Shown here: one piece after another, positions 1 through 64,000 of the stretch
How the letters are laid out: each line of letters starts with the position of its first letter
How positions within the stretch are numbered: the stretch's first letter is position 1
Assembly (NCBI GenBank): GCA_020832285.1
Contig: JAFIFB010000045.1
Location: 1-64,000, forward strand
DNA from: Balneolaceae bacterium
GTDB taxonomy: Bacteria; Bacteroidota; Rhodothermia; Balneolales; Balneolaceae
Direction of reading: 5' to 3'
DNA length: 64,000 nucleotides
Made by a program: the position numbers and the translations under genes
Notes under the pieces: generated by a model
Seen by the model: only the letters and a program-made list of their open reading frames with translations
What the model was told of the DNA's origin: nothing
Databases searched by the model: none

Positions 1-62
1 TTGTCGTTTATTGCTGAATTTACCATATTTGTAAAATGTAAATCAATTCCTACATGTATCAT
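1..62 (-). CDS. IS110-family-like transposase, N-terminal fragment (runs off the window)
   Basis: Only the first 20 codons are inside the window. The minus strand from 62 reads MIHVGIDLH followed by FTNMVNSAIND, which matches the start of IS110-family DEDD (RuvC-like) transposases, where the Asp of GID is the first catalytic acid. The start is supported by a near-perfect Shine-Dalgarno sequence (TAAGGAGG, about 70-77) six bases upstream of the ATG. IS110 enzymes recombine DNA through a Tyr/Ser-dependent RuvC-type mechanism guided by an element-encoded bridge RNA. The family call rests on a short stretch, so another RuvC-fold protein is possible, but GIDLH plus the insertion-like context make a transposase the best reading. 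The rest of the gene lies to the left of the window. Confidence 0.65.
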   Translation of the reverse strand, partial: MIHVGIDLHFTNMVNSAIND

Positions 63-117
63 GACGTCCTCCTTAGATTTTGTTAGTGGATAAAACTCTA
101 ATCTAAGCGAGGACGTC
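63..117 (-). promoter_or_regulatory. Hairpin sequestering the transposase ribosome-binding site
   Basis: An inverted repeat joins 63-79 with 100-117: arms of 17 and 18 bases, fully complementary apart from a single bulged base, around a 20-base loop. On the minus strand the 3' arm contains the TAAGGAGG Shine-Dalgarno sequence of the transposase and ends directly at its ATG. RNA that includes both arms would therefore hide the ribosome-binding site. Such structures are known in several insertion sequences, where they block translation of transcripts entering from outside. The co-directional M20 peptidase gene just upstream is a plausible source of read-through. The repeat is seen directly; the regulatory role is inference. 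Confidence 0.6.
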
Positions 118-197
118 CTTTTTGTAAATATCAGGTTTCAACACTGAATGCTGATTATGACACAATACCGATTAAAACCTGTCAGGTCTCAATGGTG

Positions 198-215
198 TTG
201 CCTGCTTTTAGGCAA
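198..215. repeat. Small perfect hairpin in the presumed IS left end
   Basis: TTGCCT (198-203) pairs with AGGCAA (210-215) around a six-base loop. A second short dyad, ACCTG-T-CAGGT, lies at 177-187, and AGGTTT (133-138) can pair with AAACCT (175-180). These sit between the M20 stop codon and the transposase ATG, the place where IS110-group elements encode their bridge RNA. None is followed by a T-tract, so they do not look like terminators. Confidence 0.35.
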
Positions 216-278
216 GATTATGGCTAATCAATGGCATATTTGGTTTCAGGAGTTAACCCATTTTTCAAAAGATTTCCC

Positions 279-1421
279 TTACACCTTAACAAGCTCTTTA
301 AACACCTTCGCCAGCTCTACAACCGATTCAATCTCCACCCATTCCACATCTTCGTGGATCCCCCCTCCTTTGGGGCCAAGAATTACGGTTTCAATCCCAG
401 CCTCACCAAAGATGGCAGAATCTTCCCACCAGCTATGGCCGATGAGCTCTGGTTCCTGCCCTGTAACATTTTGCACAGCTTTTGATGTCTCCTTTACAAT
501 GGGCCTGGTAGCATCAATTTCGTATGGGCTGCGCCAGATAACCGATTCAATTTCTGCACGAAACCCGGGATGATTATTCTCCAGCCGATTTACTATTTCA
601 CGAATTTCCGATTCAACCAATTCCTTTGTTTCTCCGGGCAGAGTTCGCCTCTCCAAATGGAGAATACAATCATCAGAATAGATAAAGAGGCTCCTCCCGC
701 CTTTTACCAGTGGAATGTGAAGAGAAGCTTCACCGCAAAGCGGGTGTTTTCGCTCTTCAGGCAGTTTTTGAGAAAGTTTGTGAAGTTCAGCCATCAAAAG
801 GCCCGCGTGCATGTTCGCATCGACCCCGAGGTGATGGTTGCCGCCGTGGGCTGTTTTCCCTTTCACTATTATTTTCCAAATACCAAAACCGCGGTGAGCC
901 GTGCACAATTTCAGATCGGTCGGTTCGGTGACGATGGCACAGTCGGTTTTCATTTTTTTGACCAATGCCTTAGCCCCTATACTTTCATACTCCTCATCCG
1001 CTACAAAAGAGAGTACGAGATTCCCTGCTAATGGTAATTTTCTTTCTTTGATTGATTTAGCCGCAGCCAGTATCGCTGCGATGCTCCCTTTCATGTCGTA
1101 AGATCCCCGCCCAAAGAGTTTGCCATCCCTGATTCTTCCGGAAAATGGACCTTCCATTCCTTTCACGCCAACGGTGTCCATGTGAGCATTCAGCATCAGT
1201 GATGGAGCAGTGCTGTCCCCTTTTATCGTACCGGTTACGTTGAATCGTCCGGGAGCAATTTCATCAATCTCAGCGTCTATATTCATCTCATAAAGAAGGT
1301 TGTAAATATAGCGTCCGATCTCCTCTTCACCGCCTCCGCCCTCTTCAAGTCCCGGATTGACCGACTTGATCTGAACGAGTTTTTGAAGTGTCTCGGTAAT
1401 ATAGTTTTTATCAATCATCAA
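279..1421 (-). CDS. M20-family metallopeptidase (ArgE/DapE/CPG2-like)
   Basis: A 380-residue protein of the M20 family: cytoplasmic di-zinc hydrolases that cleave amide bonds in N-acyl amino acids, succinyl-diaminopimelate or dipeptides. The visible metal and catalytic motifs are H80-M-D82, the GRGSYDMKG block with D109 as bridging ligand, the ADEE block (E143/E144), TEPT with E167, and a C-terminal GGGIHED histidine. The lid (dimerisation) domain lies at roughly residues 175-285, with the conserved GKTAHGG entry. No signal peptide is seen. The length fits ArgE/DapE relatives, but the substrate cannot be told from sequence. The gene stands alone, divergent from the S9 peptidase gene across a 266-bp gap. 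The start is one of two adjacent ATGs. Confidence 0.9.
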   Translation of the reverse strand: MMIDKNYITETLQKLVQIKSVNPGLEEGGGGEEEIGRYIYNLLYEMNIDAEIDEIAPGRFNVTGTIKGDSTAPSLMLNAHMDTVGVKGMEGPFSGRIRDGKLFGRGSYDMKGSIAAILAAAKSIKERKLPLAGNLVLSFVADEEYESIGAKALVKKMKTDCAIVTEPTDLKLCTAHRGFGIWKIIVKGKTAHGGNHHLGVDANMHAGLLMAELHKLSQKLPEERKHPLCGEASLHIPLVKGGRSLFIYSDDCILHLERRTLPGETKELVESEIREIVNRLENNHPGFRAEIESVIWRSPYEIDATRPIVKETSKAVQNVTGQEPELIGHSWWEDSAIFGEAGIETVILGPKGGGIHEDVEWVEIESVVELAKVFKELVKV

Positions 1422-1687
1422 TCAACTGCCAGAATACAACATTTTCAGAATTTGTGAATTGCAGCAAAAATATAAGGGTTCTTTCGACACGGCAAAAAAA
1501 CCACTATCCCGGATTTGATTCATAAAAACACCCCGATTTTGTATTTTCTCCGCCACCCTGTAACAGTATTAACGCTTTTTGCTACTGACAAAATCACCAT
1601 ATAGATTTGCAGATCCGATTCCGAAATTTACTGCTGAAAGGTCTTTAAATTTACATTACTCGCACTAAACTCATAAAAAGACAATTT

Positions 1688-3775
1688 ATGACCAGACTGT
1701 TTTCCTGTATACTGTTGTTTCTCTTGCTTCATCCCGGAGTTTCGCAATCTCAGGATGTGCCCGAAAATCTTATCCTCAAAGAAATTTTTCATGAACCGGT
1801 GATCCCGGGTATTCGTCCCTCTTTCAGTTTTTTTTCAGGTGATCAGTCCAGAATATTTTTCAGCTGGAATGATTCTTCATACTACGAAACCGGTCTCTAC
1901 TCGGTAGACCTGGATGGCCGTTTCGATCTTGCGGATGAAGATGATGATACGCCCCGGCCCCTGCACTCCCCCGATGGCAACCGAATTGCCTTCACCGATG
2001 ACGAAAGCATTTTTATTGCCAATGCCGATGGTTCAGATGAACAGAAAATTGTCTCCACTCAGGAAACCGAATTTTCCCTGCGATGGTCGCCCGATAGCGA
2101 AAAGCTGGCATTCGTACGCGCCGGAGATATATGGATTACCGATGTGAACCGCCCGGGCATCATCCAGGTAACAAAAAAAGACGAAGATGCTCCCGATTTC
2201 TCGATCTACGACTGGGCAGGAAATGACCGCCTCATCATCAGCCAGAGTGATCATTCTGAATCACTGACGATCTATTTTCCCGAATATGTGGATGAATTTG
2301 TAATTCCCGGCGAAACCACACGAGGCATTCCGCAGGTAAACGTCTATGCAGCCTCGCCCGATACTACCGCGCTCGATACTCTGGCTGCCGGCTTTCACCG
2401 CTCATCAGTCATCACATCCGGCAGCGGCCGGTACGTGGCAATCGACTACATGGACCCGGCCCTCAAACACCGGAATCTGATTGTTCACGACCTTCAGGAG
2501 AAATCGCAAACCGTCGTTTTTGAGGATTCCACCGATGGATGGCTCCATCATACCTACGCCGCTTTTGCCCCGGAAGAAGACCGGATTCTTTTTCTATCGG
2601 AACAGAGCGGCTGGAATCACATCTACACTGTCAACCCGGACGGAAGCGCTCTGACCCAGCACACCTCTGGTGAATACTACGTTCCGTGGGCCCGCTGGGT
2701 GGATGACAACACTATCGTCTATTCCAGCAATGAAGAAGAGTACGGGGAGCGCCACATCTACCTGCTCGATACTGACTCGAACAGCAGCCAGAAACTGACC
2801 GATGAAACCGCCTACCGTTATCAGTTTCAGCTCAGTCCGGACCGGTCGGAACTGGTTTATGCTAAAACGTACTTCAACCGTCCATTCGATCTGTTCAAAA
2901 TAGATATCCGAAATCCCGGTGAAGAAATTCAGCTCACTCAGTCGGTGCCCGATCGGTTTAGTGAATTCAACTGGCAAAAAGAGGAGTATGTGCGTTTTAC
3001 CGGACGTGACGGAGAAACCGGCCTTTCAATGTCGGTACTCTATCCTGCCAGTTTTGATGAAACCCGGAGCTATCCGGTTGTGGTATTTGCCCACGGAGCC
3101 GGTTCTCTGCAAAATGTGTACAAAGGCTGGTCAAACAATTACTGGCGTGAATATATGTTCCACCAATATCTGCTGAAACACGGCTATGTGGTAGTTGAGG
3201 TCGATTTCCGTCACAGTACTGGTTATGGGCGCAAATTTCGCGAGGATGTGACAAACTGGATGGGTAAATATGAAACGCAGGATATTGTGGACGGCCTCGA
3301 CTGGCTTCAGGAAGATTGCAGCGGCTGTCTCGATCTTGACAGGGTTGGAATTTACGGAGGAAGCTATGGCGGCTTTATGGCACTCTACGCACTCACTGAT
3401 AAACCCGAACGGTTTCACGCCGGAGCTGCTCTTCGCAAAGTAACCAACTGGCGAAATTACTACTATGCCAACCCCTGGTATACACTCCCCCGCCTGGGTG
3501 ATCCCGACGAATTCCCCGAACATTACGACCGAAGCTCGCCCCTAACCTACGCTAAAGAGCTCAAGCGTCCTGCTCTTTTACTGCACGGGCTGATTGATGA
3601 CAATGTAGGAGCTCAGGATGCATTCCAATACGCCGAAAAACTGATTCAGAACGGCAATACCAATTTCGAAATGATGATCTACCCCAGTGAAAACCACGGC
3701 TTCACCAGTCCGCACTCCTGGTATGATGAATACTGGCGTATTTTTGAATTTTTTGAGAAGCATTTGAAGGAATGA
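1688..3775 (+). CDS. Secreted S9-family prolyl oligopeptidase (DPP IV-like)
   Basis: A 695-residue serine peptidase with a cleavable signal peptide (about residues 1-21, ending in SQSQ). Residues about 40-420 form a WD40/TolB-like beta-propeller (repeated SPDG-type blade motifs such as HSPDGNRIAF and WSPDSEKLAF). Residues about 440-695 are an alpha/beta-hydrolase domain. The catalytic triad is visible: S559 in GGSYGG, D637 in HGLIDDNV, and H670 in ENHGF. The family cleaves short peptides, typically after Pro or Ala, and the leader places this one in the periplasm or outside the cell. It is monocistronic, with a REP-like hairpin 36 bp after its stop. The exact specificity is not decidable here. 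Confidence 0.9.
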   Translation: MTRLFSCILLFLLLHPGVSQSQDVPENLILKEIFHEPVIPGIRPSFSFFSGDQSRIFFSWNDSSYYETGLYSVDLDGRFDLADEDDDTPRPLHSPDGNRIAFTDDESIFIANADGSDEQKIVSTQETEFSLRWSPDSEKLAFVRAGDIWITDVNRPGIIQVTKKDEDAPDFSIYDWAGNDRLIISQSDHSESLTIYFPEYVDEFVIPGETTRGIPQVNVYAASPDTTALDTLAAGFHRSSVITSGSGRYVAIDYMDPALKHRNLIVHDLQEKSQTVVFEDSTDGWLHHTYAAFAPEEDRILFLSEQSGWNHIYTVNPDGSALTQHTSGEYYVPWARWVDDNTIVYSSNEEEYGERHIYLLDTDSNSSQKLTDETAYRYQFQLSPDRSELVYAKTYFNRPFDLFKIDIRNPGEEIQLTQSVPDRFSEFNWQKEEYVRFTGRDGETGLSMSVLYPASFDETRSYPVVVFAHGAGSLQNVYKGWSNNYWREYMFHQYLLKHGYVVVEVDFRHSTGYGRKFREDVTNWMGKYETQDIVDGLDWLQEDCSGCLDLDRVGIYGGSYGGFMALYALTDKPERFHAGAALRKVTNWRNYYYANPWYTLPRLGDPDEFPEHYDRSSPLTYAKELKRPALLLHGLIDDNVGAQDAFQYAEKLIQNGNTNFEMMIYPSENHGFTSPHSWYDEYWRIFEFFEKHLKE

Positions 3776-3810
3776 GATAATGGACAGAAGGCTGATTCGA
3801 TAGAAAAGGC

Positions 3811-3833
3811 AGCATAAGTGAGAGACTTGCGCT
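3811..3833. repeat. Degenerate REP-like hairpin
   Basis: AGCATAAGT (3811-3819) and ACTTGCGCT (3825-3833) form a stem, with wobble pairs, around GAGAG, followed by ATTT. Its layout (AGC... GAGA ...GCGCTAT) resembles the REP hairpins next to the RAYT gene at 61621-61645, so it may be a decayed dispersed copy. It lies in the gap between convergent genes. Confidence 0.4.
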
Positions 3834-3876
3834 ATTTAAATAAAATCTGCGAGCAACCTCATCTGATAAATTAGTC

Positions 3877-4125
3877 TTATTGCAAGGGAACCAAAATCAC
3901 ATCTCCGAAATCAAGTTCGATCAGATCGAGGATGGGTTCGGCAATTTCGATAATCTCTTCTTCGGAAAAGTCGTTAAGACCTTCCAGTTCCACGTAGAGA
4001 ATGTCGTTAATGTCATCCACACTGTAACGGGCATCGGTGGATTCAAAGCTCTCTTTCAATATACCCACCAGATATTCCACATCTTTTTCCCACTCTTCAA
4101 ATTCAGATTCGTTAGTTTCTTCCAT
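3877..4125 (-). CDS. Small acidic conserved hypothetical protein
   Basis: An 82-residue, very acidic protein (many Glu/Asp; ends FGDVILVPLQ) with no signal peptide, no membrane segment and no motif I recognise. The frame extends upstream to 4194, but that start would overlap the anmK start. The ATG at 4125 (MEETNES) leaves a clean 55-bp divergent gap, so I prefer it. Codon use matches the neighbours and the protein has a regular alpha/beta pattern, so I think it is real. Function unknown. Confidence 0.6.
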   Translation of the reverse strand: MEETNESEFEEWEKDVEYLVGILKESFESTDARYSVDDINDILYVELEGLNDFSEEEIIEIAEPILDLIELDFGDVILVPLQ

Positions 4126-4180
4126 ATATCTTTTTAAATTCGTGAATTCAACTGCAAGGTTTTTGTTAAGTATCAAAGAT

Positions 4181-5392
4181 ATGAATCCATCCATTCAAAA
4201 ATTAAGCGAAACCTCAAAAAAGGAAACCCGAACCATCATCGGGCTGATGTCGGGCACATCGCTCGATGGACTGGATATAGCCCTCTGTTCTGTCAGAGGA
4301 AGTGGCTTTGATACCGTTCTGAAGCTCGAAAAATTCCTGACGATACCGTATAATCAGGAGACCATCAGTAAGCTCAAAACAATTACATCGGTTGAGCAGG
4401 TTTCTCTCGCTGATGTCTGCTACCAGCACACCTGGCTCGGCAATCTGCATGCGGAAATGATCCTCAAAGCATTGTACGAATGGAACATCAAGCCGAGTGA
4501 GATTGACTGCATCGCCAGCCACGGGCAGACGATCTACCACTTTCCAGAACGCGATCAGGAGAACCACATTCCTGCAATGAACAGTACGCTTCAGATCGGA
4601 GACGGTGACCAGATTGCCGCCCGGACAGGGATTCTTACAATCAGCGATTTTCGCCAGAAACACACAGCTATGGGTGGAGAGGGCGCACCTCTTGCAGCTC
4701 TTGCGGATCGCTTTCTTTTTACGAACATATCAGAACAGCGTGTGCTTCTGAATATCGGTGGGATTGCAAACTTTACGTTCCTGCCATCTGACAAGACCGA
4801 CTTCGAAGGCGTATTCACCACGGATTCCGGTCCCGGCAACACTCTCATCGATCAATTCTGCCAAAAACTTAAGGGCAAACCGTACGATCTGGATGGCAAC
4901 ATTGCCGCTTCGGGTTCGGTAAATGATCATCTGCTGGATTCACTCCTGCGCGACCCGTGGTTTGAAATCATCAAAACCAAAACCAGCGGGCCGGAATTTT
5001 TCAATATCCGTTGGGTGAAGAAGCGCGCGGAAGAAGCCGGGATTAATCCTGACGATGTGAAACCGGAAAATCTCATCAGAACCATTACGGAGTTATCGGC
5101 CCGAACCATCACAGAGAGAATTAAAACCCATCTATCTGAAACTGAAAAAACCGTTGTTTATGTGAGCGGAGGTGGCGCTGAAAATGCTTTCCTGATGAAG
5201 AGAATTCGGGGATTGCTTCCCGATTCCGACGTCAAAAATATCTCAAATCTGGGTATCAACCCTGACGCCAAAGAATCAATGGTCTTTGCCGTACTTGCCA
5301 ACGAGATGCTCGCGGGAAACGGATTTACCTTCCGCGCCAAACACGGCTACGTTCACAATGTGAATTTCGGAAAAATTTCATTTCCGGTATAG
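4181..5392 (+). CDS. anmK: Anhydro-N-acetylmuramic acid kinase
   Basis: AnmK phosphorylates and opens 1,6-anhydro-MurNAc from cell-wall turnover to give MurNAc-6-phosphate, feeding peptidoglycan recycling. The N-terminal phosphate-binding signature GLMSGTSLDGLDI is present, followed by ASHGQT, GEGAPLA, NIGGIANFT, DSGPGN and a C-terminal VYVSGGGAENAFL, as in the ASKHA-fold family. The open frame reaches back to 4037, but that part overlaps the divergent gene and does not resemble AnmK. The ATG at 4181 gives 403 residues, slightly longer than typical (about 370-390). No other recycling gene is adjacent. Confidence 0.9.
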   Translation: MNPSIQKLSETSKKETRTIIGLMSGTSLDGLDIALCSVRGSGFDTVLKLEKFLTIPYNQETISKLKTITSVEQVSLADVCYQHTWLGNLHAEMILKALYEWNIKPSEIDCIASHGQTIYHFPERDQENHIPAMNSTLQIGDGDQIAARTGILTISDFRQKHTAMGGEGAPLAALADRFLFTNISEQRVLLNIGGIANFTFLPSDKTDFEGVFTTDSGPGNTLIDQFCQKLKGKPYDLDGNIAASGSVNDHLLDSLLRDPWFEIIKTKTSGPEFFNIRWVKKRAEEAGINPDDVKPENLIRTITELSARTITERIKTHLSETEKTVVYVSGGGAENAFLMKRIRGLLPDSDVKNISNLGINPDAKESMVFAVLANEMLAGNGFTFRAKHGYVHNVNFGKISFPV

Positions 5393-5495
5393 TGCGAAGA
5401 TTGCGAGTTCTGGATAGAAAAATAAGATATTACGAGATAGTTCAAGTCGAGTGCTGACTCTGCCAACCACCTGTTATTGCTTGTTCTATATAACT

Positions 5496-6407
5496 TTAGA
5501 TTTTGACCAGCTCAATTACATCATCATACGCCCGGATCAGTTTCTTTCGTATGGGCATTGATTTCTCAAAAATCTCCATCTGTTTTTCCAGATAGATTCT
5601 TCGTCCCTCTTCCGTCTCTATTTTGATCGGTTCCAGGCCAAATTCGCGGGCATCATACGGACTGGCCTGCATATCGGTTTTTCGTGCCTCCACCGCATTC
5701 AGAAATGCTTCACGTATCAACTCACCCGAAATCCACGGATAGAGTTTAAACGCCCATTTATACAGATCCATGTTTGTATGAATGCACCCCGGCTGCTCCA
5801 TATCCCTGAATTTGTCACGACTCAGGCTGTGCTTGTTCATCGGACGGGCTTTTTCGGTAAAAAACCGGAAAGCATCGAAATGTGTACACACGAGCGGACG
5901 CGATTCCACAAATTCTGCAACCTCTTCGTCCGGCAATCGGAGTGGTATCTGGTCGTGACGAATTTCTCCTGCACGATACACCATCGCCCATTCATGCATC
6001 CCGAAACATCCAAACGCTGGTTTGTTTAGTGAACTTTTTTCCAGAAGATCCCGTATCCACCGGATCGATTTGAGACGTTTTTTTGGGAATAGATTCAAAT
6101 CAAGTATCGCCTTATCATCCTTCACGAAAAGCTCAGAGATCTCGGGCAGGCCCGACGGGTCTGAAAATTCAAGCAGTACACCCGGTCCCGGTGACCATCT
6201 TCTCAGGTGAGAAGGGCGAAAAGCATAATACTCAAACAGAAAATCAAGCACCGGATCTTTAATTTGACGCGATCGTTTTTCGAGGTAGGAATCGAGAATT
6301 GTCTCCAACTCTTTCTCATGGCGATATTTCATCTGCTGCCACTCCTTCTCCCCGAGTGTGACCGGGCCGCACGATATTTTTTCATAGATTTTCAACATCA
6401 TCATCAT
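5496..6407 (-). CDS. Conserved protein often annotated '3-methyladenine DNA glycosylase' (function unproven)
   Basis: A 303-residue cytoplasmic protein with highly conserved blocks: FGMHEWAMVYR (about residue 135), RHDQIPLRL, CTHFDAFRFFT, EQPGCIHTNMDLYKWAFKL, ASPYDAREFG and IETEEGRR. I recognise this block order from a widespread bacterial family that databases commonly label 3-methyladenine DNA glycosylase. The helix-hairpin-helix fold of AlkA/Tag and the AAG fold are not evident, so that label looks doubtful to me. The invariant His, Asp and Glu residues suggest an enzyme. The gene stands alone between anmK and the serpin gene. Four successive ATG codons open the frame, so the exact start is uncertain. 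Confidence 0.65.
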   Translation of the reverse strand: MMMMLKIYEKISCGPVTLGEKEWQQMKYRHEKELETILDSYLEKRSRQIKDPVLDFLFEYYAFRPSHLRRWSPGPGVLLEFSDPSGLPEISELFVKDDKAILDLNLFPKKRLKSIRWIRDLLEKSSLNKPAFGCFGMHEWAMVYRAGEIRHDQIPLRLPDEEVAEFVESRPLVCTHFDAFRFFTEKARPMNKHSLSRDKFRDMEQPGCIHTNMDLYKWAFKLYPWISGELIREAFLNAVEARKTDMQASPYDAREFGLEPIKIETEEGRRIYLEKQMEIFEKSMPIRKKLIRAYDDVIELVKI

Positions 6408-6574
6408 AAAATATCACTCTTATCACTTCCATGTAAATCGATTCAGAAAAAATTGAGCCTGAAGGGATGACTCACCCCTCATTCCCCAAACAATTTTCAT
6501 GTTTATTATAGGTACCGTACCAAGCTGATGTGTAAAAACACAAAACACGAAATGATCAAATCAACAAATACCTT

Positions 6575-7819
6575 ATGAAGCGGACACTTTCATTATTTCT
6601 CATTCTTTCATCATTCTTCTTATTCACAGGTTGTGATCTTACTGAATCGGACAAAACCCCTGACCGGGAACTGCCCCGCCAGCTTTCTGTGCAAGAACTA
6701 ATGGTTGCCGAAGCTTCCAACAATTTTTCCTTTCGTCTGCTTCACATGCTTCGCGAGAAGGAAGAGGGACGCTCCTTTTTTGTCTCCCCGCTAAGTATTT
6801 CCACCGCCTTCGGTATGGCCCTGAATGGCTCTGAAACAGAAACTTACGAACAGATGCGCGATTTTTTCGGCTTCGATGGAATGACCCGGGAAGAGATCAA
6901 CAATGCATACAAAGATTTGATCGAACTGCTCACCACTCTCGATCCGCAGGTGGTCATGAACATTGCCAATTCAGTCTGGATCAGAGAGGGCTTCCCTGTT
7001 AAAGAGCCATTTTTGGACAATAACCGGAACTATTTTGATGCCGAAGTGCGGGAACTGGACTTCGGACGCCCCGATGCCCCCGACATCATCAACAACTGGA
7101 TTGAGGATAAAACCGAAGGACTGATTGAAGAGATGATCGACCAGATTGGCCCGCTGGTGGTTTTGTACCTGATTAATGCCATCTATTTTAACGGCGACTG
7201 GACTGTGCAGTTTGATCCAGATGAGACAAAAGACGCACCTTTCTATCTGGCAGATGATACTGCCACCGATGTATCGATGATGCAGGCCCGACAACAATTC
7301 CGCTACTTCGAAGACGATACCTGGACCGCACTTGATATGTGGTATGGCGATGCAGGTTTTTCGTTCACTGCTCTCATTCCCACCGGCAATACCCCTCTTG
7401 ATGAAGTTATTTCGGATCTCAGCTTGAGCCGATTCGAATCGATTACCCAAAACCTGCAAGAGGACACCCTGAACGTGTTTGTGCCGAAATTTGAGCTGGA
7501 TTACGAAATTGAACAATTTCCGGAAGAACTACAGCAGATGGGTTTAACACTTCCCTTCGATGAACTGAAAGCCGATTTTTCCGGGATTAACGAAGAAGAA
7601 CAGCTCTATATCTCCAATGTTCTGCACCGTGCAGTTATCAAACTTGATGAAGAAGGAAGCGAAGCTGCGGCGGTTACGGTAATTGAAATTAGTCGTGAAT
7701 CATCGGGCGGTGGTTCAGCCTATAAAACAATCCGCCTGGACCGACCTTTCCTCTTTTTTATCCGTGAAAATAATACCAACACCATTCTGTTCATGGGTGC
7801 ATATTCAGGCATTGAGTAA
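6575..7819 (+). CDS. Serpin-family protease inhibitor, lipoprotein
   Basis: A 414-residue protein with a lipoprotein signal peptide (hydrophobic residues 5-18, lipobox FTGC, Cys20), then a full-length serpin fold. Serpin landmarks are present: NFSFRLL, FFVSPLSISTAFGMALNGS, NIANSVWI, NAIYFNGDW, the breach/hinge EEGSEAAAV, and the C-terminal DRPFLFFIRE...TILFMGAY. Serpins trap serine or cysteine peptidases by inserting the cleaved reactive loop into a beta-sheet. The hinge (E-E-G-S-E-A-A-A) is small and unbranched, as in inhibitory members, so this is probably an active inhibitor tethered to a membrane. P1 lies near the SRES stretch, but its exact place is uncertain. Monocistronic. Confidence 0.92.
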   Translation: MKRTLSLFLILSSFFLFTGCDLTESDKTPDRELPRQLSVQELMVAEASNNFSFRLLHMLREKEEGRSFFVSPLSISTAFGMALNGSETETYEQMRDFFGFDGMTREEINNAYKDLIELLTTLDPQVVMNIANSVWIREGFPVKEPFLDNNRNYFDAEVRELDFGRPDAPDIINNWIEDKTEGLIEEMIDQIGPLVVLYLINAIYFNGDWTVQFDPDETKDAPFYLADDTATDVSMMQARQQFRYFEDDTWTALDMWYGDAGFSFTALIPTGNTPLDEVISDLSLSRFESITQNLQEDTLNVFVPKFELDYEIEQFPEELQQMGLTLPFDELKADFSGINEEEQLYISNVLHRAVIKLDEEGSEAAAVTVIEISRESSGGGSAYKTIRLDRPFLFFIRENNTNTILFMGAYSGIE

Positions 7820-7874
7820 ATAATCAATGTGTCAACCAGAAGCTTTGTGGGTAAATAGTTGAGGTTGCTTGTTC

Positions 7875-7960
7875 AGCGACCTGCCCTGTAGGGATCGCTG
7901 TGCGACAAGAGTCGCGGGGGACCTGCCATGAAACGCCTCTGTGATTTCCGATTTTGAGAT
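7875..7960. repeat. Direct repeat copy 1 (intergenic)
   Basis: This unit begins AGCGACCTG and contains a hairpin GCGAC-AAGA-GTCGC (7902-7915). Its core, 7908-7960, matches 8235-8288 with four substitutions and one indel. It lies in the 556-bp gene-free stretch 7820-8375. Nothing in that stretch looks coding, and the segment 7968-8060 holds further near-palindromic AT-rich motifs (ATATTCGAT / ATCGAATAT). Confidence 0.7.
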
Positions 7961-8171
7961 GTAACGACGTAACGATATTCGATCTGATGGACTTTAAAAT
8001 CGCTACGTCGAATATCGAATATCTCATAAATCGTTCAATCATAACGATATCTTGGCTCTTGCCACTGTGGATCGTTATGCGGCAAGAGTCACGATGCACT
8101 TACTAAAAATGCCTTAAAGCCAACCAAGCACTCAATCCACAACTCTTGCAGGAACTCCGCTTCGCTACGTA

Positions 8172-8207
8172 CTCTGCCAGGTTGTTTAATTTAGCGACCT
8201 GGCAGAG
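8172..8207. repeat. Perfect 11-bp inverted repeat
   Basis: CTCTGCCAGGT (8172-8182) is the exact reverse complement of ACCTGGCAGAG (8197-8207), with a 14-base loop. There is no T-tract on either side, so it is more likely part of a repeat element than a terminator. Its right arm overlaps the start of direct repeat copy 2. Confidence 0.75.
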
Positions 8208-8288
8208 TGCCCGGCGCTTTTCCGGGCTCCTGTAAGAGTCGCGGGGGATCTGCCATGAAACACCTCTTTGATATCCGATTCTTGAGAT
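8193..8288. repeat. Direct repeat copy 2 (intergenic)
   Basis: Second copy of the unit at 7875-7960, beginning AGCGACCTG and ending in CCGATTCTTGAGAT. It carries a local insertion holding CCGG-CGCTTTT-CCGG (8211-8225). A 15-base block almost identical to that insertion (one mismatch) recurs at 19464-19478. Confidence 0.7.
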
Positions 8289-8375
8289 AGAACCAGATTA
8301 ATTTTTAAATAATCGGAATGGCAAGAGGACGTTTTAAGTTTTTCCCTTTAATTATCAAACCTAACTAAAAGAGTC

Positions 8376-8783
8376 TTGGCAGTACCTTATTTTTTATTTC
8401 TCAAAGGCTCAACTCCGTCAGATTTCGAAACAGACCCGGATTTGAATACCCCTTTTGATCCATGCCCCGGAACTCCTAATTGTGTGATACATTCGGTGAA
8501 ATACAATGTTTCTTCCCAACAACTTTACCGGGCAGCAAATATGGCGGTTGAAACGATGTTTCCCCATAAAACTGTATGTGATTCACAATCCCTTCAAATA
8601 GATTCGGTATTTCGCATTCCGGTATTCGGATTTATGGATGATGTCACTATTTTATCAGAACCGGCCGGAGAAGACAAATCGGTTCTTCACATTAAAAGTG
8701 CAAGCCGCATTGGCCGGGGTGATTTTGGTGTAAACCGTCGGCGCGTGCGGCGTATCCTGAAACGGATTGATGACAACTATTAA
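8376..8783 (+). CDS. DUF1499-family protein
   Basis: A 135-residue protein carrying the DUF1499 hallmark CPGTPNCV near residue 30, followed by the family's beta-rich core (IDSVFRIPVFGFMDDV, HIKSASRIGRGDFGVNRRRV). DUF1499 has no established function; members are often small membrane-linked or periplasmic proteins. The only usable start is TTG at 8376, with a weak purine-rich upstream sequence and an in-frame stop at 8349. The usual N-terminal membrane segment is nearly absent, and the gene begins just after a repeat region, so its 5' end may have been replaced or shortened. Confidence 0.7.
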   Translation: MAVPYFLFLKGSTPSDFETDPDLNTPFDPCPGTPNCVIHSVKYNVSSQQLYRAANMAVETMFPHKTVCDSQSLQIDSVFRIPVFGFMDDVTILSEPAGEDKSVLHIKSASRIGRGDFGVNRRRVRRILKRIDDNY

Positions 8784-8798
8784 CTCTAACTTTATACC

Positions 8799-9185
8799 AT
8801 GCCTAAATTTTCAATCAACGTAGGGATACTCCTGATTATCCTTGGAATTTTTTCTTATATCCTCACCGGTGCTGCAAGCGCTACCGCTCTCATCCCCTCC
8901 TTCTTCGGGATTGTCTTTGTCGGCCTGGGCCTGCTTGCTAACAAGAAGGAGTCCATGAGAAAGCATGCCATGCATGCGGCTCTTCTGCTGGCCATTCTTG
9001 GCCTTGGAGGTTCATTCGGCGGGCTCATCGGCATGATTGGCGCCCTTACCGGAGGCGAAATGCCAGAACGGACCGGTGCAGCCATCGGTCAGGCAATCAT
9101 GGCAATACTCTGTATTCTGTTTTTGATTGCCGGTATTAAATCATTTATTGATGCACGAAAATCTTCGGACGAAACTCCCGTCTAA
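8799..9185 (+). CDS. Small four-helix membrane protein, hypothetical
   Basis: A 128-residue protein made almost wholly of hydrophobic segments at about residues 7-23, 28-46, 58-85 and 97-117, with a short charged tail ending KSSDETPV. No family recognised. It starts 15 bp after the DUF1499 gene, so the two are probably co-transcribed. Confidence 0.65.
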   Translation: MPKFSINVGILLIILGIFSYILTGAASATALIPSFFGIVFVGLGLLANKKESMRKHAMHAALLLAILGLGGSFGGLIGMIGALTGGEMPERTGAAIGQAIMAILCILFLIAGIKSFIDARKSSDETPV

Positions 9186-9224
9186 TACATTCAGGTTCTC
9201 AGAAAATAACAGCTCATTTTAAAA

Positions 9225-9246
9225 CCCCGTTTTTTTTAAGGCGGGG
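9225..9246. other. Weak GC hairpin in the 9186-9596 gap
   Basis: CCCCG (9225-9229) pairs with CGGGG (9242-9246) around a T-rich loop. It may act as a weak terminator for the 8376-9185 pair, but no T-tract follows on the plus strand. The rest of the 411-bp gap is AT-rich; I see no gene or clear promoter in it. Confidence 0.3.
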
Positions 9247-9596
9247 ATATCTTTCCAGTAAAAGTGGAACCCCACTCCTTTTCTGATGTGAGTCTATAAA
9301 CAGAAACAGGCTGGAATTTCTTTAATTCGACCTGACAGGCCCAAAGTTTTTGGTTTGAGAAAAATATAAACCCGGCTAAAAGTTCAACTATCAAGAAAAA
9401 TACCGCATCAGTTCAAACCTTTTAAAAGAAAATACATCTGATTGGCAAAGTCTGTCACAAAGATGGCATTCAATTTCTTCATTCATTTTTTGAATACCTG
9501 ACCATCATAAGGATGCCTGCTGATCCTATTTTTATTTGAGCTGTTGTAAATTTTTTATCGTAGTAAGGGCATATCTTCAACTTTTAATACGATAAA

Positions 9597-10145
9597 ATGA
9601 GAAAAATCAACACGCTGTTAATTGCAATTCTACTGGCCGGTTTCACATCCTGTTCAGATAGTTCAACAGGGTCAGACAGTTTAGGGTCAGGCAATGGTAT
9701 ATTTTCGGTTTCGGGAGCTATTGAGAAAAGCCATGAGGGAGAAGCTTTTTATGTTTCTGAGACCTCCGGCGATACTGTCACTTTTCAAATTTTCATAAGT
9801 GATGTTGTATTTTCAATCGATCCAAATGCAGAACCGGATGCGGTAACCTTTTCTGTAGAATTCAGGGCAGACTACTCAGAGGATTCGTTTTCTATCGAAG
9901 AAGGCACCTTTCAGATTGGTGAAAACACAACATTCAGGGGCAATTATGCCGACCTTAATGAAGAGGGATTTTTCGAAACTCTGGACAATCATGGCGGAGA
10001 ACTTACAATTACATCTTTTTCAAATGCACAATTAGATGCAGAATTTGAATTTACTGCAATTGATCAGCATGAGGGTGGCGTAGTAACAGTAAAAGGCGAA
10101 TTACGAGCTAACTGTATTGGCGGACAGTTTAATCCAAATTGTTGA
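9597..10145 (+). CDS. Hypothetical lipoprotein
   Basis: A 182-residue protein with a lipoprotein signal (MRKINTLLIAILLAG, lipobox FTSC, Cys19), a Ser/Gly/Asp-rich linker, and a beta-strand-rich body ending in Cys-containing ANCIGGQFNPNC. The two C-terminal cysteines could pair. Such short acidic lipoproteins are common on the surface of Bacteroidota-type cells. No domain recognised and no functional claim made. Confidence 0.65.
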   Translation: MRKINTLLIAILLAGFTSCSDSSTGSDSLGSGNGIFSVSGAIEKSHEGEAFYVSETSGDTVTFQIFISDVVFSIDPNAEPDAVTFSVEFRADYSEDSFSIEEGTFQIGENTTFRGNYADLNEEGFFETLDNHGGELTITSFSNAQLDAEFEFTAIDQHEGGVVTVKGELRANCIGGQFNPNC

Positions 10146-10186
10146 ACATCCTTTTACTTTGAATAAATAAACGCAAGTGTTGAGCT

Positions 10187-10894
10187 ATGATATTGATGAT
10201 TCTTGGCATACCGATCACTCTATTTGGTTTATTCATAGCTTTGATCAATCTCTCAAAGCGACAGCGAGCCAGCGGACGGAAGATAATCATACCTTCGGAG
10301 GCCGTTGAGGCGAAAGATGTATCGGTCGCAGGAATTGCCCGGCCTATTGATACACCGGGGAAATCTCCGGTGCTTGGTGATGAGGTACTATGGCTGCGCG
10401 CTTATAAAACTTACCAGGGGTTTTTCCGATCGGGCAGTGGAAATGCCTCGAACGTAAGGCGTATCGGTAAGGTCGATACCCGGTTTGCATTAACCGACGA
10501 ATCTCATCCCGACAAAAGAATCATAATCAACAGTAAGAAAATTTCGGAAATTTGGATTCTTACAGCCATGCGGCGTTATAACCTCGCCGGTGACCCCTTG
10601 AATAACACGAGCGCTGAAGAGAATACTCTGCAATCGATTATCAACTTTTTTAAATTTCAACTGCTCGAAAAAGAGGGAATGGAAGAACGTGCCATTCGCC
10701 CAGGTGATCGTATCTGGGCTCATGGCCGAATCAGGAAACGAAATGGTGAACTGACTCTGGGCGGTTTTTCTGCATGGCTTGATGACCTCGAGCCGAATGA
10801 CAGGGTTCGAAAAACAACCGAGTTCGCCAAATTTGGCGGTATTCTTTGCGCTGCCGGGGTACTTATGTTTTTTATCGGCTGGCTTATCTCCTGA
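10187..10894 (+). CDS. Two-helix membrane protein, hypothetical
   Basis: A 235-residue protein with a membrane segment at each end (about 2-20 and 210-233) and a soluble domain between. The middle part (GIARPIDTPGKSPVLGD, then RPGDRIWAHGRI) is loosely reminiscent of the GIDE/BAM-type domain of membrane-anchored E3-ligase-like proteins, which is a weak resemblance only. It follows the lipoprotein gene by 41 bp. Confidence 0.6.
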   Translation: MILMILGIPITLFGLFIALINLSKRQRASGRKIIIPSEAVEAKDVSVAGIARPIDTPGKSPVLGDEVLWLRAYKTYQGFFRSGSGNASNVRRIGKVDTRFALTDESHPDKRIIINSKKISEIWILTAMRRYNLAGDPLNNTSAEENTLQSIINFFKFQLLEKEGMEERAIRPGDRIWAHGRIRKRNGELTLGGFSAWLDDLEPNDRVRKTTEFAKFGGILCAAGVLMFFIGWLIS

Positions 10895-10956
10895 AAAGAT
10901 AACCTGCCACAGAATGATACATCCGGCTTTTTAGATGATCACTGTATCAACCATGC

Positions 10957-12840
10957 TCAGGCCTGATCATTTACAAAAATATCATTAATCAGACCGGCAT
11001 ATTTCTCTTCGATCACTCTTCTTTTCACCTTGAGTGTAGGAGTAAGCTCTCCTGTCTCCACGGTAAATTCATTAGCAATCAGTCTGAAATCACGGATTTT
11101 TTCATGTGATGCCAGTTCTTTGGAAAAGTTGCGGATCTCCTTACTATAAAGGTTTTGAACCGATGCATTTGAAATCAGTTCTTCATTATTTTGATATTTT
11201 ATATCGTTCTGTTTGGCATATTTTTCGAGAGATTCGAAGTCTGGAACAATCAGTGCGGCCATGAACGATTTTTTCTCACCAACCACTACAAGCTGATCAA
11301 TCCACTGACTGGTTTTAAAGAGATCTTCAATCGGGCCTGGATAAATATTTTTCCCGCCTGCATTCACAATCATGTGTTTAATGCGGTCGGTAATCTTAAG
11401 CCTACCGTTCACAAATTGCCCGACATCACCAGTGTGAAGCCAGCCTTCTTCGTCAATCATCTCCCTGGTGGCTTCTTCGTTTTTCCAGTAGCCCTTCATG
11501 GTATTGGGGCCGCGGTTTAATATTTCACCAGCTTCGCAGGTGATTTCAGTCGGGTAGTCCTCGCCACTAACCCGGGCGATTATTTTATTATCCGAAAGCC
11601 TCTGAATACCCACAGTAACTCCGTTTACGACCTTTCCGACCGTTCCCATCTCTTCATCACCGTAGCGGTTACACGTCATCACCGGAGAAGTTTCCGTGAG
11701 TCCATAGCCTTCCAGTATATTCAGTCCGGCCGACATAAAAAAGGTTCCGATTTCTGCCGGAAGAGCCGCACCTCCTGAGACAAAAAAGCGGATTCGCCCT
11801 CCGGTCCGGGCTTTCAGTTTATCAAAAACAAGTTTGTCTGCAACTGCTTTTTGGAGCGAAACCAGTCCGCGTTTTCCATTCCAGTATTTTTCACCTACAC
11901 CCAGTGCCCAGGAAAAAATGGCCTGTTGAATTGCACTACCTTCCTGAACATTTTTATTCACCATGTTATAGATTTTTTCGAACAGACGGGGAACACTTAC
12001 AACAATTGTAGGATGAGCCTCCGTCATATTTTTAGCAACCGTATCCACACTTTCAGCGTAAAAGATTTCTGCACCTCCGGCAATCATAGCATAATATCCG
12101 CCGGTTCGTTCAAATGAGTGGCACAACGGAAGAAATGAAAGGCAGCGGTCTTTTTCGTCGATGTAGATCGCATCGTGTGCTGCTTTTACATTACTCACAA
12201 TATTGCGATGAGTTAGCATGGCACCTTTGGGTTTTCCAGTGGTACCCGAGGTGTATATCAGAGTGGTTACATCTTCGGGCTGCACAGAGTTTATCCGTTT
12301 TTTTAAAGTTTCGTGGTGCCGGGTTTCTGCTTTTAGTCCCGTTGCGCAAACAGTATCAAACAATTTTACAAAATCTTCTTTCATGTGATCTTTCACTTTC
12401 GGTTCATCAAAGGCCACAACGGTTTTCAGACTGGGGCAATTTTCAAACACCTCCATCGCTTTTTTTAGCTGGATACCCGTGGAAACGAAAAAGATTTTTG
12501 CTTCGGAATCCTGTAAAATATATTCACACTGATTTGACGGCAGCGTACTGTAAAGCGCCACATTGATCGCCCCTGTAATCTGTATGGCGAGGTCAACCAC
12601 GGCCCACTCATAACGGTTTTCACTGAGGATCGCCACCCGGTCTCCCTTCTCTACACCCTGGTCAATCAGGTAACTCGCCACGGCCGTTACATCTTCACGA
12701 ACAGTATCCCACGTAACCGGTTTATATTCTGACTTTGGAGAAGGTTTATATGCGAAAGCTGTTTTGTCAGAATTTTCGTATTTTTTTATAAGATTTTGGT
12801 ATAAGTCGGTAAGTGTTTCGAAAGCTACAAGTGCAGGCAT
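10957..12840 (-). CDS. Long-chain fatty acid--CoA ligase (AMP-forming)
   Basis: A 627-residue ANL-superfamily enzyme that activates fatty acids with ATP and CoA. The P-loop-like A3 motif YTSGTTGKPKGAMLTH, the A5 motif EGYGLTETSP, the A7 motif WLHTGDVG and the A8 region GRLKITDRIKHMIVNAGGKNIYPGPIE are all present. Length and the C-terminal extension match the long-chain acyl-CoA synthetase (FadD15/FAA-like) group rather than acetyl-CoA synthetases. No membrane segment is evident. It is divergent from the Fur-family gene (145-bp gap) and not in an obvious beta-oxidation operon. Confidence 0.9.
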   Translation of the reverse strand: MPALVAFETLTDLYQNLIKKYENSDKTAFAYKPSPKSEYKPVTWDTVREDVTAVASYLIDQGVEKGDRVAILSENRYEWAVVDLAIQITGAINVALYSTLPSNQCEYILQDSEAKIFFVSTGIQLKKAMEVFENCPSLKTVVAFDEPKVKDHMKEDFVKLFDTVCATGLKAETRHHETLKKRINSVQPEDVTTLIYTSGTTGKPKGAMLTHRNIVSNVKAAHDAIYIDEKDRCLSFLPLCHSFERTGGYYAMIAGGAEIFYAESVDTVAKNMTEAHPTIVVSVPRLFEKIYNMVNKNVQEGSAIQQAIFSWALGVGEKYWNGKRGLVSLQKAVADKLVFDKLKARTGGRIRFFVSGGAALPAEIGTFFMSAGLNILEGYGLTETSPVMTCNRYGDEEMGTVGKVVNGVTVGIQRLSDNKIIARVSGEDYPTEITCEAGEILNRGPNTMKGYWKNEEATREMIDEEGWLHTGDVGQFVNGRLKITDRIKHMIVNAGGKNIYPGPIEDLFKTSQWIDQLVVVGEKKSFMAALIVPDFESLEKYAKQNDIKYQNNEELISNASVQNLYSKEIRNFSKELASHEKIRDFRLIANEFTVETGELTPTLKVKRRVIEEKYAGLINDIFVNDQA

Positions 12841-12985
12841 ATATAAAGAATGTTATTTGATGATTGGCTGACAATTAATATATCAGACTGATTTCATTAT
12901 AGATAAAAAAGTTTATATAAAAGAAGTAAACAACAATACCGTTCTTCTTTTAACAATTTTCTCATACTTACAGAAATAGAATGTT

Positions 12986-13489
12986 ATGGCACATCAGGCT
13001 CAGGAAGAAACCATTCATTTGGTAAAAGAAATTTTCAGAACGTATTTAAAAGAAAAAAACCAGCGTCAGACCCCCGAGCGTTTCATGGTACTGGAAGAAA
13101 TTTATCGCTCAGACGGACATTTTGATGCTGATGACATTTTCTTCAACATGAAAAAGTCGGGCACCCGTGTTTCGCGGGCCACGGTATATAACACGCTCGA
13201 TCTGCTGATTGAGTGCGGCCTGGTACAACGCCAGCAATTTGGTAAAAACCAATATTACTATGAACGTTCCTACGCCTACCAACAACATGATCACATGATC
13301 TGTAAAGAGTGTGGTGTTGTAATTGAGTTTTGTGATCCGAGGATTCTGGAAATTCAGAATATGATGGAAAAACTTTACAACTTTAAAGTAGACGGACACT
13401 CCCTGCATCTGTTCGGTACCTGCAAAGACGAAGAGGCCTGCCGGGTAAGAAAAGAGAGTGGTGATAAAATCAAATCCATCAAGGCCTGA
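12986..13489 (+). CDS. Fur-family transcriptional regulator
   Basis: A 167-residue winged-helix metal-dependent regulator. The DNA-binding part spans residues about 10-85, with the recognition segment GTRVSRATVYNTLDLL. The dimerisation part holds the HDHMICKECG motif (C106, C109), a second Cys pair C146/C152 for a structural zinc, and HSLHLFGTC. Fur proteins control iron, zinc or peroxide genes; which of these applies cannot be told from sequence alone. The gene is monocistronic. I saw no convincing Fur-box palindrome in the 145-bp upstream gap. Confidence 0.9.
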   Translation: MAHQAQEETIHLVKEIFRTYLKEKNQRQTPERFMVLEEIYRSDGHFDADDIFFNMKKSGTRVSRATVYNTLDLLIECGLVQRQQFGKNQYYYERSYAYQQHDHMICKECGVVIEFCDPRILEIQNMMEKLYNFKVDGHSLHLFGTCKDEEACRVRKESGDKIKSIKA

Positions 13490-13560
13490 TCTCATAACCT
13501 CTTTTTTTGTCCCAGAAACTTAAGCTGTATTGACAGGTTGTTTTCGATAAAATGTAACGA

Positions 13561-14445
13561 TCATGAGTAAACTTTTGTATCGCGAATAAATCGTTTTGCT
13601 GCCCACCGGCTGCCCCACCATCCCATAAAAATCGAAAGGAGAAGGGTTCCACCAATCAAATAGTACCACTCGCCAAATGGCCAGGAGAGAATACCAACCT
13701 GCGGCACGAAATAGGGAATTAACCATTCAAAAAGAGTATATATCACGGCTGCAGCAAATAAACCTGCAATCATGCCCTGTAAAACTCCTTCAACCAGGAA
13801 CGGCCTGCGGATGAAAGAATTGGTTGCCCCTACCAGCTTCATCGCCCTGATGAGGTCACGTTTGGCATAAATGGTGAGACGGATGGTGTTAAAAACAAGT
13901 ATCATCGCCACAAACAATATAAAAAATCCGATGGCCGCCCCAGCTATCAGCAACATTTCGGTTCGTCTTTCGATGGTTTCAAGCAGAGCCAGGTTAAAGC
14001 GTACTTCATTCACACCTTCATAGGTGCGGATTTCCTGCACAAGTGAATCAATCTGAGCCACGCTGTATTCATCAGAAACAACAACACGGAACGAGGCCGG
14101 TAAAAAATCGAGCTGGGCAATCGTTTCACTTCCCATTCCAAATTCTTGCTGAAAAACCTGAGACGCACTGTCTTTGGATATATATGTAAGCCCGGCAACT
14201 TCCGGTTTTTGTGCAAGTATTGTTTCCATCTCAAGGGTTTCATCTGCATCCAATTCATCCAGAAAAACCTCCACCTCTACCTGCTGGCGGATCACCTGGG
14301 CAATTTCGTAGGCATTATAACCGATCCGAAAAAGCACGGCTATCAAAAGCACCGCAATAAAAAGTGAAAACATGGATGTAAACGCTGCAAGTTTCGCCCT
14401 GCCAAGACCGGCAAACCCTTCTTTTAAAATATATCCTGCACTCAT
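13561..14445 (-). CDS. ftsX: Cell-division permease-like protein FtsX
   Basis: A 294-residue ABC3-type permease. FtsX partners the ATPase FtsE and, at the divisome, controls peptidoglycan hydrolases. Topology matches: one N-terminal membrane helix (about 20-42), a periplasmic domain (about 45-165), then three helices (about 168-190, 215-240, 255-277). The conserved LIRAMKLVGATNSFIRRPFLVEG loop sits after the second helix. It is the last gene of the run cinA / receptor-like gene / ftsX, starting 9 bp after the receptor-like stop. ftsE is not in the window. Confidence 0.88.
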   Translation of the reverse strand: MSAGYILKEGFAGLGRAKLAAFTSMFSLFIAVLLIAVLFRIGYNAYEIAQVIRQQVEVEVFLDELDADETLEMETILAQKPEVAGLTYISKDSASQVFQQEFGMGSETIAQLDFLPASFRVVVSDEYSVAQIDSLVQEIRTYEGVNEVRFNLALLETIERRTEMLLIAGAAIGFFILFVAMILVFNTIRLTIYAKRDLIRAMKLVGATNSFIRRPFLVEGVLQGMIAGLFAAAVIYTLFEWLIPYFVPQVGILSWPFGEWYYLIGGTLLLSIFMGWWGSRWAAKRFIRDTKVYS

Positions 14446-14454
14446 GAGTGTTTT

Positions 14455-16500
14455 TTAATTGGTAAATAAAACTCGTATTCCGAACCTGAACCGTCTTGCG
14501 GGCATGGGGTATCCTGTAGTTTCAAAGTAGCCGAGCTGGTTCACTCCGTCAAGTACGTTTTCCCACTTCAGAAGTATCATAAACCATCTCACTCGAGCCG
14601 AAACATCCACATCAAGCCTGTGATATGAAGGATTTATCAGCTCATTTGTTCCATGCTGCCAGCGATTCAGCGGAGTGATGAATTGTGCTCCCCGAAAGGC
14701 ATTTGGAGAAAATACGCCGGATACTCCGGCTTTTACAAATGTTGCCTGATCGAAAAGGTAATTTTTCCAGTAGAGCTGCCCTTTCAGCCATAAGCGGTCG
14801 CCCGATGTATTCAACAACTGATTGACAGGATGTAAACTTGTTGAACTATAATTTTTATATGTACCTGATAATTCACCTTCAAATATCCGGGAATCAAGAG
14901 CAAGCCAGGCTGTGCCGCTGGTTGATGAATATGGATCGATGGTAACAAAATTCCCCTCTTCATCTATAAAAGCAGCATTTTCGGTGTCCCGCAGATCCCC
15001 TCTCAGGCCAAAGATAAGATAATCGGTAAGTGTCAGTTCAGCTTCAGCCCCAATCAATACAGATTCTTCATTTTCAAGCCCGGGGTTCCCTGCATACTGA
15101 TTCGATTGCCAGTATAATGCCTGGATATCCGGTGCCCTGGAAAGCAGGCCTCCAAAAATCGACAGGCTTGTGCCTTGAAGCGGATTTAATACAAATCGCC
15201 CGGACAGTTCGGTAGATAGACGGCCGTCGTTCCATGCGGCAATGTTAGCATTTGCATCGATCCGCCCAATCTCACCAAACCGCTGCGATCCGTTCAGGTC
15301 AAAAGATCCACCCGCCCAGCTTGTCTCACTGAGGTTCACTTTTTCGCGTTCATTCAGAAAAAAGAGCCGCCCCGTACCTGAAAACATTGCAGGGCCGGCT
15401 TCAAGGTTTTGCCTGGCAAACAATTCGATTTTTCTGAAATCGGTGGCAGCAGTGTCGGCCGTGGATGTAAGTGACCATGCATCGGTCTGATAGTGCAGGC
15501 CTGTTTTAAAAGAGACATCTCTTGTTGTATCCCGGCGATGGTGCGCCTGCAGATAAAAATCTGCTGAGGACTGTTTGGAACTTGCATTGGATTGAACCGG
15601 TGTTTCAACGAAACGGTTAAATGAGAAGAAAAGCGGATCGGTCATGTTATACCCAAAAGACTCTTCTCGGTCGAGTGAATTATTGATGTAGCCGGCTCTT
15701 AGCAGCCAGTTGTGGTTTAATTGATGATACACCCTGCCAAATACCTGACTCCCCTCCACATTCTGGCGCTGGAAGCCTCCGCCGTCCCTCCTGTCCCAGA
15801 ATGAAAGTTCCAGGTTTGTGGTTTTCAGAAAGTTTTGCGTGAATGAAAACTCAAGGCTCCGGTGATTGAACGAGCTCTCATCAAAGTTCAAATAGGTTCT
15901 TGGCTGAATGATATAGTGATCCCTCAGTCTTGTTTGAGCCCGGTATGCCGCCCCATAGTCTGCTTCGTTAAATTCAGAAATTTTATGTACAGCAAGCCGG
16001 TTCCAATTTACACCACCTGTAAGCGGATCGTTCAGTTTCATCCCCTCCATTTCAAGGTTTTGGTGCCTCGATTCATAAGCGTGCAGCTCCAGGCCATCCA
16101 TCCTTCCCACTGTCCCCATCCGGTAGGTAATGGCACCCCTTTCCTGATGAAAACGGTCGAACAGATTCAGAAGACTGACCCATCGCATGGTACTGTCTGT
16201 CTCGGCCAAGTCAAACCCATCGGGGCTGCTATATGTCCATACATGCACGGTATCTGATAATTCTTCTTCCGGCTCCTCCGTTAAATCGGGATCTGGCTGC
16301 ATTCCCTCAGGAATAGTGTCGTTCTGGGCTTCATCAAGCAAAGGCTCAATCAGTTGCAATTCGGGAATGGTGTCCTGGTCAGCCGGTTCCGGGATTGTAT
16401 CGCGTACTATCGGAACAGGTGTATTATCCTGAAACATGGGCAGAGATTTGCCTTTCAGCGGAAATAGAATCGCCAGCCATATCAGTAACAATACTCTCAA
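14455..16500 (-). CDS. TonB-dependent-receptor-like outer-membrane protein
   Basis: A 681-residue protein with a signal peptide (about 1-19), a proline/acid-rich linker holding repeats of DTIPE (about residues 25-90), a reduced plug-like region (GRMDGLELHAY ... MEGMKLNDPLTGGVNWNRL), and a long beta-barrel of alternating aromatic strands ending FRFGIRVLF. The plug resembles that of TonB receptors but is short and lacks a recognisable TonB box, so a porin-like or TonB-independent role is possible. The start is TTG (16500-16498), which overlaps the TGA stop of cinA as TTGA, suggesting translational coupling. Substrate unknown. Confidence 0.7.
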   Translation of the reverse strand: MRVLLLIWLAILFPLKGKSLPMFQDNTPVPIVRDTIPEPADQDTIPELQLIEPLLDEAQNDTIPEGMQPDPDLTEEPEEELSDTVHVWTYSSPDGFDLAETDSTMRWVSLLNLFDRFHQERGAITYRMGTVGRMDGLELHAYESRHQNLEMEGMKLNDPLTGGVNWNRLAVHKISEFNEADYGAAYRAQTRLRDHYIIQPRTYLNFDESSFNHRSLEFSFTQNFLKTTNLELSFWDRRDGGGFQRQNVEGSQVFGRVYHQLNHNWLLRAGYINNSLDREESFGYNMTDPLFFSFNRFVETPVQSNASSKQSSADFYLQAHHRRDTTRDVSFKTGLHYQTDAWSLTSTADTAATDFRKIELFARQNLEAGPAMFSGTGRLFFLNEREKVNLSETSWAGGSFDLNGSQRFGEIGRIDANANIAAWNDGRLSTELSGRFVLNPLQGTSLSIFGGLLSRAPDIQALYWQSNQYAGNPGLENEESVLIGAEAELTLTDYLIFGLRGDLRDTENAAFIDEEGNFVTIDPYSSTSGTAWLALDSRIFEGELSGTYKNYSSTSLHPVNQLLNTSGDRLWLKGQLYWKNYLFDQATFVKAGVSGVFSPNAFRGAQFITPLNRWQHGTNELINPSYHRLDVDVSARVRWFMILLKWENVLDGVNQLGYFETTGYPMPARRFRFGIRVLFTN

Positions 16501-17783
16501 GGAAATTGGGGTTTAAGATTATAGGGATAACTGCCAATACCCAGAAGCTGCCTGCGAAGACATTCCAGCACAACAGCTACAGTCCGTTCTTTGTTAATAA
16601 GCCTGTCGTTTGTAAAGATTGATTTCAGGGCAAAGTGTTCACCTTCAATCCAGAAGCCCATCCAGACCAGTCCCACCGGTTTTTCTTGCGTGCCGCCGTC
16701 CGGGCCAGCAATACCTGTGGTAGAAACGCCAATATCTGCCCCGCATTTTACGGCTACCCCTTTTGCCATTTGAAGGGCCGTATTTTTGCTCACCGCACCA
16801 TCGGTTTTGATTATTTCATGATCAACACCTAAAAGCCCTGTTTTTATATCATTGGAATAGGCGATGATTCCTCCTTTCATATACTGGCTGCATCCGGGAA
16901 TATTGGTAATTACGTTTCCCAATAAGCCACCTGTACAGCTTTCCGCCACAGCAATACTCAGCTTTCTCTCTTTCAAAATATCACCAACTACCCCGGCCAG
17001 ATTCAGGCCCTTTCCTTTCCCGTATATCTCATTGCCAGCTTTTTTGTTGAGCAGTTTTCTCAATTTTACAATTTTTTGTTCGGCACGGGCTGATGTTTTT
17101 CCGCTGGCACTTACCCGTATGGTAACTCCCTCAGGGCTTGGAAGATAAGCAATTCCCACACCATTGCTCACATACTCATCCAGGTTGCCGATCCTTTCGG
17201 CAAGCAAACTTTCCGGAATGCCGGCAGTCCGGTAATATTCGGTAAGCCAAACCTCATTCTCAGGAAAAACCGATTTCAGTTTTGGTTTGATGCGATGCTC
17301 CGCAAGAAATTTCATTTCATGGGGAACACCCGGCAGAACTGCCAGATAGTGCCCGTTTTTTTCGAACCACATCCCCGGTGCTGTTCCCTGGTTATTGAAC
17401 ATCACTTCACAATTCTCCGGAACCATCGCCTGCTCAATGTTCGACGGAGAAAGCGAATATCCGCGTTTGGAAAAAATTTGTTTGATGTGATTCAGAACCT
17501 CATCGTTTTCGATCAGTTCTGCATCAAACAGGTCCGCAACTACTTTTTTGGTAATATCATCATGGGTAGGTCCGAGGCCTCCGGTAGTAATAGTTAGAGC
17601 GGCTCGTTTCATCGACCGGTTCAGATTTTCTATAATAAGGCTGTAATCATCGGGAAGGGTGATAACCTGTTCCACATAAAAACCGGATTCCGTAAGTACA
17701 GTTCCAAGCCACGAGGCATTGGTGTTTACCGTATCACCAATCAGCAGTTCGTTCCCGATAGAGATAATGTGTGCTTTTCTCAT
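16497..17783 (-). CDS. cinA: CinA-like protein (molybdopterin-binding / NMN amidohydrolase domains)
   Basis: A 428-residue two-domain protein. The N-terminal MoCF-biosynthesis-like domain (about 1-170) shows ISIGNELLIGDTVNTNA, TTGGLGPTHDD and PGVPHEMKF; in this family it has ADP-ribose pyrophosphatase activity. The C-terminal CinA domain (about 265-420) shows AVAESCTGGLLG and VSTTGIAGPDGG; it is the nicotinamide-nucleotide amidase. Together they salvage pyridine nucleotides. The frame opens at 17813, but the ATG at 17783 (MRKAHIISIG) aligns with family starts. It heads the minus-strand run with the receptor-like gene and ftsX. Confidence 0.9.
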   Translation of the reverse strand: MRKAHIISIGNELLIGDTVNTNASWLGTVLTESGFYVEQVITLPDDYSLIIENLNRSMKRAALTITTGGLGPTHDDITKKVVADLFDAELIENDEVLNHIKQIFSKRGYSLSPSNIEQAMVPENCEVMFNNQGTAPGMWFEKNGHYLAVLPGVPHEMKFLAEHRIKPKLKSVFPENEVWLTEYYRTAGIPESLLAERIGNLDEYVSNGVGIAYLPSPEGVTIRVSASGKTSARAEQKIVKLRKLLNKKAGNEIYGKGKGLNLAGVVGDILKERKLSIAVAESCTGGLLGNVITNIPGCSQYMKGGIIAYSNDIKTGLLGVDHEIIKTDGAVSKNTALQMAKGVAVKCGADIGVSTTGIAGPDGGTQEKPVGLVWMGFWIEGEHFALKSIFTNDRLINKERTVAVVLECLRRQLLGIGSYPYNLKPQFP

Positions 17784-18034
17784 AAGCATGGAAAATAGGA
17801 CTTTGCCGAACATTCATAAAATATAGAATACCGAAAAAGTAAATCCGTCTGAAAGATGATTTGAATTCCAGCCTTATCTTCGGGATATTTCGCGGGCATA
17901 TTTTAATTAGAGTATTGGTTTAAGATCAAATATCAGCCATGGATAACAAACTTTATTTGTATACCAAATTTAAAGGATTGAAAAATCCCGGAATCCATCC
18001 AACAATTAATTACTGATAGCCTTACCTTATTCGT

Positions 18035-18625
18035 GTGGAAAAAATACCCAACATACTCAGCGGCTTTCGAATGTTGATGGCCCCCGTTTTCCTGATTCTG
18101 TTTATCCAGGATGACATTTTGTGGCGGGGTTTAAGTCTTTTGGTTTTTCTGGTGGCTGCTCTTACGGATATTGCTGACGGATACTACGCACGCAGATATG
18201 AAGTACAAAGCGATTTTGGCATTTTTCTGGATCCGCTTGCTGACAAGTTTCTCACCTTTGCCGGATTTGTTTGTCTCCCCTTTCTCGACCCTCAGCAATT
18301 TCCATGGTGGGCTGTTGCTTTGATCGTTATCCGTGATGTAGCCATTACCAGCCTTCGGATTTATGCAAGCCGCCGCGGAATTGTCATGCAAACAAGAGTT
18401 ACAGCAAAAGCCAAAACCATTTTACAGATGGGTTTTCTGTATGTAGCACTTCTGTTTGGTTTTTTAATCCTTTTTGGCGGAAGCTTTGGCGAGCTGGTGA
18501 ATAACATCTATGCCACCAATCTCTTTTTTTGGGGCATGATGTGTGTTGTCGCCATTACCGTCTACTCTGGCATTGAGTATCTTTATGTGAATCGCGGCCT
18601 GTTCAGCATGGATCCTGCAGAATGA
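18035..18625 (+). CDS. pgsA: CDP-diacylglycerol--glycerol-3-phosphate 3-phosphatidyltransferase
   Basis: A 196-residue integral membrane enzyme that makes phosphatidylglycerol phosphate, the first committed step to PG and cardiolipin. The CDP-alcohol phosphatidyltransferase signature DIADGYYARRYEVQSDFGIF continues into LDPLADK and carries all the metal-binding aspartates. Five to six membrane segments are evident. The start is GTG. Its ATGA overlap with pgpA places the next two pathway steps in one transcript. Confidence 0.92.
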   Translation: MEKIPNILSGFRMLMAPVFLILFIQDDILWRGLSLLVFLVAALTDIADGYYARRYEVQSDFGIFLDPLADKFLTFAGFVCLPFLDPQQFPWWAVALIVIRDVAITSLRIYASRRGIVMQTRVTAKAKTILQMGFLYVALLFGFLILFGGSFGELVNNIYATNLFFWGMMCVVAITVYSGIEYLYVNRGLFSMDPAE

Positions 18626-19086
18626 AGAAAGTAAAAATCTGGACAGGTACTCTGTTTGGGGCCGGATTACTGCCGGCTGCACCCGGTACCTGGGGCAGTT
18701 TTTTCACCCTTCCGCTCATCTACCTTGCAAGCTGGCTGCATCCAGGTATTGGACTGATTGTTTTTTTGATTCTTACTATTTTCCTCTCACTCTGGAGTGC
18801 CCCGGAAAATGTAAAACAGTTTGGTGAAGATCCATCACAATTTGTAATGGATGAAAGTGCCGGCCAAACCGTGGTTTTTCTGACTGCCGGATTTCACTAC
18901 ACTCTCACCGAAGACCTTATCCTTCTGCTGGTCGGATTTCTCCTGTTCAGGATATTTGATGTGCTCAAACCGCTGGGTATAAAAACCCTTGAAAAGTTAA
19001 GCGGAAAGTACGGTATCCTGGCCGATGACCTTCTCGCCGGTTTATACGCATTAATCTGCCTCGAATTGTTGCTGCTTTTCATCTGA
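18622..19086 (+). CDS. pgpA: Phosphatidylglycerophosphatase A
   Basis: A 154-residue membrane phosphatase that removes the phosphate from PG-phosphate made by PgsA. Family landmarks are present: GLLPAAPGTWGS, DESAGQ, FDVLKPLGI and GILADDLLAGLYA. It overlaps pgsA by four bases (ATGA), which supports coupled synthesis. Confidence 0.9.
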   Translation: MKKVKIWTGTLFGAGLLPAAPGTWGSFFTLPLIYLASWLHPGIGLIVFLILTIFLSLWSAPENVKQFGEDPSQFVMDESAGQTVVFLTAGFHYTLTEDLILLLVGFLLFRIFDVLKPLGIKTLEKLSGKYGILADDLLAGLYALICLELLLLFI

Positions 19087-19891
19087 TTAATGTTCTGTCA
19101 AGATTAAATTGAAATTGCCGGGTTATTTGTCGGGTAAAAGTTTCTTTCTATCTCAAAGAAGTAATGAGGAGACCGGAGTGGGACCCAAAAACCGGACTTT
19201 TCCAGCATCTTTGATATGCCGCGAATTAGTCGCGATCAGAAAAAAATGGTTCCGAACTCTGACAGGTCCTCTAATTCTATATCACACGAAAAAACAAAGT
19301 CAGTTTTATCTTGTTATGTGCAATGATTCCAAGCCATGAAAGTTGGAGATCCCGATTCTTCGTTGGGCGAAATAACACAGCCTCTACTACGCGAAAGTCC
19401 ATACTTCAAAGAATTAGAACGTAATAATGCTTCGAACAACAGGCCGGGGCAAAGAGAGCACCGCCGGTGCTTTTCCGGTACCGACCGTTTCGGGGCGAAC
19501 GACACCCTGGGATGAAATCGAGCCCATTACACCCCGAGGTAAGTAGTTTTGAAAAAGCAACACAGTTTCGAGGGTTTTTCACTGAATTCCGGAATGGAAA
19601 ATCGTGGCAGAACTAATGCATTGGGGAAACCGAAGTGACTGCGAAGAGGCCTGAAAATGGGTTGATAAACCTGGCATTTAAATTGAACGCCAATTAAAAA
19701 GCGAAATAAATGTATAAAATGGTGTAATTCCCTTGCACTATTTCGTTGACTAAACAAAGGTGCATTCTTCATCAAGCTCAATCAGCGTATAGATTTCTCA
19801 CAAACATTTTGTATTTTTCTACTCTTTGACAAATGTCTGTAAAGATTATAGAAACTGGAAGTTTAATTAAAAAGTATCCGGGTGATTTTTC
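19087..19891. other. Unexplained 805-bp non-coding stretch
   Basis: No convincing gene lies here. The only frames are short and lack codon structure, for example about 56 codons from 19336. Local dyads are present: AGCACC-GCC-GGTGCT (19457-19471) and a CCGG...CCGG block at 19464-19478 that nearly matches 8211-8225. Composition is more G+C-rich than in other gaps (19300-19560). I looked for RNase P RNA, tmRNA and 6S landmarks on both strands and did not find them. It could be a decayed gene, a repeat element or an unrecognised RNA. The promoter of the 19892 gene probably lies near 19825-19870 (TTTGACA at 19826). Confidence 0.4.
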
Positions 19892-19984
19892 ATGCCAAGT
19901 GGAAAGAAAAGAAAACGTGCTAAAATTGCTAAACATAAAAGGAAGAAGCGTCTGCGAAAAAACAGACACAAGAAGAAAAAGTAA
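19892..19984 (+). CDS. 30-residue COX24/AURKAIP1-like basic peptide (ribosome-associated type)
   Basis: ATG at 19892 opens a 30-codon frame reading MPSGKKRKRAKIAKHKRKK then RLRKNRHKKKK. This is the widely conserved tiny basic protein of Bacteroidota-like bacteria, annotated as AURKAIP1/COX24-domain protein (related to a mitochondrial small-ribosomal-subunit protein). More than half the residues are Lys or Arg, as in small ribosomal proteins that bury in rRNA. A strong rho-independent terminator follows 19 bp after the stop. The family match is confident; the ribosomal role is inferred from the mitochondrial relatives. Confidence 0.85.
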   Translation: MPSGKKRKRAKIAKHKRKKRLRKNRHKKKK

Positions 19985-20002
19985 TTCTTCAGTTTATTTT
20001 TA

Positions 20003-20034
20003 AAAAAAAGGGCACGCATTGTGCCCTTTTTTTA
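20003..20034 (+). terminator. Rho-independent terminator
   Basis: GGGCAC-GCATT-GTGCCC (centre about 20018), flanked by an A-run on the left and a T-run on the right, so it can stop transcription from both sides. It closes the COX24-like gene on the plus strand and the 20070-20720 gene on the minus strand. Confidence 0.9.
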
Positions 20035-20069
20035 TTTCTGAGGATTTTTTGAAGTATAGCAGGCCTGTA

Positions 20070-20720
20070 TCATGCGGCATGAACAACCACACTTTCATCT
20101 GCAATTTTTATGATGCGGTTTGCTTTATAAAGCAGATGAGCCAGCTTTCTGCCAACATGCTCGTGAACTTCATTAAGGCTGTCAACCTCATCAAAGGTAA
20201 ACTGAAAGTAGGAAAGCAGATTGATCGCAGTAAGATATTTCCCATACTGATCTCCATCAATTTCGATATGCCATCGGGTAATGATGTCATCGGAAATGAG
20301 AAGTTCATTTACTTTTTTACTGGCACGATCCATCCATTCACTTGCCATCTGTATGCGGTAATTATCATCGTTATTTCCTGCTTGAGGCTGGCAGCGATCA
20401 ACATCAAAATGCCATACCAGCTCGATATCAATAGAAGGTACTACATTAACTTCTGTAAGCTGTTTATTTTTCAGCATGGGATGGCCATCCGTTCCGTTCA
20501 GTTCATTGGCAAGAGCGGCTTCCCTAAAGCTGTCCCAGTCAAAATTAATCGATAGATGAGTCAGGTGATTCGTGGAATCCTTCAGGTCAATCACAATTTC
20601 AAGCCCGGCTGCATTGATTTTGGCTTCTTCCCACGTTTTAAATTTCACAACATTAATATTTCTCTTGTTTAGTGAACCATTAATTTTATTCACAACTGAC
20701 TGAAAAATAGGATACTGCAT
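20070..20720 (-). CDS. Conserved hypothetical protein
   Basis: A 216-residue soluble protein, rich in Asp/Asn and His, with no signal peptide and no membrane helix. Alternating strands and helices (GLEIVIDLKDSTNHLTHLSINFDWDSF, IDIELVWHFDVDRCQP) suggest a compact alpha/beta fold. No family recognised. It is transcribed divergently from the rqcH-like gene across 52 bp. Codon use and length support a real gene. Confidence 0.6.
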   Translation of the reverse strand: MQYPIFQSVVNKINGSLNKRNINVVKFKTWEEAKINAAGLEIVIDLKDSTNHLTHLSINFDWDSFREAALANELNGTDGHPMLKNKQLTEVNVVPSIDIELVWHFDVDRCQPQAGNNDDNYRIQMASEWMDRASKKVNELLISDDIITRWHIEIDGDQYGKYLTAINLLSYFQFTFDEVDSLNEVHEHVGRKLAHLLYKANRIIKIADESVVVHAA

Positions 20721-20772
20721 ATTCTTAATTTAATTATTTATTCAAAATCCGGTTTTAAGTTTACTCGCTCAA

Positions 20773-22356
20773 ATGAATAATTTTTATGCTTTAATATATT
20801 TAACCCGAGAATTAAAAAACAGATGTATTGGAACTGAGTTTCATTTTAGTACATCGCCACACAAAAATGTCTGGGAGTCATACATCGGAAGGAATGGCAG
20901 CATGTCGCGTCTTATTTTCTCTTCGAATCCCAATGAAGCGGTTCTCTTTTCTGACCAGTACAGGCCAGTTAAACGATCTAATATTACCAAATTTTTCAAT
21001 GAGTTAACAGGAAAAAAAATTATCACAATTAACCTTGCTGAAAATGACCGATACATTACTTTAGAATACGATGATCGATTTGAACTTTTGTTTCAGGTTT
21101 TTGGAAATAAACCGAATATTTTTTTAATCCGGGATGATAAAATTATTGGCTCATTTAAATCACCTGAAGAACACATCGGTAAAACCCCGCCTAAACCACG
21201 GCCGGCCTCTTCTCCGCCTGCCGAATTCAAAGAGGGCTTATCCCCAAAAAAAGTGATCACCAAGACCAATCCAAAATTCCCGAGACATCTCATACCTGCC
21301 GTAACCGAACAGTACAATCTGGATCAAAAATCATCCGATGAAGTTCGAGAAATAACACTGATGTTAACTGAAGCTATGCTCAATGAAGCAGAGTTCCGTG
21401 TATTAAAAAATGGCAATCTCTGCCTGATTCCTCAACACCTGCTCCCGGTCGAAAATTTGAAAACTTTCGACGATATCAACGCGGCTATACGGTATGTCTA
21501 TTACGAAACCTCACGCGAGCGGCGATTATCTGCCCGAATTCAATCCGTTAAACCCAGGATCGAGACGGCCATTCGTAAAACAGAATCTGCTATCAGCCAG
21601 CTTGAAAAAGCCGACAAAGGCCTGGAACGCTCAGAAACCTATGAACAATTCGGCCATATCCTGATGGCTCATGCTCACCAGAAGCCGGAAGACCATTCCG
21701 GTACCATTACTCTTACCGATTTCTATAACGATAACAAACCGGTGGATATTCCCATAAAACCGAACAAAACCATTGCCGAAAATGCTCAGATCTATTACGA
21801 AAAATCGAACAAGGCAATACGTAATGTTGAAGAATCCCGGCGCAGGCTCACCGAAAACAAACAAAAATTCAAACAGCTTAAAAAACTGAAGAACTCGATG
21901 AATTCCATCGAAAAAGTGTATGAATTTGACGAATGGTTCAAAACCCACGAAAATGAGCTCGATGAACTGGGTATTCTATCAAAAAGCAAACAGGGCGATA
22001 CGGCCCCTTACCGAAAACTTAAAATCGATGGTTTCGAAGTATGGCTGGGCAAAAATGCCAGAAGTAATGATCATCTTACCACGGATGCCCATAAAGAAGA
22101 TGTGTGGATGCATGCCCGTGGTGTGAGCGGTTCGCACCTGGTCATACGTATGAATAATCACAAAGAAATGCCGCCAAAACCCGTATTATTAAAGGCAGCT
22201 GCGCTGGCTGCATGGAATTCCAAAGCGCGAGGTGCAGGACTTGCTCCTGTGATTGTCACAAAGCGTAAATATGTAACCAAACCCAAAGGCGCACCGGCAG
22301 GTACTGTTCGCGTACAGCGTGAAGACGTGGAGATGGTAAAACCTCAAAAATTTTAA
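20773..22356 (+). CDS. rqcH: NFACT-family ribosome quality-control protein (RqcH-like)
   Basis: A 527-residue NFACT protein. Bacterial RqcH binds stalled 50S-peptidyl-tRNA complexes and adds C-terminal alanine tails that mark the nascent chain for degradation. The N-terminal NFACT-N domain carries the D92-R93 pair (NDRYITL) needed for tailing in characterised members. A coiled-coil arm lies at about 255-400, and the NFACT-R domain at about 415-510 (DVWMHARGVSGSHLVIR). The old label fibronectin-binding protein is misleading. It is the first gene of the operon rqcH-aroK-aroB-tamB-rnr-30905. It is slightly shorter than typical RqcH. No RqcP gene is adjacent. Confidence 0.85.
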   Translation: MNNFYALIYLTRELKNRCIGTEFHFSTSPHKNVWESYIGRNGSMSRLIFSSNPNEAVLFSDQYRPVKRSNITKFFNELTGKKIITINLAENDRYITLEYDDRFELLFQVFGNKPNIFLIRDDKIIGSFKSPEEHIGKTPPKPRPASSPPAEFKEGLSPKKVITKTNPKFPRHLIPAVTEQYNLDQKSSDEVREITLMLTEAMLNEAEFRVLKNGNLCLIPQHLLPVENLKTFDDINAAIRYVYYETSRERRLSARIQSVKPRIETAIRKTESAISQLEKADKGLERSETYEQFGHILMAHAHQKPEDHSGTITLTDFYNDNKPVDIPIKPNKTIAENAQIYYEKSNKAIRNVEESRRRLTENKQKFKQLKKLKNSMNSIEKVYEFDEWFKTHENELDELGILSKSKQGDTAPYRKLKIDGFEVWLGKNARSNDHLTTDAHKEDVWMHARGVSGSHLVIRMNNHKEMPPKPVLLKAAALAAWNSKARGAGLAPVIVTKRKYVTKPKGAPAGTVRVQREDVEMVKPQKF

Positions 22357-22366
22357 TTGATTCCTT

Positions 22367-22924
22367 GTGAAAACCAAAGCTGATTCAGGCCATTCCTTTT
22401 TAAAATCACCCATCTTTCTTTGCGGAATGATGGGGTCTGGAAAATCGACTGTGGGAAAAGCACTTTCAGACATGCTAAGTATGCCCTTCTCCGATCTGGA
22501 CACACTCATTGTGAATCAAGAAGGAATATCCATCCCGGAAATATTTGAGAATAAGGGTGAAAGCGGTTTTCGTATGATTGAGCAGAAGCTGTTATTTCAG
22601 AACGCAAAGACAACCAAAGGGGTACTTGCTCTTGGAGGCGGTGCCCTTCAAAACCAGCAACTTGTGGATCATGTAAAATCATACGGCTGGCTTGTATTCC
22701 TTGAAGCTCCGTTGGAAGTACTCGTAAACCGGCTCAAATCTGGCAAAGGGCGTCCAATGCTCAATAAAACTGAAGTAAAAAACCTTGAAAATCGAATAGA
22801 AAACCTTTTGAAAGAGCGACTGCCTTACTATCATCAGGCACACATTATCATTCAAACCGGTTCATCAAGCCAAAAACATGTGGCCGAACAGATTGTAAAA
22901 AAAATGAAATCGTATGAAGCATAA
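22367..22924 (+). CDS. aroK: Shikimate kinase
   Basis: A 185-residue P-loop kinase that phosphorylates shikimate at O3 (step 5 of chorismate synthesis). It has Walker A GMMGSGKST (residues 20-28), the substrate-binding FSDLDTLI, GESGFR, the Walker B-like GGGAL, and the lid KGRPML. The start is GTG, 10 bp after the rqcH-like stop. It overlaps aroB by 11 bp, so two shikimate-pathway steps are translated together. Confidence 0.93.
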   Translation: MKTKADSGHSFLKSPIFLCGMMGSGKSTVGKALSDMLSMPFSDLDTLIVNQEGISIPEIFENKGESGFRMIEQKLLFQNAKTTKGVLALGGGALQNQQLVDHVKSYGWLVFLEAPLEVLVNRLKSGKGRPMLNKTEVKNLENRIENLLKERLPYYHQAHIIIQTGSSSQKHVAEQIVKKMKSYEA

Positions 22925-24035
22925 ACTCAGTATCCGGTCATCAGCCGGAACCTACCCGGCTTTTGCAGGTGAAAATATTCTCGAAGAAAGTCTGAACGAG
23001 GTTCTTGAAAATCACGTCAAAGACAAACTTTTTATACTGGCGGATGAAAATGTGCTCCGCCACCACCAGGAACACATTAAACATATAGCTTCTTCGATTG
23101 CCGGGGATATTCATCTCATTTCAATTCCCCGGGGGGAATCGAGCAAATCGGTCAAGTTCTGGTCCCGTTCGGTTGATTTTCTGCTCCAAAACGGAGCCAG
23201 GCGTAATACACCCCTTGTGGTAATAGGTGGTGGAGTGACGGGCGATCTGGGCGGATTTGTTGCTGCTACCACTCTGCGTGGCATGCCTCTTATTCACGTA
23301 CCCACCACTATTTTAGCGATGGTTGACAGCTCCATTGGGGGTAAAACCGGTATTAACCATCAAACCGGAAAAAATCTGATCGGATCGTTCTACCAGCCCA
23401 AAGCTGTGATTGCCGATACCGCATTTCTGCGTTCACTGCCCCGAAACGAATGGATCAACGGACTTAGCGAGATTTTGAAATACGGTGCCATCCACGATGG
23501 TAAAATCTTCAGTGAAGCGAAAATTTTTCTGAATGAACGAACGGACGACATTCCCCGTCAAAAACTAATTCCTTTAATCGCTAAATGCATCGGCATCAAA
23601 GCTGATATTGTGGAAAAAGATGAATTTGAAGCTGGTATTCGTGCGTTTTTGAATTTTGGGCATACTTTTGCCCACGCTCTTGAAAAAGCGTGTGATTTTG
23701 ATAAGATCAGCCACGGTGAAGCTGTTTTCCTCGGAATGCTTGCTGCTCATAAGCTATCAGCTGATCTGGGTGCCAATCTTCCCGGAAATGATCTTGATCC
23801 GTTTCGTAAACTATACAGCTACAGAGTATCCGAAGAAAGCTTATCTTGCAACGATTTAAATAAATTTATGCTTTCTGATAAAAAACGAACCGGAAAGCAC
23901 TTTACATTCGTTGTACTTGAAAAGTGGCAAAAACCGGCACTGAAAACAGTTAATGATCAACAGCTTATCAATAATGCCTGGAATGTTGTTTTTGAAGAAT
24001 TAAAAAGCTGCAGGCAAACAGACATCAACGCTTGA
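22914..24035 (+). CDS. aroB: 3-Dehydroquinate synthase
   Basis: A 373-residue NAD- and metal-dependent enzyme that converts DAHP to 3-dehydroquinate (step 2 of the shikimate pathway). Conserved blocks: GGGVTGDLGGFVA, PTTILAMVDSSIGGKTGIN, GLSEILKYG, FGHTFAHALE and SHGEAVFLGM, with the zinc-binding Glu and His residues. It starts inside aroK, and its TGA stop overlaps the TTG start of tamB (TTGA). Confidence 0.94.
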   Translation: MKHKLSIRSSAGTYPAFAGENILEESLNEVLENHVKDKLFILADENVLRHHQEHIKHIASSIAGDIHLISIPRGESSKSVKFWSRSVDFLLQNGARRNTPLVVIGGGVTGDLGGFVAATTLRGMPLIHVPTTILAMVDSSIGGKTGINHQTGKNLIGSFYQPKAVIADTAFLRSLPRNEWINGLSEILKYGAIHDGKIFSEAKIFLNERTDDIPRQKLIPLIAKCIGIKADIVEKDEFEAGIRAFLNFGHTFAHALEKACDFDKISHGEAVFLGMLAAHKLSADLGANLPGNDLDPFRKLYSYRVSEESLSCNDLNKFMLSDKKRTGKHFTFVVLEKWQKPALKTVNDQQLINNAWNVVFEELKSCRQTDINA

Positions 24036-27000
24036 TTCTACGTTTTATACATACCATCTGGAAGTTTTTCTGGCGCACATTTTTTGTGCTGATGGTTATG
24101 GGTATACTCTTGATAGGTATTGCAATTGGCCTGCTCCAGATTCCGCAGAGCAAAGATTATATAAAAAATGAAATAGAAACCACATTTAATGAGCAGTTTG
24201 AAGGCAGCCTTACAATCGGTAACATGAGCGGATTCCTGCCTTTCACAGCAAAAGCAGAAGCCGGCTACATCTATGCACCGGGGGACAGCCTTAGCCCGGT
24301 TCTCTCTTTCGAATCGGCCGAAATTAAAATAACCTGGTGGGAACTGATTCAGCGAAACCTGGTCATCTCCTCACTCGAAGTTACTTCGCCTTCTATTCAT
24401 ATCGGTTTTCTTGAGGATGATTTAGGGCTTTCCAAAGCTTTTCAACAAAAAGAACAGCAGCCACAATCCCCCATCCTTGATGAAGACGGCACACCAAGAC
24501 TGCTCACTCGAATAAGTATATTTGCACCTTCCATTTCTGTTATTGATGGGCAGGTTAATGTGGATAGCTCCGTTGAACTTCCTGAAAATTTACAACTTCC
24601 TTCTCCCCTTTTTGTCCAAAATCTGAATTTCACTGTTTTCCTGGAAGTAACCGATACAGAAATATTCTTTGATTTGCCCGACTTTATCGCAGAAATTCCC
24701 GATTCACCCTACGAATTTCTTGAGCTCAGAGGACAGTTTTACAACGATAATCGCTACTTCGAACTGAACCGGTTCCGTATTGGCACCGAACTGGGTAATG
24801 CCGATTTCAGTTTTGAAGCATCCCCTGTAAACATTTTCCGGGAAAATATTGCAGAACAGTTTAAAAATGCATCCTATCGGTTTCAGATAACGGAAAGCTC
24901 ATTCAAATCCGGTCTTGTTCGTCAGTTCACCGATGCCTATCCCGACTTTGAGAATGATCTTGAACTCGAACTCATCTCGGAAGGCACAGCTGAAAAATAT
25001 TATATTGACAAGCTTCAGGCCAATGTAGGAGAGTCGTCGGTTTTGATTTCGGCACAAGCCTACCAGCTTTTCAGCCCGGAATTCGCTTATTTTGCCCGGC
25101 TTGAAAATGTTGTGATTCATCCAGAGAAACTGGATTGGATCTCGAACACTTATTTTGATGGCCAGTATGATCTTGAACGCTACCAGCTCAGCACGATACG
25201 TGGTGAACTGATGGGTGATTATACTGCACTGACCACCGATTTCAGAGCAGAAACACAGGCCGGTTCTTTATTTCTCAACGGCAGCCTTTCTTTTGATGAA
25301 CCCATCACCTATGACTTGTTTTTTGAAGTAGATTCGTTGGATATCACACCATTTCTGGCTGATACAGTTAATACCAGCATTATCCGCGGAAGCATTACTT
25401 TAGACGGCACTGGCACTGGTCAGGAAGCCAGTTTCACCAGCACCATCGACCTGGGCCAAAGCCAGATCTATGGCCACTATGCCGACTCCTTCATCGCAGA
25501 GCTGATATATGCATCTAACCAGTTCAATTATGACATCCGTGGCGGAGACACAGAATTGTTCTTCTCTGCCAGCGGACTTTACGGATTCGGAGACGGGCAA
25601 AAAACCCTGGTTACAGAAGGCGAGGTTCGAAACCTCGACATCAAAACGTTTTATCACGATTTCCACGCTGACACCACCAATTTCAATAGCACATTTTCCA
25701 CGAACCTGGAGTGGACCTCACAAGATGACCTTACCGGGCGTGTTAGTTTTGAAATAGCTCCATCCCTTATCAATACCGATACACTCCGCGCTCACCAGTT
25801 TTATGCAGATTTGCAGGACATCAATCAAGACTCCCGGCGGCTTAGGGTCACCAGTTCCTTTTTTGACGGTGAAATTACAGGCACTCTGCAACCGGAGCTT
25901 ATCCGGGATTATGCGAAATATTGGTCTGCCTATCTGAAAGAACGGGTCGGTGAAGAGTTCTTATTTAATCCGGACTATTTTGAATCGGAACCGGCTTCGG
26001 ACTGGGCCTTTTCCGATGGGGAAAACAGGACGATAGATGTTGCCGTAGACATGAATGTAAAAGATCTTTCCCTGTTTCGAAAATACGTTCCCGATCTGCC
26101 AGATCTGCAGAGCAGTGCCAGGTTCAGCGCATCCATCAACACATCACAGGAACGTTTTTTAATCACCGGAAGCTTGCTCGATGAAAGTTTTCGTTATGGT
26201 GATATTGCAGCAGAAAATTTCAATGCCGCTTTCACGGCCAGTTTCCGGCATGACAGCAAACTGAAAGAGTCGAGTACAGTAGACCTTCAGCTCAGCAGTG
26301 ATCAAACTGAAATTCGTGGTATTGAACTGAAAGACAGCTACCTCAACCTGACAATGAGAAATGACTCACTTGGGGTTGTACAGTACTTTGAACGTCTGGA
26401 AGATGATTTGCGAGTCGAATCTGCTTTCACCGGATTTTTAAGGCCTGATAAGTTTGAAGTGATTATTGATGAACTCTCTGCCGGAACTTCCGAATATGAC
26501 TGGTATGCTGAAGGGAACCCTGTCATAAGCTATACTGAGGGGAAAAAACTCAATATAGAGCAACTGGTTTTAATGAGTGATACCGACTATATCGAAATTC
26601 ACGGAACCTACAGCCCCGATCCCGATGATGTGGTAGAATACACTGTGAGAGAATTCAACCTTTCAAGAATTTCTGATCTGATTGGAGGTAGAATAAAATT
26701 TTCCGGAATTCTGAATGGAGATTTCAAAACACAAACTCTAACTCGAATTCCATCTATCGAAGGAAACATCAATTTTGAAGAGGTAAGAATTCAGGAGCGA
26801 CTGATCGGAGACATCAGTCTGAGCAGTGTGTTCAACTCAGAAACAAACCAGTTCGACACCGAAATTCATGTATTCACCGATCCGGAAAAATATTCCCGAT
26901 ACTATGAAAGAAACGACGGGATTGGCCAGGATCTGCTGCTTACAGGATATTTTAAGCTCCCTGATGCTGATATCGATCCCGATGAATATCTTTATTATTT

Positions 27001-28744
27001 TGATGCCGATCTGCGCCAGGTGGATATGTGGATTGTTACCTTCATTGTGCCAGATATTGTTCCCGAAGTGGAAGGCAATTCCTCGGGTGAAGGATACATA
27101 TGGGGAACCCGCGATGATTACGATTTTTTCGCCTCATTTGATATTACTGATGTTTTTGCCCGTCCCGCATTTACAAATGTAGGCTACATATTGAATGGAG
27201 AACTGGATTTTTCTCGTCACGATGGCCTTCTCTTCAAAGATATTGAACTTCGGGACAGCCGTAACGGGCGCGGTCTGCTCTACGGTCAGGTCGACCTGGA
27301 TGATTTTTCACCTACCACGGTTCTGAATCTTACACTCGACCTGGATGATCTGCACTTCATGAACAACCCCTACGATCCTGACATCCCATTCTACGGAAGT
27401 ATCTACGGAACGGGGCAGGTGCAGATCATCGGCACCAACTTCAACCCCATGCTTCGCACAACACGTCCGGTGGTCCTTTCCCCGAGATCCCGGATCTCCA
27501 TCCCGCTGGAACCTGAAATTGAGTTTGAGCAAGACCGCCGTTTCATTCAGTTTGTAGAATCTTTTGATCTGCCCTTTTGGGACCGTCAGCTGGCCAGGTT
27601 AGACCGCCAAAATGAAGATGAAGATGGGCCCGATCTCACGTTCCTCGAACTTTTTACGATGGATCTCCAGTTCCAGGCCAGTGACCCTGTAAATGTAAGG
27701 CTGATTTTTGATCCGGTTACCAACGATATTCTCAGCGCTAATGGGACCGGGCAGGTTCGTGTTCTCCTTGAAGACCAGGATGTAAGTATGTTTGGCCGTT
27801 TTAATATTACCGGTGGCGATTACCAGTTTGTGACTGGTGATATTTTTACGCGGCGTCTTACACTTCAGGAAGGTGGTTCCATCAGTTGGTCGGGCGATCT
27901 GGTAGATGCCAGCCTGAACGTTACAGCAGTTTATCGCGCCCGTCCCAATATCTCAACGCTTATGTCTGTATCTGGCCCGGCTTCTACTGCCGATCCCGGC
28001 CAGCGGATTCCGATTGAACTGGTACTGCAAATCGGAGGAACCATTACAGCTGTAGAAAACGACTTTTTCTTCCGTGTTCCTACCGGTATTGAAGGCACTG
28101 TAGATCCAACCATAGCCAGTCAGATCAGTAATCTCAATCAAAACGAAGATGAAAAACTGATACAGGCAACCAGTATTTTGCTTAGTGGTAATTTTATCCC
28201 ATCATCCGGAGCACAGGGACTGGGGCTGGCTGAAGGCCTGTCCGGAACAGCCGTTGTGGTGAACCCGCTTATAACAAGCCAGGTAATCAATCCGCTGCTT
28301 TCCAATCAAATTAATTCTCTTCTCCGCAGTGATATCACCTTCGATATCGATTTTAATCTTACCGCCTTTAATGAAGTAGATCTCGGTGTTGCCCTGCGCC
28401 TGTTTGATGACCGTGTGATCCTCAGACGTGAAGGCCAGATAACCGGTGAACAGAGCGACATTGGAGATATTGGAGCAACCTACAGAATTAACCGGACTTT
28501 TTCGGTAACAGCATTTCACAGACAAGACCCCACTCTCGCTTACACCAGCGGTGTGGAAACCCGTCAGGCACAAGAAATGAACGGAGTTGGACTGGAAGCC
28601 CAGGTTCAATTTAATACCTGGCAGAGCCTGCGTGCACGAATTTCGAGTGCATTCAGATCGTTTTTTGGGCTGCAAGACAGAAAAGAATCAGAAGATGAAT
28701 CATTGGCCAATCAAATTCAGCCAATATCAAAAACAGATAAATGA
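24032..28744 (+). CDS. tamB: Translocation and assembly module protein TamB (DUF490)
   Basis: A 1570-residue AsmA/TamB-type protein with one N-terminal membrane anchor (about residues 10-32) and a long repetitive beta-rich body that forms a hydrophobic groove across the periplasm. The C-terminal part (about 1080-1510) is the TamB/DUF490 domain, with LRLFDDRVILRREGQI near the end. TamB-like proteins move phospholipids to the outer membrane and, with the Omp85 protein TamA, help assemble some outer-membrane proteins. The start is TTG, overlapping the aroB stop. The ATGA overlap with rnr ties the two together. An Omp85-like barrel protein is encoded two genes downstream. Confidence 0.88.
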   Translation: MILRFIHTIWKFFWRTFFVLMVMGILLIGIAIGLLQIPQSKDYIKNEIETTFNEQFEGSLTIGNMSGFLPFTAKAEAGYIYAPGDSLSPVLSFESAEIKITWWELIQRNLVISSLEVTSPSIHIGFLEDDLGLSKAFQQKEQQPQSPILDEDGTPRLLTRISIFAPSISVIDGQVNVDSSVELPENLQLPSPLFVQNLNFTVFLEVTDTEIFFDLPDFIAEIPDSPYEFLELRGQFYNDNRYFELNRFRIGTELGNADFSFEASPVNIFRENIAEQFKNASYRFQITESSFKSGLVRQFTDAYPDFENDLELELISEGTAEKYYIDKLQANVGESSVLISAQAYQLFSPEFAYFARLENVVIHPEKLDWISNTYFDGQYDLERYQLSTIRGELMGDYTALTTDFRAETQAGSLFLNGSLSFDEPITYDLFFEVDSLDITPFLADTVNTSIIRGSITLDGTGTGQEASFTSTIDLGQSQIYGHYADSFIAELIYASNQFNYDIRGGDTELFFSASGLYGFGDGQKTLVTEGEVRNLDIKTFYHDFHADTTNFNSTFSTNLEWTSQDDLTGRVSFEIAPSLINTDTLRAHQFYADLQDINQDSRRLRVTSSFFDGEITGTLQPELIRDYAKYWSAYLKERVGEEFLFNPDYFESEPASDWAFSDGENRTIDVAVDMNVKDLSLFRKYVPDLPDLQSSARFSASINTSQERFLITGSLLDESFRYGDIAAENFNAAFTASFRHDSKLKESSTVDLQLSSDQTEIRGIELKDSYLNLTMRNDSLGVVQYFERLEDDLRVESAFTGFLRPDKFEVIIDELSAGTSEYDWYAEGNPVISYTEGKKLNIEQLVLMSDTDYIEIHGTYSPDPDDVVEYTVREFNLSRISDLIGGRIKFSGILNGDFKTQTLTRIPSIEGNINFEEVRIQERLIGDISLSSVFNSETNQFDTEIHVFTDPEKYSRYYERNDGIGQDLLLTGYFKLPDADIDPDEYLYYFDADLRQVDMWIVTFIVPDIVPEVEGNSSGEGYIWGTRDDYDFFASFDITDVFARPAFTNVGYILNGELDFSRHDGLLFKDIELRDSRNGRGLLYGQVDLDDFSPTTVLNLTLDLDDLHFMNNPYDPDIPFYGSIYGTGQVQIIGTNFNPMLRTTRPVVLSPRSRISIPLEPEIEFEQDRRFIQFVESFDLPFWDRQLARLDRQNEDEDGPDLTFLELFTMDLQFQASDPVNVRLIFDPVTNDILSANGTGQVRVLLEDQDVSMFGRFNITGGDYQFVTGDIFTRRLTLQEGGSISWSGDLVDASLNVTAVYRARPNISTLMSVSGPASTADPGQRIPIELVLQIGGTITAVENDFFFRVPTGIEGTVDPTIASQISNLNQNEDEKLIQATSILLSGNFIPSSGAQGLGLAEGLSGTAVVVNPLITSQVINPLLSNQINSLLRSDITFDIDFNLTAFNEVDLGVALRLFDDRVILRREGQITGEQSDIGDIGATYRINRTFSVTAFHRQDPTLAYTSGVETRQAQEMNGVGLEAQVQFNTWQSLRARISSAFRSFFGLQDRKESEDESLANQIQPISKTDK

Positions 28745-30891
28745 GTCAAAATAAGTTAAGTTCACTTGAAAAAAGTATTATAGAATTATTGAAGTCCTAC
28801 CCCGATGCATCCATTCCGGTACCCCTGCTGGTTGATGCACTGGGACTTCCCAAAAAAAAGGGGGGCCAAAAAATTAAACGAAGCACCAACCGGCTCAAAC
28901 AGCTTGGCCATATTATGGTCACAAAAGGAAATCTTATTCGCCTTAATGAACCGGTTGTAAGTGATGAAAAATTTGTAGAGGGCAAACTGGATGTAACCAG
29001 CCATGGTGATGGCTATGTGATTGTTGAAGGCCGTGATCAGGATATAAAAATTTCTCAAAAATATATGGGAACGGCTCTCAACGGAGATATTGTAAAAGTA
29101 AAACTGCTGGGCTATCACAAAAAAAGTAAAAAACCACTCGGCCGCATTGAAGAAGTTGTGAAGCGGGCTGATACCATTTTTGTGGGCACCCTCGAAGAAG
29201 TCGCCAAAAATACTTATCTGATCAAGACCGATCAGCTTTCATCCCGTGCCGATTTTTTTGTAGATCCTGATGACCTGAATGGGGCAAAACCGGGGCAAAA
29301 AGTTACTTTCAGTCTGATCCGGTGGGATGATATACGGGGTTATCCACAAGCAAAAGTTCTCGATATACTCGGTGATGCGGGTACAAATGAAGCAAATATA
29401 CTTTCAATTCTGGCCGAAAAGCAGTTTAAAAGCGGCTTCCCCGCCGATGTAGAGCGATTCGCCGAAAATATTACCTTCGATATACCTCAACAGGAAATTG
29501 ATCGCAGGAGAGATATTCGTGATGAGGTCGTATTAACGATTGACCCTGCCGATGCCAAAGATTTTGATGACGGACTCAGCATCAAAATGCTCAATAACGG
29601 AAACTATTATCTCGGTGTGCATATTGCTGATGTTACCCACTATATGCCCAGCGGATCACCCCTGGACGAGGAAGCTTACAACCGCGGCACAAGCGTGTAC
29701 CTGGTAGACAGGGTAATCCCCATGCTGCCCGAACGGCTCAGTAACGGAGTTTGCAGCCTGAGACCAAATGAAGACAAATTAGCCTACAGCTGCTTTATGG
29801 AAATAGCACCTAACGGAAAACTGGTTGATTACTCCATTGAAGAAACGGTAATCCACTCCAAACAACGGTTTGTGTATGATGAAGCTCAGGATATTCTGGA
29901 CGGAAAAAACCAGCACAAATTCCACAACGAGCTGAAAATTTTACAGGCACTTGCAAATACACTTCTGGACAAACGATTTCGGGAGGGGTCCATCAACTTC
30001 GAAACTCCCGAACCTAAATTTGTGCTTGACGATACAGGAAAGCCTGTGGATGTGATCGTAAAAGAACGTCTCTTTGCACATAAATTGATTGAAGAGTGCA
30101 TGCTGATGGCCAATAAAACTGTATCTTATCACATTAAAACCCTTCGAAAAAAAGGTAACAAAAGTGTAAAAAACGACCACCCGTTCCTCTATCGGGTTCA
30201 CGACAAACCAGACCTTGAAAAGCTAAATAACATCCGTGAAACGGCGAAGCCTCTCGGAATCGAATTTGATCTTCACGGAACAGTTACATCAAAAACAATT
30301 AACAGCTTACTAAAACAAGTTGAAGACACATCTCTTGAAAATATCATCAATGGCCTGATGCTTCGAGCAATGGCCAAAGCTGAATATTCTCCGAAAAACA
30401 TCGGCCATTTCGGACTTGGGTTTGCAAATTATGCACACTTTACGAGTCCGATCAGGCGTTATCCAGATGTGATCGTACACAGGCTGCTCAAGCGCTACAA
30501 TTCTGGTGCAACGGAATACAATTATACCAAACTTGAAAAAATTGGTGAACATTGCAGCGAGCGGGAGCGTTATGCAGTAGAAGCTGAAAGAGATTCTGTT
30601 AAACTCAAGCAGGTTGAATTTCTTTCAGAGCGTCTCGGTTCAACTTATCAGGGGACCATAAGCGGTGTTACCGAAAATGGTCTTTACATTGTACTTGATG
30701 ATATATACTGTGAAGGAATGATTCGCGTTAGCGATCTTAAGGACGATTATTACGTTTATCATCCACAAATGCATTGTTTAATTGGCAGGTCCAAAGGCAA
30801 AAAATTCCGTCTTGGGGATACCATCAAAACAAAAGTCGCCAACACAAATCTTGAAAAAAGGCAGATCGATCTTACAATTTCAGATTTCTAA
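28741..30891 (+). CDS. rnr: Ribonuclease R
   Basis: A 716-residue 3'-5' exoribonuclease that degrades structured RNA and acts in rRNA and tmRNA turnover. The order is an N-terminal winged-helix region (about 1-75), cold-shock domains (about 80-230), the RNB catalytic domain (about 260-590) with DPADAKDFDDGLSI metal-binding aspartates, and a C-terminal S1 domain (about 630-715, GTISGVTENGLYIVLDD). It lacks the long basic tail of E. coli RNase R. It overlaps tamB by four bases and is followed 13 bp later by the next gene. Confidence 0.93.
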   Translation: MSQNKLSSLEKSIIELLKSYPDASIPVPLLVDALGLPKKKGGQKIKRSTNRLKQLGHIMVTKGNLIRLNEPVVSDEKFVEGKLDVTSHGDGYVIVEGRDQDIKISQKYMGTALNGDIVKVKLLGYHKKSKKPLGRIEEVVKRADTIFVGTLEEVAKNTYLIKTDQLSSRADFFVDPDDLNGAKPGQKVTFSLIRWDDIRGYPQAKVLDILGDAGTNEANILSILAEKQFKSGFPADVERFAENITFDIPQQEIDRRRDIRDEVVLTIDPADAKDFDDGLSIKMLNNGNYYLGVHIADVTHYMPSGSPLDEEAYNRGTSVYLVDRVIPMLPERLSNGVCSLRPNEDKLAYSCFMEIAPNGKLVDYSIEETVIHSKQRFVYDEAQDILDGKNQHKFHNELKILQALANTLLDKRFREGSINFETPEPKFVLDDTGKPVDVIVKERLFAHKLIEECMLMANKTVSYHIKTLRKKGNKSVKNDHPFLYRVHDKPDLEKLNNIRETAKPLGIEFDLHGTVTSKTINSLLKQVEDTSLENIINGLMLRAMAKAEYSPKNIGHFGLGFANYAHFTSPIRRYPDVIVHRLLKRYNSGATEYNYTKLEKIGEHCSERERYAVEAERDSVKLKQVEFLSERLGSTYQGTISGVTENGLYIVLDDIYCEGMIRVSDLKDDYYVYHPQMHCLIGRSKGKKFRLGDTIKTKVANTNLEKRQIDLTISDF

Positions 30892-30904
30892 AAAATAAAA
30901 CTCT

Positions 30905-33900
30905 ATGCGGTTGCTACAAAAATCTCTACTCATCTCCGTACTTGCGCTTTTTATCAGCACAACAGCCATTGAGGAAGCACTTGCTCAATATTTTTTCTTT
31001 GGAAAAAACCGAGTTCAATACGAACGATTCGACTGGCGTTTCATTGAAACCGATCATTTTGATATCTACTATTATGATTCAAAAAACTATCATCTCGCTC
31101 AGTTTACTGCCGAAACGGTTGAATCTTCTTTAAGACAGTTAACCGAAGACCTCGGAGATCAGCTTACAGACCGCATTCCTGTAATTATCTACGACTCACA
31201 CAGCGATTTTTCTCAAACAAACGTGGTTCAGTTACCAGTGGATGCACAGGGAATTGGGGGTGTGACAGATAAATTTAAAAACAGGATGACGCAACCATTT
31301 ATGGGGGATTATGCCGATTTCAGGCGAACCCTTCAGCACGAGTTACTTCACGCTTATATAAACGATGTTTACTACGGTGGATCTGTTCAATCAATCATGC
31401 AAAATAATATTCAGCTTGTATTCCCTCTTTGGTTTGAAGAAGGGCTTGCTGAATTTCTTGCCCTCGGCTGGGATACACAGACCGACATGTTCATGCGTGA
31501 TGCTGTGCTGAATAATGCACTGCCCCCTATTAATCAACTGAGAGGTTTTTACGCTTATCGGGGTGGCCAGGCTTTCTGGTATTACATAGCTGATCAATAC
31601 GGAAGGCCTAAAATAAACGAGATAATGCAGCGAATTAAGACCACGAGGAGTATTGAACGCTCACTGGTTCAATCACTTGGTTTGCAGCTTGATGAATTTT
31701 CAGAGCGCTGGAGAGAGTACTGGCGTCAGCGCTACTTCCCTGAGGTTGCCCAGAGACAAACCTTAAGCTCTGTAGCTACCCACCTCTCAAGACAGGCACG
31801 CACACGAACCTACGATACAAGCCCGACGATCTCCCCGCAAGGCGATCGAATTGCCATGATCACCAACCGGCGGGGTGTTTTTGATGTAATTGTAATCGAT
31901 GCAAACACCGGTGAAAGACTTAAAACTATCATTAGCGGAGCAGACAACCCGATGTTTGAGGAGTTGAATATTCTGAACCCGAACCTTACCTGGTCGCCTG
32001 ATGGTACTCAGCTTGCACTTTCCAGTAAATCGCAAGGACGATACAACCTTGCCATTGTAGACTACGAAACCACAAATACACGCACCATTCGTTTCCCTGA
32101 TCTGGATGCAATTAACTCTGTTGCCTGGTCTCCCGATGGAAGCAAAATTGCATTTGATGGAAATATCGGACCGTATCAGGATATTTTCGTTTACAATCTC
32201 GAAACCAGTGATTTTATAAATCTGACAGGTGATATTTTCACCAACAAAGAACCCGCATGGGGCCCCGATTCTGAAACCGTATATTTTGTATCAAACAGAG
32301 GCGACAAATTACAACCACACTCCTACCTGGCTGGCTACTCAGCAATGATAGATGATTCGTTCTTTAATACCGACCTTTACCGAATGCGTGTAGGAACTAA
32401 CCGTATTGAAAGGCTCACCAACACTATTTGGGATGAAACTCAGCCGACAATCACCAATGATGGTCGTATGCTCTTTGTCTCAGATCAAAATGGTATTCCT
32501 AATATTTATGAATATGACCTCGACAGCCGTTCGGTGTACCCTATTACCGACCTTCAGTCGGGAGTCATGCAAATTTCGGTTTCTCGTGATGGAACACGTC
32601 TTGCATTTAACTCCATCAACCGGGGCTTACCTGATATTTACATGATGCGATCACCTTTCAACCAAAGACGTGATGGCCCTCTGACTCCAAATGCATGGGC
32701 GGAGGAACGTGAAAGCCAGGGTCCCGGTGATCGTGTTCCAGCCATCAGATATGTACAGGAGATGATTGCCTCCCGTCCGCAGGGAAATTTTATTTCTGCC
32801 CGGTTGCTGGATCAGCCTCCTGTCCCGGAAACTTCTGAGCTAACTCAGCTTGACCCCGATGCCGTTGCAGTGGATGAAGAACCCGAGCAGGAAGAGGAAG
32901 AACGTCAAGATCCTGCACGGATTGATTTCAGAAACTATCAGTTCGGTGAATCGGTAATACGAGATACCACTATCAGGCTGAGTGACGACCCTCGGCAGTT
33001 TGAACCTGAAGGAAATATTACTGATGAAGGTTATTACCAGCCGCGTGAGTACAGGTTACAATTTTCGCCTGACTTTAGTTATGCCGCCGGTCAGTTGAGC
33101 ACCTATTACGGAACATCAGCTTTTGCGTTTGTTACACTGACAGATTTATTTGGCGATCATCAGATTTCGTTTGGTTCAAACCTTGTCTTCGATCTTCGAA
33201 ACAGTGATTATACATTCCAATACGGATATCTGCGAAATCGTACAAATTTCTTTACATCATTTTTCCACCAGGCCAGAAATTACCAGACCTTTTTTGGTGA
33301 GTTGCTGCGCTTCCGAACGTTTGGCGGTACAGTCGACTTCCAGTATCCTCTCAATCGCTACCAGCGTTTTGATTACGGTGTATCGGCCATTGGAATAGCA
33401 CGTGATTTCAGCACTGTTCAGGGACTTGGGGGCAGAAATACAGATAATGAACGCTCTTGGTTTCTCTATCCTCAATTAACCTTTACAGCTGATTATACTG
33501 TACCCGGATTCATTACACCCAGAGGTGGTAACCGTTACTCTGTAAGGCTTGCTGCAAGTCCGCCTATTGGTTCGGAGACACCGCAGTTTGCCACACTTTT
33601 AGGTGATTACAGGCAATATATTGACCTTGGAACAGGCTATTCTATTGCCCTGAGGGGATCAGGTGCCGTTTCGCTTGGAAGAGACTCGCAAACTTTTTTC
33701 ATGGGCGGAATGCTGGGCTGGATTAATCAGCGCTGGTCTGATGCAGAGATTCCATTTGATCGCCTGGCTGATACTTTCCTTACACTGCCGGCTACCCCTC
33801 TTCGTGGACACGAGTTTAACACCATTTATGGTGACAAATTTTCCCTGATCAATGCAGAGTTCAGATTTCCACTCTTTGCAGCCATACTGCCCGGGCCTAT

Positions 33901-34288
33901 TCCAATTTTACCGCTATATAATCTTACCGGTGTAGCCTTCGTGGATGCAGGTGCGGCCTGGGGTTTTGATATTCCATATTCCCGCTTTAATGATGCACAA
34001 GGCAATCCTATTGTATATCACGAAACACCGGCAAGATTCGAAGGACGAATCGGCACTAAAAGAGAGGAATATATCAACCCGAATACAGGTTTACTCAGAG
34101 AAGGCCAACCGCGGCAGGGTGATATTCCTACCAGTTTTGTAGATGGTGACATCCTGATCGGTGCTGGGTTTGGACTCCGGACGATTCTTCTCGGCCTCCC
34201 CTTCCGGTATGATATTGGCTGGCCCTACGGAAGAGGAGGTTTTCAGTCAGGTGCAATACACTATTTCTCTATAGGTATTGATTTTTAA
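30905..34288 (+). CDS. Zinc-peptidase / TolB-like propeller / Omp85-like barrel fusion protein
   Basis: A 1127-residue secreted protein (signal peptide about 1-27, ending ALAQ). Residues about 45-290 form a gluzincin-like domain with H145-E-L-L-H149 and a downstream WFEEGLAE (E178/E179) as the probable third zinc ligand. Residues about 300-580 carry six TolB/WD40-type blades (for example TWSPDGTQLALSS, AWSPDGSKIAFDG). An acidic, proline-rich linker follows (about 600-700). Residues about 710-1127 look like a C-terminal Omp85/BamA-type barrel: LRGHEFNTIYGDK, INAEFRFPLF, VAFVDAGAAWGF, FGLRTILLGLPFRYDIGWP, ending HYFSIGIDF. There are no POTRA domains; the peptidase and propeller occupy their place. 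It is last in the operon with tamB and rnr. Role unproven. Confidence 0.8.
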   Translation: MRLLQKSLLISVLALFISTTAIEEALAQYFFFGKNRVQYERFDWRFIETDHFDIYYYDSKNYHLAQFTAETVESSLRQLTEDLGDQLTDRIPVIIYDSHSDFSQTNVVQLPVDAQGIGGVTDKFKNRMTQPFMGDYADFRRTLQHELLHAYINDVYYGGSVQSIMQNNIQLVFPLWFEEGLAEFLALGWDTQTDMFMRDAVLNNALPPINQLRGFYAYRGGQAFWYYIADQYGRPKINEIMQRIKTTRSIERSLVQSLGLQLDEFSERWREYWRQRYFPEVAQRQTLSSVATHLSRQARTRTYDTSPTISPQGDRIAMITNRRGVFDVIVIDANTGERLKTIISGADNPMFEELNILNPNLTWSPDGTQLALSSKSQGRYNLAIVDYETTNTRTIRFPDLDAINSVAWSPDGSKIAFDGNIGPYQDIFVYNLETSDFINLTGDIFTNKEPAWGPDSETVYFVSNRGDKLQPHSYLAGYSAMIDDSFFNTDLYRMRVGTNRIERLTNTIWDETQPTITNDGRMLFVSDQNGIPNIYEYDLDSRSVYPITDLQSGVMQISVSRDGTRLAFNSINRGLPDIYMMRSPFNQRRDGPLTPNAWAEERESQGPGDRVPAIRYVQEMIASRPQGNFISARLLDQPPVPETSELTQLDPDAVAVDEEPEQEEEERQDPARIDFRNYQFGESVIRDTTIRLSDDPRQFEPEGNITDEGYYQPREYRLQFSPDFSYAAGQLSTYYGTSAFAFVTLTDLFGDHQISFGSNLVFDLRNSDYTFQYGYLRNRTNFFTSFFHQARNYQTFFGELLRFRTFGGTVDFQYPLNRYQRFDYGVSAIGIARDFSTVQGLGGRNTDNERSWFLYPQLTFTADYTVPGFITPRGGNRYSVRLAASPPIGSETPQFATLLGDYRQYIDLGTGYSIALRGSGAVSLGRDSQTFFMGGMLGWINQRWSDAEIPFDRLADTFLTLPATPLRGHEFNTIYGDKFSLINAEFRFPLFAAILPGPIPILPLYNLTGVAFVDAGAAWGFDIPYSRFNDAQGNPIVYHETPARFEGRIGTKREEYINPNTGLLREGQPRQGDIPTSFVDGDILIGAGFGLRTILLGLPFRYDIGWPYGRGGFQSGAIHYFSIGIDF

Positions 34289-34335
34289 ATGTTAAAAATT
34301 AACCGGATTCTATTTTGATATCCGGTATAAATCAT

Positions 34336-34391
34336 ACAGGCTTCTGGCAGTGTTTAATCTCATCCAATTGCTGCCCGAAGCCTGTTTTATT
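34336..34391 (+). terminator. Rho-independent terminator closing the rqcH-30905 operon
   Basis: ACAGGCTTC-T-GGCAG (from 34336) pairs with CTGCC-C-GAAGCCTGT (to 34385): 14 of 15 positions, with an 18- to 20-base loop, followed by TTTTATTT. It lies 48 bp after the stop of the large fusion gene and upstream of the pilin-like cassette, separating the two transcripts. Confidence 0.88.
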
Positions 34392-34572
34392 TCCACTCAT
34401 ATTTTATTACCCTTTGATTAAGTCAGAGCTGTAAACTCTTTACCTTTTTATTTCGAAAAACAGACCAACAATGTTTATCTATTTTATTGAAATATTAGAA
34501 AATTTTAATTAATTTATATTGAGAAAGATATCTGTAGTGGCTTTTGATATAAAATGAAAAACCGGGGAAAAA

Positions 34573-34992
34573 ATGTCTACAGGTCAGGTATTGCTAACCT
34601 TAGCGGCGATTGTACTGCTCTCATATATATCGCTGAACATTCAGCAGATGTACGTGCAATCAGTAGGCAGCACTGTGGGTAGCCAGTACACTTCTGATGC
34701 ACTCAATTTTGGTAGAGATTTAAGTGAGCGAGTACAATCTTTCGCATTTAGATATGATCAGCTGATGAATGAGTTTGGAGGCTTGGATGATGTATCTGAT
34801 CCGGGCAGCAGGATTGAATTTACATCACAGGTCGGTGAATCATTTTATGCAACAGTTGAAATTTCTGATGAGGGAGAATTAATCCACAACCAAAATGGAA
34901 GAAAAGCTACGATCAGAGTTTATATTTACAATGATACTTCCGACCAGTATCAACTCCAGGCTGAATATGTAACTGCAATTACAGAGTTATAA
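34573..34992 (+). CDS. Pilin-like small anchored protein (cassette gene 1)
   Basis: A 139-residue protein. It begins MSTGQVLLTLAAIVLLSYISL, a short leader with Gly-Gln followed by a hydrophobic helix (about 5-24), then a beta-rich exported domain with an acidic surface. The arrangement recalls TadE/type IV pilin-like N-termini, but the canonical F1/E5 residues of type IV pilins are absent. It is first of three genes with the same architecture (gaps of 34 and 59 bp). No assembly ATPase, peptidase or platform gene lies in the window. No recognised family; the pilin-like label is inference. Confidence 0.55.
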   Translation: MSTGQVLLTLAAIVLLSYISLNIQQMYVQSVGSTVGSQYTSDALNFGRDLSERVQSFAFRYDQLMNEFGGLDDVSDPGSRIEFTSQVGESFYATVEISDEGELIHNQNGRKATIRVYIYNDTSDQYQLQAEYVTAITEL

Positions 34993-35026
34993 GTTATAGT
35001 AATTTTTTAAAATTTGAGTAATAACC

Positions 35027-35542
35027 ATGGGAATACAAATTGATCTTATCATCCCTCCGATTATTGTAGGCCTGTTAATTATACTGATCTTCAGAGTTAA
35101 TGCCTTTATGGTTGAAACTTCAATTGATAACAGGCTCAACAACGAAGTTCAGGAATTTGCAGATTTGACAGGAACGCTTATACAGGAAGAACTGCGTACA
35201 CTTTCAGCTTTTAATCCAAATAACCTGCCTGACAGCACTTTGACATTCGTAAACCTGGCCGGTGACAGTGTGTTTGTTTCTAAAAACAAAAGAAATTTGG
35301 AGATCATACGCCTCAACCCTAATACATCTATTCCGGACACCACAATTTATCCTTCATCTTTAAAAAGTATTTATTTCATGGCTGAACCCGATTCAGTTAT
35401 AAACCCAATGTTTATCCGGGTACAAATAGAAACGGAAAGCCGACCTGAAAGTCATGCAAGATTCAGAAATAATGTAAACACCGTTAATGCTTTTAGCGAA
35501 AAACAGATTTTTCTGCGCAATTTGGCAGTTTCATCACCGTGA
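35027..35542 (+). CDS. Anchored exported protein (cassette gene 2)
   Basis: A 171-residue protein with one N-terminal membrane helix (about residues 7-27, IDLIIPPIIVGLLIILIF), then a helical stretch (NRLNNEVQEFADLTGTLIQEEL) as in pilin spines, and a beta-rich exported domain. There is no cleavable signal peptide. It lies between two proteins of the same plan and is probably co-transcribed with them. No family recognised. Confidence 0.55.
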   Translation: MGIQIDLIIPPIIVGLLIILIFRVNAFMVETSIDNRLNNEVQEFADLTGTLIQEELRTLSAFNPNNLPDSTLTFVNLAGDSVFVSKNKRNLEIIRLNPNTSIPDTTIYPSSLKSIYFMAEPDSVINPMFIRVQIETESRPESHARFRNNVNTVNAFSEKQIFLRNLAVSSP

Positions 35543-35601
35543 ACTATGTTTTACAATTCATTCATGTATTGATAATCACAATTTAAAAATAATGTAAAGG
35601 C

Positions 35602-36930
35602 ATGGGCAAATATGCAATTTTTATTGTTTTAGCACTTACTTTTTCTCTTATCACTTATTCGCATGCTTTAAAAAACGCGCTTTTCATGTCGAATGCGCGT
35701 ACTGTACAGAGCTATAGTTATAGCCAGGCACAAAACATAGCACAAAGTGCTGCGATGTTGGCTATTACATCACTGCGAAATGATGCAAACAGTGCATTCC
35801 TGCCTAACATTGATGATATCTATTCATATCCATCTCTTAATGGTTTCCAGAATTGGGAAGAAATGCATGGCTCTTATAATCTCTCCTTAACCAACCAGGG
35901 TGATACGTTATTAGTTCTCAGGTCAACCGGAAAGTTTGAAGAAACAAATTACCTTGTAACACTTGGATTAGTCATTGGTCCGTCTGTATGGAATCCTAAT
36001 CTTGACCAGGCTCTGCATGCTGAAAATATCATTGACTTATCCAGTGGCAGCAGTGACATGATTATCGGTGAGGTTTCTATTAACAGCACTGCATCTAATG
36101 CTGTGAGGCTGGGCAGTAATAACAGGATTAAAATTACTGAAGATCTTTTTATTGGGCCTGGCGGAGATAAAGAAAGCGTACTTACCGGCAACCACAATAA
36201 TGTTGGGGGTGAAATTCAAACCCTTGACAGAAAATTAAATTATGATTTGCCAATATTTCCGCAATTCCCTACCGGATCCCCGCCTTTCACATTCAGCAAT
36301 CATTCCGAATTACATCCGGAACAATACAACGGATATTATATAAATGAAATTAACCTGCAGGGTTCAAATAATTTAACTATACACACAGGTGATGAAAACC
36401 GGGTTTTACATGTAGGCAGACTCGACATTCAATCCTCCAATATCAATATAATCGGGGATGGCAGGCTAACCATTTATGTGGAAAATTTTCTTGATATGAA
36501 AGGGAATGCAAAGATAAATGAAAACGGAGATGTAAATCAGTTGCACCTGTTTTACCGGGGAGATCCCGAAGTAGATTTATATGATGAAAGTCTTGATTTT
36601 GGCGGAAATACCCAATTCAATGGTTCATTGTATTCGCAAAAGGCAAGCATCAACCTAAATGGTACCGCAGGAATTAAAGGAAATATCATCACCGGCGGCA
36701 ATAGTGTAACTATCAACGGTAATCCATCACTTGAGCTGGATCACTCAAGGGTGATATTTGCGCCTAATGGTATTGTGAGGGCAAGAGGAAACGTTACAAT
36801 AAAAGGATCAGTGATTGCAAATGAATTTCATGGTTCGGGTAATTCCACACTTGAGTACAGCCAATTGGATGTAGACCTTCCCGACCTGGAGCAGGATGGT
36901 GGCGGATATGACATTGCCTACTGGAATTAA
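35602..36930 (+). CDS. PilX-like anchor fused to a beta-helix domain (cassette gene 3)
   Basis: A 442-residue protein. An N-terminal hydrophobic helix (about 4-22) runs into an amphipathic spine (QAQNIAQSAAMLAI) that resembles PilX-type minor pilins. From about residue 140 the sequence is a repetitive Asn/Gly/Ser-rich region (SNNLTIHTG, SSNINIIGDGRLTI, GNTQFNGSLYSQ, AGIKGNIITGGNSVTINGNP, GNVTIKGSVIANEF) typical of a parallel beta-helix, as in DUF7305-like pilus-associated proteins. It is likely surface-exposed, perhaps at a filament tip. Its stop is 31 bp from the convergent DUF4175 stop. Function inferred from architecture only. Confidence 0.6.
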   Translation: MGKYAIFIVLALTFSLITYSHALKNALFMSNARTVQSYSYSQAQNIAQSAAMLAITSLRNDANSAFLPNIDDIYSYPSLNGFQNWEEMHGSYNLSLTNQGDTLLVLRSTGKFEETNYLVTLGLVIGPSVWNPNLDQALHAENIIDLSSGSSDMIIGEVSINSTASNAVRLGSNNRIKITEDLFIGPGGDKESVLTGNHNNVGGEIQTLDRKLNYDLPIFPQFPTGSPPFTFSNHSELHPEQYNGYYINEINLQGSNNLTIHTGDENRVLHVGRLDIQSSNINIIGDGRLTIYVENFLDMKGNAKINENGDVNQLHLFYRGDPEVDLYDESLDFGGNTQFNGSLYSQKASINLNGTAGIKGNIITGGNSVTINGNPSLELDHSRVIFAPNGIVRARGNVTIKGSVIANEFHGSGNSTLEYSQLDVDLPDLEQDGGGYDIAYWN

Positions 36931-36960
36931 ATTACAATGAATGGGAGTGGCTATAGAATT

Positions 36961-39900
36961 TTATGGCAACAACTCCCCTTCAAGCCTTCTCAACTGCTCG
37001 AAATAGCGTTCGATTAAACGCTGATATTGTTCGGAGAATCGTGTATAGTCCGGGTCCTGCATCCTGGCCCGAATTTCCTGCTGGAGATCTTCAAGGGTAA
37101 TATCCGGCGGCAGTACACGGTCATACTCTATTGCAGCAGTTCCCTCTCTTTCTTCCTCTTCGCCACGCTGCTGCAGCGATTCCTCAGCATTCAGCATTCT
37201 TGACAAAATATTCTGCTGGCGCTCAACCATAATCGGGTCGGTAACCCCCCCACGCATATCGTTGATGGAATCTTCCATATCTTCAAGCATTCTTTGCAAT
37301 TCACTCAATGTCCGGTCACCCTGATCGAGAGCACCACTTTGCTGAAGTTCTCTGAGCTGCCTGCGAATTTCGTTCTGCTGACGTGCAATCTGATCGAGCC
37401 GCTCAGACTGTTCACGCGACAGGCGGTCACCCTGTGCATCATTGATCAGATCCTGTAACTGCTGGTTTAGCTGCTGCTGATCGCCCGACATATTCTGAAG
37501 CTGCTCAATCATTTGCTGCATACTCATTCCGCTTCCCATTCCTCCGTTTTGCTGATCCATAAGCTGATCAATCAAGGAGGCAAGCATGGAGGTCAGATCG
37601 TTAATTCCTCCAAGCGATTCGCGTGTAGTAACTGTAGAGCCCCGCTGATTCCGCTCTACCATCTCTTCGATGCTCCGGCTGATGCGCTGTTCCACCTCTG
37701 CTTTTTTTCGGTTAATCTGATTTGGAACACCTGGAAGCTCGGCCGACACCTGGAACAGCGTATCTGATACAGCAGAAAACTGGTCTTTGATATTATTCTG
37801 AAGACGGGCTAACTCCACAAAACCTAAACTGCGGCTTCGGGTTTCAGCTGATGTTTGTGTAAGATATTCCTGCATATCTGAAAGTTCGAGCAAATTGTAC
37901 AGTGCGCGTTGAAGGGCTGCTATGTTAACCTGAAGCTGCTGACCACCCATCTGCTGCACCGAGCTGCGAAATCTTTCAGATTCCTGCTGCATCTGTTCAC
38001 TGATCTGCTGCTGTTGCTGCTGCATTTCTTCCGATGGAGAACTCTCTCCGCCATTTTCCCCATCTCCGTTTTCACCCCCGGAGGCATCTTCCATCAACTG
38101 CTCCAGCTGTTCGCGTATGTTTTCAAGTTCACGCTGCCCATCTTCTTTTAGCTGTTTCAGCCTTTCTTCAGATCGCCGGGGCGGATTGCTGTCAAGCTGG
38201 TCGAGCTGATCCTGAACTTTATCTAAATCCTGCCGAACTGTTTCCAGCTCCCTGGAGAGTTGTTCAGTACTTGCTCCTTCTTCCTGACGCACTCTTTCGG
38301 CCATATCCTCATATTGGCTGGCCAGCTTATCGAGGTCGCTGTTCATTTTCAGCCGTTTAAATAGCTCGACAGTTCGTTCGATGCGCTCGCGGTACAACTG
38401 TTCATTGAAAGAGACATTATCGAGTGCTCGCTCGAGATCTTGTGCAGATACATTTTCAAGTGCGCGCTGAAGCTGTTCCATGGCCTCTCTGAGATCAGGA
38501 TCATCCAGCTCATTCATCAGCTGCTGCAACTCGCGGTATGCGCGCTGGGTCTCCTCTGATACCCGATCACTTCCTTCAATCTCGGAGCGCATCTGTTCAA
38601 ATTTTTCATTCAGATCCCGAACAGCATCATCAATCGTTTGTTGTCTTTCCCGAATTTCCTCGAGAATCTGTTCTTCTTCAAAACCACCTTGAGGGTTCTG
38701 ACGCATTCTCTCCAGAAAATCCTCATATTCACTTTCCATTGTGTTGAAATCATCAGAAATACGGTCCAGCTCACTTTGCGTATCCCGTTCACGGCCATCC
38801 AGCTCTTCGAAGTATTCGGTAAGTGATGGCACCTGAATCACAACCTGATTCGATTCACTCATCTTATACCCGGAAACTTCGTCGTTATCCCATACTCTGA
38901 TATAAAATGTTATCTGGTCACGGGGACGTAATTCGAAATCATTCAGGCTCCATTGAACCTGTTCTGTCCTGCCATTACGCGGCCTATCCAGATCCATTGA
39001 ACCGACAGCGGGTTGATCAGTAAAAGCACGCTGATGCTGCCAGTGCAGTTCGGCACGGGTGAGACCAAAATCATCCGTAGCCTGGTAAAATATATCGATC
39101 TGTTCGGGTTCCGATTTCATCACGGTTCCCGTGGGTTCCTGAATCACCACTGTCGGGTATTGATCTTCCCTGAGGTTAATAAAAGTTCTGAAAGGATTAC
39201 GATTTTTGAGACCGTCTTCATCCACCATTTCGAAACGGATAGTATCAGACTGTTCAGGGTGAAAGGAAACAGTAAATCGGTTTAGTTCCTCATCAACTGG
39301 CTGCATCTCCATCCGGTCACCATTTCCGTTAATATGGATGGTCTCTACAGACTTATTGGTTCTGCCGTCTATATCCAGGGTTGAACCGGGATACATATTT
39401 ACCTGGGAGAAAGGATATTCCAACTCAGATCGAGACAAACCTGTGTATGATGGCGGTGTTACAACAGCTGTTAATTCATCGAACCGGGGTTGTAACTGAA
39501 CCTCCACACTATGATGCTGACTCAGGAATCCATCCATTTCAACCCGGTAAGTAATATTGTTAATCAGATCAATTTCGGGTGAAACAAATCTACTCTCTTC
39601 AGTTAATTGCATTTGGCGTTGCCTATAACTCTCTTCTACATCCGTTTTGTATTCCAGAATTATATTATCAGGAATGGAACCATCTTCAAAAATAATACCG
39701 ATCTGAATTGCAGTACCGTGTTCGATTGTAGTATCCGCTGGAGAAATTATATATGTAAAAGGGTTGGGCTGCTCATAACCTGTCCAGAAATGAAGAGTGC
39801 GAGCCGTTTCCGATGGCATTGAAAAAACAACAAAGAGTGCCGCTAATAAAGTAACGGCTGATGTTCCAGTTGCAAGCTTAAAGGCCTTACTTGCCGGTGT

Positions 39901-40347
39901 TTGCTTTACAAAGGTTGTCAGTTGTTTTTTTAGCTCATCAATTTTTAAAGATTTGAGGTTTGATGAAATCGCAGCTTCATAAAAGCGAGACTTTTTATGA
40001 CTTTCATCCAGGTAAAGATCAACAGCACTTAATACGTTTTTTCGATTTACACTTTCAAAGAAATCTTCGTAAAACGATCTGAAATCTCTTGTCAGTGTTT
40101 TTACCGATACATAGTAAATCACTGCCAGAGCAGAAATAAACAGAACAGAAAGAGCGATCGATTTGGTAAGACCACTTAAAAAAGCACCACTTTCTAATAT
40201 AATCAGTAAAGAAACACCAGCCAGTAAAACAGACCCAAAAAGCCCGAAAGCGGCAACTTTTCGGCGTCTCAATACATTTTGGTGGGCTTGCCTCAGTAGA
40301 GCAACTACCTGTTTAATTTTCTGGTCAGTGTGATTCGTATGCGGCAT
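36961..40347 (-). CDS. DUF4175-family giant coiled-coil membrane protein
   Basis: An 1128-residue protein of the DUF4175 type. Membrane helices lie near residues 30-75 and 155-175. A periplasmic beta-rich part (about 190-500) holds Ig-like segments, and then a very long coiled-coil region follows (about 510-1128), rich in Gln, Glu and Arg (runs such as EEMQQQQQQ). Relatives occur across Bacteroidota and Proteobacteria with no fixed function. Shape suggests a scaffold spanning the envelope. It ends 30 bp from the convergent pilin-like cassette and is monocistronic on the minus strand. Confidence 0.8.
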   Translation of the reverse strand: MPHTNHTDQKIKQVVALLRQAHQNVLRRRKVAAFGLFGSVLLAGVSLLIILESGAFLSGLTKSIALSVLFISALAVIYYVSVKTLTRDFRSFYEDFFESVNRKNVLSAVDLYLDESHKKSRFYEAAISSNLKSLKIDELKKQLTTFVKQTPASKAFKLATGTSAVTLLAALFVVFSMPSETARTLHFWTGYEQPNPFTYIISPADTTIEHGTAIQIGIIFEDGSIPDNIILEYKTDVEESYRQRQMQLTEESRFVSPEIDLINNITYRVEMDGFLSQHHSVEVQLQPRFDELTAVVTPPSYTGLSRSELEYPFSQVNMYPGSTLDIDGRTNKSVETIHINGNGDRMEMQPVDEELNRFTVSFHPEQSDTIRFEMVDEDGLKNRNPFRTFINLREDQYPTVVIQEPTGTVMKSEPEQIDIFYQATDDFGLTRAELHWQHQRAFTDQPAVGSMDLDRPRNGRTEQVQWSLNDFELRPRDQITFYIRVWDNDEVSGYKMSESNQVVIQVPSLTEYFEELDGRERDTQSELDRISDDFNTMESEYEDFLERMRQNPQGGFEEEQILEEIRERQQTIDDAVRDLNEKFEQMRSEIEGSDRVSEETQRAYRELQQLMNELDDPDLREAMEQLQRALENVSAQDLERALDNVSFNEQLYRERIERTVELFKRLKMNSDLDKLASQYEDMAERVRQEEGASTEQLSRELETVRQDLDKVQDQLDQLDSNPPRRSEERLKQLKEDGQRELENIREQLEQLMEDASGGENGDGENGGESSPSEEMQQQQQQISEQMQQESERFRSSVQQMGGQQLQVNIAALQRALYNLLELSDMQEYLTQTSAETRSRSLGFVELARLQNNIKDQFSAVSDTLFQVSAELPGVPNQINRKKAEVEQRISRSIEEMVERNQRGSTVTTRESLGGINDLTSMLASLIDQLMDQQNGGMGSGMSMQQMIEQLQNMSGDQQQLNQQLQDLINDAQGDRLSREQSERLDQIARQQNEIRRQLRELQQSGALDQGDRTLSELQRMLEDMEDSINDMRGGVTDPIMVERQQNILSRMLNAEESLQQRGEEEEREGTAAIEYDRVLPPDITLEDLQQEIRARMQDPDYTRFSEQYQRLIERYFEQLRRLEGELLP

Positions 40348-40395
40348 TTTACATCAGGATGATATTCGTGAAGATGTAACGGGTAAAAAACTATT

Positions 40396-41277
40396 TTAGT
40401 AGATTTGATCCAAAGAAATTGAGGTTTTCATGGAGTACCGTCCATTTTTTTTCTGAATAGTAATAATCTCGTGCTCTGCATCGTGTTCCATGAACAGATA
40501 CCAATTGTGCCCGGCAGCCATTTCCAGAAATGTTTCTTTTTCTTTAAGGGTTTGAAGCGGCGCCATGTCATAACCCATTACCCAGGGAAGCGGAACATGG
40601 GCGAATGTCGGTATCAAATCGGCGGCATATACAATCGTAACATTATCATCTGTTATTACCGGAAGCTGCTGCCCCATGGTATGCCCGTCCATTGGAATGG
40701 TGTGAAGACCTTCCTCGAACCGAAAACTATCTTTCAGAAGCTTCAGGCGGCCACTTCTGCTTATTGGATCCAGATTCTCAGGAAAAAAACTGGCCTTTTC
40801 ACGTTCATTAGGGTTGTTAGCGGTCTGCCAATGCCTTTCGTTTACGTGATAATTTGCATTAGGAAACACCTCAATTAAACTTCCATTTTCATCATATTTT
40901 GTTGTACCTCCGCAGTGATCAAAATGCATATGGGTAAAAATAATATCCGTTATGTCATCAGGTGTGTATCCGATTTTTTTTAACGAAGATATCAGATCGC
41001 TTTCGCTATAATCAATTCCATATATGCTGGTCATTTTTTCATCAAACTTATCCCCGCAACCGTTGTCAACAAGATAGATTTTCCCGGTAGCTTTAGATTT
41101 TATCAGCAGGCTGCGCATAGCCATGGGTATTCTGTTATTTTCATCTGCCTCAATCTTTCTATTCCAGAGAGTTTTGGGTACGACACCGAACATTGCCCCT
41201 CCATCCAGTAAAAAGCGACCAGTCTCAACCGGGTAAAGTTCAAAATGACCCATTGTTAACGGTTTTATTTTTGACAT
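40396..41277 (-). CDS. Metallo-beta-lactamase-fold hydrolase (lactonase-like)
   Basis: A 293-residue MBL-fold protein with the zinc signature HMHFDHCGG, VDNGCGDKF upstream, MDGHTMGQQ and a later AADLIP metal ligand. The layout (HxHxDH, then His, then Asp) and length fit the AHL-lactonase / MBL hydrolase group, but many such proteins act on other esters. No signal peptide. It lies just after the terminator of the respiratory operon and is probably transcribed separately from within the 41278-41320 gap. Confidence 0.8.
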   Translation of the reverse strand: MSKIKPLTMGHFELYPVETGRFLLDGGAMFGVVPKTLWNRKIEADENNRIPMAMRSLLIKSKATGKIYLVDNGCGDKFDEKMTSIYGIDYSESDLISSLKKIGYTPDDITDIIFTHMHFDHCGGTTKYDENGSLIEVFPNANYHVNERHWQTANNPNEREKASFFPENLDPISRSGRLKLLKDSFRFEEGLHTIPMDGHTMGQQLPVITDDNVTIVYAADLIPTFAHVPLPWVMGYDMAPLQTLKEKETFLEMAAGHNWYLFMEHDAEHEIITIQKKNGRYSMKTSISLDQIY

Positions 41278-41321
41278 AACTGAATAGATATAATCGTTTT
41301 TGATGTAAATGAGAAATTCTA

Positions 41322-41357
41322 AAATAAAAAAAAGCCGATCTCTTATGAAACCGGCTT
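41322..41357 (-). terminator. Rho-independent terminator of the act/cta operon
   Basis: On the minus strand AAGCCG (41357-41352) pairs with CGGCTT (41337-41332) around a 14-base loop, followed by a run of T and ATTTTA. It lies 23 bp after the ctaF stop and so closes the twelve-gene respiratory transcript. Confidence 0.88.
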
Positions 41358-41379
41358 CTTTTTGAATGTGAAAAGTTGT

Positions 41380-41682
41380 TTAAAACGATGGTACAGGATC
41401 AACCCTGTAAAGTGTGTCCAGCAGAGTGATGCCTATTAGCAATAGGAAAAATGCAATGGACATGATAAAAAGTAAAACGTTAAATTTGGAATCCCACCAA
41501 AGATTCATAAAAAATGCCACCACAATCAGGGCTTTTACCACTGCTATTGCTATTGCAACCACTATGTTCCAGGGTTCAGGAATTTGTATCCAGGTTACAG
41601 CCACTGTAATGAAAGTGAGAACAAAGAGAGCTAAAGCAACTCCCCACAAAAATTTGGCTGATGAAATATGATGTCCACTCAT
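41380..41682 (-). CDS. ctaF: Cytochrome c oxidase subunit IV (small membrane subunit)
   Basis: A 100-residue protein with three membrane helices (about 12-32, 38-58, 68-92), matching the bacterial subunit IV family of caa3 oxidases. It lies last in the oxidase block and stabilises the complex rather than carrying cofactors. The 28-bp gap to ctaE and the terminator just downstream mark the operon end. Confidence 0.85.
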   Translation of the reverse strand: MSGHHISSAKFLWGVALALFVLTFITVAVTWIQIPEPWNIVVAIAIAVVKALIVVAFFMNLWWDSKFNVLLFIMSIAFFLLLIGITLLDTLYRVDPVPSF

Positions 41683-41710
41683 GGTTCTGTATAAATTTCG
41701 TTTCTTTCGG

Positions 41711-42367
41711 TTAGTCGATCAGGTATAATAGCGGGAAAAGGAAAATCCAGATGATATCCACAAGGTGCCAGTAGAGTCCGGTAATTTCGACGGGAGTATA
41801 ATAGCCGCTGTGAAATACTTTTTTCTTGGCCTTATATACCAGCCAGAGCATCAAACCGATTCCAACAAGAACGTGGATACCGTGAAGGCCGGTCATCATA
41901 TAGTAAATACTAAAGAAGATATTTGCCTGTTCATGCTCGATTCCTTCATAAGTATAGTAACCACCGGGAAGAATTCCTTTCCCGAATTTTTCAGCATACT
42001 CGAAGTACTTAATTACCATGAATACACAGGCAAGCCCGATAGTAATCCACAGATTTATGATGAGGCCTTTGATCTGGTTCAACTGTGCGGAACGTATCGC
42101 CATAGCCACAGTTAAGGAACTTCCAATCAAAACCACCGTATTAACCGCACCCCAAAAGGTATGGAGTTCTTCAGATGCTAAAAGATAAAGCTCGGGATAC
42201 CAGGCTCTGTATACGATATATGCAAGAAATAAGCCACCGAAGAAAAGAATTTCAGTAACCAGAAATACCCACATCCCCATTTTAGATGCTTCAAACTGCT
42301 GGTCGCTGTCAATAAAGTAGTGTTTTAGATGTTCTAATCTTTCCTCTGTTGCAGAAGGTTGAGACAT
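41711..42367 (-). CDS. ctaE: Cytochrome c oxidase subunit III
   Basis: A 218-residue membrane protein with five helices of the COX3 family. The conserved MGMWVFLVTEILFFGGLF, YYMMTGLHGIHVLVG and the C-terminal YWHLVDIIWIFLFPLLYL are present. It supports proton uptake and turnover stability of subunit I. It lies between ctaD and ctaF. Confidence 0.93.
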   Translation of the reverse strand: MSQPSATEERLEHLKHYFIDSDQQFEASKMGMWVFLVTEILFFGGLFLAYIVYRAWYPELYLLASEELHTFWGAVNTVVLIGSSLTVAMAIRSAQLNQIKGLIINLWITIGLACVFMVIKYFEYAEKFGKGILPGGYYTYEGIEHEQANIFFSIYYMMTGLHGIHVLVGIGLMLWLVYKAKKKVFHSGYYTPVEITGLYWHLVDIIWIFLFPLLYLID

Positions 42368-42384
42368 GATCGTGATTTAATGGT

Positions 42385-44124
42385 TTAGGCTTGTTCTTTT
42401 TCTGATTGTGACACGCTCACCGCTTCTTCTGCATGGTGACCGTTATGTGAAGCAGCTATTCCAAGCTGAAATTCCGACATGGGTTTGTGATAGTCGTATG
42501 GACCATTCACAATCACCGGTACATGATGGAAGTTATGTAAGGATGGCGGAGAGGAAATTTGCCATTCAAGTGCACGGCTTCCCCAGGGGTTGGAAGAAGC
42601 TCTTTTACCCTTCAGCAGTGAGTGCACAAGGTATATCGCCATAATCACGAAGGCCACTCCCATCACATAAGCACCGATTGTTGAAAACTGATGGAATGAC
42701 TGAAACTGGTCGATATAGTTGAAGTAACGCCGAGGCATGCCTTGCGCTCCCATTACAAATTGCGGAAGGAAGGTCATATTAAACCCGACGAATAGTATGG
42801 CACAAGAAATTTTTGCCCAAAATTCGCTATACATTTTTCCGAACATTTTTGGCCACCAATAGTGCAAACCTGCAAGGAATGCCATTACCATTCCACCCAT
42901 CATCACATAATGGAAGTGAGCAACTACATAGTAGGTGTCATGCAAGTGAATATCTACAGAGAGAGCTCCCAGCATTATTCCCGTAAAACCACCTATAGTA
43001 AATAGAAAAAGAAATACCTGCGCATACAGCATCGGTGTTTTCATATCGATTGATCCCCGGTACATCGTAGCCAGCCAATTGAAAATTTTAATACCAGTTG
43101 GTATACCCACAAGGAAAGTCAGGAATGAAAAGACCATGTTTGCCAGGGAAGACTGTCCGGCTGTAAACATGTGGTGACCCCAAACCAGGAATCCGATAAA
43201 AGCAATAGCCAGTGATGACAGCGCAATTGCCCAGTATCCAAAAATAACCTTACGTGAAAATGTTGATATGACTTCAGATATAATTCCAAAACCCGGAACA
43301 ATCATAATATACACAGCCGGATGTGAATAGAACCAGAAAAAGTGCTGGTAGAGTACCGGATCACCACCAAGTGCCGGATCAAAAATACCAATTTGCAATA
43401 ACCTCTCCATAGTAAGAAGAAGCAAGGTAATCGCAAGTACCGGTGTAGCTAAAATCTGAATGAGGCTGGTAGCATAAAGCCCCCAGAGATTTAAAGGAAG
43501 CTTATTCCAGGTGATACCGGGTGCACGCATTTTGTGTATCGTAACAATAAAGTTCAATCCGGTCAGGATAGATGAAAAACCCAGAATAAATACTCCGAAT
43601 GTCATCGCCATCACATTACCACTGGTTGTGGCACTATAAGGTGTATAAAAGGTCCAGCCGGTGTCTACACCCCCTGTAAAAATGGCAAAAAGTGTAAAAG
43701 CCGCACCGATAACGTAGATATAATAACTGGCAAGATTAAGTCGGGGAAAAGCTACATCTTTAGCCCCGAGCTGCAAAGGAAGTACAAAGTTACCAAGTAC
43801 AGCCGGCACGGAAGGAATCAGGAAAAAGAAAATCATGATTGCACCGTGCAGAGTAAATACCTGATTGTAGGTATCTGCATCGATAAAACTTTGCGCAGGA
43901 GTTAACAATTCCGTTCTGAGCAGTAGAGCTAAAACACCGCCCACAAAGAAAAAGAAGGTGATGGAACCAAGATACAACAGACCGATCTTCTTGTGATCTA
44001 CGGTTGTCATCCATGCCCATATACCTTTTTCTTCATTCAGGTAATGTTTTTCGGGATTTTCTTCCGGCTTAAAGCGCCGTACCTGTAATTTTTTTGTATT
44101 CGAATTTTCTTCGTTCGTTGCCAT
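42385..44124 (-). CDS. ctaD: Cytochrome c oxidase subunit I (heme-copper catalytic subunit)
   Basis: A 579-residue, twelve-helix subunit that reduces O2 at the heme a3-CuB site and pumps protons. Heme and copper ligands are visible: [13 protein letters not shown] (heme a His), [13 protein letters not shown] (CuB His and the cross-linked Tyr region), WGHHMFTAG (two CuB His), and [13 protein letters not shown] (both heme His). The YSHPAVY motif is that of A2-type, caa3-like oxidases of Rhodothermus and relatives. It starts 4 bp after the ctaC stop. Confidence 0.95.
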
Positions 44125-44128
44125 CTAC

Positions 44129-45070
44129 TTACTGTAAGGTTTTTAAATACTCAATAATTGCATCGATTTGACGATCACTAAGGGTGCCAGAATAGGATGG
44201 CATTACCGGATCGTAACCTGCAGTGATTCTTGCATTTGGTTCGAGAATACTTTCACGTACATAGTTTTCATCAACAGTTACAATTTCACCATCCTGCATT
44301 TCTCTTTCAGAGCCCCATAGTCCCTGGAAACTTGGCCCCTGCAGTCGTGTACCATCTGTCGAATGACAGGTATCGCAGGCGTTTCGGGTTACAAGTTGTT
44401 CACCAAGCTCAACGGGATCCATATCATCATCGGCAGAACCTGCTGTTTCGAGCCAGGTTTCAAAATCTTCGACTGAATGCACATAAGTTGTGGCAAGCAT
44501 ATTGGAATGAGCATTTCCGCAATATTCTGCACAGTAAATAATCGATTCTCCAGTTTCAATCGCTTCAAACCAAACAGATGTATACCGATTAGGAAGGACA
44601 TCCATTTTAACCCGGAAATCAGGTATATAAAATGAGTGAAGAACATCATCTGAACTCATTATCAATTTTACCGGACGATTTACCGGAACGTGCAACTCAT
44701 TAACGCTCACATGTCCGGTTTCATAATGAAATTCCCAAAGCCAGCTTTTACCAACCACACGGATTTCATAAGAATCGTCCGGGGCGGTAGTTAAGTTCAG
44801 ATAGCCAGTAAAGCCCCAGCCAAATACGATCATTACAAGAATGAGAGGTATGACAGACCAGGTAATTTCGAGCTTATTGTTATGAGTAATTACAGGGGTT
44901 ACATCATCTTCGGATCGCCTTCGATACTTCCAGGAGAAGTAAATAATTGCAAATGTAATTCCGGCTAACAGAATTATGCTTGTAACATTTATAAAATGGA
45001 ATAATGCATCCGTTTCAGCCGCCAGTGTGCTTTTGGCGGGAGGAAGCATAAATTCGCTTAGTCTATTCAT
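44129..45070 (-). CDS. ctaC: Cytochrome c oxidase subunit II with fused cytochrome c domain (caa3-type)
   Basis: A 313-residue protein: two membrane helices (about 25-47 and 70-92), the cupredoxin domain with the CuA ligands H145, C180, C184, H188 and M191 (YCAEYCGNAHSNM), then a C-terminal class I cytochrome c domain with CDTCH (C232-H236) and a probable axial M290. The frame extends to 45166, but the ATG at 45070 gives the typical N-terminus and an 8-bp overlap with sco. The cytochrome domain is about half identical to the second one in ActE. Confidence 0.93.
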   Translation of the reverse strand: MNRLSEFMLPPAKSTLAAETDALFHFINVTSIILLAGITFAIIYFSWKYRRRSEDDVTPVITHNNKLEITWSVIPLILVMIVFGWGFTGYLNLTTAPDDSYEIRVVGKSWLWEFHYETGHVSVNELHVPVNRPVKLIMSSDDVLHSFYIPDFRVKMDVLPNRYTSVWFEAIETGESIIYCAEYCGNAHSNMLATTYVHSVEDFETWLETAGSADDDMDPVELGEQLVTRNACDTCHSTDGTRLQGPSFQGLWGSEREMQDGEIVTVDENYVRESILEPNARITAGYDPVMPSYSGTLSDRQIDAIIEYLKTLQ

Positions 45071-45896
45071 CAAGTATCTCGAATTTTTTTGGTTGTAAAG
45101 AACCTCGCTCGCGTCTCCAAAAAACGCCCAGAAATATACCCAGAATAATGACGGTAGCCAAGCCACCGAGCTTCATTATGTTCATCGCCACGGGTACATA
45201 ACTTTGCGAGGATGGATCATATGTAAAACAGTAAAATAACACCCTGTCAAGCGTTGAACCAATGGTTCCGTCGGCAGCTTCATAAAGAGCATTTCTCAAA
45301 TCAAATTCTCTGAATGAAGCTCCATAGAGGTACCGGGTGACAACACCTTCGGGACTAATCATCATGATGCTGGCCAGGTGAATATATTCACCAAGGCGTT
45401 CATCATATTTGTACCTGAACCCAACTGCATCTGTTAATGCTTGTATGGCTTTTTCATTTCCTGTTAAAAAGTGCCAGCCATCTTCTGCTCCGGGTCTGTT
45501 AAGGTCTGCCAGGTATGTCTCCTTTGAGGCAGCTGCTTGTTCAGGCGTTTCTTCAGGATCAATACTGAATGAAATAATTGTATAATCTTTTCCCGGACTC
45601 CAGACCAGTTCATTCACTACTTTAAAAACAGCATCCAACACTAGTCCGCACAATACGGGACAATCGTAATAGAGCGGATTTAAAAGTACAGGTTTTCCAT
45701 CTTTAATCAGCTCTCCAATACTCACCGAATCACCTTCAGAGTTGGCAAAACGGAGATCCATTGGAATGGTTTCACCTAGCTTTTCATCGACCCCCACACC
45801 CGCAACTGCGGCTGGGTTTTGATTAAGCTGAGCAATGGCCGTATCAAAAAGGAAAAACACTGAAATCGTTAAAAAGATTGTCAGTGTGTTTTTCAT
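45063..45896 (-). CDS. sco: SCO1/SenC-family copper chaperone for CuA assembly
   Basis: A 277-residue thioredoxin-fold protein with an N-terminal signal anchor (about 5-22), the copper-binding CPVLC pair (C79, C83), H173 in YIHLAS, and a C-terminal membrane helix (about 232-252) that many SCO proteins lack. SCO delivers copper to the CuA site of oxidase subunit II, which is the next gene. I chose the ATG at 45896 (MKNTLTIFL) because the upstream ATG at 45929 would overlap the preceding gene. Confidence 0.9.
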   Translation of the reverse strand: MKNTLTIFLTISVFFLFDTAIAQLNQNPAAVAGVGVDEKLGETIPMDLRFANSEGDSVSIGELIKDGKPVLLNPLYYDCPVLCGLVLDAVFKVVNELVWSPGKDYTIISFSIDPEETPEQAAASKETYLADLNRPGAEDGWHFLTGNEKAIQALTDAVGFRYKYDERLGEYIHLASIMMISPEGVVTRYLYGASFREFDLRNALYEAADGTIGSTLDRVLFYCFTYDPSSQSYVPVAMNIMKLGGLATVIILGIFLGVFWRRERGSLQPKKFEILDE

Positions 45897-45912
45897 ATTT
45901 CCAAGCGTGAAT

Positions 45913-46419
45913 CTATTCTTCGTTTGCAATAAGTGTAATAGCGCTGTCTATTGGAATTCGGTAAATGCCTTCATCAGGATCAACAATACCAAACGATTCG
46001 AGCCTGGCGCGATCTTTCTGCTGAAGCTCTTCAATATTGTAGAACTGGCTGCGCTGAGCACCGTCCTGTGCACTCGAAGATCTGGTATAATCATGAATAT
46101 ACATGATCGCAACAATAAATATTAAAATAGTAACTGTTCCGAAAATGGACCAAAAAGTAAGGCGAGGATAGTTCAGTTTATCGAACGTTGCCCCATATTC
46201 AACGGATTTTACAAAATCTTCAGACGCCTCTAACGAGACTTCTTCAATTGTTTCTTCAACGGATGATGCATCAGTTTCGCGTATCCATTCGCGAATTTCT
46301 TTTTCGCTAACACCATGTTTTTTTGCAAGTTCTTGCACGGCATCATCTCCGCCGGCAGCAGCTTTTAATGCGATTGCCGCCTTTTCTTCTTCAGTAAATT
46401 TTTTTGATTGCTTGCTCAT
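45913..46419 (-). CDS. Membrane protein with N-terminal HTH-like domain, hypothetical
   Basis: A 168-residue protein. Residues about 8-50 (FTEEEKAAIALKAAAGG, then LAKKHGVSEKEIREWI) look like a helix-turn-helix of the transposase/homeodomain-like class. A Glu-rich linker follows, one membrane helix lies at about 88-110, and a polar C-terminal tail ends DSAITLIANEE. It lies between actF and sco, within the respiratory operon, with gaps of 21 and 16 bp. It may be an assembly or accessory subunit; the HTH could simply be a helical fold. No assigned function. Confidence 0.7.
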   Translation of the reverse strand: MSKQSKKFTEEEKAAIALKAAAGGDDAVQELAKKHGVSEKEIREWIRETDASSVEETIEEVSLEASEDFVKSVEYGATFDKLNYPRLTFWSIFGTVTILIFIVAIMYIHDYTRSSSAQDGAQRSQFYNIEELQQKDRARLESFGIVDPDEGIYRIPIDSAITLIANEE

Positions 46420-46440
46420 GCCAAATCAGATTGATCAGAT

Positions 46441-47640
46441 TTATTGATGATAATGCTTGTTGAGGGAATCTGCCAGTTTTGGATCGTTCACCGGAACGAT
46501 ATTATGTTTCTTAAATCTTTGGAAGAACAGACCCATAAAAATACCACCTAATCCAATGAATGTTGCGAAATCGAGCCAGCTAAGTGATACCCCTCCCTCA
46601 TTGAGTACAGGCATCACAATCCAGTGAATTTCTACAATGTGCATAAATATCACCAGTATTGAGGTAAAAATAAGCAGTTTATAATGATGTTTTGTATCAC
46701 GGTTCAACAGAACAATAAAAGGAATGATAAACCTGCATATCAGCAGACCATAGGTTACAAAAGCCCAGCTACCTTCCAGTCTGAAATAAAACCAAAGAGT
46801 TTCTTCTGGTATATTGGCATAATATTGCAGTAAGAACTGGCTGAATGCGATGTATGCATAAAATACAGTAAAGCCGAAAAACCAGGCACCAAGATCGTAG
46901 ATGTGGGCTTTGCCGATAGTATTTGTCAGGATTCCTTTTTTATGGAGCCAAAACACCATCAGAATGATAATCGGGAAAATAACCTGGAAACTCATGGCAA
47001 AAAAGTATACACCAAACATAGTGGAAAACCAGTGAGCATCCAGAGACATCAACCAGTCAAAAGATGCAAAAGCCACAGTAAAAGCAAATATCAGAATACC
47101 GGGAGCACTAATGTTTTTAAGAACCTGAGTGAGGCCCCAGTCGTTGGTTCTATCCATTTCAACAGAAACCTTGTGCAATCTGTAACCCATGTACCCCCAA
47201 ATTCCGAAGTAGATAAACTGCCTTATAACAAAAAACGGAATGTTAAGATAGGGCACCTTCCCGAGCATGATCGGATCTTGAGCCACATATTCTGTATTTG
47301 TCCATGAGTACAAGCTGCTCATTCCAAGAATTACAGGAATCATAAATAATGACCAAATCCCAAGGTTTGACATAAATGACTCCGGAATTCTACGTAAAAC
47401 CGTACCCCATGAGGATTTGGTAATATGGTGAATCATCACCAGAATCAATGATGCCAGTGCTACACTTGTAAAAATGGTGAAGCTTGTTAAATAGGAAAAG
47501 AAAAACTGATCTTTATTAAGAAAATAACCGACAAAACTTGCTATCAGCCCAACAATGCCAAAACCATAAAATGTTTTGGCCACATCCATGTTGGCTGGGA
47601 GTTGAACTGAATCGGTTAATTTAGGACTTGTTGAAGCCAT
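46441..47640 (-). CDS. actF: Alternative complex III subunit ActF (NrfD/PsrC-like)
   Basis: A 399-residue integral membrane protein with ten helices. ActF is one of the two quinol-side membrane subunits of alternative complex III, which oxidises menaquinol and passes electrons to cytochrome c or directly to the oxidase. It is related to ActC but shorter and more divergent. Conserved features include FDWLMSLDAHWFSTMFG and the HIVEIHW segment. Follows actE by 25 bp. Confidence 0.92.
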   Translation of the reverse strand: MASTSPKLTDSVQLPANMDVAKTFYGFGIVGLIASFVGYFLNKDQFFFSYLTSFTIFTSVALASLILVMIHHITKSSWGTVLRRIPESFMSNLGIWSLFMIPVILGMSSLYSWTNTEYVAQDPIMLGKVPYLNIPFFVIRQFIYFGIWGYMGYRLHKVSVEMDRTNDWGLTQVLKNISAPGILIFAFTVAFASFDWLMSLDAHWFSTMFGVYFFAMSFQVIFPIIILMVFWLHKKGILTNTIGKAHIYDLGAWFFGFTVFYAYIAFSQFLLQYYANIPEETLWFYFRLEGSWAFVTYGLLICRFIIPFIVLLNRDTKHHYKLLIFTSILVIFMHIVEIHWIVMPVLNEGGVSLSWLDFATFIGLGGIFMGLFFQRFKKHNIVPVNDPKLADSLNKHYHQ

Positions 47641-47665
47641 TTAATTCTACTTTTTTCGCTCGAAA

Positions 47666-48649
47666 TTATTCGTCTGATAATGATCGGATAAATTCAACCA
47701 GAGATTGAAGTTCACTTTCTGATAAATGGGTGTATGGTACCATCACATTGTCGTAGCCTTCCACTATAAGTGCACCCGGCTCTACAATAGATTCGATAAT
47801 GTAATCTTCATCGGCAACTGCTGTAGTTCCATCAGTAAATTCTCTTTCCGAACCGTAAAGTCCAAGAAATGTAGGACCTACAAGATCGCGTCCATCCAGT
47901 GAGTGACAAGCCTGACATGCATTCTGTATATAAAGTCTTTCACCTCTTTCAACCGAAACTTCATCATCACCACGAACCGCACGTGCAGCAGCAAGTGCTT
48001 CAGCTCGTACTTGTTCTTCATCAAAAATTCGCTGAAGTTCAGCAAGATCTAAATCGTAACGTTCCATTTCAGCTTCTGGAACATTTTGACTTCTTTGCAA
48101 TGCTCGAATGTACGCAACTATGGCCCATCTGTCTTCAACACCAATTTGTGTAGCATAAGATGGCATTGTTCGGATACCCTCGGTAATTGCAGAGTAGAAT
48201 TCACCGGCTGGCATATTACGGCTGCTTTCAGAATGAAAAGTGGGTGCAGGCACATAACCATAACCACCAGTCATGATAACTCCCTGCCCATCTCCGGTGC
48301 CGCCATGGCACACCTGACAGTATATATCATAACGGTCTTTTCCGCGATAAAGAAAATCGCGGGTTACATCAACTGGTATATCATCAATGTAATCACCATC
48401 TTCGTCGACTCCCTCAAAAAGGGCAACATCGTGTCTCAAATTTCCTCTTGCGACAGTACCTTCCACAGGCATTCTCATCGCCATACCATCCTCGAAAAAT
48501 GGATTTTCCTGCTGAGCATTAAAGCGCTCCTGGAAATTCATATTAAAATGATGGCGTAATGGTGGTTTATCTGTCTGCTGTCCTCGACAAGAGAGCATTA
48601 CAACAGATAGCAAGACGATAACACTTAAAGGTTTTAGAGCCAATTTCAT
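47666..48649 (-). CDS. actE: Alternative complex III cytochrome subunit ActE with two heme c domains
   Basis: A 327-residue lipoprotein (lipobox VMLSC, Cys21) with two class I cytochrome c domains. The first has CQVCH (C111-H115) and probable axial M162. The second has CQACH (C245-H249) and probable M303. ActE of characterised complexes is described as monoheme, so the C-terminal domain (about 235-327) is an addition. It closely resembles the cytochrome c domain of the oxidase subunit II here (about half of some 88 aligned positions identical by eye). It could carry electrons from complex III toward the oxidase. Confidence 0.88.
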   Translation of the reverse strand: MKLALKPLSVIVLLSVVMLSCRGQQTDKPPLRHHFNMNFQERFNAQQENPFFEDGMAMRMPVEGTVARGNLRHDVALFEGVDEDGDYIDDIPVDVTRDFLYRGKDRYDIYCQVCHGGTGDGQGVIMTGGYGYVPAPTFHSESSRNMPAGEFYSAITEGIRTMPSYATQIGVEDRWAIVAYIRALQRSQNVPEAEMERYDLDLAELQRIFDEEQVRAEALAAARAVRGDDEVSVERGERLYIQNACQACHSLDGRDLVGPTFLGLYGSEREFTDGTTAVADEDYIIESIVEPGALIVEGYDNVMVPYTHLSESELQSLVEFIRSLSDE

Positions 48650-48690
48650 AATCTTAAAACAGTATTGAGAAATTTGGTGTTGATGATCGA

Positions 48691-49242
48691 TTACTCATCG
48701 TAAATCCGTTCGATATTTGTGGCGCCGATATCTTTGAGCAACTGCTGAACCTTTTCGGGCTCAAACTGCGGATCTTCCGATTCGATGCAAACGAAAAAGC
48801 CATCATCTGTTGCTTTTTTAAAGTTTTCTGAATTAAATAATGGATGGTTTAGTTTTGGCAGTCCATTCAGAAAAAACATTCCAAATACAGCTCCAAATGC
48901 TGATAGAAGTACTGTTAGTTCAAAAATTACTGGTACCCATGCAGGAAAATTCATTAGCGGCTTTCCACTGATATTAATAGGATAATCCACAACCATCATG
49001 AAGTAAATCATGGCAATAGCACCGGTAAAACCAAGTAGTCCATGTACAAAAACAATCCAACCAAGCTTGGACTTTTTAAGGCTCATGGCTTTATCCATCC
49101 CGTGAATAGGAAACGGACTAAATGTATCATAATGCCTGTATCCATTATTGGTAATTTGTTTGGCAGCATCCATCAGCGTTTTTGGATTGCTGAATTCGGC
49201 AAGAATACCATAAAGGGTTTTTTCAGATTTCGCTTTTTCCAT
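48691..49242 (-). CDS. actD: Alternative complex III subunit ActD (DUF3341)
   Basis: A 183-residue protein with two membrane helices (about 60-82 and 98-125) and a C-terminal ferredoxin-like cytoplasmic region ending LKDIGATNIERIYDE. It matches DUF3341, the ActD subunit, which packs against the quinone-binding ActC and may support proton movement. Found between actC and actE as in Rhodothermus. Confidence 0.92.
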   Translation of the reverse strand: MEKAKSEKTLYGILAEFSNPKTLMDAAKQITNNGYRHYDTFSPFPIHGMDKAMSLKKSKLGWIVFVHGLLGFTGAIAMIYFMMVVDYPINISGKPLMNFPAWVPVIFELTVLLSAFGAVFGMFFLNGLPKLNHPLFNSENFKKATDDGFFVCIESEDPQFEPEKVQQLLKDIGATNIERIYDE

Positions 49243-49253
49243 CGGTAAACTTG

Positions 49254-50681
49254 TTATACAGATTTATTCGTTGGTTCGGGTACTTCAATTTTCGGAGGCA
49301 CATATTCTCCATCTTTATTGTAATTGTGCGGGTCTGCCTGAGGCATTACACCTTTCAATTCGGCAACTGCCACCATCGGCAGGAAGCGGAGGAATAACAA
49401 GAAAAATGTAAAGAACAGGCCAAATGTACCAACATAAGTCAACACATCCCACATAGTTGGGGAGTAGTAACCCCATGATGAAGGTAAAAAGTCTTGCGAC
49501 AAAGATGTAACTGTTATCACAAAACGCTCAAACCACATTCCAATATTCACAACAATTGAAATAACAAATGTGAAAGCCACATGTCTTCGGAGTTTCTTCG
49601 ACCAGAAGAATTGCGGTGAAACCACGTTACAGATTACCATGATCCAGTAAGCCCAGGCATAAGGCCCGGTGGCCCGAAGGATAAAAATTGCCTTTTCATA
49701 TTCAACACCACCGTACCAGGCAATGAAAAATTCCATCGCATAGGCAAAACCAACCATTGTACCGGTTACCAGTACAATAATATTCATTTTTTCGATGTGA
49801 TCTACGGTCATAATATCTTCAAGGCCGTAAATTTTTCGACATATAATCATTAGTGACAGTACCATCGCAAAACCCGAGAATACCGCTCCAGCCACAAAGT
49901 AAGGCGGGAAAATCGTGGTGTGCCACCCCGGTATGAGCGACACTGCAAAGTCGAACGATACAATGGTGTGTACCGAAAGCACCAGCGGAGTTGCCAGCCC
50001 GGCCAGAATCATATATGATTTTTCATAGTTCCACCAGTGGCGGTTACTGCCTCTCCATCCGAGAGCAAACGTACCATATAGAATTTTTCCAATTTTGCTT
50101 TTAATCCGGTCACGGATCGTTGCGAGATCGGGAATTAAACCCACATACCAAAAAAGAAGTGAAACTGTGAAGTAGGTAGAAACTGCAAAGACGTCCCACA
50201 ACAGCGGGCTGTTAAAGTTTGGCCACATCGCCATTTGATTGGGTATTGGGAAAACCCAGTAAATGACCCAAATACGTCCGACGTGAATGGCAGGGAACAG
50301 GCCCGCACACATCACCGCAAAAATGGTCATCGCTTCGGCAAAGCGGTTAATGGCCGTTCTCCAACCCTGCCGGAACAGAAAAAGAATCGCAGAAATTAAT
50401 GTACCTGCGTGGCCAATCCCAACCCACCAAACAAAGTTGATAATTGCCCAGCCCCAGCCCACCGGCTGATTTAATCCCCAAATACCGGTTCCTTCCCATA
50501 TAAGGTAAGCAACAGCTACCAGCAGGATCAGCAGGAGTATATTTGAAATTCCAAAAGCGACATACCATGCTTTCGGCGTGGGCCGCATGTTTATGTCGGT
50601 AACCATTGCGGTTATGTCCTTAAAATCGTGGTTACCCTTTACAAGAGCGGGCTCCGGAACGTATTCGTACGTTTTACTCAT
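49254..50681 (-). CDS. actC: Alternative complex III quinone-binding subunit ActC (NrfD-like)
   Basis: A 475-residue integral membrane protein of the NrfD/PsrC family, with ten helices. It contributes the quinol site, next to the iron-sulfur clusters of ActB. Conserved stretches include [23 protein letters not shown], the helix [19 protein letters not shown], and [18 protein letters not shown]. Follows actB by 33 bp. Confidence 0.93.
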
Positions 50682-50714
50682 GTTCAGTCAGTTGCAATTA
50701 AATCCTTTGTTGAA

Positions 50715-53700
50715 TTAAGCCAATTCAGGGTTTTTGTTTGTCAGGCGAGCCAGATATGAGGTTCTCGGACGAACATTCATCTCCTCAAGCATGACATAAT
50801 TTCTGTCGTTTCGCTTCTTTCTGGAAACTTCACTATCACTATCGGTAAGGTCTCCGAAAGAAATCGCATTTGCAGGACATGCCTGCTGGCAAGCTGTTTT
50901 AACCGCACCATCTTCCGGTTTTCTGGAACCGGTGGCAATTTTCGATTTGATTTTTTCCCGGTTTACGCGCTGTACGCAATATGTACACTTTTCAACCACA
51001 CCTCGGAAACGAACCGTTACTTCGGGGTTCATCGCCATCTGAATTATTTCGGGGTCATTGCCTGTCGTCAGGTACTCTTTCGTGTAGTTGAAGAAGTTGA
51101 AGCGCCGAACCTTGAACGGGCAGTTATTCATGCAGTATCTTGTACCGATACAGCGGTTATAAGTCATCTGGTTAATACCGTCTTCACTGTGCGTGGTGGC
51201 GGCAACCGGACATACCTGCTCGCATGGTGCCAGTTCGCAGTGCATACATGGAACCGGCTGGTGATACGCTGTTGGATTGTCTGGATCGCCTTCATAGTAG
51301 CGGTCAGTTCTGATCCAGTGCATAATTCTTCGCCGTCCAACCTCGCGCTTACCAATTACTGGTATATTATTCTCGGCCTGGCAGGCAATGGTACAAACTC
51401 CACATCCAAAGCAGGAATTCAAGTCGATCGTCATTCCCCATTGTGGCTGATGGTCCGGCCCGTAATGCTCGTTAAAAAGAGAAACAGGTCCTCTGTCATC
51501 TCCCTTTTCAAGAGCTTGTTTCATACCGGGTACTTCAAAGCCGTGAAAACTTTTGAATGTAGCAAAATCGGGATTTTCACGGTATTCATCGAGAGTGGCT
51601 GTGCGAATCATATCACGTCCTTCAAGGCTGTGATGATCCTGAACACACGCAACTTCATAGGTGCTTCCAACAGGTTCAACATCTGCCGCCTGGAAGAAGA
51701 GATTTTCTGTAGTTCGGAGGGGATAAGTATCAACCCCAACTCCATCGGCAACGCGGCCTACATTGCTGCGGCCGTATCCTACGGTTAGTGTAATAGAATC
51801 ATCGGCATGTCCCGGTTCTACCCAGGCAGCAATCTCGATGGTTTCTCCTCCGGCTGATATCCGGACTTTGGGTACATCATTATTTCTGAAACTTCGCTGC
51901 GGATTGATTCCGATACTTTCGGCGGTGGCCGCACTCATCAAAGCAACATTGTCCCAGGTAATTTTTGTCATAGGTTCAGGCAGCTCCTGAAGCCAGCTGT
52001 TGTTGGCAAAACGGCCATCAAATACGCGAGCGTCAGGCTTGATTGCAATCTCAATTCCTGAAACTTCACTTTGCCCGAGTGAACCTTCTACAGCAGATGC
52101 AAAATTGCCGGAAAGTGAAACAGAAGCAGAATCAAATCCGCTCTCTGTATCCAAACCGTCGTGTAGCACCCGCTCCCATTCTCTTGTAAAATCTGATGTA
52201 ATAACGTCCGACCAGGTATCCTGAACCAGCTCATAACCGCTGGTTTCTTCACCGTTCAGAAGAATTCCGAGAAATTCTACCGCACTGATACCGTTGAACA
52301 GTGGCTGAATCTGAGGCTGAATGATAGAACGCTGACCGGTGTAGGAGAGTCCGTCGCCCCATGCTTCGAGATAATGTGCACGGTTCACATGCCAGTGGCA
52401 TGCCTGCGAGGTCTCATCATAATATTTGGAAAGATGAATGGTTGTGCCTGCATTTCCAAGTGCATCTGCAATGTTAAGATCAGCAGGCGCATTATAAATA
52501 AGGTTTCCGCCAATAAGAACCACCGTATCAAATTCACCGGCTTGCAGTTCCGAAATAGCATCAATAAATGCCTGATTTTCATCACGATTCACCCGGTAGG
52601 GAAGCTCGTGGTAAGTAACTGCGCTGCCCTCATTGCCAAGGGCAAGGTTCATCGCGGCAACGGCTGCATGAACTTCCGGTGAATGCTGTGCACCCAAAGT
52701 GATAACAGAACCGCCCTGATTATTGAGAAGTTCGTCTGCCAGTACATCAATCCAATCGTGGCCGCTGAAATCGTTCGAAACCCCCTCAAAGGCCGATAGG
52801 CCACTCACGGACTCAGCAAGCCTGGAGGCAAGAGCAAATGTAAATGGCGCAATCTGGGAGGACTTCAGCCGCAGCCGGTGATCGGCGTAGGAACCGGTGT
52901 TGGTAAATGCATTTTCCACGCTGTAGATTCGAGACATAGAATCATCTACCGACTCAACACTTCGCCTGCCAGTCAGTTTAAGTGAATTTTCCACACTGTT
53001 CTTATGAGCCTGCGGACTCATAAAATCATCGTCAAGAGCTACAACCAGACCGGCTTCATCGTAATGATTCACAGTGCGAAGACGCTGACCAAACGCGATT
53101 TGTGTTCCTTCGATCGCATTGTTTTCGGAGAAAGGCTCATAAGTCACCCAGTCTGCATCATAATTATCAAGGATCTGCTCCTTTAATCTGTGATAAGTGG
53201 GTGAAGAAGTAGCTTCATCTATAAATAAAATTCTGCCGTTGTTGTTATTAAAATGATCAGCGGCAAATTCAACAAAATCATTTTTACTTACATTTTCGCC
53301 ATTTCTTCGCGGGGATCGGGACCGATCGGGATCGTACATTCCCAGTACACTTGCCTGATTATAGATACTTGTTCGGCCACCACTTGCGGGGTGATCTTGA
53401 TTCCCCTCAATTTTAGTAGGGCGCCCCTCATTGTTGGTAATCAGGAGTCCTGTAACACTATCCTGAAATGGCATGGAAGTTGCATAAAAAAGCGGCTCAC
53501 CCAGCACCATGTCTTCGGGCTGTCGTGAATAAGGAAGAATTTTTTGAACCGGCTTCCGGCACGATGCAAATCCGGCGAGAGCGATAGAAGCCCCCATCAC
53601 TCTCAGAAAGCTTCTTCGCGAAACCTGATCGGTAAGTTCGGTTGCATTTTCAGGGAATTCGCGTTCAGCATACTTTTTATACTCTTCGTTTTGAGCGAGC

Positions 53701-53747
53701 TCGTTTAAGCTTTTCCAGTATGTAGTTTGATTCGACTGATCACTCAT
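50715..53747 (-). CDS. actB: Alternative complex III iron-sulfur subunit ActB
   Basis: A 1010-residue periplasmic subunit with a twin-arginine signal (RRSFLRVMG, R44-R45), followed by LAGFASC (C63), which may also be lipidated. The N-terminal two thirds is a molybdopterin-oxidoreductase-like fold that has lost its cofactor; the C-terminal third is a PsrB-type ferredoxin domain. The visible cluster motifs are CFGCGVCTIAC, CMHCELAPCEQVC, CIGTRYCMNNC and CTYC...CQQAC, giving four clusters that conduct electrons. It is the largest ACIII subunit. Confidence 0.94.
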   Translation of the reverse strand: MSDQSNQTTYWKSLNELAQNEEYKKYAEREFPENATELTDQVSRRSFLRVMGASIALAGFASCRKPVQKILPYSRQPEDMVLGEPLFYATSMPFQDSVTGLLITNNEGRPTKIEGNQDHPASGGRTSIYNQASVLGMYDPDRSRSPRRNGENVSKNDFVEFAADHFNNNNGRILFIDEATSSPTYHRLKEQILDNYDADWVTYEPFSENNAIEGTQIAFGQRLRTVNHYDEAGLVVALDDDFMSPQAHKNSVENSLKLTGRRSVESVDDSMSRIYSVENAFTNTGSYADHRLRLKSSQIAPFTFALASRLAESVSGLSAFEGVSNDFSGHDWIDVLADELLNNQGGSVITLGAQHSPEVHAAVAAMNLALGNEGSAVTYHELPYRVNRDENQAFIDAISELQAGEFDTVVLIGGNLIYNAPADLNIADALGNAGTTIHLSKYYDETSQACHWHVNRAHYLEAWGDGLSYTGQRSIIQPQIQPLFNGISAVEFLGILLNGEETSGYELVQDTWSDVITSDFTREWERVLHDGLDTESGFDSASVSLSGNFASAVEGSLGQSEVSGIEIAIKPDARVFDGRFANNSWLQELPEPMTKITWDNVALMSAATAESIGINPQRSFRNNDVPKVRISAGGETIEIAAWVEPGHADDSITLTVGYGRSNVGRVADGVGVDTYPLRTTENLFFQAADVEPVGSTYEVACVQDHHSLEGRDMIRTATLDEYRENPDFATFKSFHGFEVPGMKQALEKGDDRGPVSLFNEHYGPDHQPQWGMTIDLNSCFGCGVCTIACQAENNIPVIGKREVGRRRIMHWIRTDRYYEGDPDNPTAYHQPVPCMHCELAPCEQVCPVAATTHSEDGINQMTYNRCIGTRYCMNNCPFKVRRFNFFNYTKEYLTTGNDPEIIQMAMNPEVTVRFRGVVEKCTYCVQRVNREKIKSKIATGSRKPEDGAVKTACQQACPANAISFGDLTDSDSEVSRKKRNDRNYVMLEEMNVRPRTSYLARLTNKNPELA

Positions 53748-53801
53748 TCTATAGAGATTGATTTATTAAATACTCGTGGTGTTGTACAGAGCTTCATATA
53801 A

Positions 53802-54446
53802 TTAGTAATGACAGCTTTGGCAATATGTAGGTGCATTAATATTATGCTTTGCAACCAGCTCCCGGCCCAGTTCCAACTGATTTTCTGCAGTATAACCCAT
53901 AGTAGTCACTTCTGAGACAGGCCGAACATGCTTTTCAGGTTCCCTGTGGCAGTCCAGGCACCAGCCCATACTTAGCGGCATTGCCTGATATACAACATCC
54001 ATGCGGTCTACACGACCGTGACAGGATTCGCAACCCACTCCAACATTAACATGTGCTGCATGATTAAAATAGGCGTAATCGGGAAGCATATGAACCCGAA
54101 TCCACTCAATTGGCTCGCCGGACTCCCAGCTATCAAAAACAGGTTCGAGATCTTCGCTGTCTGTTGCGATTTGATTGTGACAATTCATACATGTTTGTGT
54201 GGCCGGAATATTAGCATACTTCGATTCCGTAACCTGTGTATGGCAATATTGGCAATCGAGGCCAAGCTGCCCCGCATGAACGGTATGGCTGAATGGAACA
54301 GGTTGTTCCGGAGCATAACCCACATCCAAAAATTCAGGAGAAAAGAAATACCATACACCAAAAACGATTGCATTTAAAAGAATGATAGAACCAACAAGAA
54401 TTCTTCGCGGAGCCTCATTGGTCCATTTTGGAAAAATCTGAGCCAT
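53802..54446 (-). CDS. actA: Alternative complex III pentaheme cytochrome ActA
   Basis: A 214-residue protein with one N-terminal membrane helix (about 16-36) and five CxxCH heme motifs: CQYCH (65-69), CMNCH (86-90), CESCH (139-143), CLDCH (163-167) and CQSCH (209-213). It is the electron-conducting head of ACIII, related to NrfB/class III-type cytochromes. It is first in the twelve-gene operon, with the promoter in the 54447-54890 gap. Confidence 0.94.
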   Translation of the reverse strand: MAQIFPKWTNEAPRRILVGSIILLNAIVFGVWYFFSPEFLDVGYAPEQPVPFSHTVHAGQLGLDCQYCHTQVTESKYANIPATQTCMNCHNQIATDSEDLEPVFDSWESGEPIEWIRVHMLPDYAYFNHAAHVNVGVGCESCHGRVDRMDVVYQAMPLSMGWCLDCHREPEKHVRPVSEVTTMGYTAENQLELGRELVAKHNINAPTYCQSCHY

Positions 54447-54890
54447 AAAATTCGTTTACGTATTACCTAATGATTCGAATGCGATTGATTATTGGCGTTA
54501 AGCCTGAAAAGGTACCGAATAATAGCAAAATTCGCATACCGTATTTGTGCCCCCTACCCATATTTAAAATGAGTCTAAATAACAGAAGGATAATTAACAC
54601 AGGCCGACTTAAATCGTGGGATAAGATAGGACACTGCCCATATAATTGCTTAAAAATCCCCCAACTTTTTTCTATTAATTCAGAGAAGATACTCTCAATT
54701 ATACGGCTGAATTTCGAAGCATTTAAAAAATGCTGTTAGATAGTGATTTATGAGAACCCGATTCACTTTCTCAATTGAACTCATTCAAACTATTTATCAA
54801 AAAGCGTTGTTAATTGGGACATTTAAGAAAACTTCTGATCGCAGAAATCTTTATTTTTTGTGCGCGAATTATCAAACTTAAGAATTTAAT
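54447..54890. other. 444-bp gap between the act operon and the DUF420 gene
   Basis: AT-rich divergent intergenic stretch that must hold both promoters. The frame at 54470-54739 lacks any recognisable domain and does not look coding. I saw no clear operator or RNA gene. A tRNA T-loop-like string (GGATTCGAATCT) near 54893 is part of the DUF420 start, not a tRNA. Confidence 0.6.
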
Positions 54891-55460
54891 ATGGATTCGA
54901 ATCTGCATAATAAACTCACAGTTCAATTTTTCAAAGAGGTGAGTGTACCCAAAGCTATCGGATTGATTTTACTAATCAGCGGGTTGGCTTTTCTATTTCT
55001 GATCTATCTTCTTTACTTCCGCGAAACGACAGACACAACAGCAACCTGGGTAGATCAACTCCCTGCCCTGAATGCACTGTTAAACAGCATTAGCACTGTT
55101 TTAATTGTAGCAGGTTTTGTAGCTATAAAAAGAAAAAATTATGTAGGCCACATGAAGTTTATGCTTTCGGCATTTGTAGCTTCCAGCCTATTTTTAATCA
55201 GCTACCTTATTTACCACAATTTTGTGGGTCACACACCATTTCCCGGTGAGGGATTAATCAGGCCGATCTATTTTACCATCCTGATCTCACACATTATTCT
55301 CTCTGCTTTTGTGGTTCCGCTGGTTCTTACAAGCTACTATTTTGCTTTTTCGGGAAAATTTAAAACTCACCGGAAAGTTTCGAAGTGGACGTTCCCGATC
55401 TGGCTCTATGTTTCCGTTACCGGTGTTATGATTTTCTTTATTTTGAACGCTTATGTTTAG
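54891..55460 (+). CDS. DUF420-family membrane protein (oxidase-assembly-linked)
   Basis: A 189-residue integral membrane protein with five helices and conserved His residues (GHMKFML, LIYHNFVGHTPFPG, ILISHIIL). This is the DUF420 family, often encoded beside heme-copper oxidases and related to CtaM-type assembly proteins. Its divergent position next to the act/cta operon supports a role in oxidase maturation, perhaps heme handling. That role is inference. Confidence 0.8.
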   Translation: MDSNLHNKLTVQFFKEVSVPKAIGLILLISGLAFLFLIYLLYFRETTDTTATWVDQLPALNALLNSISTVLIVAGFVAIKRKNYVGHMKFMLSAFVASSLFLISYLIYHNFVGHTPFPGEGLIRPIYFTILISHIILSAFVVPLVLTSYYFAFSGKFKTHRKVSKWTFPIWLYVSVTGVMIFFILNAYV

Positions 55461-55474
55461 AATCTCCAGACCTG

Positions 55475-55507
55475 CAGAATCTCCTCATTAGTCAAAAGGA
55501 GATTCTG
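55475..55507. terminator. Hairpin between convergent genes (possible bidirectional terminator)
   Basis: CAGAATCTCCT (55475-55485) and AGGAGATTCTG (55497-55507) form a perfect 11-bp stem with an 11-base loop between the convergent DUF420 and UPF0173 genes. No T-run follows, so termination would be rho-dependent or partial. Confidence 0.55.
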
Positions 55508-55532
55508 AGTCAGCCAGTGGAAAGATTGAGAA

Positions 55533-56240
55533 TCAACCCCCAAGAAATTGCTCTCCCGGTTCCGGGATCACCACTTCGGTTTCGGAGTAATCTTCAGTAA
55601 ACTTTTTAAATTCTTCGGCTGTGCCTGTAAGTACCGGGAAGGTTCCGTAATGTATTGGCACTGCTACTTTGGCACCGATCATTTCACAGCACATTGCCGC
55701 TTCCTGCGGCCCCATTGTATAGTAATCACCAATCGGCACAGCAATAATATGCGGATCGTACATTTCTCCGTAAATTTCCAAATCAGTAAAGATATTGGTG
55801 TCTCCCAGGTGATAGAAACAGATATCTCCTTCAAAAGAAATCACCAGGCCGCCGGCCTCTCCGGCATACTCTCCTCCAAACGATGAGCTGTGATTGGCAC
55901 TGACCAGTGTTACAGAAAAATCATCAAAATGAATAGTGCCGCCTTTATTAAACTCCACAGCCTGATCTTCTTCTAGTCCGTTCTTCTTCAGCAGATGCGA
56001 AAGTTCCACCTGCGCAACAACTGTGCAGCCGGTTTCTTTGGCAATATTGAGTGTATCACCCACATGATCTTCGTGGCCGTGTGTGAGCAGGATGAAGTCT
56101 ACATCATCCGGAGTTTTGAATTCATCCGGAGTTTTGGGATTACCCGACAAAAAAGGATCAATGTAAATTACCTGTCCATTTGGTGATTCGAGGCGAAAGG
56201 CAGAATGGCCCAGCCACCATGCTTTAATGTTCGTTTTCAT
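55533..56240 (-). CDS. UPF0173-family metal-dependent hydrolase
   Basis: A 235-residue MBL-fold protein of the UPF0173 (YtkL-like) family, with WLGHSAFRLE, the zinc motif THGHEDH, ANHSSSFGG, HLGDTNIF and PIHYGTFP. Members are conserved hydrolases of unknown physiological substrate. The frame opens at 56264, but the ATG at 56240 (MKTNIKAWW) matches the family start. Confidence 0.87.
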   Translation of the reverse strand: MKTNIKAWWLGHSAFRLESPNGQVIYIDPFLSGNPKTPDEFKTPDDVDFILLTHGHEDHVGDTLNIAKETGCTVVAQVELSHLLKKNGLEEDQAVEFNKGGTIHFDDFSVTLVSANHSSSFGGEYAGEAGGLVISFEGDICFYHLGDTNIFTDLEIYGEMYDPHIIAVPIGDYYTMGPQEAAMCCEMIGAKVAVPIHYGTFPVLTGTAEEFKKFTEDYSETEVVIPEPGEQFLGG

Positions 56241-56476
56241 TCTTGATTCGGATTTTGTTAGCATTTACTTACAGGAAACTAACAAATAGTTTGATTTTAT
56301 CGTTGACAAAACTCTTATTGTTTGTGTAAATCAAATAAGGGCGGATGCACAATCCGGCAGGCTGTTTTTTACCGTGCAGGCTGCCAGCTTGAACATATAA
56401 ATTGACAATAGCATAAAAAAGAAGTATAAACAAATAGTTAGAAAACCTAAACTCTTCAATTCAAATTGAGAAACTT

Positions 56477-57154
56477 ATGTCAAACCGCATAAAAATTCAT
56501 CCTGACTCTCCCCACAAGAAAAAAATTTTTGAACTGACTGACGAATTGATTGATGGAGCCATCGGGCTGATTCCAACCGACAGCCAGTATGCTCTGGTTT
56601 GCGACTATAAAAACAAAAAAGGCATCGACCGGATCAGACAAATCCGCCAGCTGGGAAAAAAAGATCACCTTACTGTGATGTGTTACAGCCTCGAGCACAT
56701 TTCTATTTTTGCTAATCTCTCAGATACTAATTTTAAACTGATAAAGCGGCTTATTCCGGGCCCTTATACTTTTATCCTGCCGGCCACCCGCGAGGTTCCC
56801 CGCCTGCTCACTCATCCTAAAAAAAGAACGGTTGGCATTCGTGTGCCCGATTACCCTATCTGTCTGGATTTGATCCGTGAACTTGGCCACCCCATTATGG
56901 CGATTACCGCCAAATTGCCCGATGTAGAACATGGCCATCCTGAAGACGGTGACCGGGAATTATTTCTGAGCCGCTTCGATAATATTGTGGACGTTGTAGT
57001 AGATAACCAGGAACCACTCTCTGCAGTTGGCACTTCTATTATCGACTTGACCTCGGATCAACCCGAACTTCTCCGGGAAGGACTGGGGATGAAAAAACTG
57101 AATGAAGCTCTCGCACTCGAAGGATTAACTTTAAACCTGTCGATCGAAGCTTAA
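56477..57154 (+). CDS. YciO/YrdC/Sua5-family protein (threonylcarbamoyl-AMP synthase-like)
   Basis: A 225-residue protein of the YrdC fold, which in TsaC/Sua5 makes threonylcarbamoyl-AMP for the t6A tRNA modification. The family core is present: GLIPTDSQYALVCD, KKGIDRIRQIR, PGPYTFILPA, KRTVGIRVPDYP and GTSIIDLT. The sequence resembles YciO more than TsaC, so whether it is the essential t6A enzyme or the YciO paralogue is open. Starts 236 bp from the divergent UPF0173 gene. Confidence 0.82.
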   Translation: MSNRIKIHPDSPHKKKIFELTDELIDGAIGLIPTDSQYALVCDYKNKKGIDRIRQIRQLGKKDHLTVMCYSLEHISIFANLSDTNFKLIKRLIPGPYTFILPATREVPRLLTHPKKRTVGIRVPDYPICLDLIRELGHPIMAITAKLPDVEHGHPEDGDRELFLSRFDNIVDVVVDNQEPLSAVGTSIIDLTSDQPELLREGLGMKKLNEALALEGLTLNLSIEA

Positions 57155-57213
57155 ATCTTTTTCATTAAAGATGTGACCCTGTACTTCATTGTATCTTAAA
57201 ATTCTCAATGAGT

Positions 57214-58269
57214 TTAAGAGAAAAGTTCTTCAAAGTTCTTTTTATAATCCGGCCTGATGATACCTTTTTCTGTGACAATTGCTGTTATCAGCTCATTTGG
57301 TGTAACATCAAACGCCGGGTTATATACATTTACTTTTTTTGGGGCAGTTCTTTTATTGCCAATATGGGTCACTTCTTCCGGATCGCGTTCTTCAATTTCG
57401 ATGTCGCTGCCCGTGTCCAGTTTCATATCGATAGTTGAATAAGGCGCTGCCACGTAAAACGGAATATTGTGAGCCTTTGCCAGAACAGCCAGGCCGTAAG
57501 TACCAATTTTATTAGCCGTATCTCCGTTTTTCGTGATGCGATCGGCGCCGGTAATTACAAAATCTACCTTCCCATTCTGCATGAGAAAAGCAGCTGCTGA
57601 ATCGATATTCAGGGTAAACGGCACCCCTGCTTTTTCTAGCTCCCAGGTTGTAAGCCTGGCACCCTGCAAGAGCGGACGGGTTTCATCCACCCAAACCATC
57701 TTCACCTTTTTTTTCTTATGTGCGTGCAAAATAACAGAAAAGGCCGTTCCGAATTCTCCTGTTGCGAGTCCGCCCGTGTTGCAATGCGTCAGAATATTTG
57801 CATTATCAGGAACCAGTTCAACCCCATTCTCCCCGATAGATTTACAAAGCCGCCGGTCTTCCTCGTGAATCGTTCTTGCTGTTTTTAGTGCGACCTCTTT
57901 CAGCTCCGGGATAGTTTTTTCTTTATGTACATAAATTGTATTCAGAATTCTCTGTAATGCCCAGGAGAGATTTACAGCTGTTGGCCTTGAAGAGTCCAGA
58001 TAATCCGCTACTCGATTGCATTCGCTGTAGAACATCTTAAATGCCGATTCGGGCAGGTCACGAATTCCCAGATATAATCCATAAGCACCTGCAATCCCTA
58101 TAGCCGGGGCACCACGTACCCTCAGCATTTTTATCGCTTCCCACACCTGTCCGGCTGAAGTAAGTGTAATATAAACTTCTCTATCCGGTAAAAATGTCTG
58201 ATCGATAATTTGAATTTGCCCGTTATCCCATTTTACCGATTGAAAAGAACTATTTTCCTCTGCCATCAC
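57214..58269 (-). CDS. mtnA: S-methyl-5-thioribose-1-phosphate isomerase
   Basis: A 351-residue eIF-2B-fold isomerase of the methionine salvage pathway that converts methylthioribose-1-P to methylthioribulose-1-P. Conserved blocks: RGAPAIGIAGAYG, HCNTGGLATGEFGTA, DETRPLLQGARL, TGADRITKNGDTANKIGTY and FYVAAPYSTID. The catalytic Cys (in THCNTGG) and Asp (in TGADRI) are present. No other salvage gene lies nearby. Two adjacent ATGs make the exact start ambiguous. Confidence 0.93.
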   Translation of the reverse strand: MMAEENSSFQSVKWDNGQIQIIDQTFLPDREVYITLTSAGQVWEAIKMLRVRGAPAIGIAGAYGLYLGIRDLPESAFKMFYSECNRVADYLDSSRPTAVNLSWALQRILNTIYVHKEKTIPELKEVALKTARTIHEEDRRLCKSIGENGVELVPDNANILTHCNTGGLATGEFGTAFSVILHAHKKKKVKMVWVDETRPLLQGARLTTWELEKAGVPFTLNIDSAAAFLMQNGKVDFVITGADRITKNGDTANKIGTYGLAVLAKAHNIPFYVAAPYSTIDMKLDTGSDIEIEERDPEEVTHIGNKRTAPKKVNVYNPAFDVTPNELITAIVTEKGIIRPDYKKNFEELFS

Positions 58270-58519
58270 ATTCCCTTTAAAAATAAAATCTGAACATTAA
58301 CACTCGTATACATAAACGTACGGAATCTGAATCTGTTCCGTAAGGTTTTTCCCGATACAATTTTAAGGCCTGCACCTAACCGGTGCTCAGGTTTAATCTC
58401 TGTTCAGGCAAGCGCTTTAATAGATATTATGGGAGTGCATTAAACAAACAGAAAGTTTGTAAACTGACAAAACAGAAACTTTCAGGAACCACCACCTTAA
58501 CAATGATGAGGTAACTATC

Positions 58520-58726
58520 ATGATTTTAAAGAAAAATGTAGGAAACATCGATTCAATTATTCGCGTTGTATTAGGAACACTTATTGTGGCCATCGGCCTC
58601 TATTATAACAGCTATTGGGGCTTTATAGGACTCATTCCCGTAATTTCGGGGGCCATCTCCTTCTGCCCGGTTTACAGACTACTTGGAACTTCTACAATGA
58701 ATCCCAACCTCGAAAGAGAGAATTAG
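58520..58726 (+). CDS. DUF2892 small membrane protein (YgaP-TM-like)
   Basis: A 68-residue protein with the DUF2892 layout: KKNVGNIDSIIRVVLG, then two short hydrophobic helices, and FCPVYRLLG with one Cys. The family resembles the membrane part of the rhodanese YgaP. Function unknown. A strong terminator lies about 90 bp downstream. Confidence 0.85.
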   Translation: MILKKNVGNIDSIIRVVLGTLIVAIGLYYNSYWGFIGLIPVISGAISFCPVYRLLGTSTMNPNLEREN

Positions 58727-58813
58727 CATAATATCAAAAAAAGAGAGTTAAAATTCCTGTTCAGGAGAGTTAACGAATACCATTTGATTGCTTAACATCA
58801 CCATTTATTGATA

Positions 58814-58846
58814 AAGGGAATCGGCTGACTACCGGTTCCCTTTTTT
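58814..58846 (+). terminator. Rho-independent terminator after the DUF2892 gene
   Basis: AAGGGAATCGG (58814-58824) pairs with CCGGTTCCCTT (58832-58842, one G-T wobble) around a seven-base loop, followed by a T-run. The rest of the 58727-59062 gap shows no gene; it should hold the promoter of the oxidoreductase gene. Confidence 0.88.
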
Positions 58847-59062
58847 CATTCACTCTGGCTGAATTATTCTGTTCTTGCAAGACCTACACTTTTAAAATGA
58901 GCCTTTGCTGATAACAATATAAATTTTCAATATTCTCTTCCATTTATTTACTGCCAACATATCTTTTGTTCGGATCAAAAAAATTGTCACCTGTGATAAT
59001 TTATTTGTAAGGCTTATGTAATTTGCTATACTTGAATTTCATTTTCACCAGGGATTACAGCT

Positions 59063-60781
59063 ATGAATATAAATGGAAAGGCCATAATAAACAGAACCTT
59101 TGATGCCATTGTCATTGGTTCAGGAATCAGCGGGGGGTGGGCAGCTAAAGAGCTATGCGAACGCGGATTAAAAACAGTTGTTCTCGAACGGGGAAGGCCG
59201 GTAAAACACCGTGATGATTACCCTACTGCTACCAAAGAACCCTGGGAGTTCGATACGCGCCAGCAACTTCCGCAGGAGGAACTGGAACGAAATCCGATTG
59301 TGGCCCGGTGTTATGCGTATGACGATTCCACCAAACATTTCTTCGTAAAAGATGAAGAACATCCTTACATCCAGGAGAAACCCTTCGATTGGATTCGCGG
59401 GTATCAGGAAGGCGGGAAATCTCTCATCTGGGCACGGCAAGGCCAGCGATGGAGCCGGTATGATTTTGAAGGCCCCGCACGCGACGGATACGGTATAGAG
59501 TGGCCCATTACCTACGATGAACTGGCACCATGGTACAGTCATGTGGAACATTTTGTGGGATGGAGCGGCAATAAAGACGGACTCGAACACCTCCCCGATG
59601 GTGAATTCCTGCCTCCGTTCGATTTTACCTGCGTTGAAGAGCATATAAAAGAAAAGGTGGAAGAAACCTGGGCAGACCGTCATGTTCTTCACGGCCGCTG
59701 TGCACATCTGACCGAACTCCGACAGATTCACCTTCAGCAAAACCGGGGTCAGTGTCTGGCCCGGAATTTATGCTATCGCGGCTGCCCATACGGTGCTTAT
59801 TTCAGTTCCAATTCTGCAACACTCCCTTGGGCCGAAGCGACGGGTAATCTTACCAAACGAACCCACGCTGTGGCCGAATCGATTATTTATGATGACGAAA
59901 CCGGTAAAGCTTCCGGTGTGCGTGTGGTTGATGCCAATACTAAAGAAGTTTCAGAATATTACGCCCGCATCATTTTCGTGAACGCTGCTTGTCTGAATTC
60001 CAACCTGATTTTACTCAACAGTAAATCAAGCCGGTTTCCAAATGGACTTGGTAACGATAATGGACTGCTGGGCCGGTACATCGCCTTTCACAACTATCGC
60101 GGGTCACTAAACGCTACGATTGATGGCTTTGAAGACCGCTACTACTACGGACGGCGCCCAACCCAGGCTATCATGCCATCCTACCGTAATGTCTACGGGC
60201 AAGACAGTGATATTGATTTTCAGGGTAAATACCTGATCGCCTTTAGTGCGGCAAGAGCCAACTGGCGCCGCGGTGTTCGGTCAGAGCAGATCGGTGAAGG
60301 GCTAAAGGATGAGATGACAACTCCTGGCGGCTGGCAAATTTACATGATGATGCAGGGTGAAACCGTACCGATTTATGAAAATCACGTTCGGCTCAGTGAA
60401 AACGAAACTGATCCCTGGGGAATACCGCAGCTTATCACTTCGGTCGATTACACCGAAAATGATGAAGGTATGATCCGGGACTTTCTGGATGAAGGTGCAG
60501 AAATGCTGGAAACCTCCGGATGCAAAAATATTACACAAACCGATGACCAGCGGGCACCCGGTCTGGATATTCACGAAATTGGCGGGGCAAGAATGGGTAA
60601 AGATCCTGACAACTCGATTTTGAACAAATGGAACCAGGTCCACTCCTGCAAAAATGTATTTGTGACCGACGGTGCCTGCATGAGTTCTGTGGCGATTCAG
60701 AATCCGTCACTCACCTATATGGCACTAACGGCCCGTGCTGCCAACCACGCTGCTGATGAAATGGATAAGGGAAATTTGTAG
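59063..60781 (+). CDS. GMC-family FAD-dependent oxidoreductase
   Basis: A 572-residue flavoprotein of the glucose-methanol-choline family. The N-terminal FAD-binding motif VIGSGISGGWAA (residues about 17-28) and the C-terminal GMC_oxred_C block (HEIGGARMGKDP, then VTDGACMSSVAIQNPSLT) are clear. The sequence resembles the gluconate 2-dehydrogenase large-subunit group, which oxidises sugars or polyols, but no partner subunit is adjacent. No signal peptide seen. The substrate is not decidable. The gene ends in a REP hairpin region. Confidence 0.88.
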   Translation: MNINGKAIINRTFDAIVIGSGISGGWAAKELCERGLKTVVLERGRPVKHRDDYPTATKEPWEFDTRQQLPQEELERNPIVARCYAYDDSTKHFFVKDEEHPYIQEKPFDWIRGYQEGGKSLIWARQGQRWSRYDFEGPARDGYGIEWPITYDELAPWYSHVEHFVGWSGNKDGLEHLPDGEFLPPFDFTCVEEHIKEKVEETWADRHVLHGRCAHLTELRQIHLQQNRGQCLARNLCYRGCPYGAYFSSNSATLPWAEATGNLTKRTHAVAESIIYDDETGKASGVRVVDANTKEVSEYYARIIFVNAACLNSNLILLNSKSSRFPNGLGNDNGLLGRYIAFHNYRGSLNATIDGFEDRYYYGRRPTQAIMPSYRNVYGQDSDIDFQGKYLIAFSAARANWRRGVRSEQIGEGLKDEMTTPGGWQIYMMMQGETVPIYENHVRLSENETDPWGIPQLITSVDYTENDEGMIRDFLDEGAEMLETSGCKNITQTDDQRAPGLDIHEIGGARMGKDPDNSILNKWNQVHSCKNVFVTDGACMSSVAIQNPSLTYMALTARAANHAADEMDKGNL

Positions 60782-60796
60782 CAGGTATTGCGATTG

Positions 60797-60849
60797 TGCA
60801 AGATAGCAGCGCACGAGCGAGACACTCGCACTATCTTGCATTTTTTTTT
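60797..60849 (+). repeat. REP hairpin A, left copy (also a terminator-like structure)
   Basis: TGCAAGATAG (60797-60806) pairs exactly with CTATCTTGCA (60831-60840), enclosing an inner stem GCGAG-ACA-CTCGC (60817-60829), and is followed by nine T. It shares CACGAGCGAGAC.CTCGC.CTATCTT with the copy at 61621-61650. It lies 15 bp after the GMC stop and would terminate that transcript. Confidence 0.85.
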
Positions 60850-60865
60850 GATGACACAATATGAT

Positions 60866-60888
60866 GGCGCAAGCGTCCCGCTTGTGCC
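60866..60888. repeat. REP hairpin B, left copy
   Basis: GGCGCAAGCG (60866-60875) pairs with CGCTTGTGCC (60879-60888), nine of ten positions plus one G-T wobble, around TCC. A related but degenerate copy lies at 61659-61678, in the same order relative to hairpin A. Confidence 0.75.
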
Positions 60889-60933
60889 CCCACTTGTGCC
60901 TCAGATCACTCATGTGTCGGCTCAGGACATAAA

Positions 60934-61485
60934 TCATACTATAACTTCAACATCAATCATCCCTTTTCCTTCTGCATAATTGGATGCGCTACTATAGATA
61001 TAATGATGTGGTTCAAAAACAAATCCTGCCTTAACAGGATTTTGGTGGATGTAATTCAGCTTTTCTTTAAAAAATTTCTGGCTGAACAACTCGATTGGAT
61101 GATAGTTGCGCTTCCAAAGCTGAAAACCTTTATTTGATTTGCGCTTTATTCCTTCATAATGAAAAAGTTTAAGCATCCACTTTCTTCTGCTTTCAGATGA
61201 GCTTAACTCTATCTCTTTTCTCAATTTCTTTGAAGTGTATCCGCGAAAATCCCTGATAATATTTTCGAGCTTTTTCCCACTTTCTGAAGCGGCAATCATG
61301 TGTATATGATTCGTCATGATACAATAAGCATAAATGATTAAGCCTTTATTTTTCTGACAGTATTTTAAGCTTTCTGTGACAATATTTCTATACTCAGGCC
61401 TCGTAAATAAATCTACCCAGTGAACAATTGTGAATGTCATAAAATAAGGGGCTTCTGCACTGTAAATTTTGTATTTCTCACTCAT
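60934..61485 (-). CDS. REP-associated tyrosine transposase (RAYT, Y1_Tnp)
   Basis: A 183-residue Y1-type single-strand DNA transposase. The catalytic HUH motif is H60-I-H62 in MTNHIHMI, with the presumed nucleophile Y83 in FRGYTSKKL. The C-terminal NYIHQNPVKAGFV and YSSASNYAEG blocks are family hallmarks. RAYTs are single-copy relatives of IS200/IS605 transposases that spread REP hairpins. The frame opens at 61515; the ATG at 61485 (MSEKYKIYSA) fits homologues better. REP hairpins flank it on both sides in direct orientation. Confidence 0.9.
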   Translation of the reverse strand: MSEKYKIYSAEAPYFMTFTIVHWVDLFTRPEYRNIVTESLKYCQKNKGLIIYAYCIMTNHIHMIAASESGKKLENIIRDFRGYTSKKLRKEIELSSSESRRKWMLKLFHYEGIKRKSNKGFQLWKRNYHPIELFSQKFFKEKLNYIHQNPVKAGFVFEPHHYIYSSASNYAEGKGMIDVEVIV

Positions 61486-61620
61486 TCCGGCAATCAATTT
61501 TAGATTATATCTCAACCTTATGAACCGAAAAAATGTGATTCCTTACAGTTTAATTTGTTGACACACTTTTTTTTAAACAGTCTGGGCTATGGTGGAGCAT
61601 GATTTGGAGCAGCAACAGCG

Positions 61621-61645
61621 TAGCACGAGCGAGACGCTCGCGCTA
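61621..61645. repeat. REP hairpin A, right copy
   Basis: TAGCACGAGCG (61621-61631) pairs with CGCTCGCGCTA (61635-61645), ten of eleven positions, around AGA, then a T-rich run. It is in direct orientation with the copy at 60797-60849. Confidence 0.85.
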
Positions 61646-61652
61646 TCTTTTT

Positions 61653-62945
61653 TTATGATGGCGTCTCCCGTTTGTGCCTTGTGCCCCAGATCCACATCAC
61701 ATTCCTTGCCACTTGCCCGAATTTACAGCTTGCACACTCTCCTCTCAAAACTTCAAAATCAACTGGTAAGCTCCCGAAATTCCGAAATTCCGAAATCACA
61801 GCCTCGTCAAGCTGAAGTTCATCTGCAAAGCCCAGGATCAACTCTTTTTTATAGTTTTTGAGCTGCCCGTTGGTGCCTGTTATGATTTCTGTAATGATAC
61901 GATTGCTTAATATAAAGCTGGCCATTTCACTGCCGTGACTCTCCTCAATTCGTTTTTTTATCGGCTGAAAAAACTCTTTTTTCATCTGGCTTATCTTCCT
62001 TTTTTCCGCCATCATTTTGCGATATTCCTCTTCACTCAGTGGCTTGTTTGCCGGTTCATCCTGTGAAAATCCCTGTTGTTTTGCTTCATCCAGTGCTTCA
62101 TCAAGCAGCTTTTTCAGTTCTTTTTCATAGTTCTCTGTTTTTGCTTTTTTGAAAATGCCTTTGGTTTCCTGCCAGTCAGAAACTGAAACCGGGTTTTTGG
62201 CGATATTCATAAGCACATTTTTACCCGCTATCTGAAAATCGGGCTTGTTAAACTTGCGGGCCAGATCGTGGCGCCAGTACACAAGTTTTTTGTAAATGTA
62301 CCACTCCACCTCATTCAGTCCTTTTTTGTCTTTCTCTTTCAGAATATGATTGTTGCTTACCCTGCTGTAGTCGAGCAGATCATACTCTCTGTTTTCTTCA
62401 GCAATCCATTTTTTCACACCGTTACTGCCTGCTTGTTTCATAAGAACTTTCTTCAAGTCCAGCAAGTGCAGTACGTCATTTGCTGCATACTGCTTCTGTT
62501 TATTCGTGAGCGGGCGCTTATACCAATTACTCTGTTGTGAGGACGATCCGGTATCAACCCCCAAAACTTCTTCGAGCAGATTTGAAAGTGACAAAGCCGG
62601 ATAATTCAGCAAGCGGGAGGCAGTATCGAGATCATACAGGTTTTTTGGAAAGCATCCGAGGGAGTGCAGCAGCCGAAGATCTTCATCAAACGAAAAACAG
62701 ACTTTTTGAATCGATGTATCTTCCAGCAACGAAAAAAGCTGCTCAATATCGACCTTACGGCTAAGCGGGTCTATCAGGTAGCAGTCATTTCCGTCAAAAA
62801 TTTGAACGAGACAGAGATTAAACCCAAAGCGGTAAAAATTTTTATCAAACTCAAGATCAATGGCCAGTTCATTGCAGGAGCCAAGTTGAGAAATGCAGGT
62901 TTTGAGGTCTTCAGTGGTTTTGATCAGATGAATCGGTTCAGACAT
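61653..62945 (-). CDS. rnd: Ribonuclease D-like 3'-5' exonuclease
   Basis: A 430-residue DEDDy exonuclease that trims tRNA and other stable RNA 3' ends. Exo I is IDLEFDKNFYRFG, Exo II includes YDLDTASRLL, and Exo III is YAANDVLHLLDL (Tyr-Asp). An HRDC-like helical part follows (about 205-290), then a charged linker and a second helical domain (about 300-410). The last 13 or so codons (IWGTRHKRETPS) and the stop codon lie in the REP B sequence flanking the RAYT gene, so the native C-terminus was probably altered by insertion. Confidence 0.87.
   Translation of the reverse strand: MSEPIHLIKTTEDLKTCISQLGSCNELAIDLEFDKNFYRFGFNLCLVQIFDGNDCYLIDPLSRKVDIEQLFSLLEDTSIQKVCFSFDEDLRLLHSLGCFPKNLYDLDTASRLLNYPALSLSNLLEEVLGVDTGSSSQQSNWYKRPLTNKQKQYAANDVLHLLDLKKVLMKQAGSNGVKKWIAEENREYDLLDYSRVSNNHILKEKDKKGLNEVEWYIYKKLVYWRHDLARKFNKPDFQIAGKNVLMNIAKNPVSVSDWQETKGIFKKAKTENYEKELKKLLDEALDEAKQQGFSQDEPANKPLSEEEYRKMMAEKRKISQMKKEFFQPIKKRIEESHGSEMASFILSNRIITEIITGTNGQLKNYKKELILGFADELQLDEAVISEFRNFGSLPVDFEVLRGECASCKFGQVARNVMWIWGTRHKRETPS
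61659..61678. repeat. REP hairpin B, right copy (degenerate, overlaps the rnd 3' end)
   Basis: GGCGTCTCCCGTTTGTGCC is a degenerate version of the 60866-60888 hairpin (the loop-side bases GTCCCG are partly kept). It follows hairpin A by the same T-run and ATGATGGCG spacer. It is read through in frame by rnd. Confidence 0.6.
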
Positions 62946-63432
62946 ACATATTTACTATGAATAAAAATAAGCCACGTTTTAACAATCGATAATCGTGTTT
63001 CTCTTTTTGCTTAACAAGTGTAAGAATTGTCTATTCGGCAACCAAATCATTTTCCTGATTTCTCTACCCCACATCTTAATATTTGGAATTTTATCGGCCA
63101 CCCTCTGTTTGTTCGTGATTTTTCACTTTACACTGAAAAAGTGAAATGTTTGAGTCGAGTAAATATACTGGTTAAGGAGTTACTTTATCGGTTGGACATT
63201 TTTCTGTTTTTCTGTTTAAAACGGAACATCCTCTTTACCGCAGTCAATCTCTTGGATGCCTTCCGAAGTGAGGCCGATAAAATTGGTTTCTAAATCAAAA
63301 AATGAACCAACTTCTTAATGATAAGATTTAATAAATTATTGAAAATTATAGATGTAGCACTACAAATCGTTCTTTACGAGCCATTGAGATCGAAATTTAA
63401 GAATTTTCGGATATGAGTTAAATACTAACTTC
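62946..63432. other. 487-bp gap between rnd and the GH31 gene
   Basis: AT-rich. One perfect 9-bp dyad, TTTCACTTT (63121-63129) with AAAGTGAAA (63138-63146). An 88-codon plus-strand frame at 63027-63293 has no domain and uneven codon use; I do not call it. The rnd promoter should lie near 62950-63010. No terminator for GH31 was found. Confidence 0.5.
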
Positions 63433-64000
63433 TCACCTTGCCATATAAAAATCGGTCTTCTGTTCATTCGGCTGCACCCAGCTAATGTAGAGAGTTCGCG
63501 TTTCAGCGTTGTAGCGCCATTGCCCGGGGCCTTCGCCTTTTTCCAGCGGTTCTTCTTCGGCTGTGATAAGAGACGGCTCATCCACAAATTTAAATTTCAG
63601 AAGCAGCTCTTTTTCGCTGGCCTGGCCTTCGTACTCTCTCACCATCCGTCCGATGGTGAAAGTATAGAAATCAGGGTGTTCAAAATATCGGAATGCTGTG
63701 GTAGTGAACTCGCCCACCTGGTATCTAGTGCTTACTCCGTCATCTTCATATAAACGAAAGGTTCCACGGTCTCCACCATACACCTCTATGGTCAGTTGCT
63801 CATTACTGCCTGAAAGAATATTCCGGCTCTCCTGTCGATAAGGAATGATGGCACCGGCCTGCACATAAACCGGAATCTTTTTAAGCGGAGCTTCGGCTGT
63901 AATGTACTGGCCGCCATCGTAGCGCGTGCCGTCCCAGTAATCGTACCAGATGCCTTCGGGCAGGTAAACTTCCCGCTCCCTTGCACCCTCTTCATAAACC
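63433..64000 (-). CDS. Glycoside hydrolase family 31 alpha-glucosidase-like, C-terminal fragment
   Basis: The last 188 codons of a larger gene that continues beyond the window. The proximal part reads YLPEGIWYDYWDGTRYDGG, then APLKKIPVYVQAGAIIP, the hallmark C-terminal beta-domain of GH31 enzymes (alpha-glucosidase, alpha-xylosidase), followed by a DUF5110-like beta-sandwich (TIEVYGGDRGTFRLYEDDG). The catalytic domain with its aspartates lies to the right and is not seen. The exact sugar specificity cannot be given. Confidence 0.88.
   Translation of the reverse strand, partial: VYEEGAREREVYLPEGIWYDYWDGTRYDGGQYITAEAPLKKIPVYVQAGAIIPYRQESRNILSGSNEQLTIEVYGGDRGTFRLYEDDGVSTRYQVGEFTTTAFRYFEHPDFYTFTIGRMVREYEGQASEKELLLKFKFVDEPSLITAEEEPLEKGEGPGQWRYNAETRTLYISWVQPNEQKTDFYMAR

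Follow-up and report, generated by a model that had tools for sequence, protein, structure and literature searches.

A POTRA-less Omp85 protein with a predicted zinc peptidase and a TolB-like propeller is encoded in a conserved block with tamB in Balneolota and Ignavibacteria

Subfamilies that lack POTRA domains are an accepted part of the Omp85 superfamily, and one of them, the WD40-Omp85 class named by Heinz and Lithgow in 2014, carries an N-terminal TolB-like propeller in their place (PMC4104836). The protein described here, which we label WDO, was placed in this class by its domain layout as described for the class: it shares the TolB-like propeller, the Omp85 barrel and the absence of POTRA domains. 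In addition, it has a peptidase domain and a linkage to tamB, neither of which is mentioned in the text on WD40-Omp85 proteins (PMC4104836). An initial annotation of the locus had proposed an undescribed module, which is too strong a term given this earlier subfamily. Our literature searches for the architecture returned nothing beyond that paper and no experimental study of the class: as far as the literature searched shows, this may be why a core envelope role has been overlooked. To this known but unstudied class we add three features: a peptidase domain that, judged from sequence, appears intact, a linkage to tamB that is ancient, and a rate of evolution below half that of BamA.

The TamA/TamL–TamB module provides a second point of comparison (PMC4494059, PMC12045153, PMC12800296). 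Here, too, an Omp85 barrel is encoded in a block with TamB; in contrast to TamA and TamL, WDO has neither the three N-terminal POTRA domains nor a lipobox, and carries a peptidase and a propeller. In E. coli, TamB spans the periplasm and joins the TamA barrel by strand pairing and POTRA contacts (PMC12800296). TamB is found without TamA in many phyla (PMC4494059), and in Flavobacterium TamL and TamB are both essential and are not encoded in one operon (PMC12045153). BepA, a gluzincin, serves BAM quality control in the periplasm (PMC8423444); like it, WDO is predicted to be a periplasmic HExxH peptidase tied to outer-membrane protein assembly. Finally, PlpD has an enzyme domain N-terminal to its Omp85 barrel, as WDO does, but this is a patatin lipase domain, and PlpD has one POTRA (PMC11116518).

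The features of the locus are listed in Table 1, with positions in the window (the whole 64,000-nucleotide stretch that was analysed). Sequence inspection of the signal peptide revealed no lipobox cysteine. Peptidase_MA_2 (PF13485) matches residues 73-272 of WDO in Pfam (E 2.3e-9), and the peptidase domain, when folded alone (pLDDT 86, pTM 0.84), resembles gluzincins: M9 collagenase (Z 17), M30 (Z 15.8) and M1 (Z 13-14) are the best fold matches among those listed. This differs from BepA, which is a separate M48-TPR protein; in WDO, peptidase and barrel are parts of one chain. PF00149, which we take to be a metallophosphoesterase family and not one of HExxH peptidases, was not found in WDO. 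The 'Metallo' Omp85 class, called metalloprotease-Omp85 and defined by PF00149 (PMC4104836), was therefore rejected as a home for this protein.

Table 1. Positions of the aroK-aroB-tamB-rnr-WDO genes in the window and of the predicted domains of WDO
Feature	Position	Strand	Basis or remark
aroK	22367-22924	+	cluster member upstream in Balneolota
aroB	22914-24035	+	cluster member upstream in Balneolota
tamB	24032-28744	+	TTG start; 1570 aa; C-terminal TamB/DUF490 domain, PF04357 109 bits
rnr (RNase R)	28741-30891	+	PF00773 E 1.8e-115; between tamB and WDO
WDO gene (label for the ORF under study)	30905-34288	+	1127 aa; ORF intact
WDO domain order: signal peptide, gluzincin peptidase, TolB-like propeller, linker, Omp85 barrel			Pfam, AlphaFold2, VIA-align
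Sec signal peptide, residues 1-27 (EEALA-Q region)	30905-30985	+	by inspection
Gluzincin (MA clan) zinc-peptidase domain, residues 28-285	30986-31759	+	PF13485, fold, invariance
HELLH zinc-binding/catalytic motif, residues 145-149	31337-31351	+	sequence, conservation
Six-blade TolB-like beta-propeller, residues 286-590	31760-32674	+	PD40 x5, TIGR02800, VIA-align
Disordered (low-confidence) linker, residues 633-702	32801-33010	+	pLDDT 33-41
16-strand Omp85 barrel, residues 720-1127	33062-34285	+	PF01103, AlphaFold2, VIA-align, conservation

The propeller contains five PD40 repeats (Pfam, E 4.3e-21). TolB is both its best NCBIfam (TIGR02800) and its best PDB sequence match, and VIA-align superimposes it on TolB with Z 28.5 and on the six-blade Pizza6 designs with Z about 23. 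Residues 591-702 form a helical and disordered, poorly conserved stretch. Inside the otherwise variable, predicted-disordered linker, a DFRNYxF motif (residues 674-680, in the segment 673-680 at 32921-32944) is conserved and is possibly a docking peptide.

The AlphaFold2 model of full-length WDO, built with 63 homologues as input (pLDDT 82, pTM 0.79), ends in an Omp85 fold of about 16 strands (a manual count on the DSSP string) between residues 720 and 1127. Arg967 and Gly968 fall in loop 6 (LRGH at 966-969), a long loop that precedes strand 12, and the C-terminal residue is a phenylalanine. VIA-align superimposes about 300 residues of the barrel on BamA with Z about 21-23, with F. johnsoniae BamA the best among the matches listed. 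A whole-genome profile search scored PF01103 (Omp85) at 46.6 bits, above the cut-off, over 33239-34285, although the filters of the hmmscan Pfam run kept this model from being listed for WDO. A POTRA domain was found neither by Pfam nor in the AlphaFold2 model. The initial annotation, which had proposed structure prediction of the full protein, thus read the architecture correctly: an Omp85 barrel at the C-terminus, a HELLH gluzincin domain, a six-blade propeller and no POTRA region. Its barrel limits of about 710-1127 hold at the end, while the start lies near 720 in the model. Two of the barrel strands are joined by a loop of some 50 residues (33965-34120, about residues 1021-1072) that is shared by the family of the window's genome and one further family, whereas several others in the order lack it.

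Across 63 WDO homologues, with identities down to 34%, His145, Glu146, His149, the third ligand Glu179 and Glu183 are invariant. The same holds for Arg967 and Gly968, which are followed by Tyr, His, Phe or Trp, and the last residue is Phe in 56 of the 63 proteins and Tyr in 4. The peptidase is the most conserved domain of this alignment, with a mean column entropy of 1.27 bits compared to 1.74 for the propeller, 1.71 for the barrel and about 3 for the linker. The invariance of these seven positions speaks against a fortuitous resemblance, and for the barrel a chance likeness to Omp85 is rejected on the PF01103 score, the structural match to BamA and the residue invariance together.

None of the 42 good-quality Balneolales genomes in the sample lacks WDO. 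Across the GTDB phylum, 172 of 296 good genomes have homologues, many of the matches outside Balneolales being at paralogue level only. For the same 20 Balneolales genomes, the tree length is 6.9 for WDO, 16.1 for BamA and 14.6 for TamL. The low variability of WDO relative to BamA in Balneolales suggests a core envelope role. In the Balneolales panel, the WDO rate is less than half that of BamA and TamL and close to that of RNase R. The genome also encodes a paralogue of 981 aa on another contig (C76, L063, 6787-9732, minus strand) with HELAH, a propeller repeat and an Omp85 barrel; it has no match to a peptidase family above the Pfam cut-off, and similar paralogues occur in other genomes. HExxH is kept in distant paralogues as well. 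Two weak matches to the WDO profile HMM (L079 and L080) bear a propeller, lack both HExxH and the RG loop motif, and were rejected as members.

The genes aroK, aroB, tamB, rnr and WDO lie on one strand, with 4-nt overlaps at aroB-tamB and tamB-rnr and a 13-nt gap between rnr and WDO; the gene after WDO starts 284 nt downstream. The initial annotation had placed WDO in an operon with tamB: the linkage stands in Balneolota and Ignavibacteria, with the small correction that rnr intervenes. The three genes are on the same strand and nearly abutting in 19 of 19 Balneolales loci with full upstream sequence, and in a scan of 80 named loci no Balneolota locus with sufficient sequence upstream departs from this order. 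Outside Balneolota, where 35 loci had at least 3.8 kb of upstream sequence each and were counted by hand from tables, the block is kept in 20, mainly in Ignavibacteria, and not kept in 15, including Rhodothermales; WDO is likewise unlinked from tamB in Kryptonia and others. No aroK-aroB pair was seen upstream of the Ignavibacteria blocks. As the neighbours beyond the three-gene block differ between the phyla, its retention does not reflect a general conservation of gene order. We conclude from the gene order that the tamB-WDO linkage is ancient and spans two phyla. The neighbours of unlinked WDO genes, which include ABC-2 transporter genes and PorV-like and type IX-sorted proteins, showed no consistent function; in some genomes (L195, L101) WDO lies just downstream of the ABC-2 transporter genes.

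To place the neighbouring TamB, a tree of C-terminal TamB regions was computed; its long branches leave the fine placement unsure. The TamB of the window falls into a lineage that spans Ignavibacteria, Rhodothermales, Balneolota and Bacteroidia and roughly follows the species, whereas a second TamB of the same genome (contig C129) belongs to a separate, fully supported group. On C129 (L062, 5787-12256, minus strand), a POTRA-Omp85 of 669 aa is encoded directly upstream of this second TamB (1487 aa). A classical tamA beside tamB thus exists for the second TamB, but not for the tamB of the window. The genome further encodes a TamL-like POTRA Omp85 (contig C107, 799 aa, no lipobox), a BamA with five POTRA domains and two Omp85 barrels without N-terminal domain matches. 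When Omp85 types were sorted by length and match range in 19 other Balneolales, BamA and TamL-like proteins were found in each of them, the C129 type in 18. In genome G066, which contains the linked block, the WDO-linked TamB is the only PF04357 TamB found. Since POTRA-bearing TamL-like and C129-type (TamA-like) proteins coexist with WDO, it adds to them: a replacement of TamA or TamL by WDO is rejected. The earlier proposal of a TamA-like partner is therefore not supported as regards a stand-in for TamA; its other part, a pairing with the neighbouring TamB, finds weak support in the covariation of evolutionary rates.

Rates were compared on fixed trees in several Balneolota and Balneolales panels. 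Among 31 Balneolota and five genes, tamB-WDO ranked first of ten pairs (rho 0.55), ahead of aroB-aroK (0.46), which act in the same pathway. The tamB-WDO value was 0.30 in a panel of 15 genomes and eight genes, and 0.36 and 0.44 in panels of 20 and 16 genomes; in the panels that include BamA and TamL, tamB-TamL ranged from -0.12 to 0.13 and tamB-BamA was negative. The C129-type pair TamA2-TamB2, which has the canonical tamA-tamB layout, reached 0.55 (15 genomes, eight genes). Together with the aroB-aroK value, this suggests that the method can see functional pairs. However, rnr-tamB and aroB-tamB (both 0.44) are as high as tamB-WDO in some panels, so operon membership alone could explain the tamB-WDO value, and a residual-based version gave 0.11. 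The covariation weakly favours WDO over BamA and TamL as the correlate of tamB.

The peptidase and propeller carried by its barrel, and a gene that has stayed beside tamB across two phyla, make it probable that WDO is an as yet uncharacterised factor of outer-membrane assembly and quality control. Our favoured reading, which we hold tentatively, goes further and makes WDO a periplasm-facing assembly and quality-control station on the pathway of the TamB encoded next to it. After cleavage of the signal peptide, the barrel would insert into the outer membrane, with propeller and peptidase facing the periplasm, as the fold and the analogy to PlpD suggest. TamB, spanning the periplasm, may supply the outer membrane with lipid or with outer-membrane proteins that are still unfolded, and TamB or its clients could dock on the barrel gate, or on the propeller and the linker motif. 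Clients that stall would then be trimmed or removed by the peptidase, a role like that of BepA at BAM. In this reading WDO works alongside the TamL-like protein and not in its place. Having no POTRA domain, it could not use POTRA contacts with TamB and might pair with it by barrel strand pairing. We count in its favour the retained tamB-rnr-WDO order, the phylum-wide lineage of the window's TamB, the sole, WDO-linked TamB of G066, the rate covariation, the invariant residues of the peptidase and its rank as the most conserved domain, the presence throughout the sampled Balneolales, the short tree compared to BamA and the Omp85 fold. Against it stand the use of POTRA domains in the TamA-TamB contact of E. 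coli (PMC12800296), the equally high covariation of tamB with its other operon neighbours in some panels, the presence of a TamL-like protein where TamL is the known partner of TamB in Flavobacterium (PMC12045153), the 15 unlinked loci, and rnr, which is linked as firmly as WDO.

The main rival reading is an outer-membrane quality-control protease and insertase that works independently of TamB, much like a fusion of BepA, BamB and BamA. The partner of TamB would then be the TamL-like Omp85 encoded elsewhere, and shared regulation of envelope growth would be all that the operon reflects. We hold this to be only a little less likely than our favoured reading: all Balneolales tested, this genome included, have a TamL-like POTRA Omp85, TamL and TamB of Flavobacterium copurify although encoded in separate operons (PMC12045153), WDO is unlinked in Rhodothermales, Kryptonia and others and has WDO-like paralogues elsewhere, and the block includes the cytosolic rnr. 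It is at odds with a linkage that persists across two phyla while other neighbours change, and with a tamB that covaries more with WDO than with TamL.

WDO might also be secreted in a type Vd-like manner, with its barrel exporting the peptidase and propeller to the cell surface. It would then share the layout of PlpD, which was once thought to be secreted, and the long, predicted-disordered linker would suit this. We nevertheless consider this very unlikely: the PlpD enzyme domain has been shown to stay periplasmic (PMC11116518), the propeller resembles periplasmic TolB, a folded peptidase and propeller would probably not fit through a 16-strand barrel, and the gene is core and slowly evolving, unlike that of a typical secreted enzyme. 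A purely structural WDO, its peptidase domain serving as an inactive scaffold, is still less probable: peptidase activity is a prediction from sequence, but the five residues His145, Glu146, His149, Glu179 and Glu183 are kept in 63 of 63 homologues, the domain is the most conserved of the protein, and distant paralogues retain HExxH.

In phyla without a canonical tamA-tamB operon, the conserved block makes WDO a specific candidate for a protein that partners TamB or works beside it; it would be an Omp85 protein that brings its own protease. The stronger proposition, that the main TamB of Balneolota and Ignavibacteria works with a POTRA-less Omp85 carrying its own protease and propeller, we regard as rather unlikely. 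If true, it would represent a second architecture for the translocation and assembly module, with delivery and proteolytic quality control combined in one outer-membrane protein.

A promoter and terminator scan found sites no more numerous than in shuffles. Downstream of WDO, three small genes (34573-36930, plus strand) are possibly a minor pilin cluster: the first resembles, by eye, a protein with a pilin-type leader, and the third matches DUF7305. On the minus strand, a run of respiratory genes (40396-53747) includes, by eye, a 1010-aa 4Fe-4S protein and cytochrome oxidase-like subunits, possibly an alternative complex III with an oxidase.
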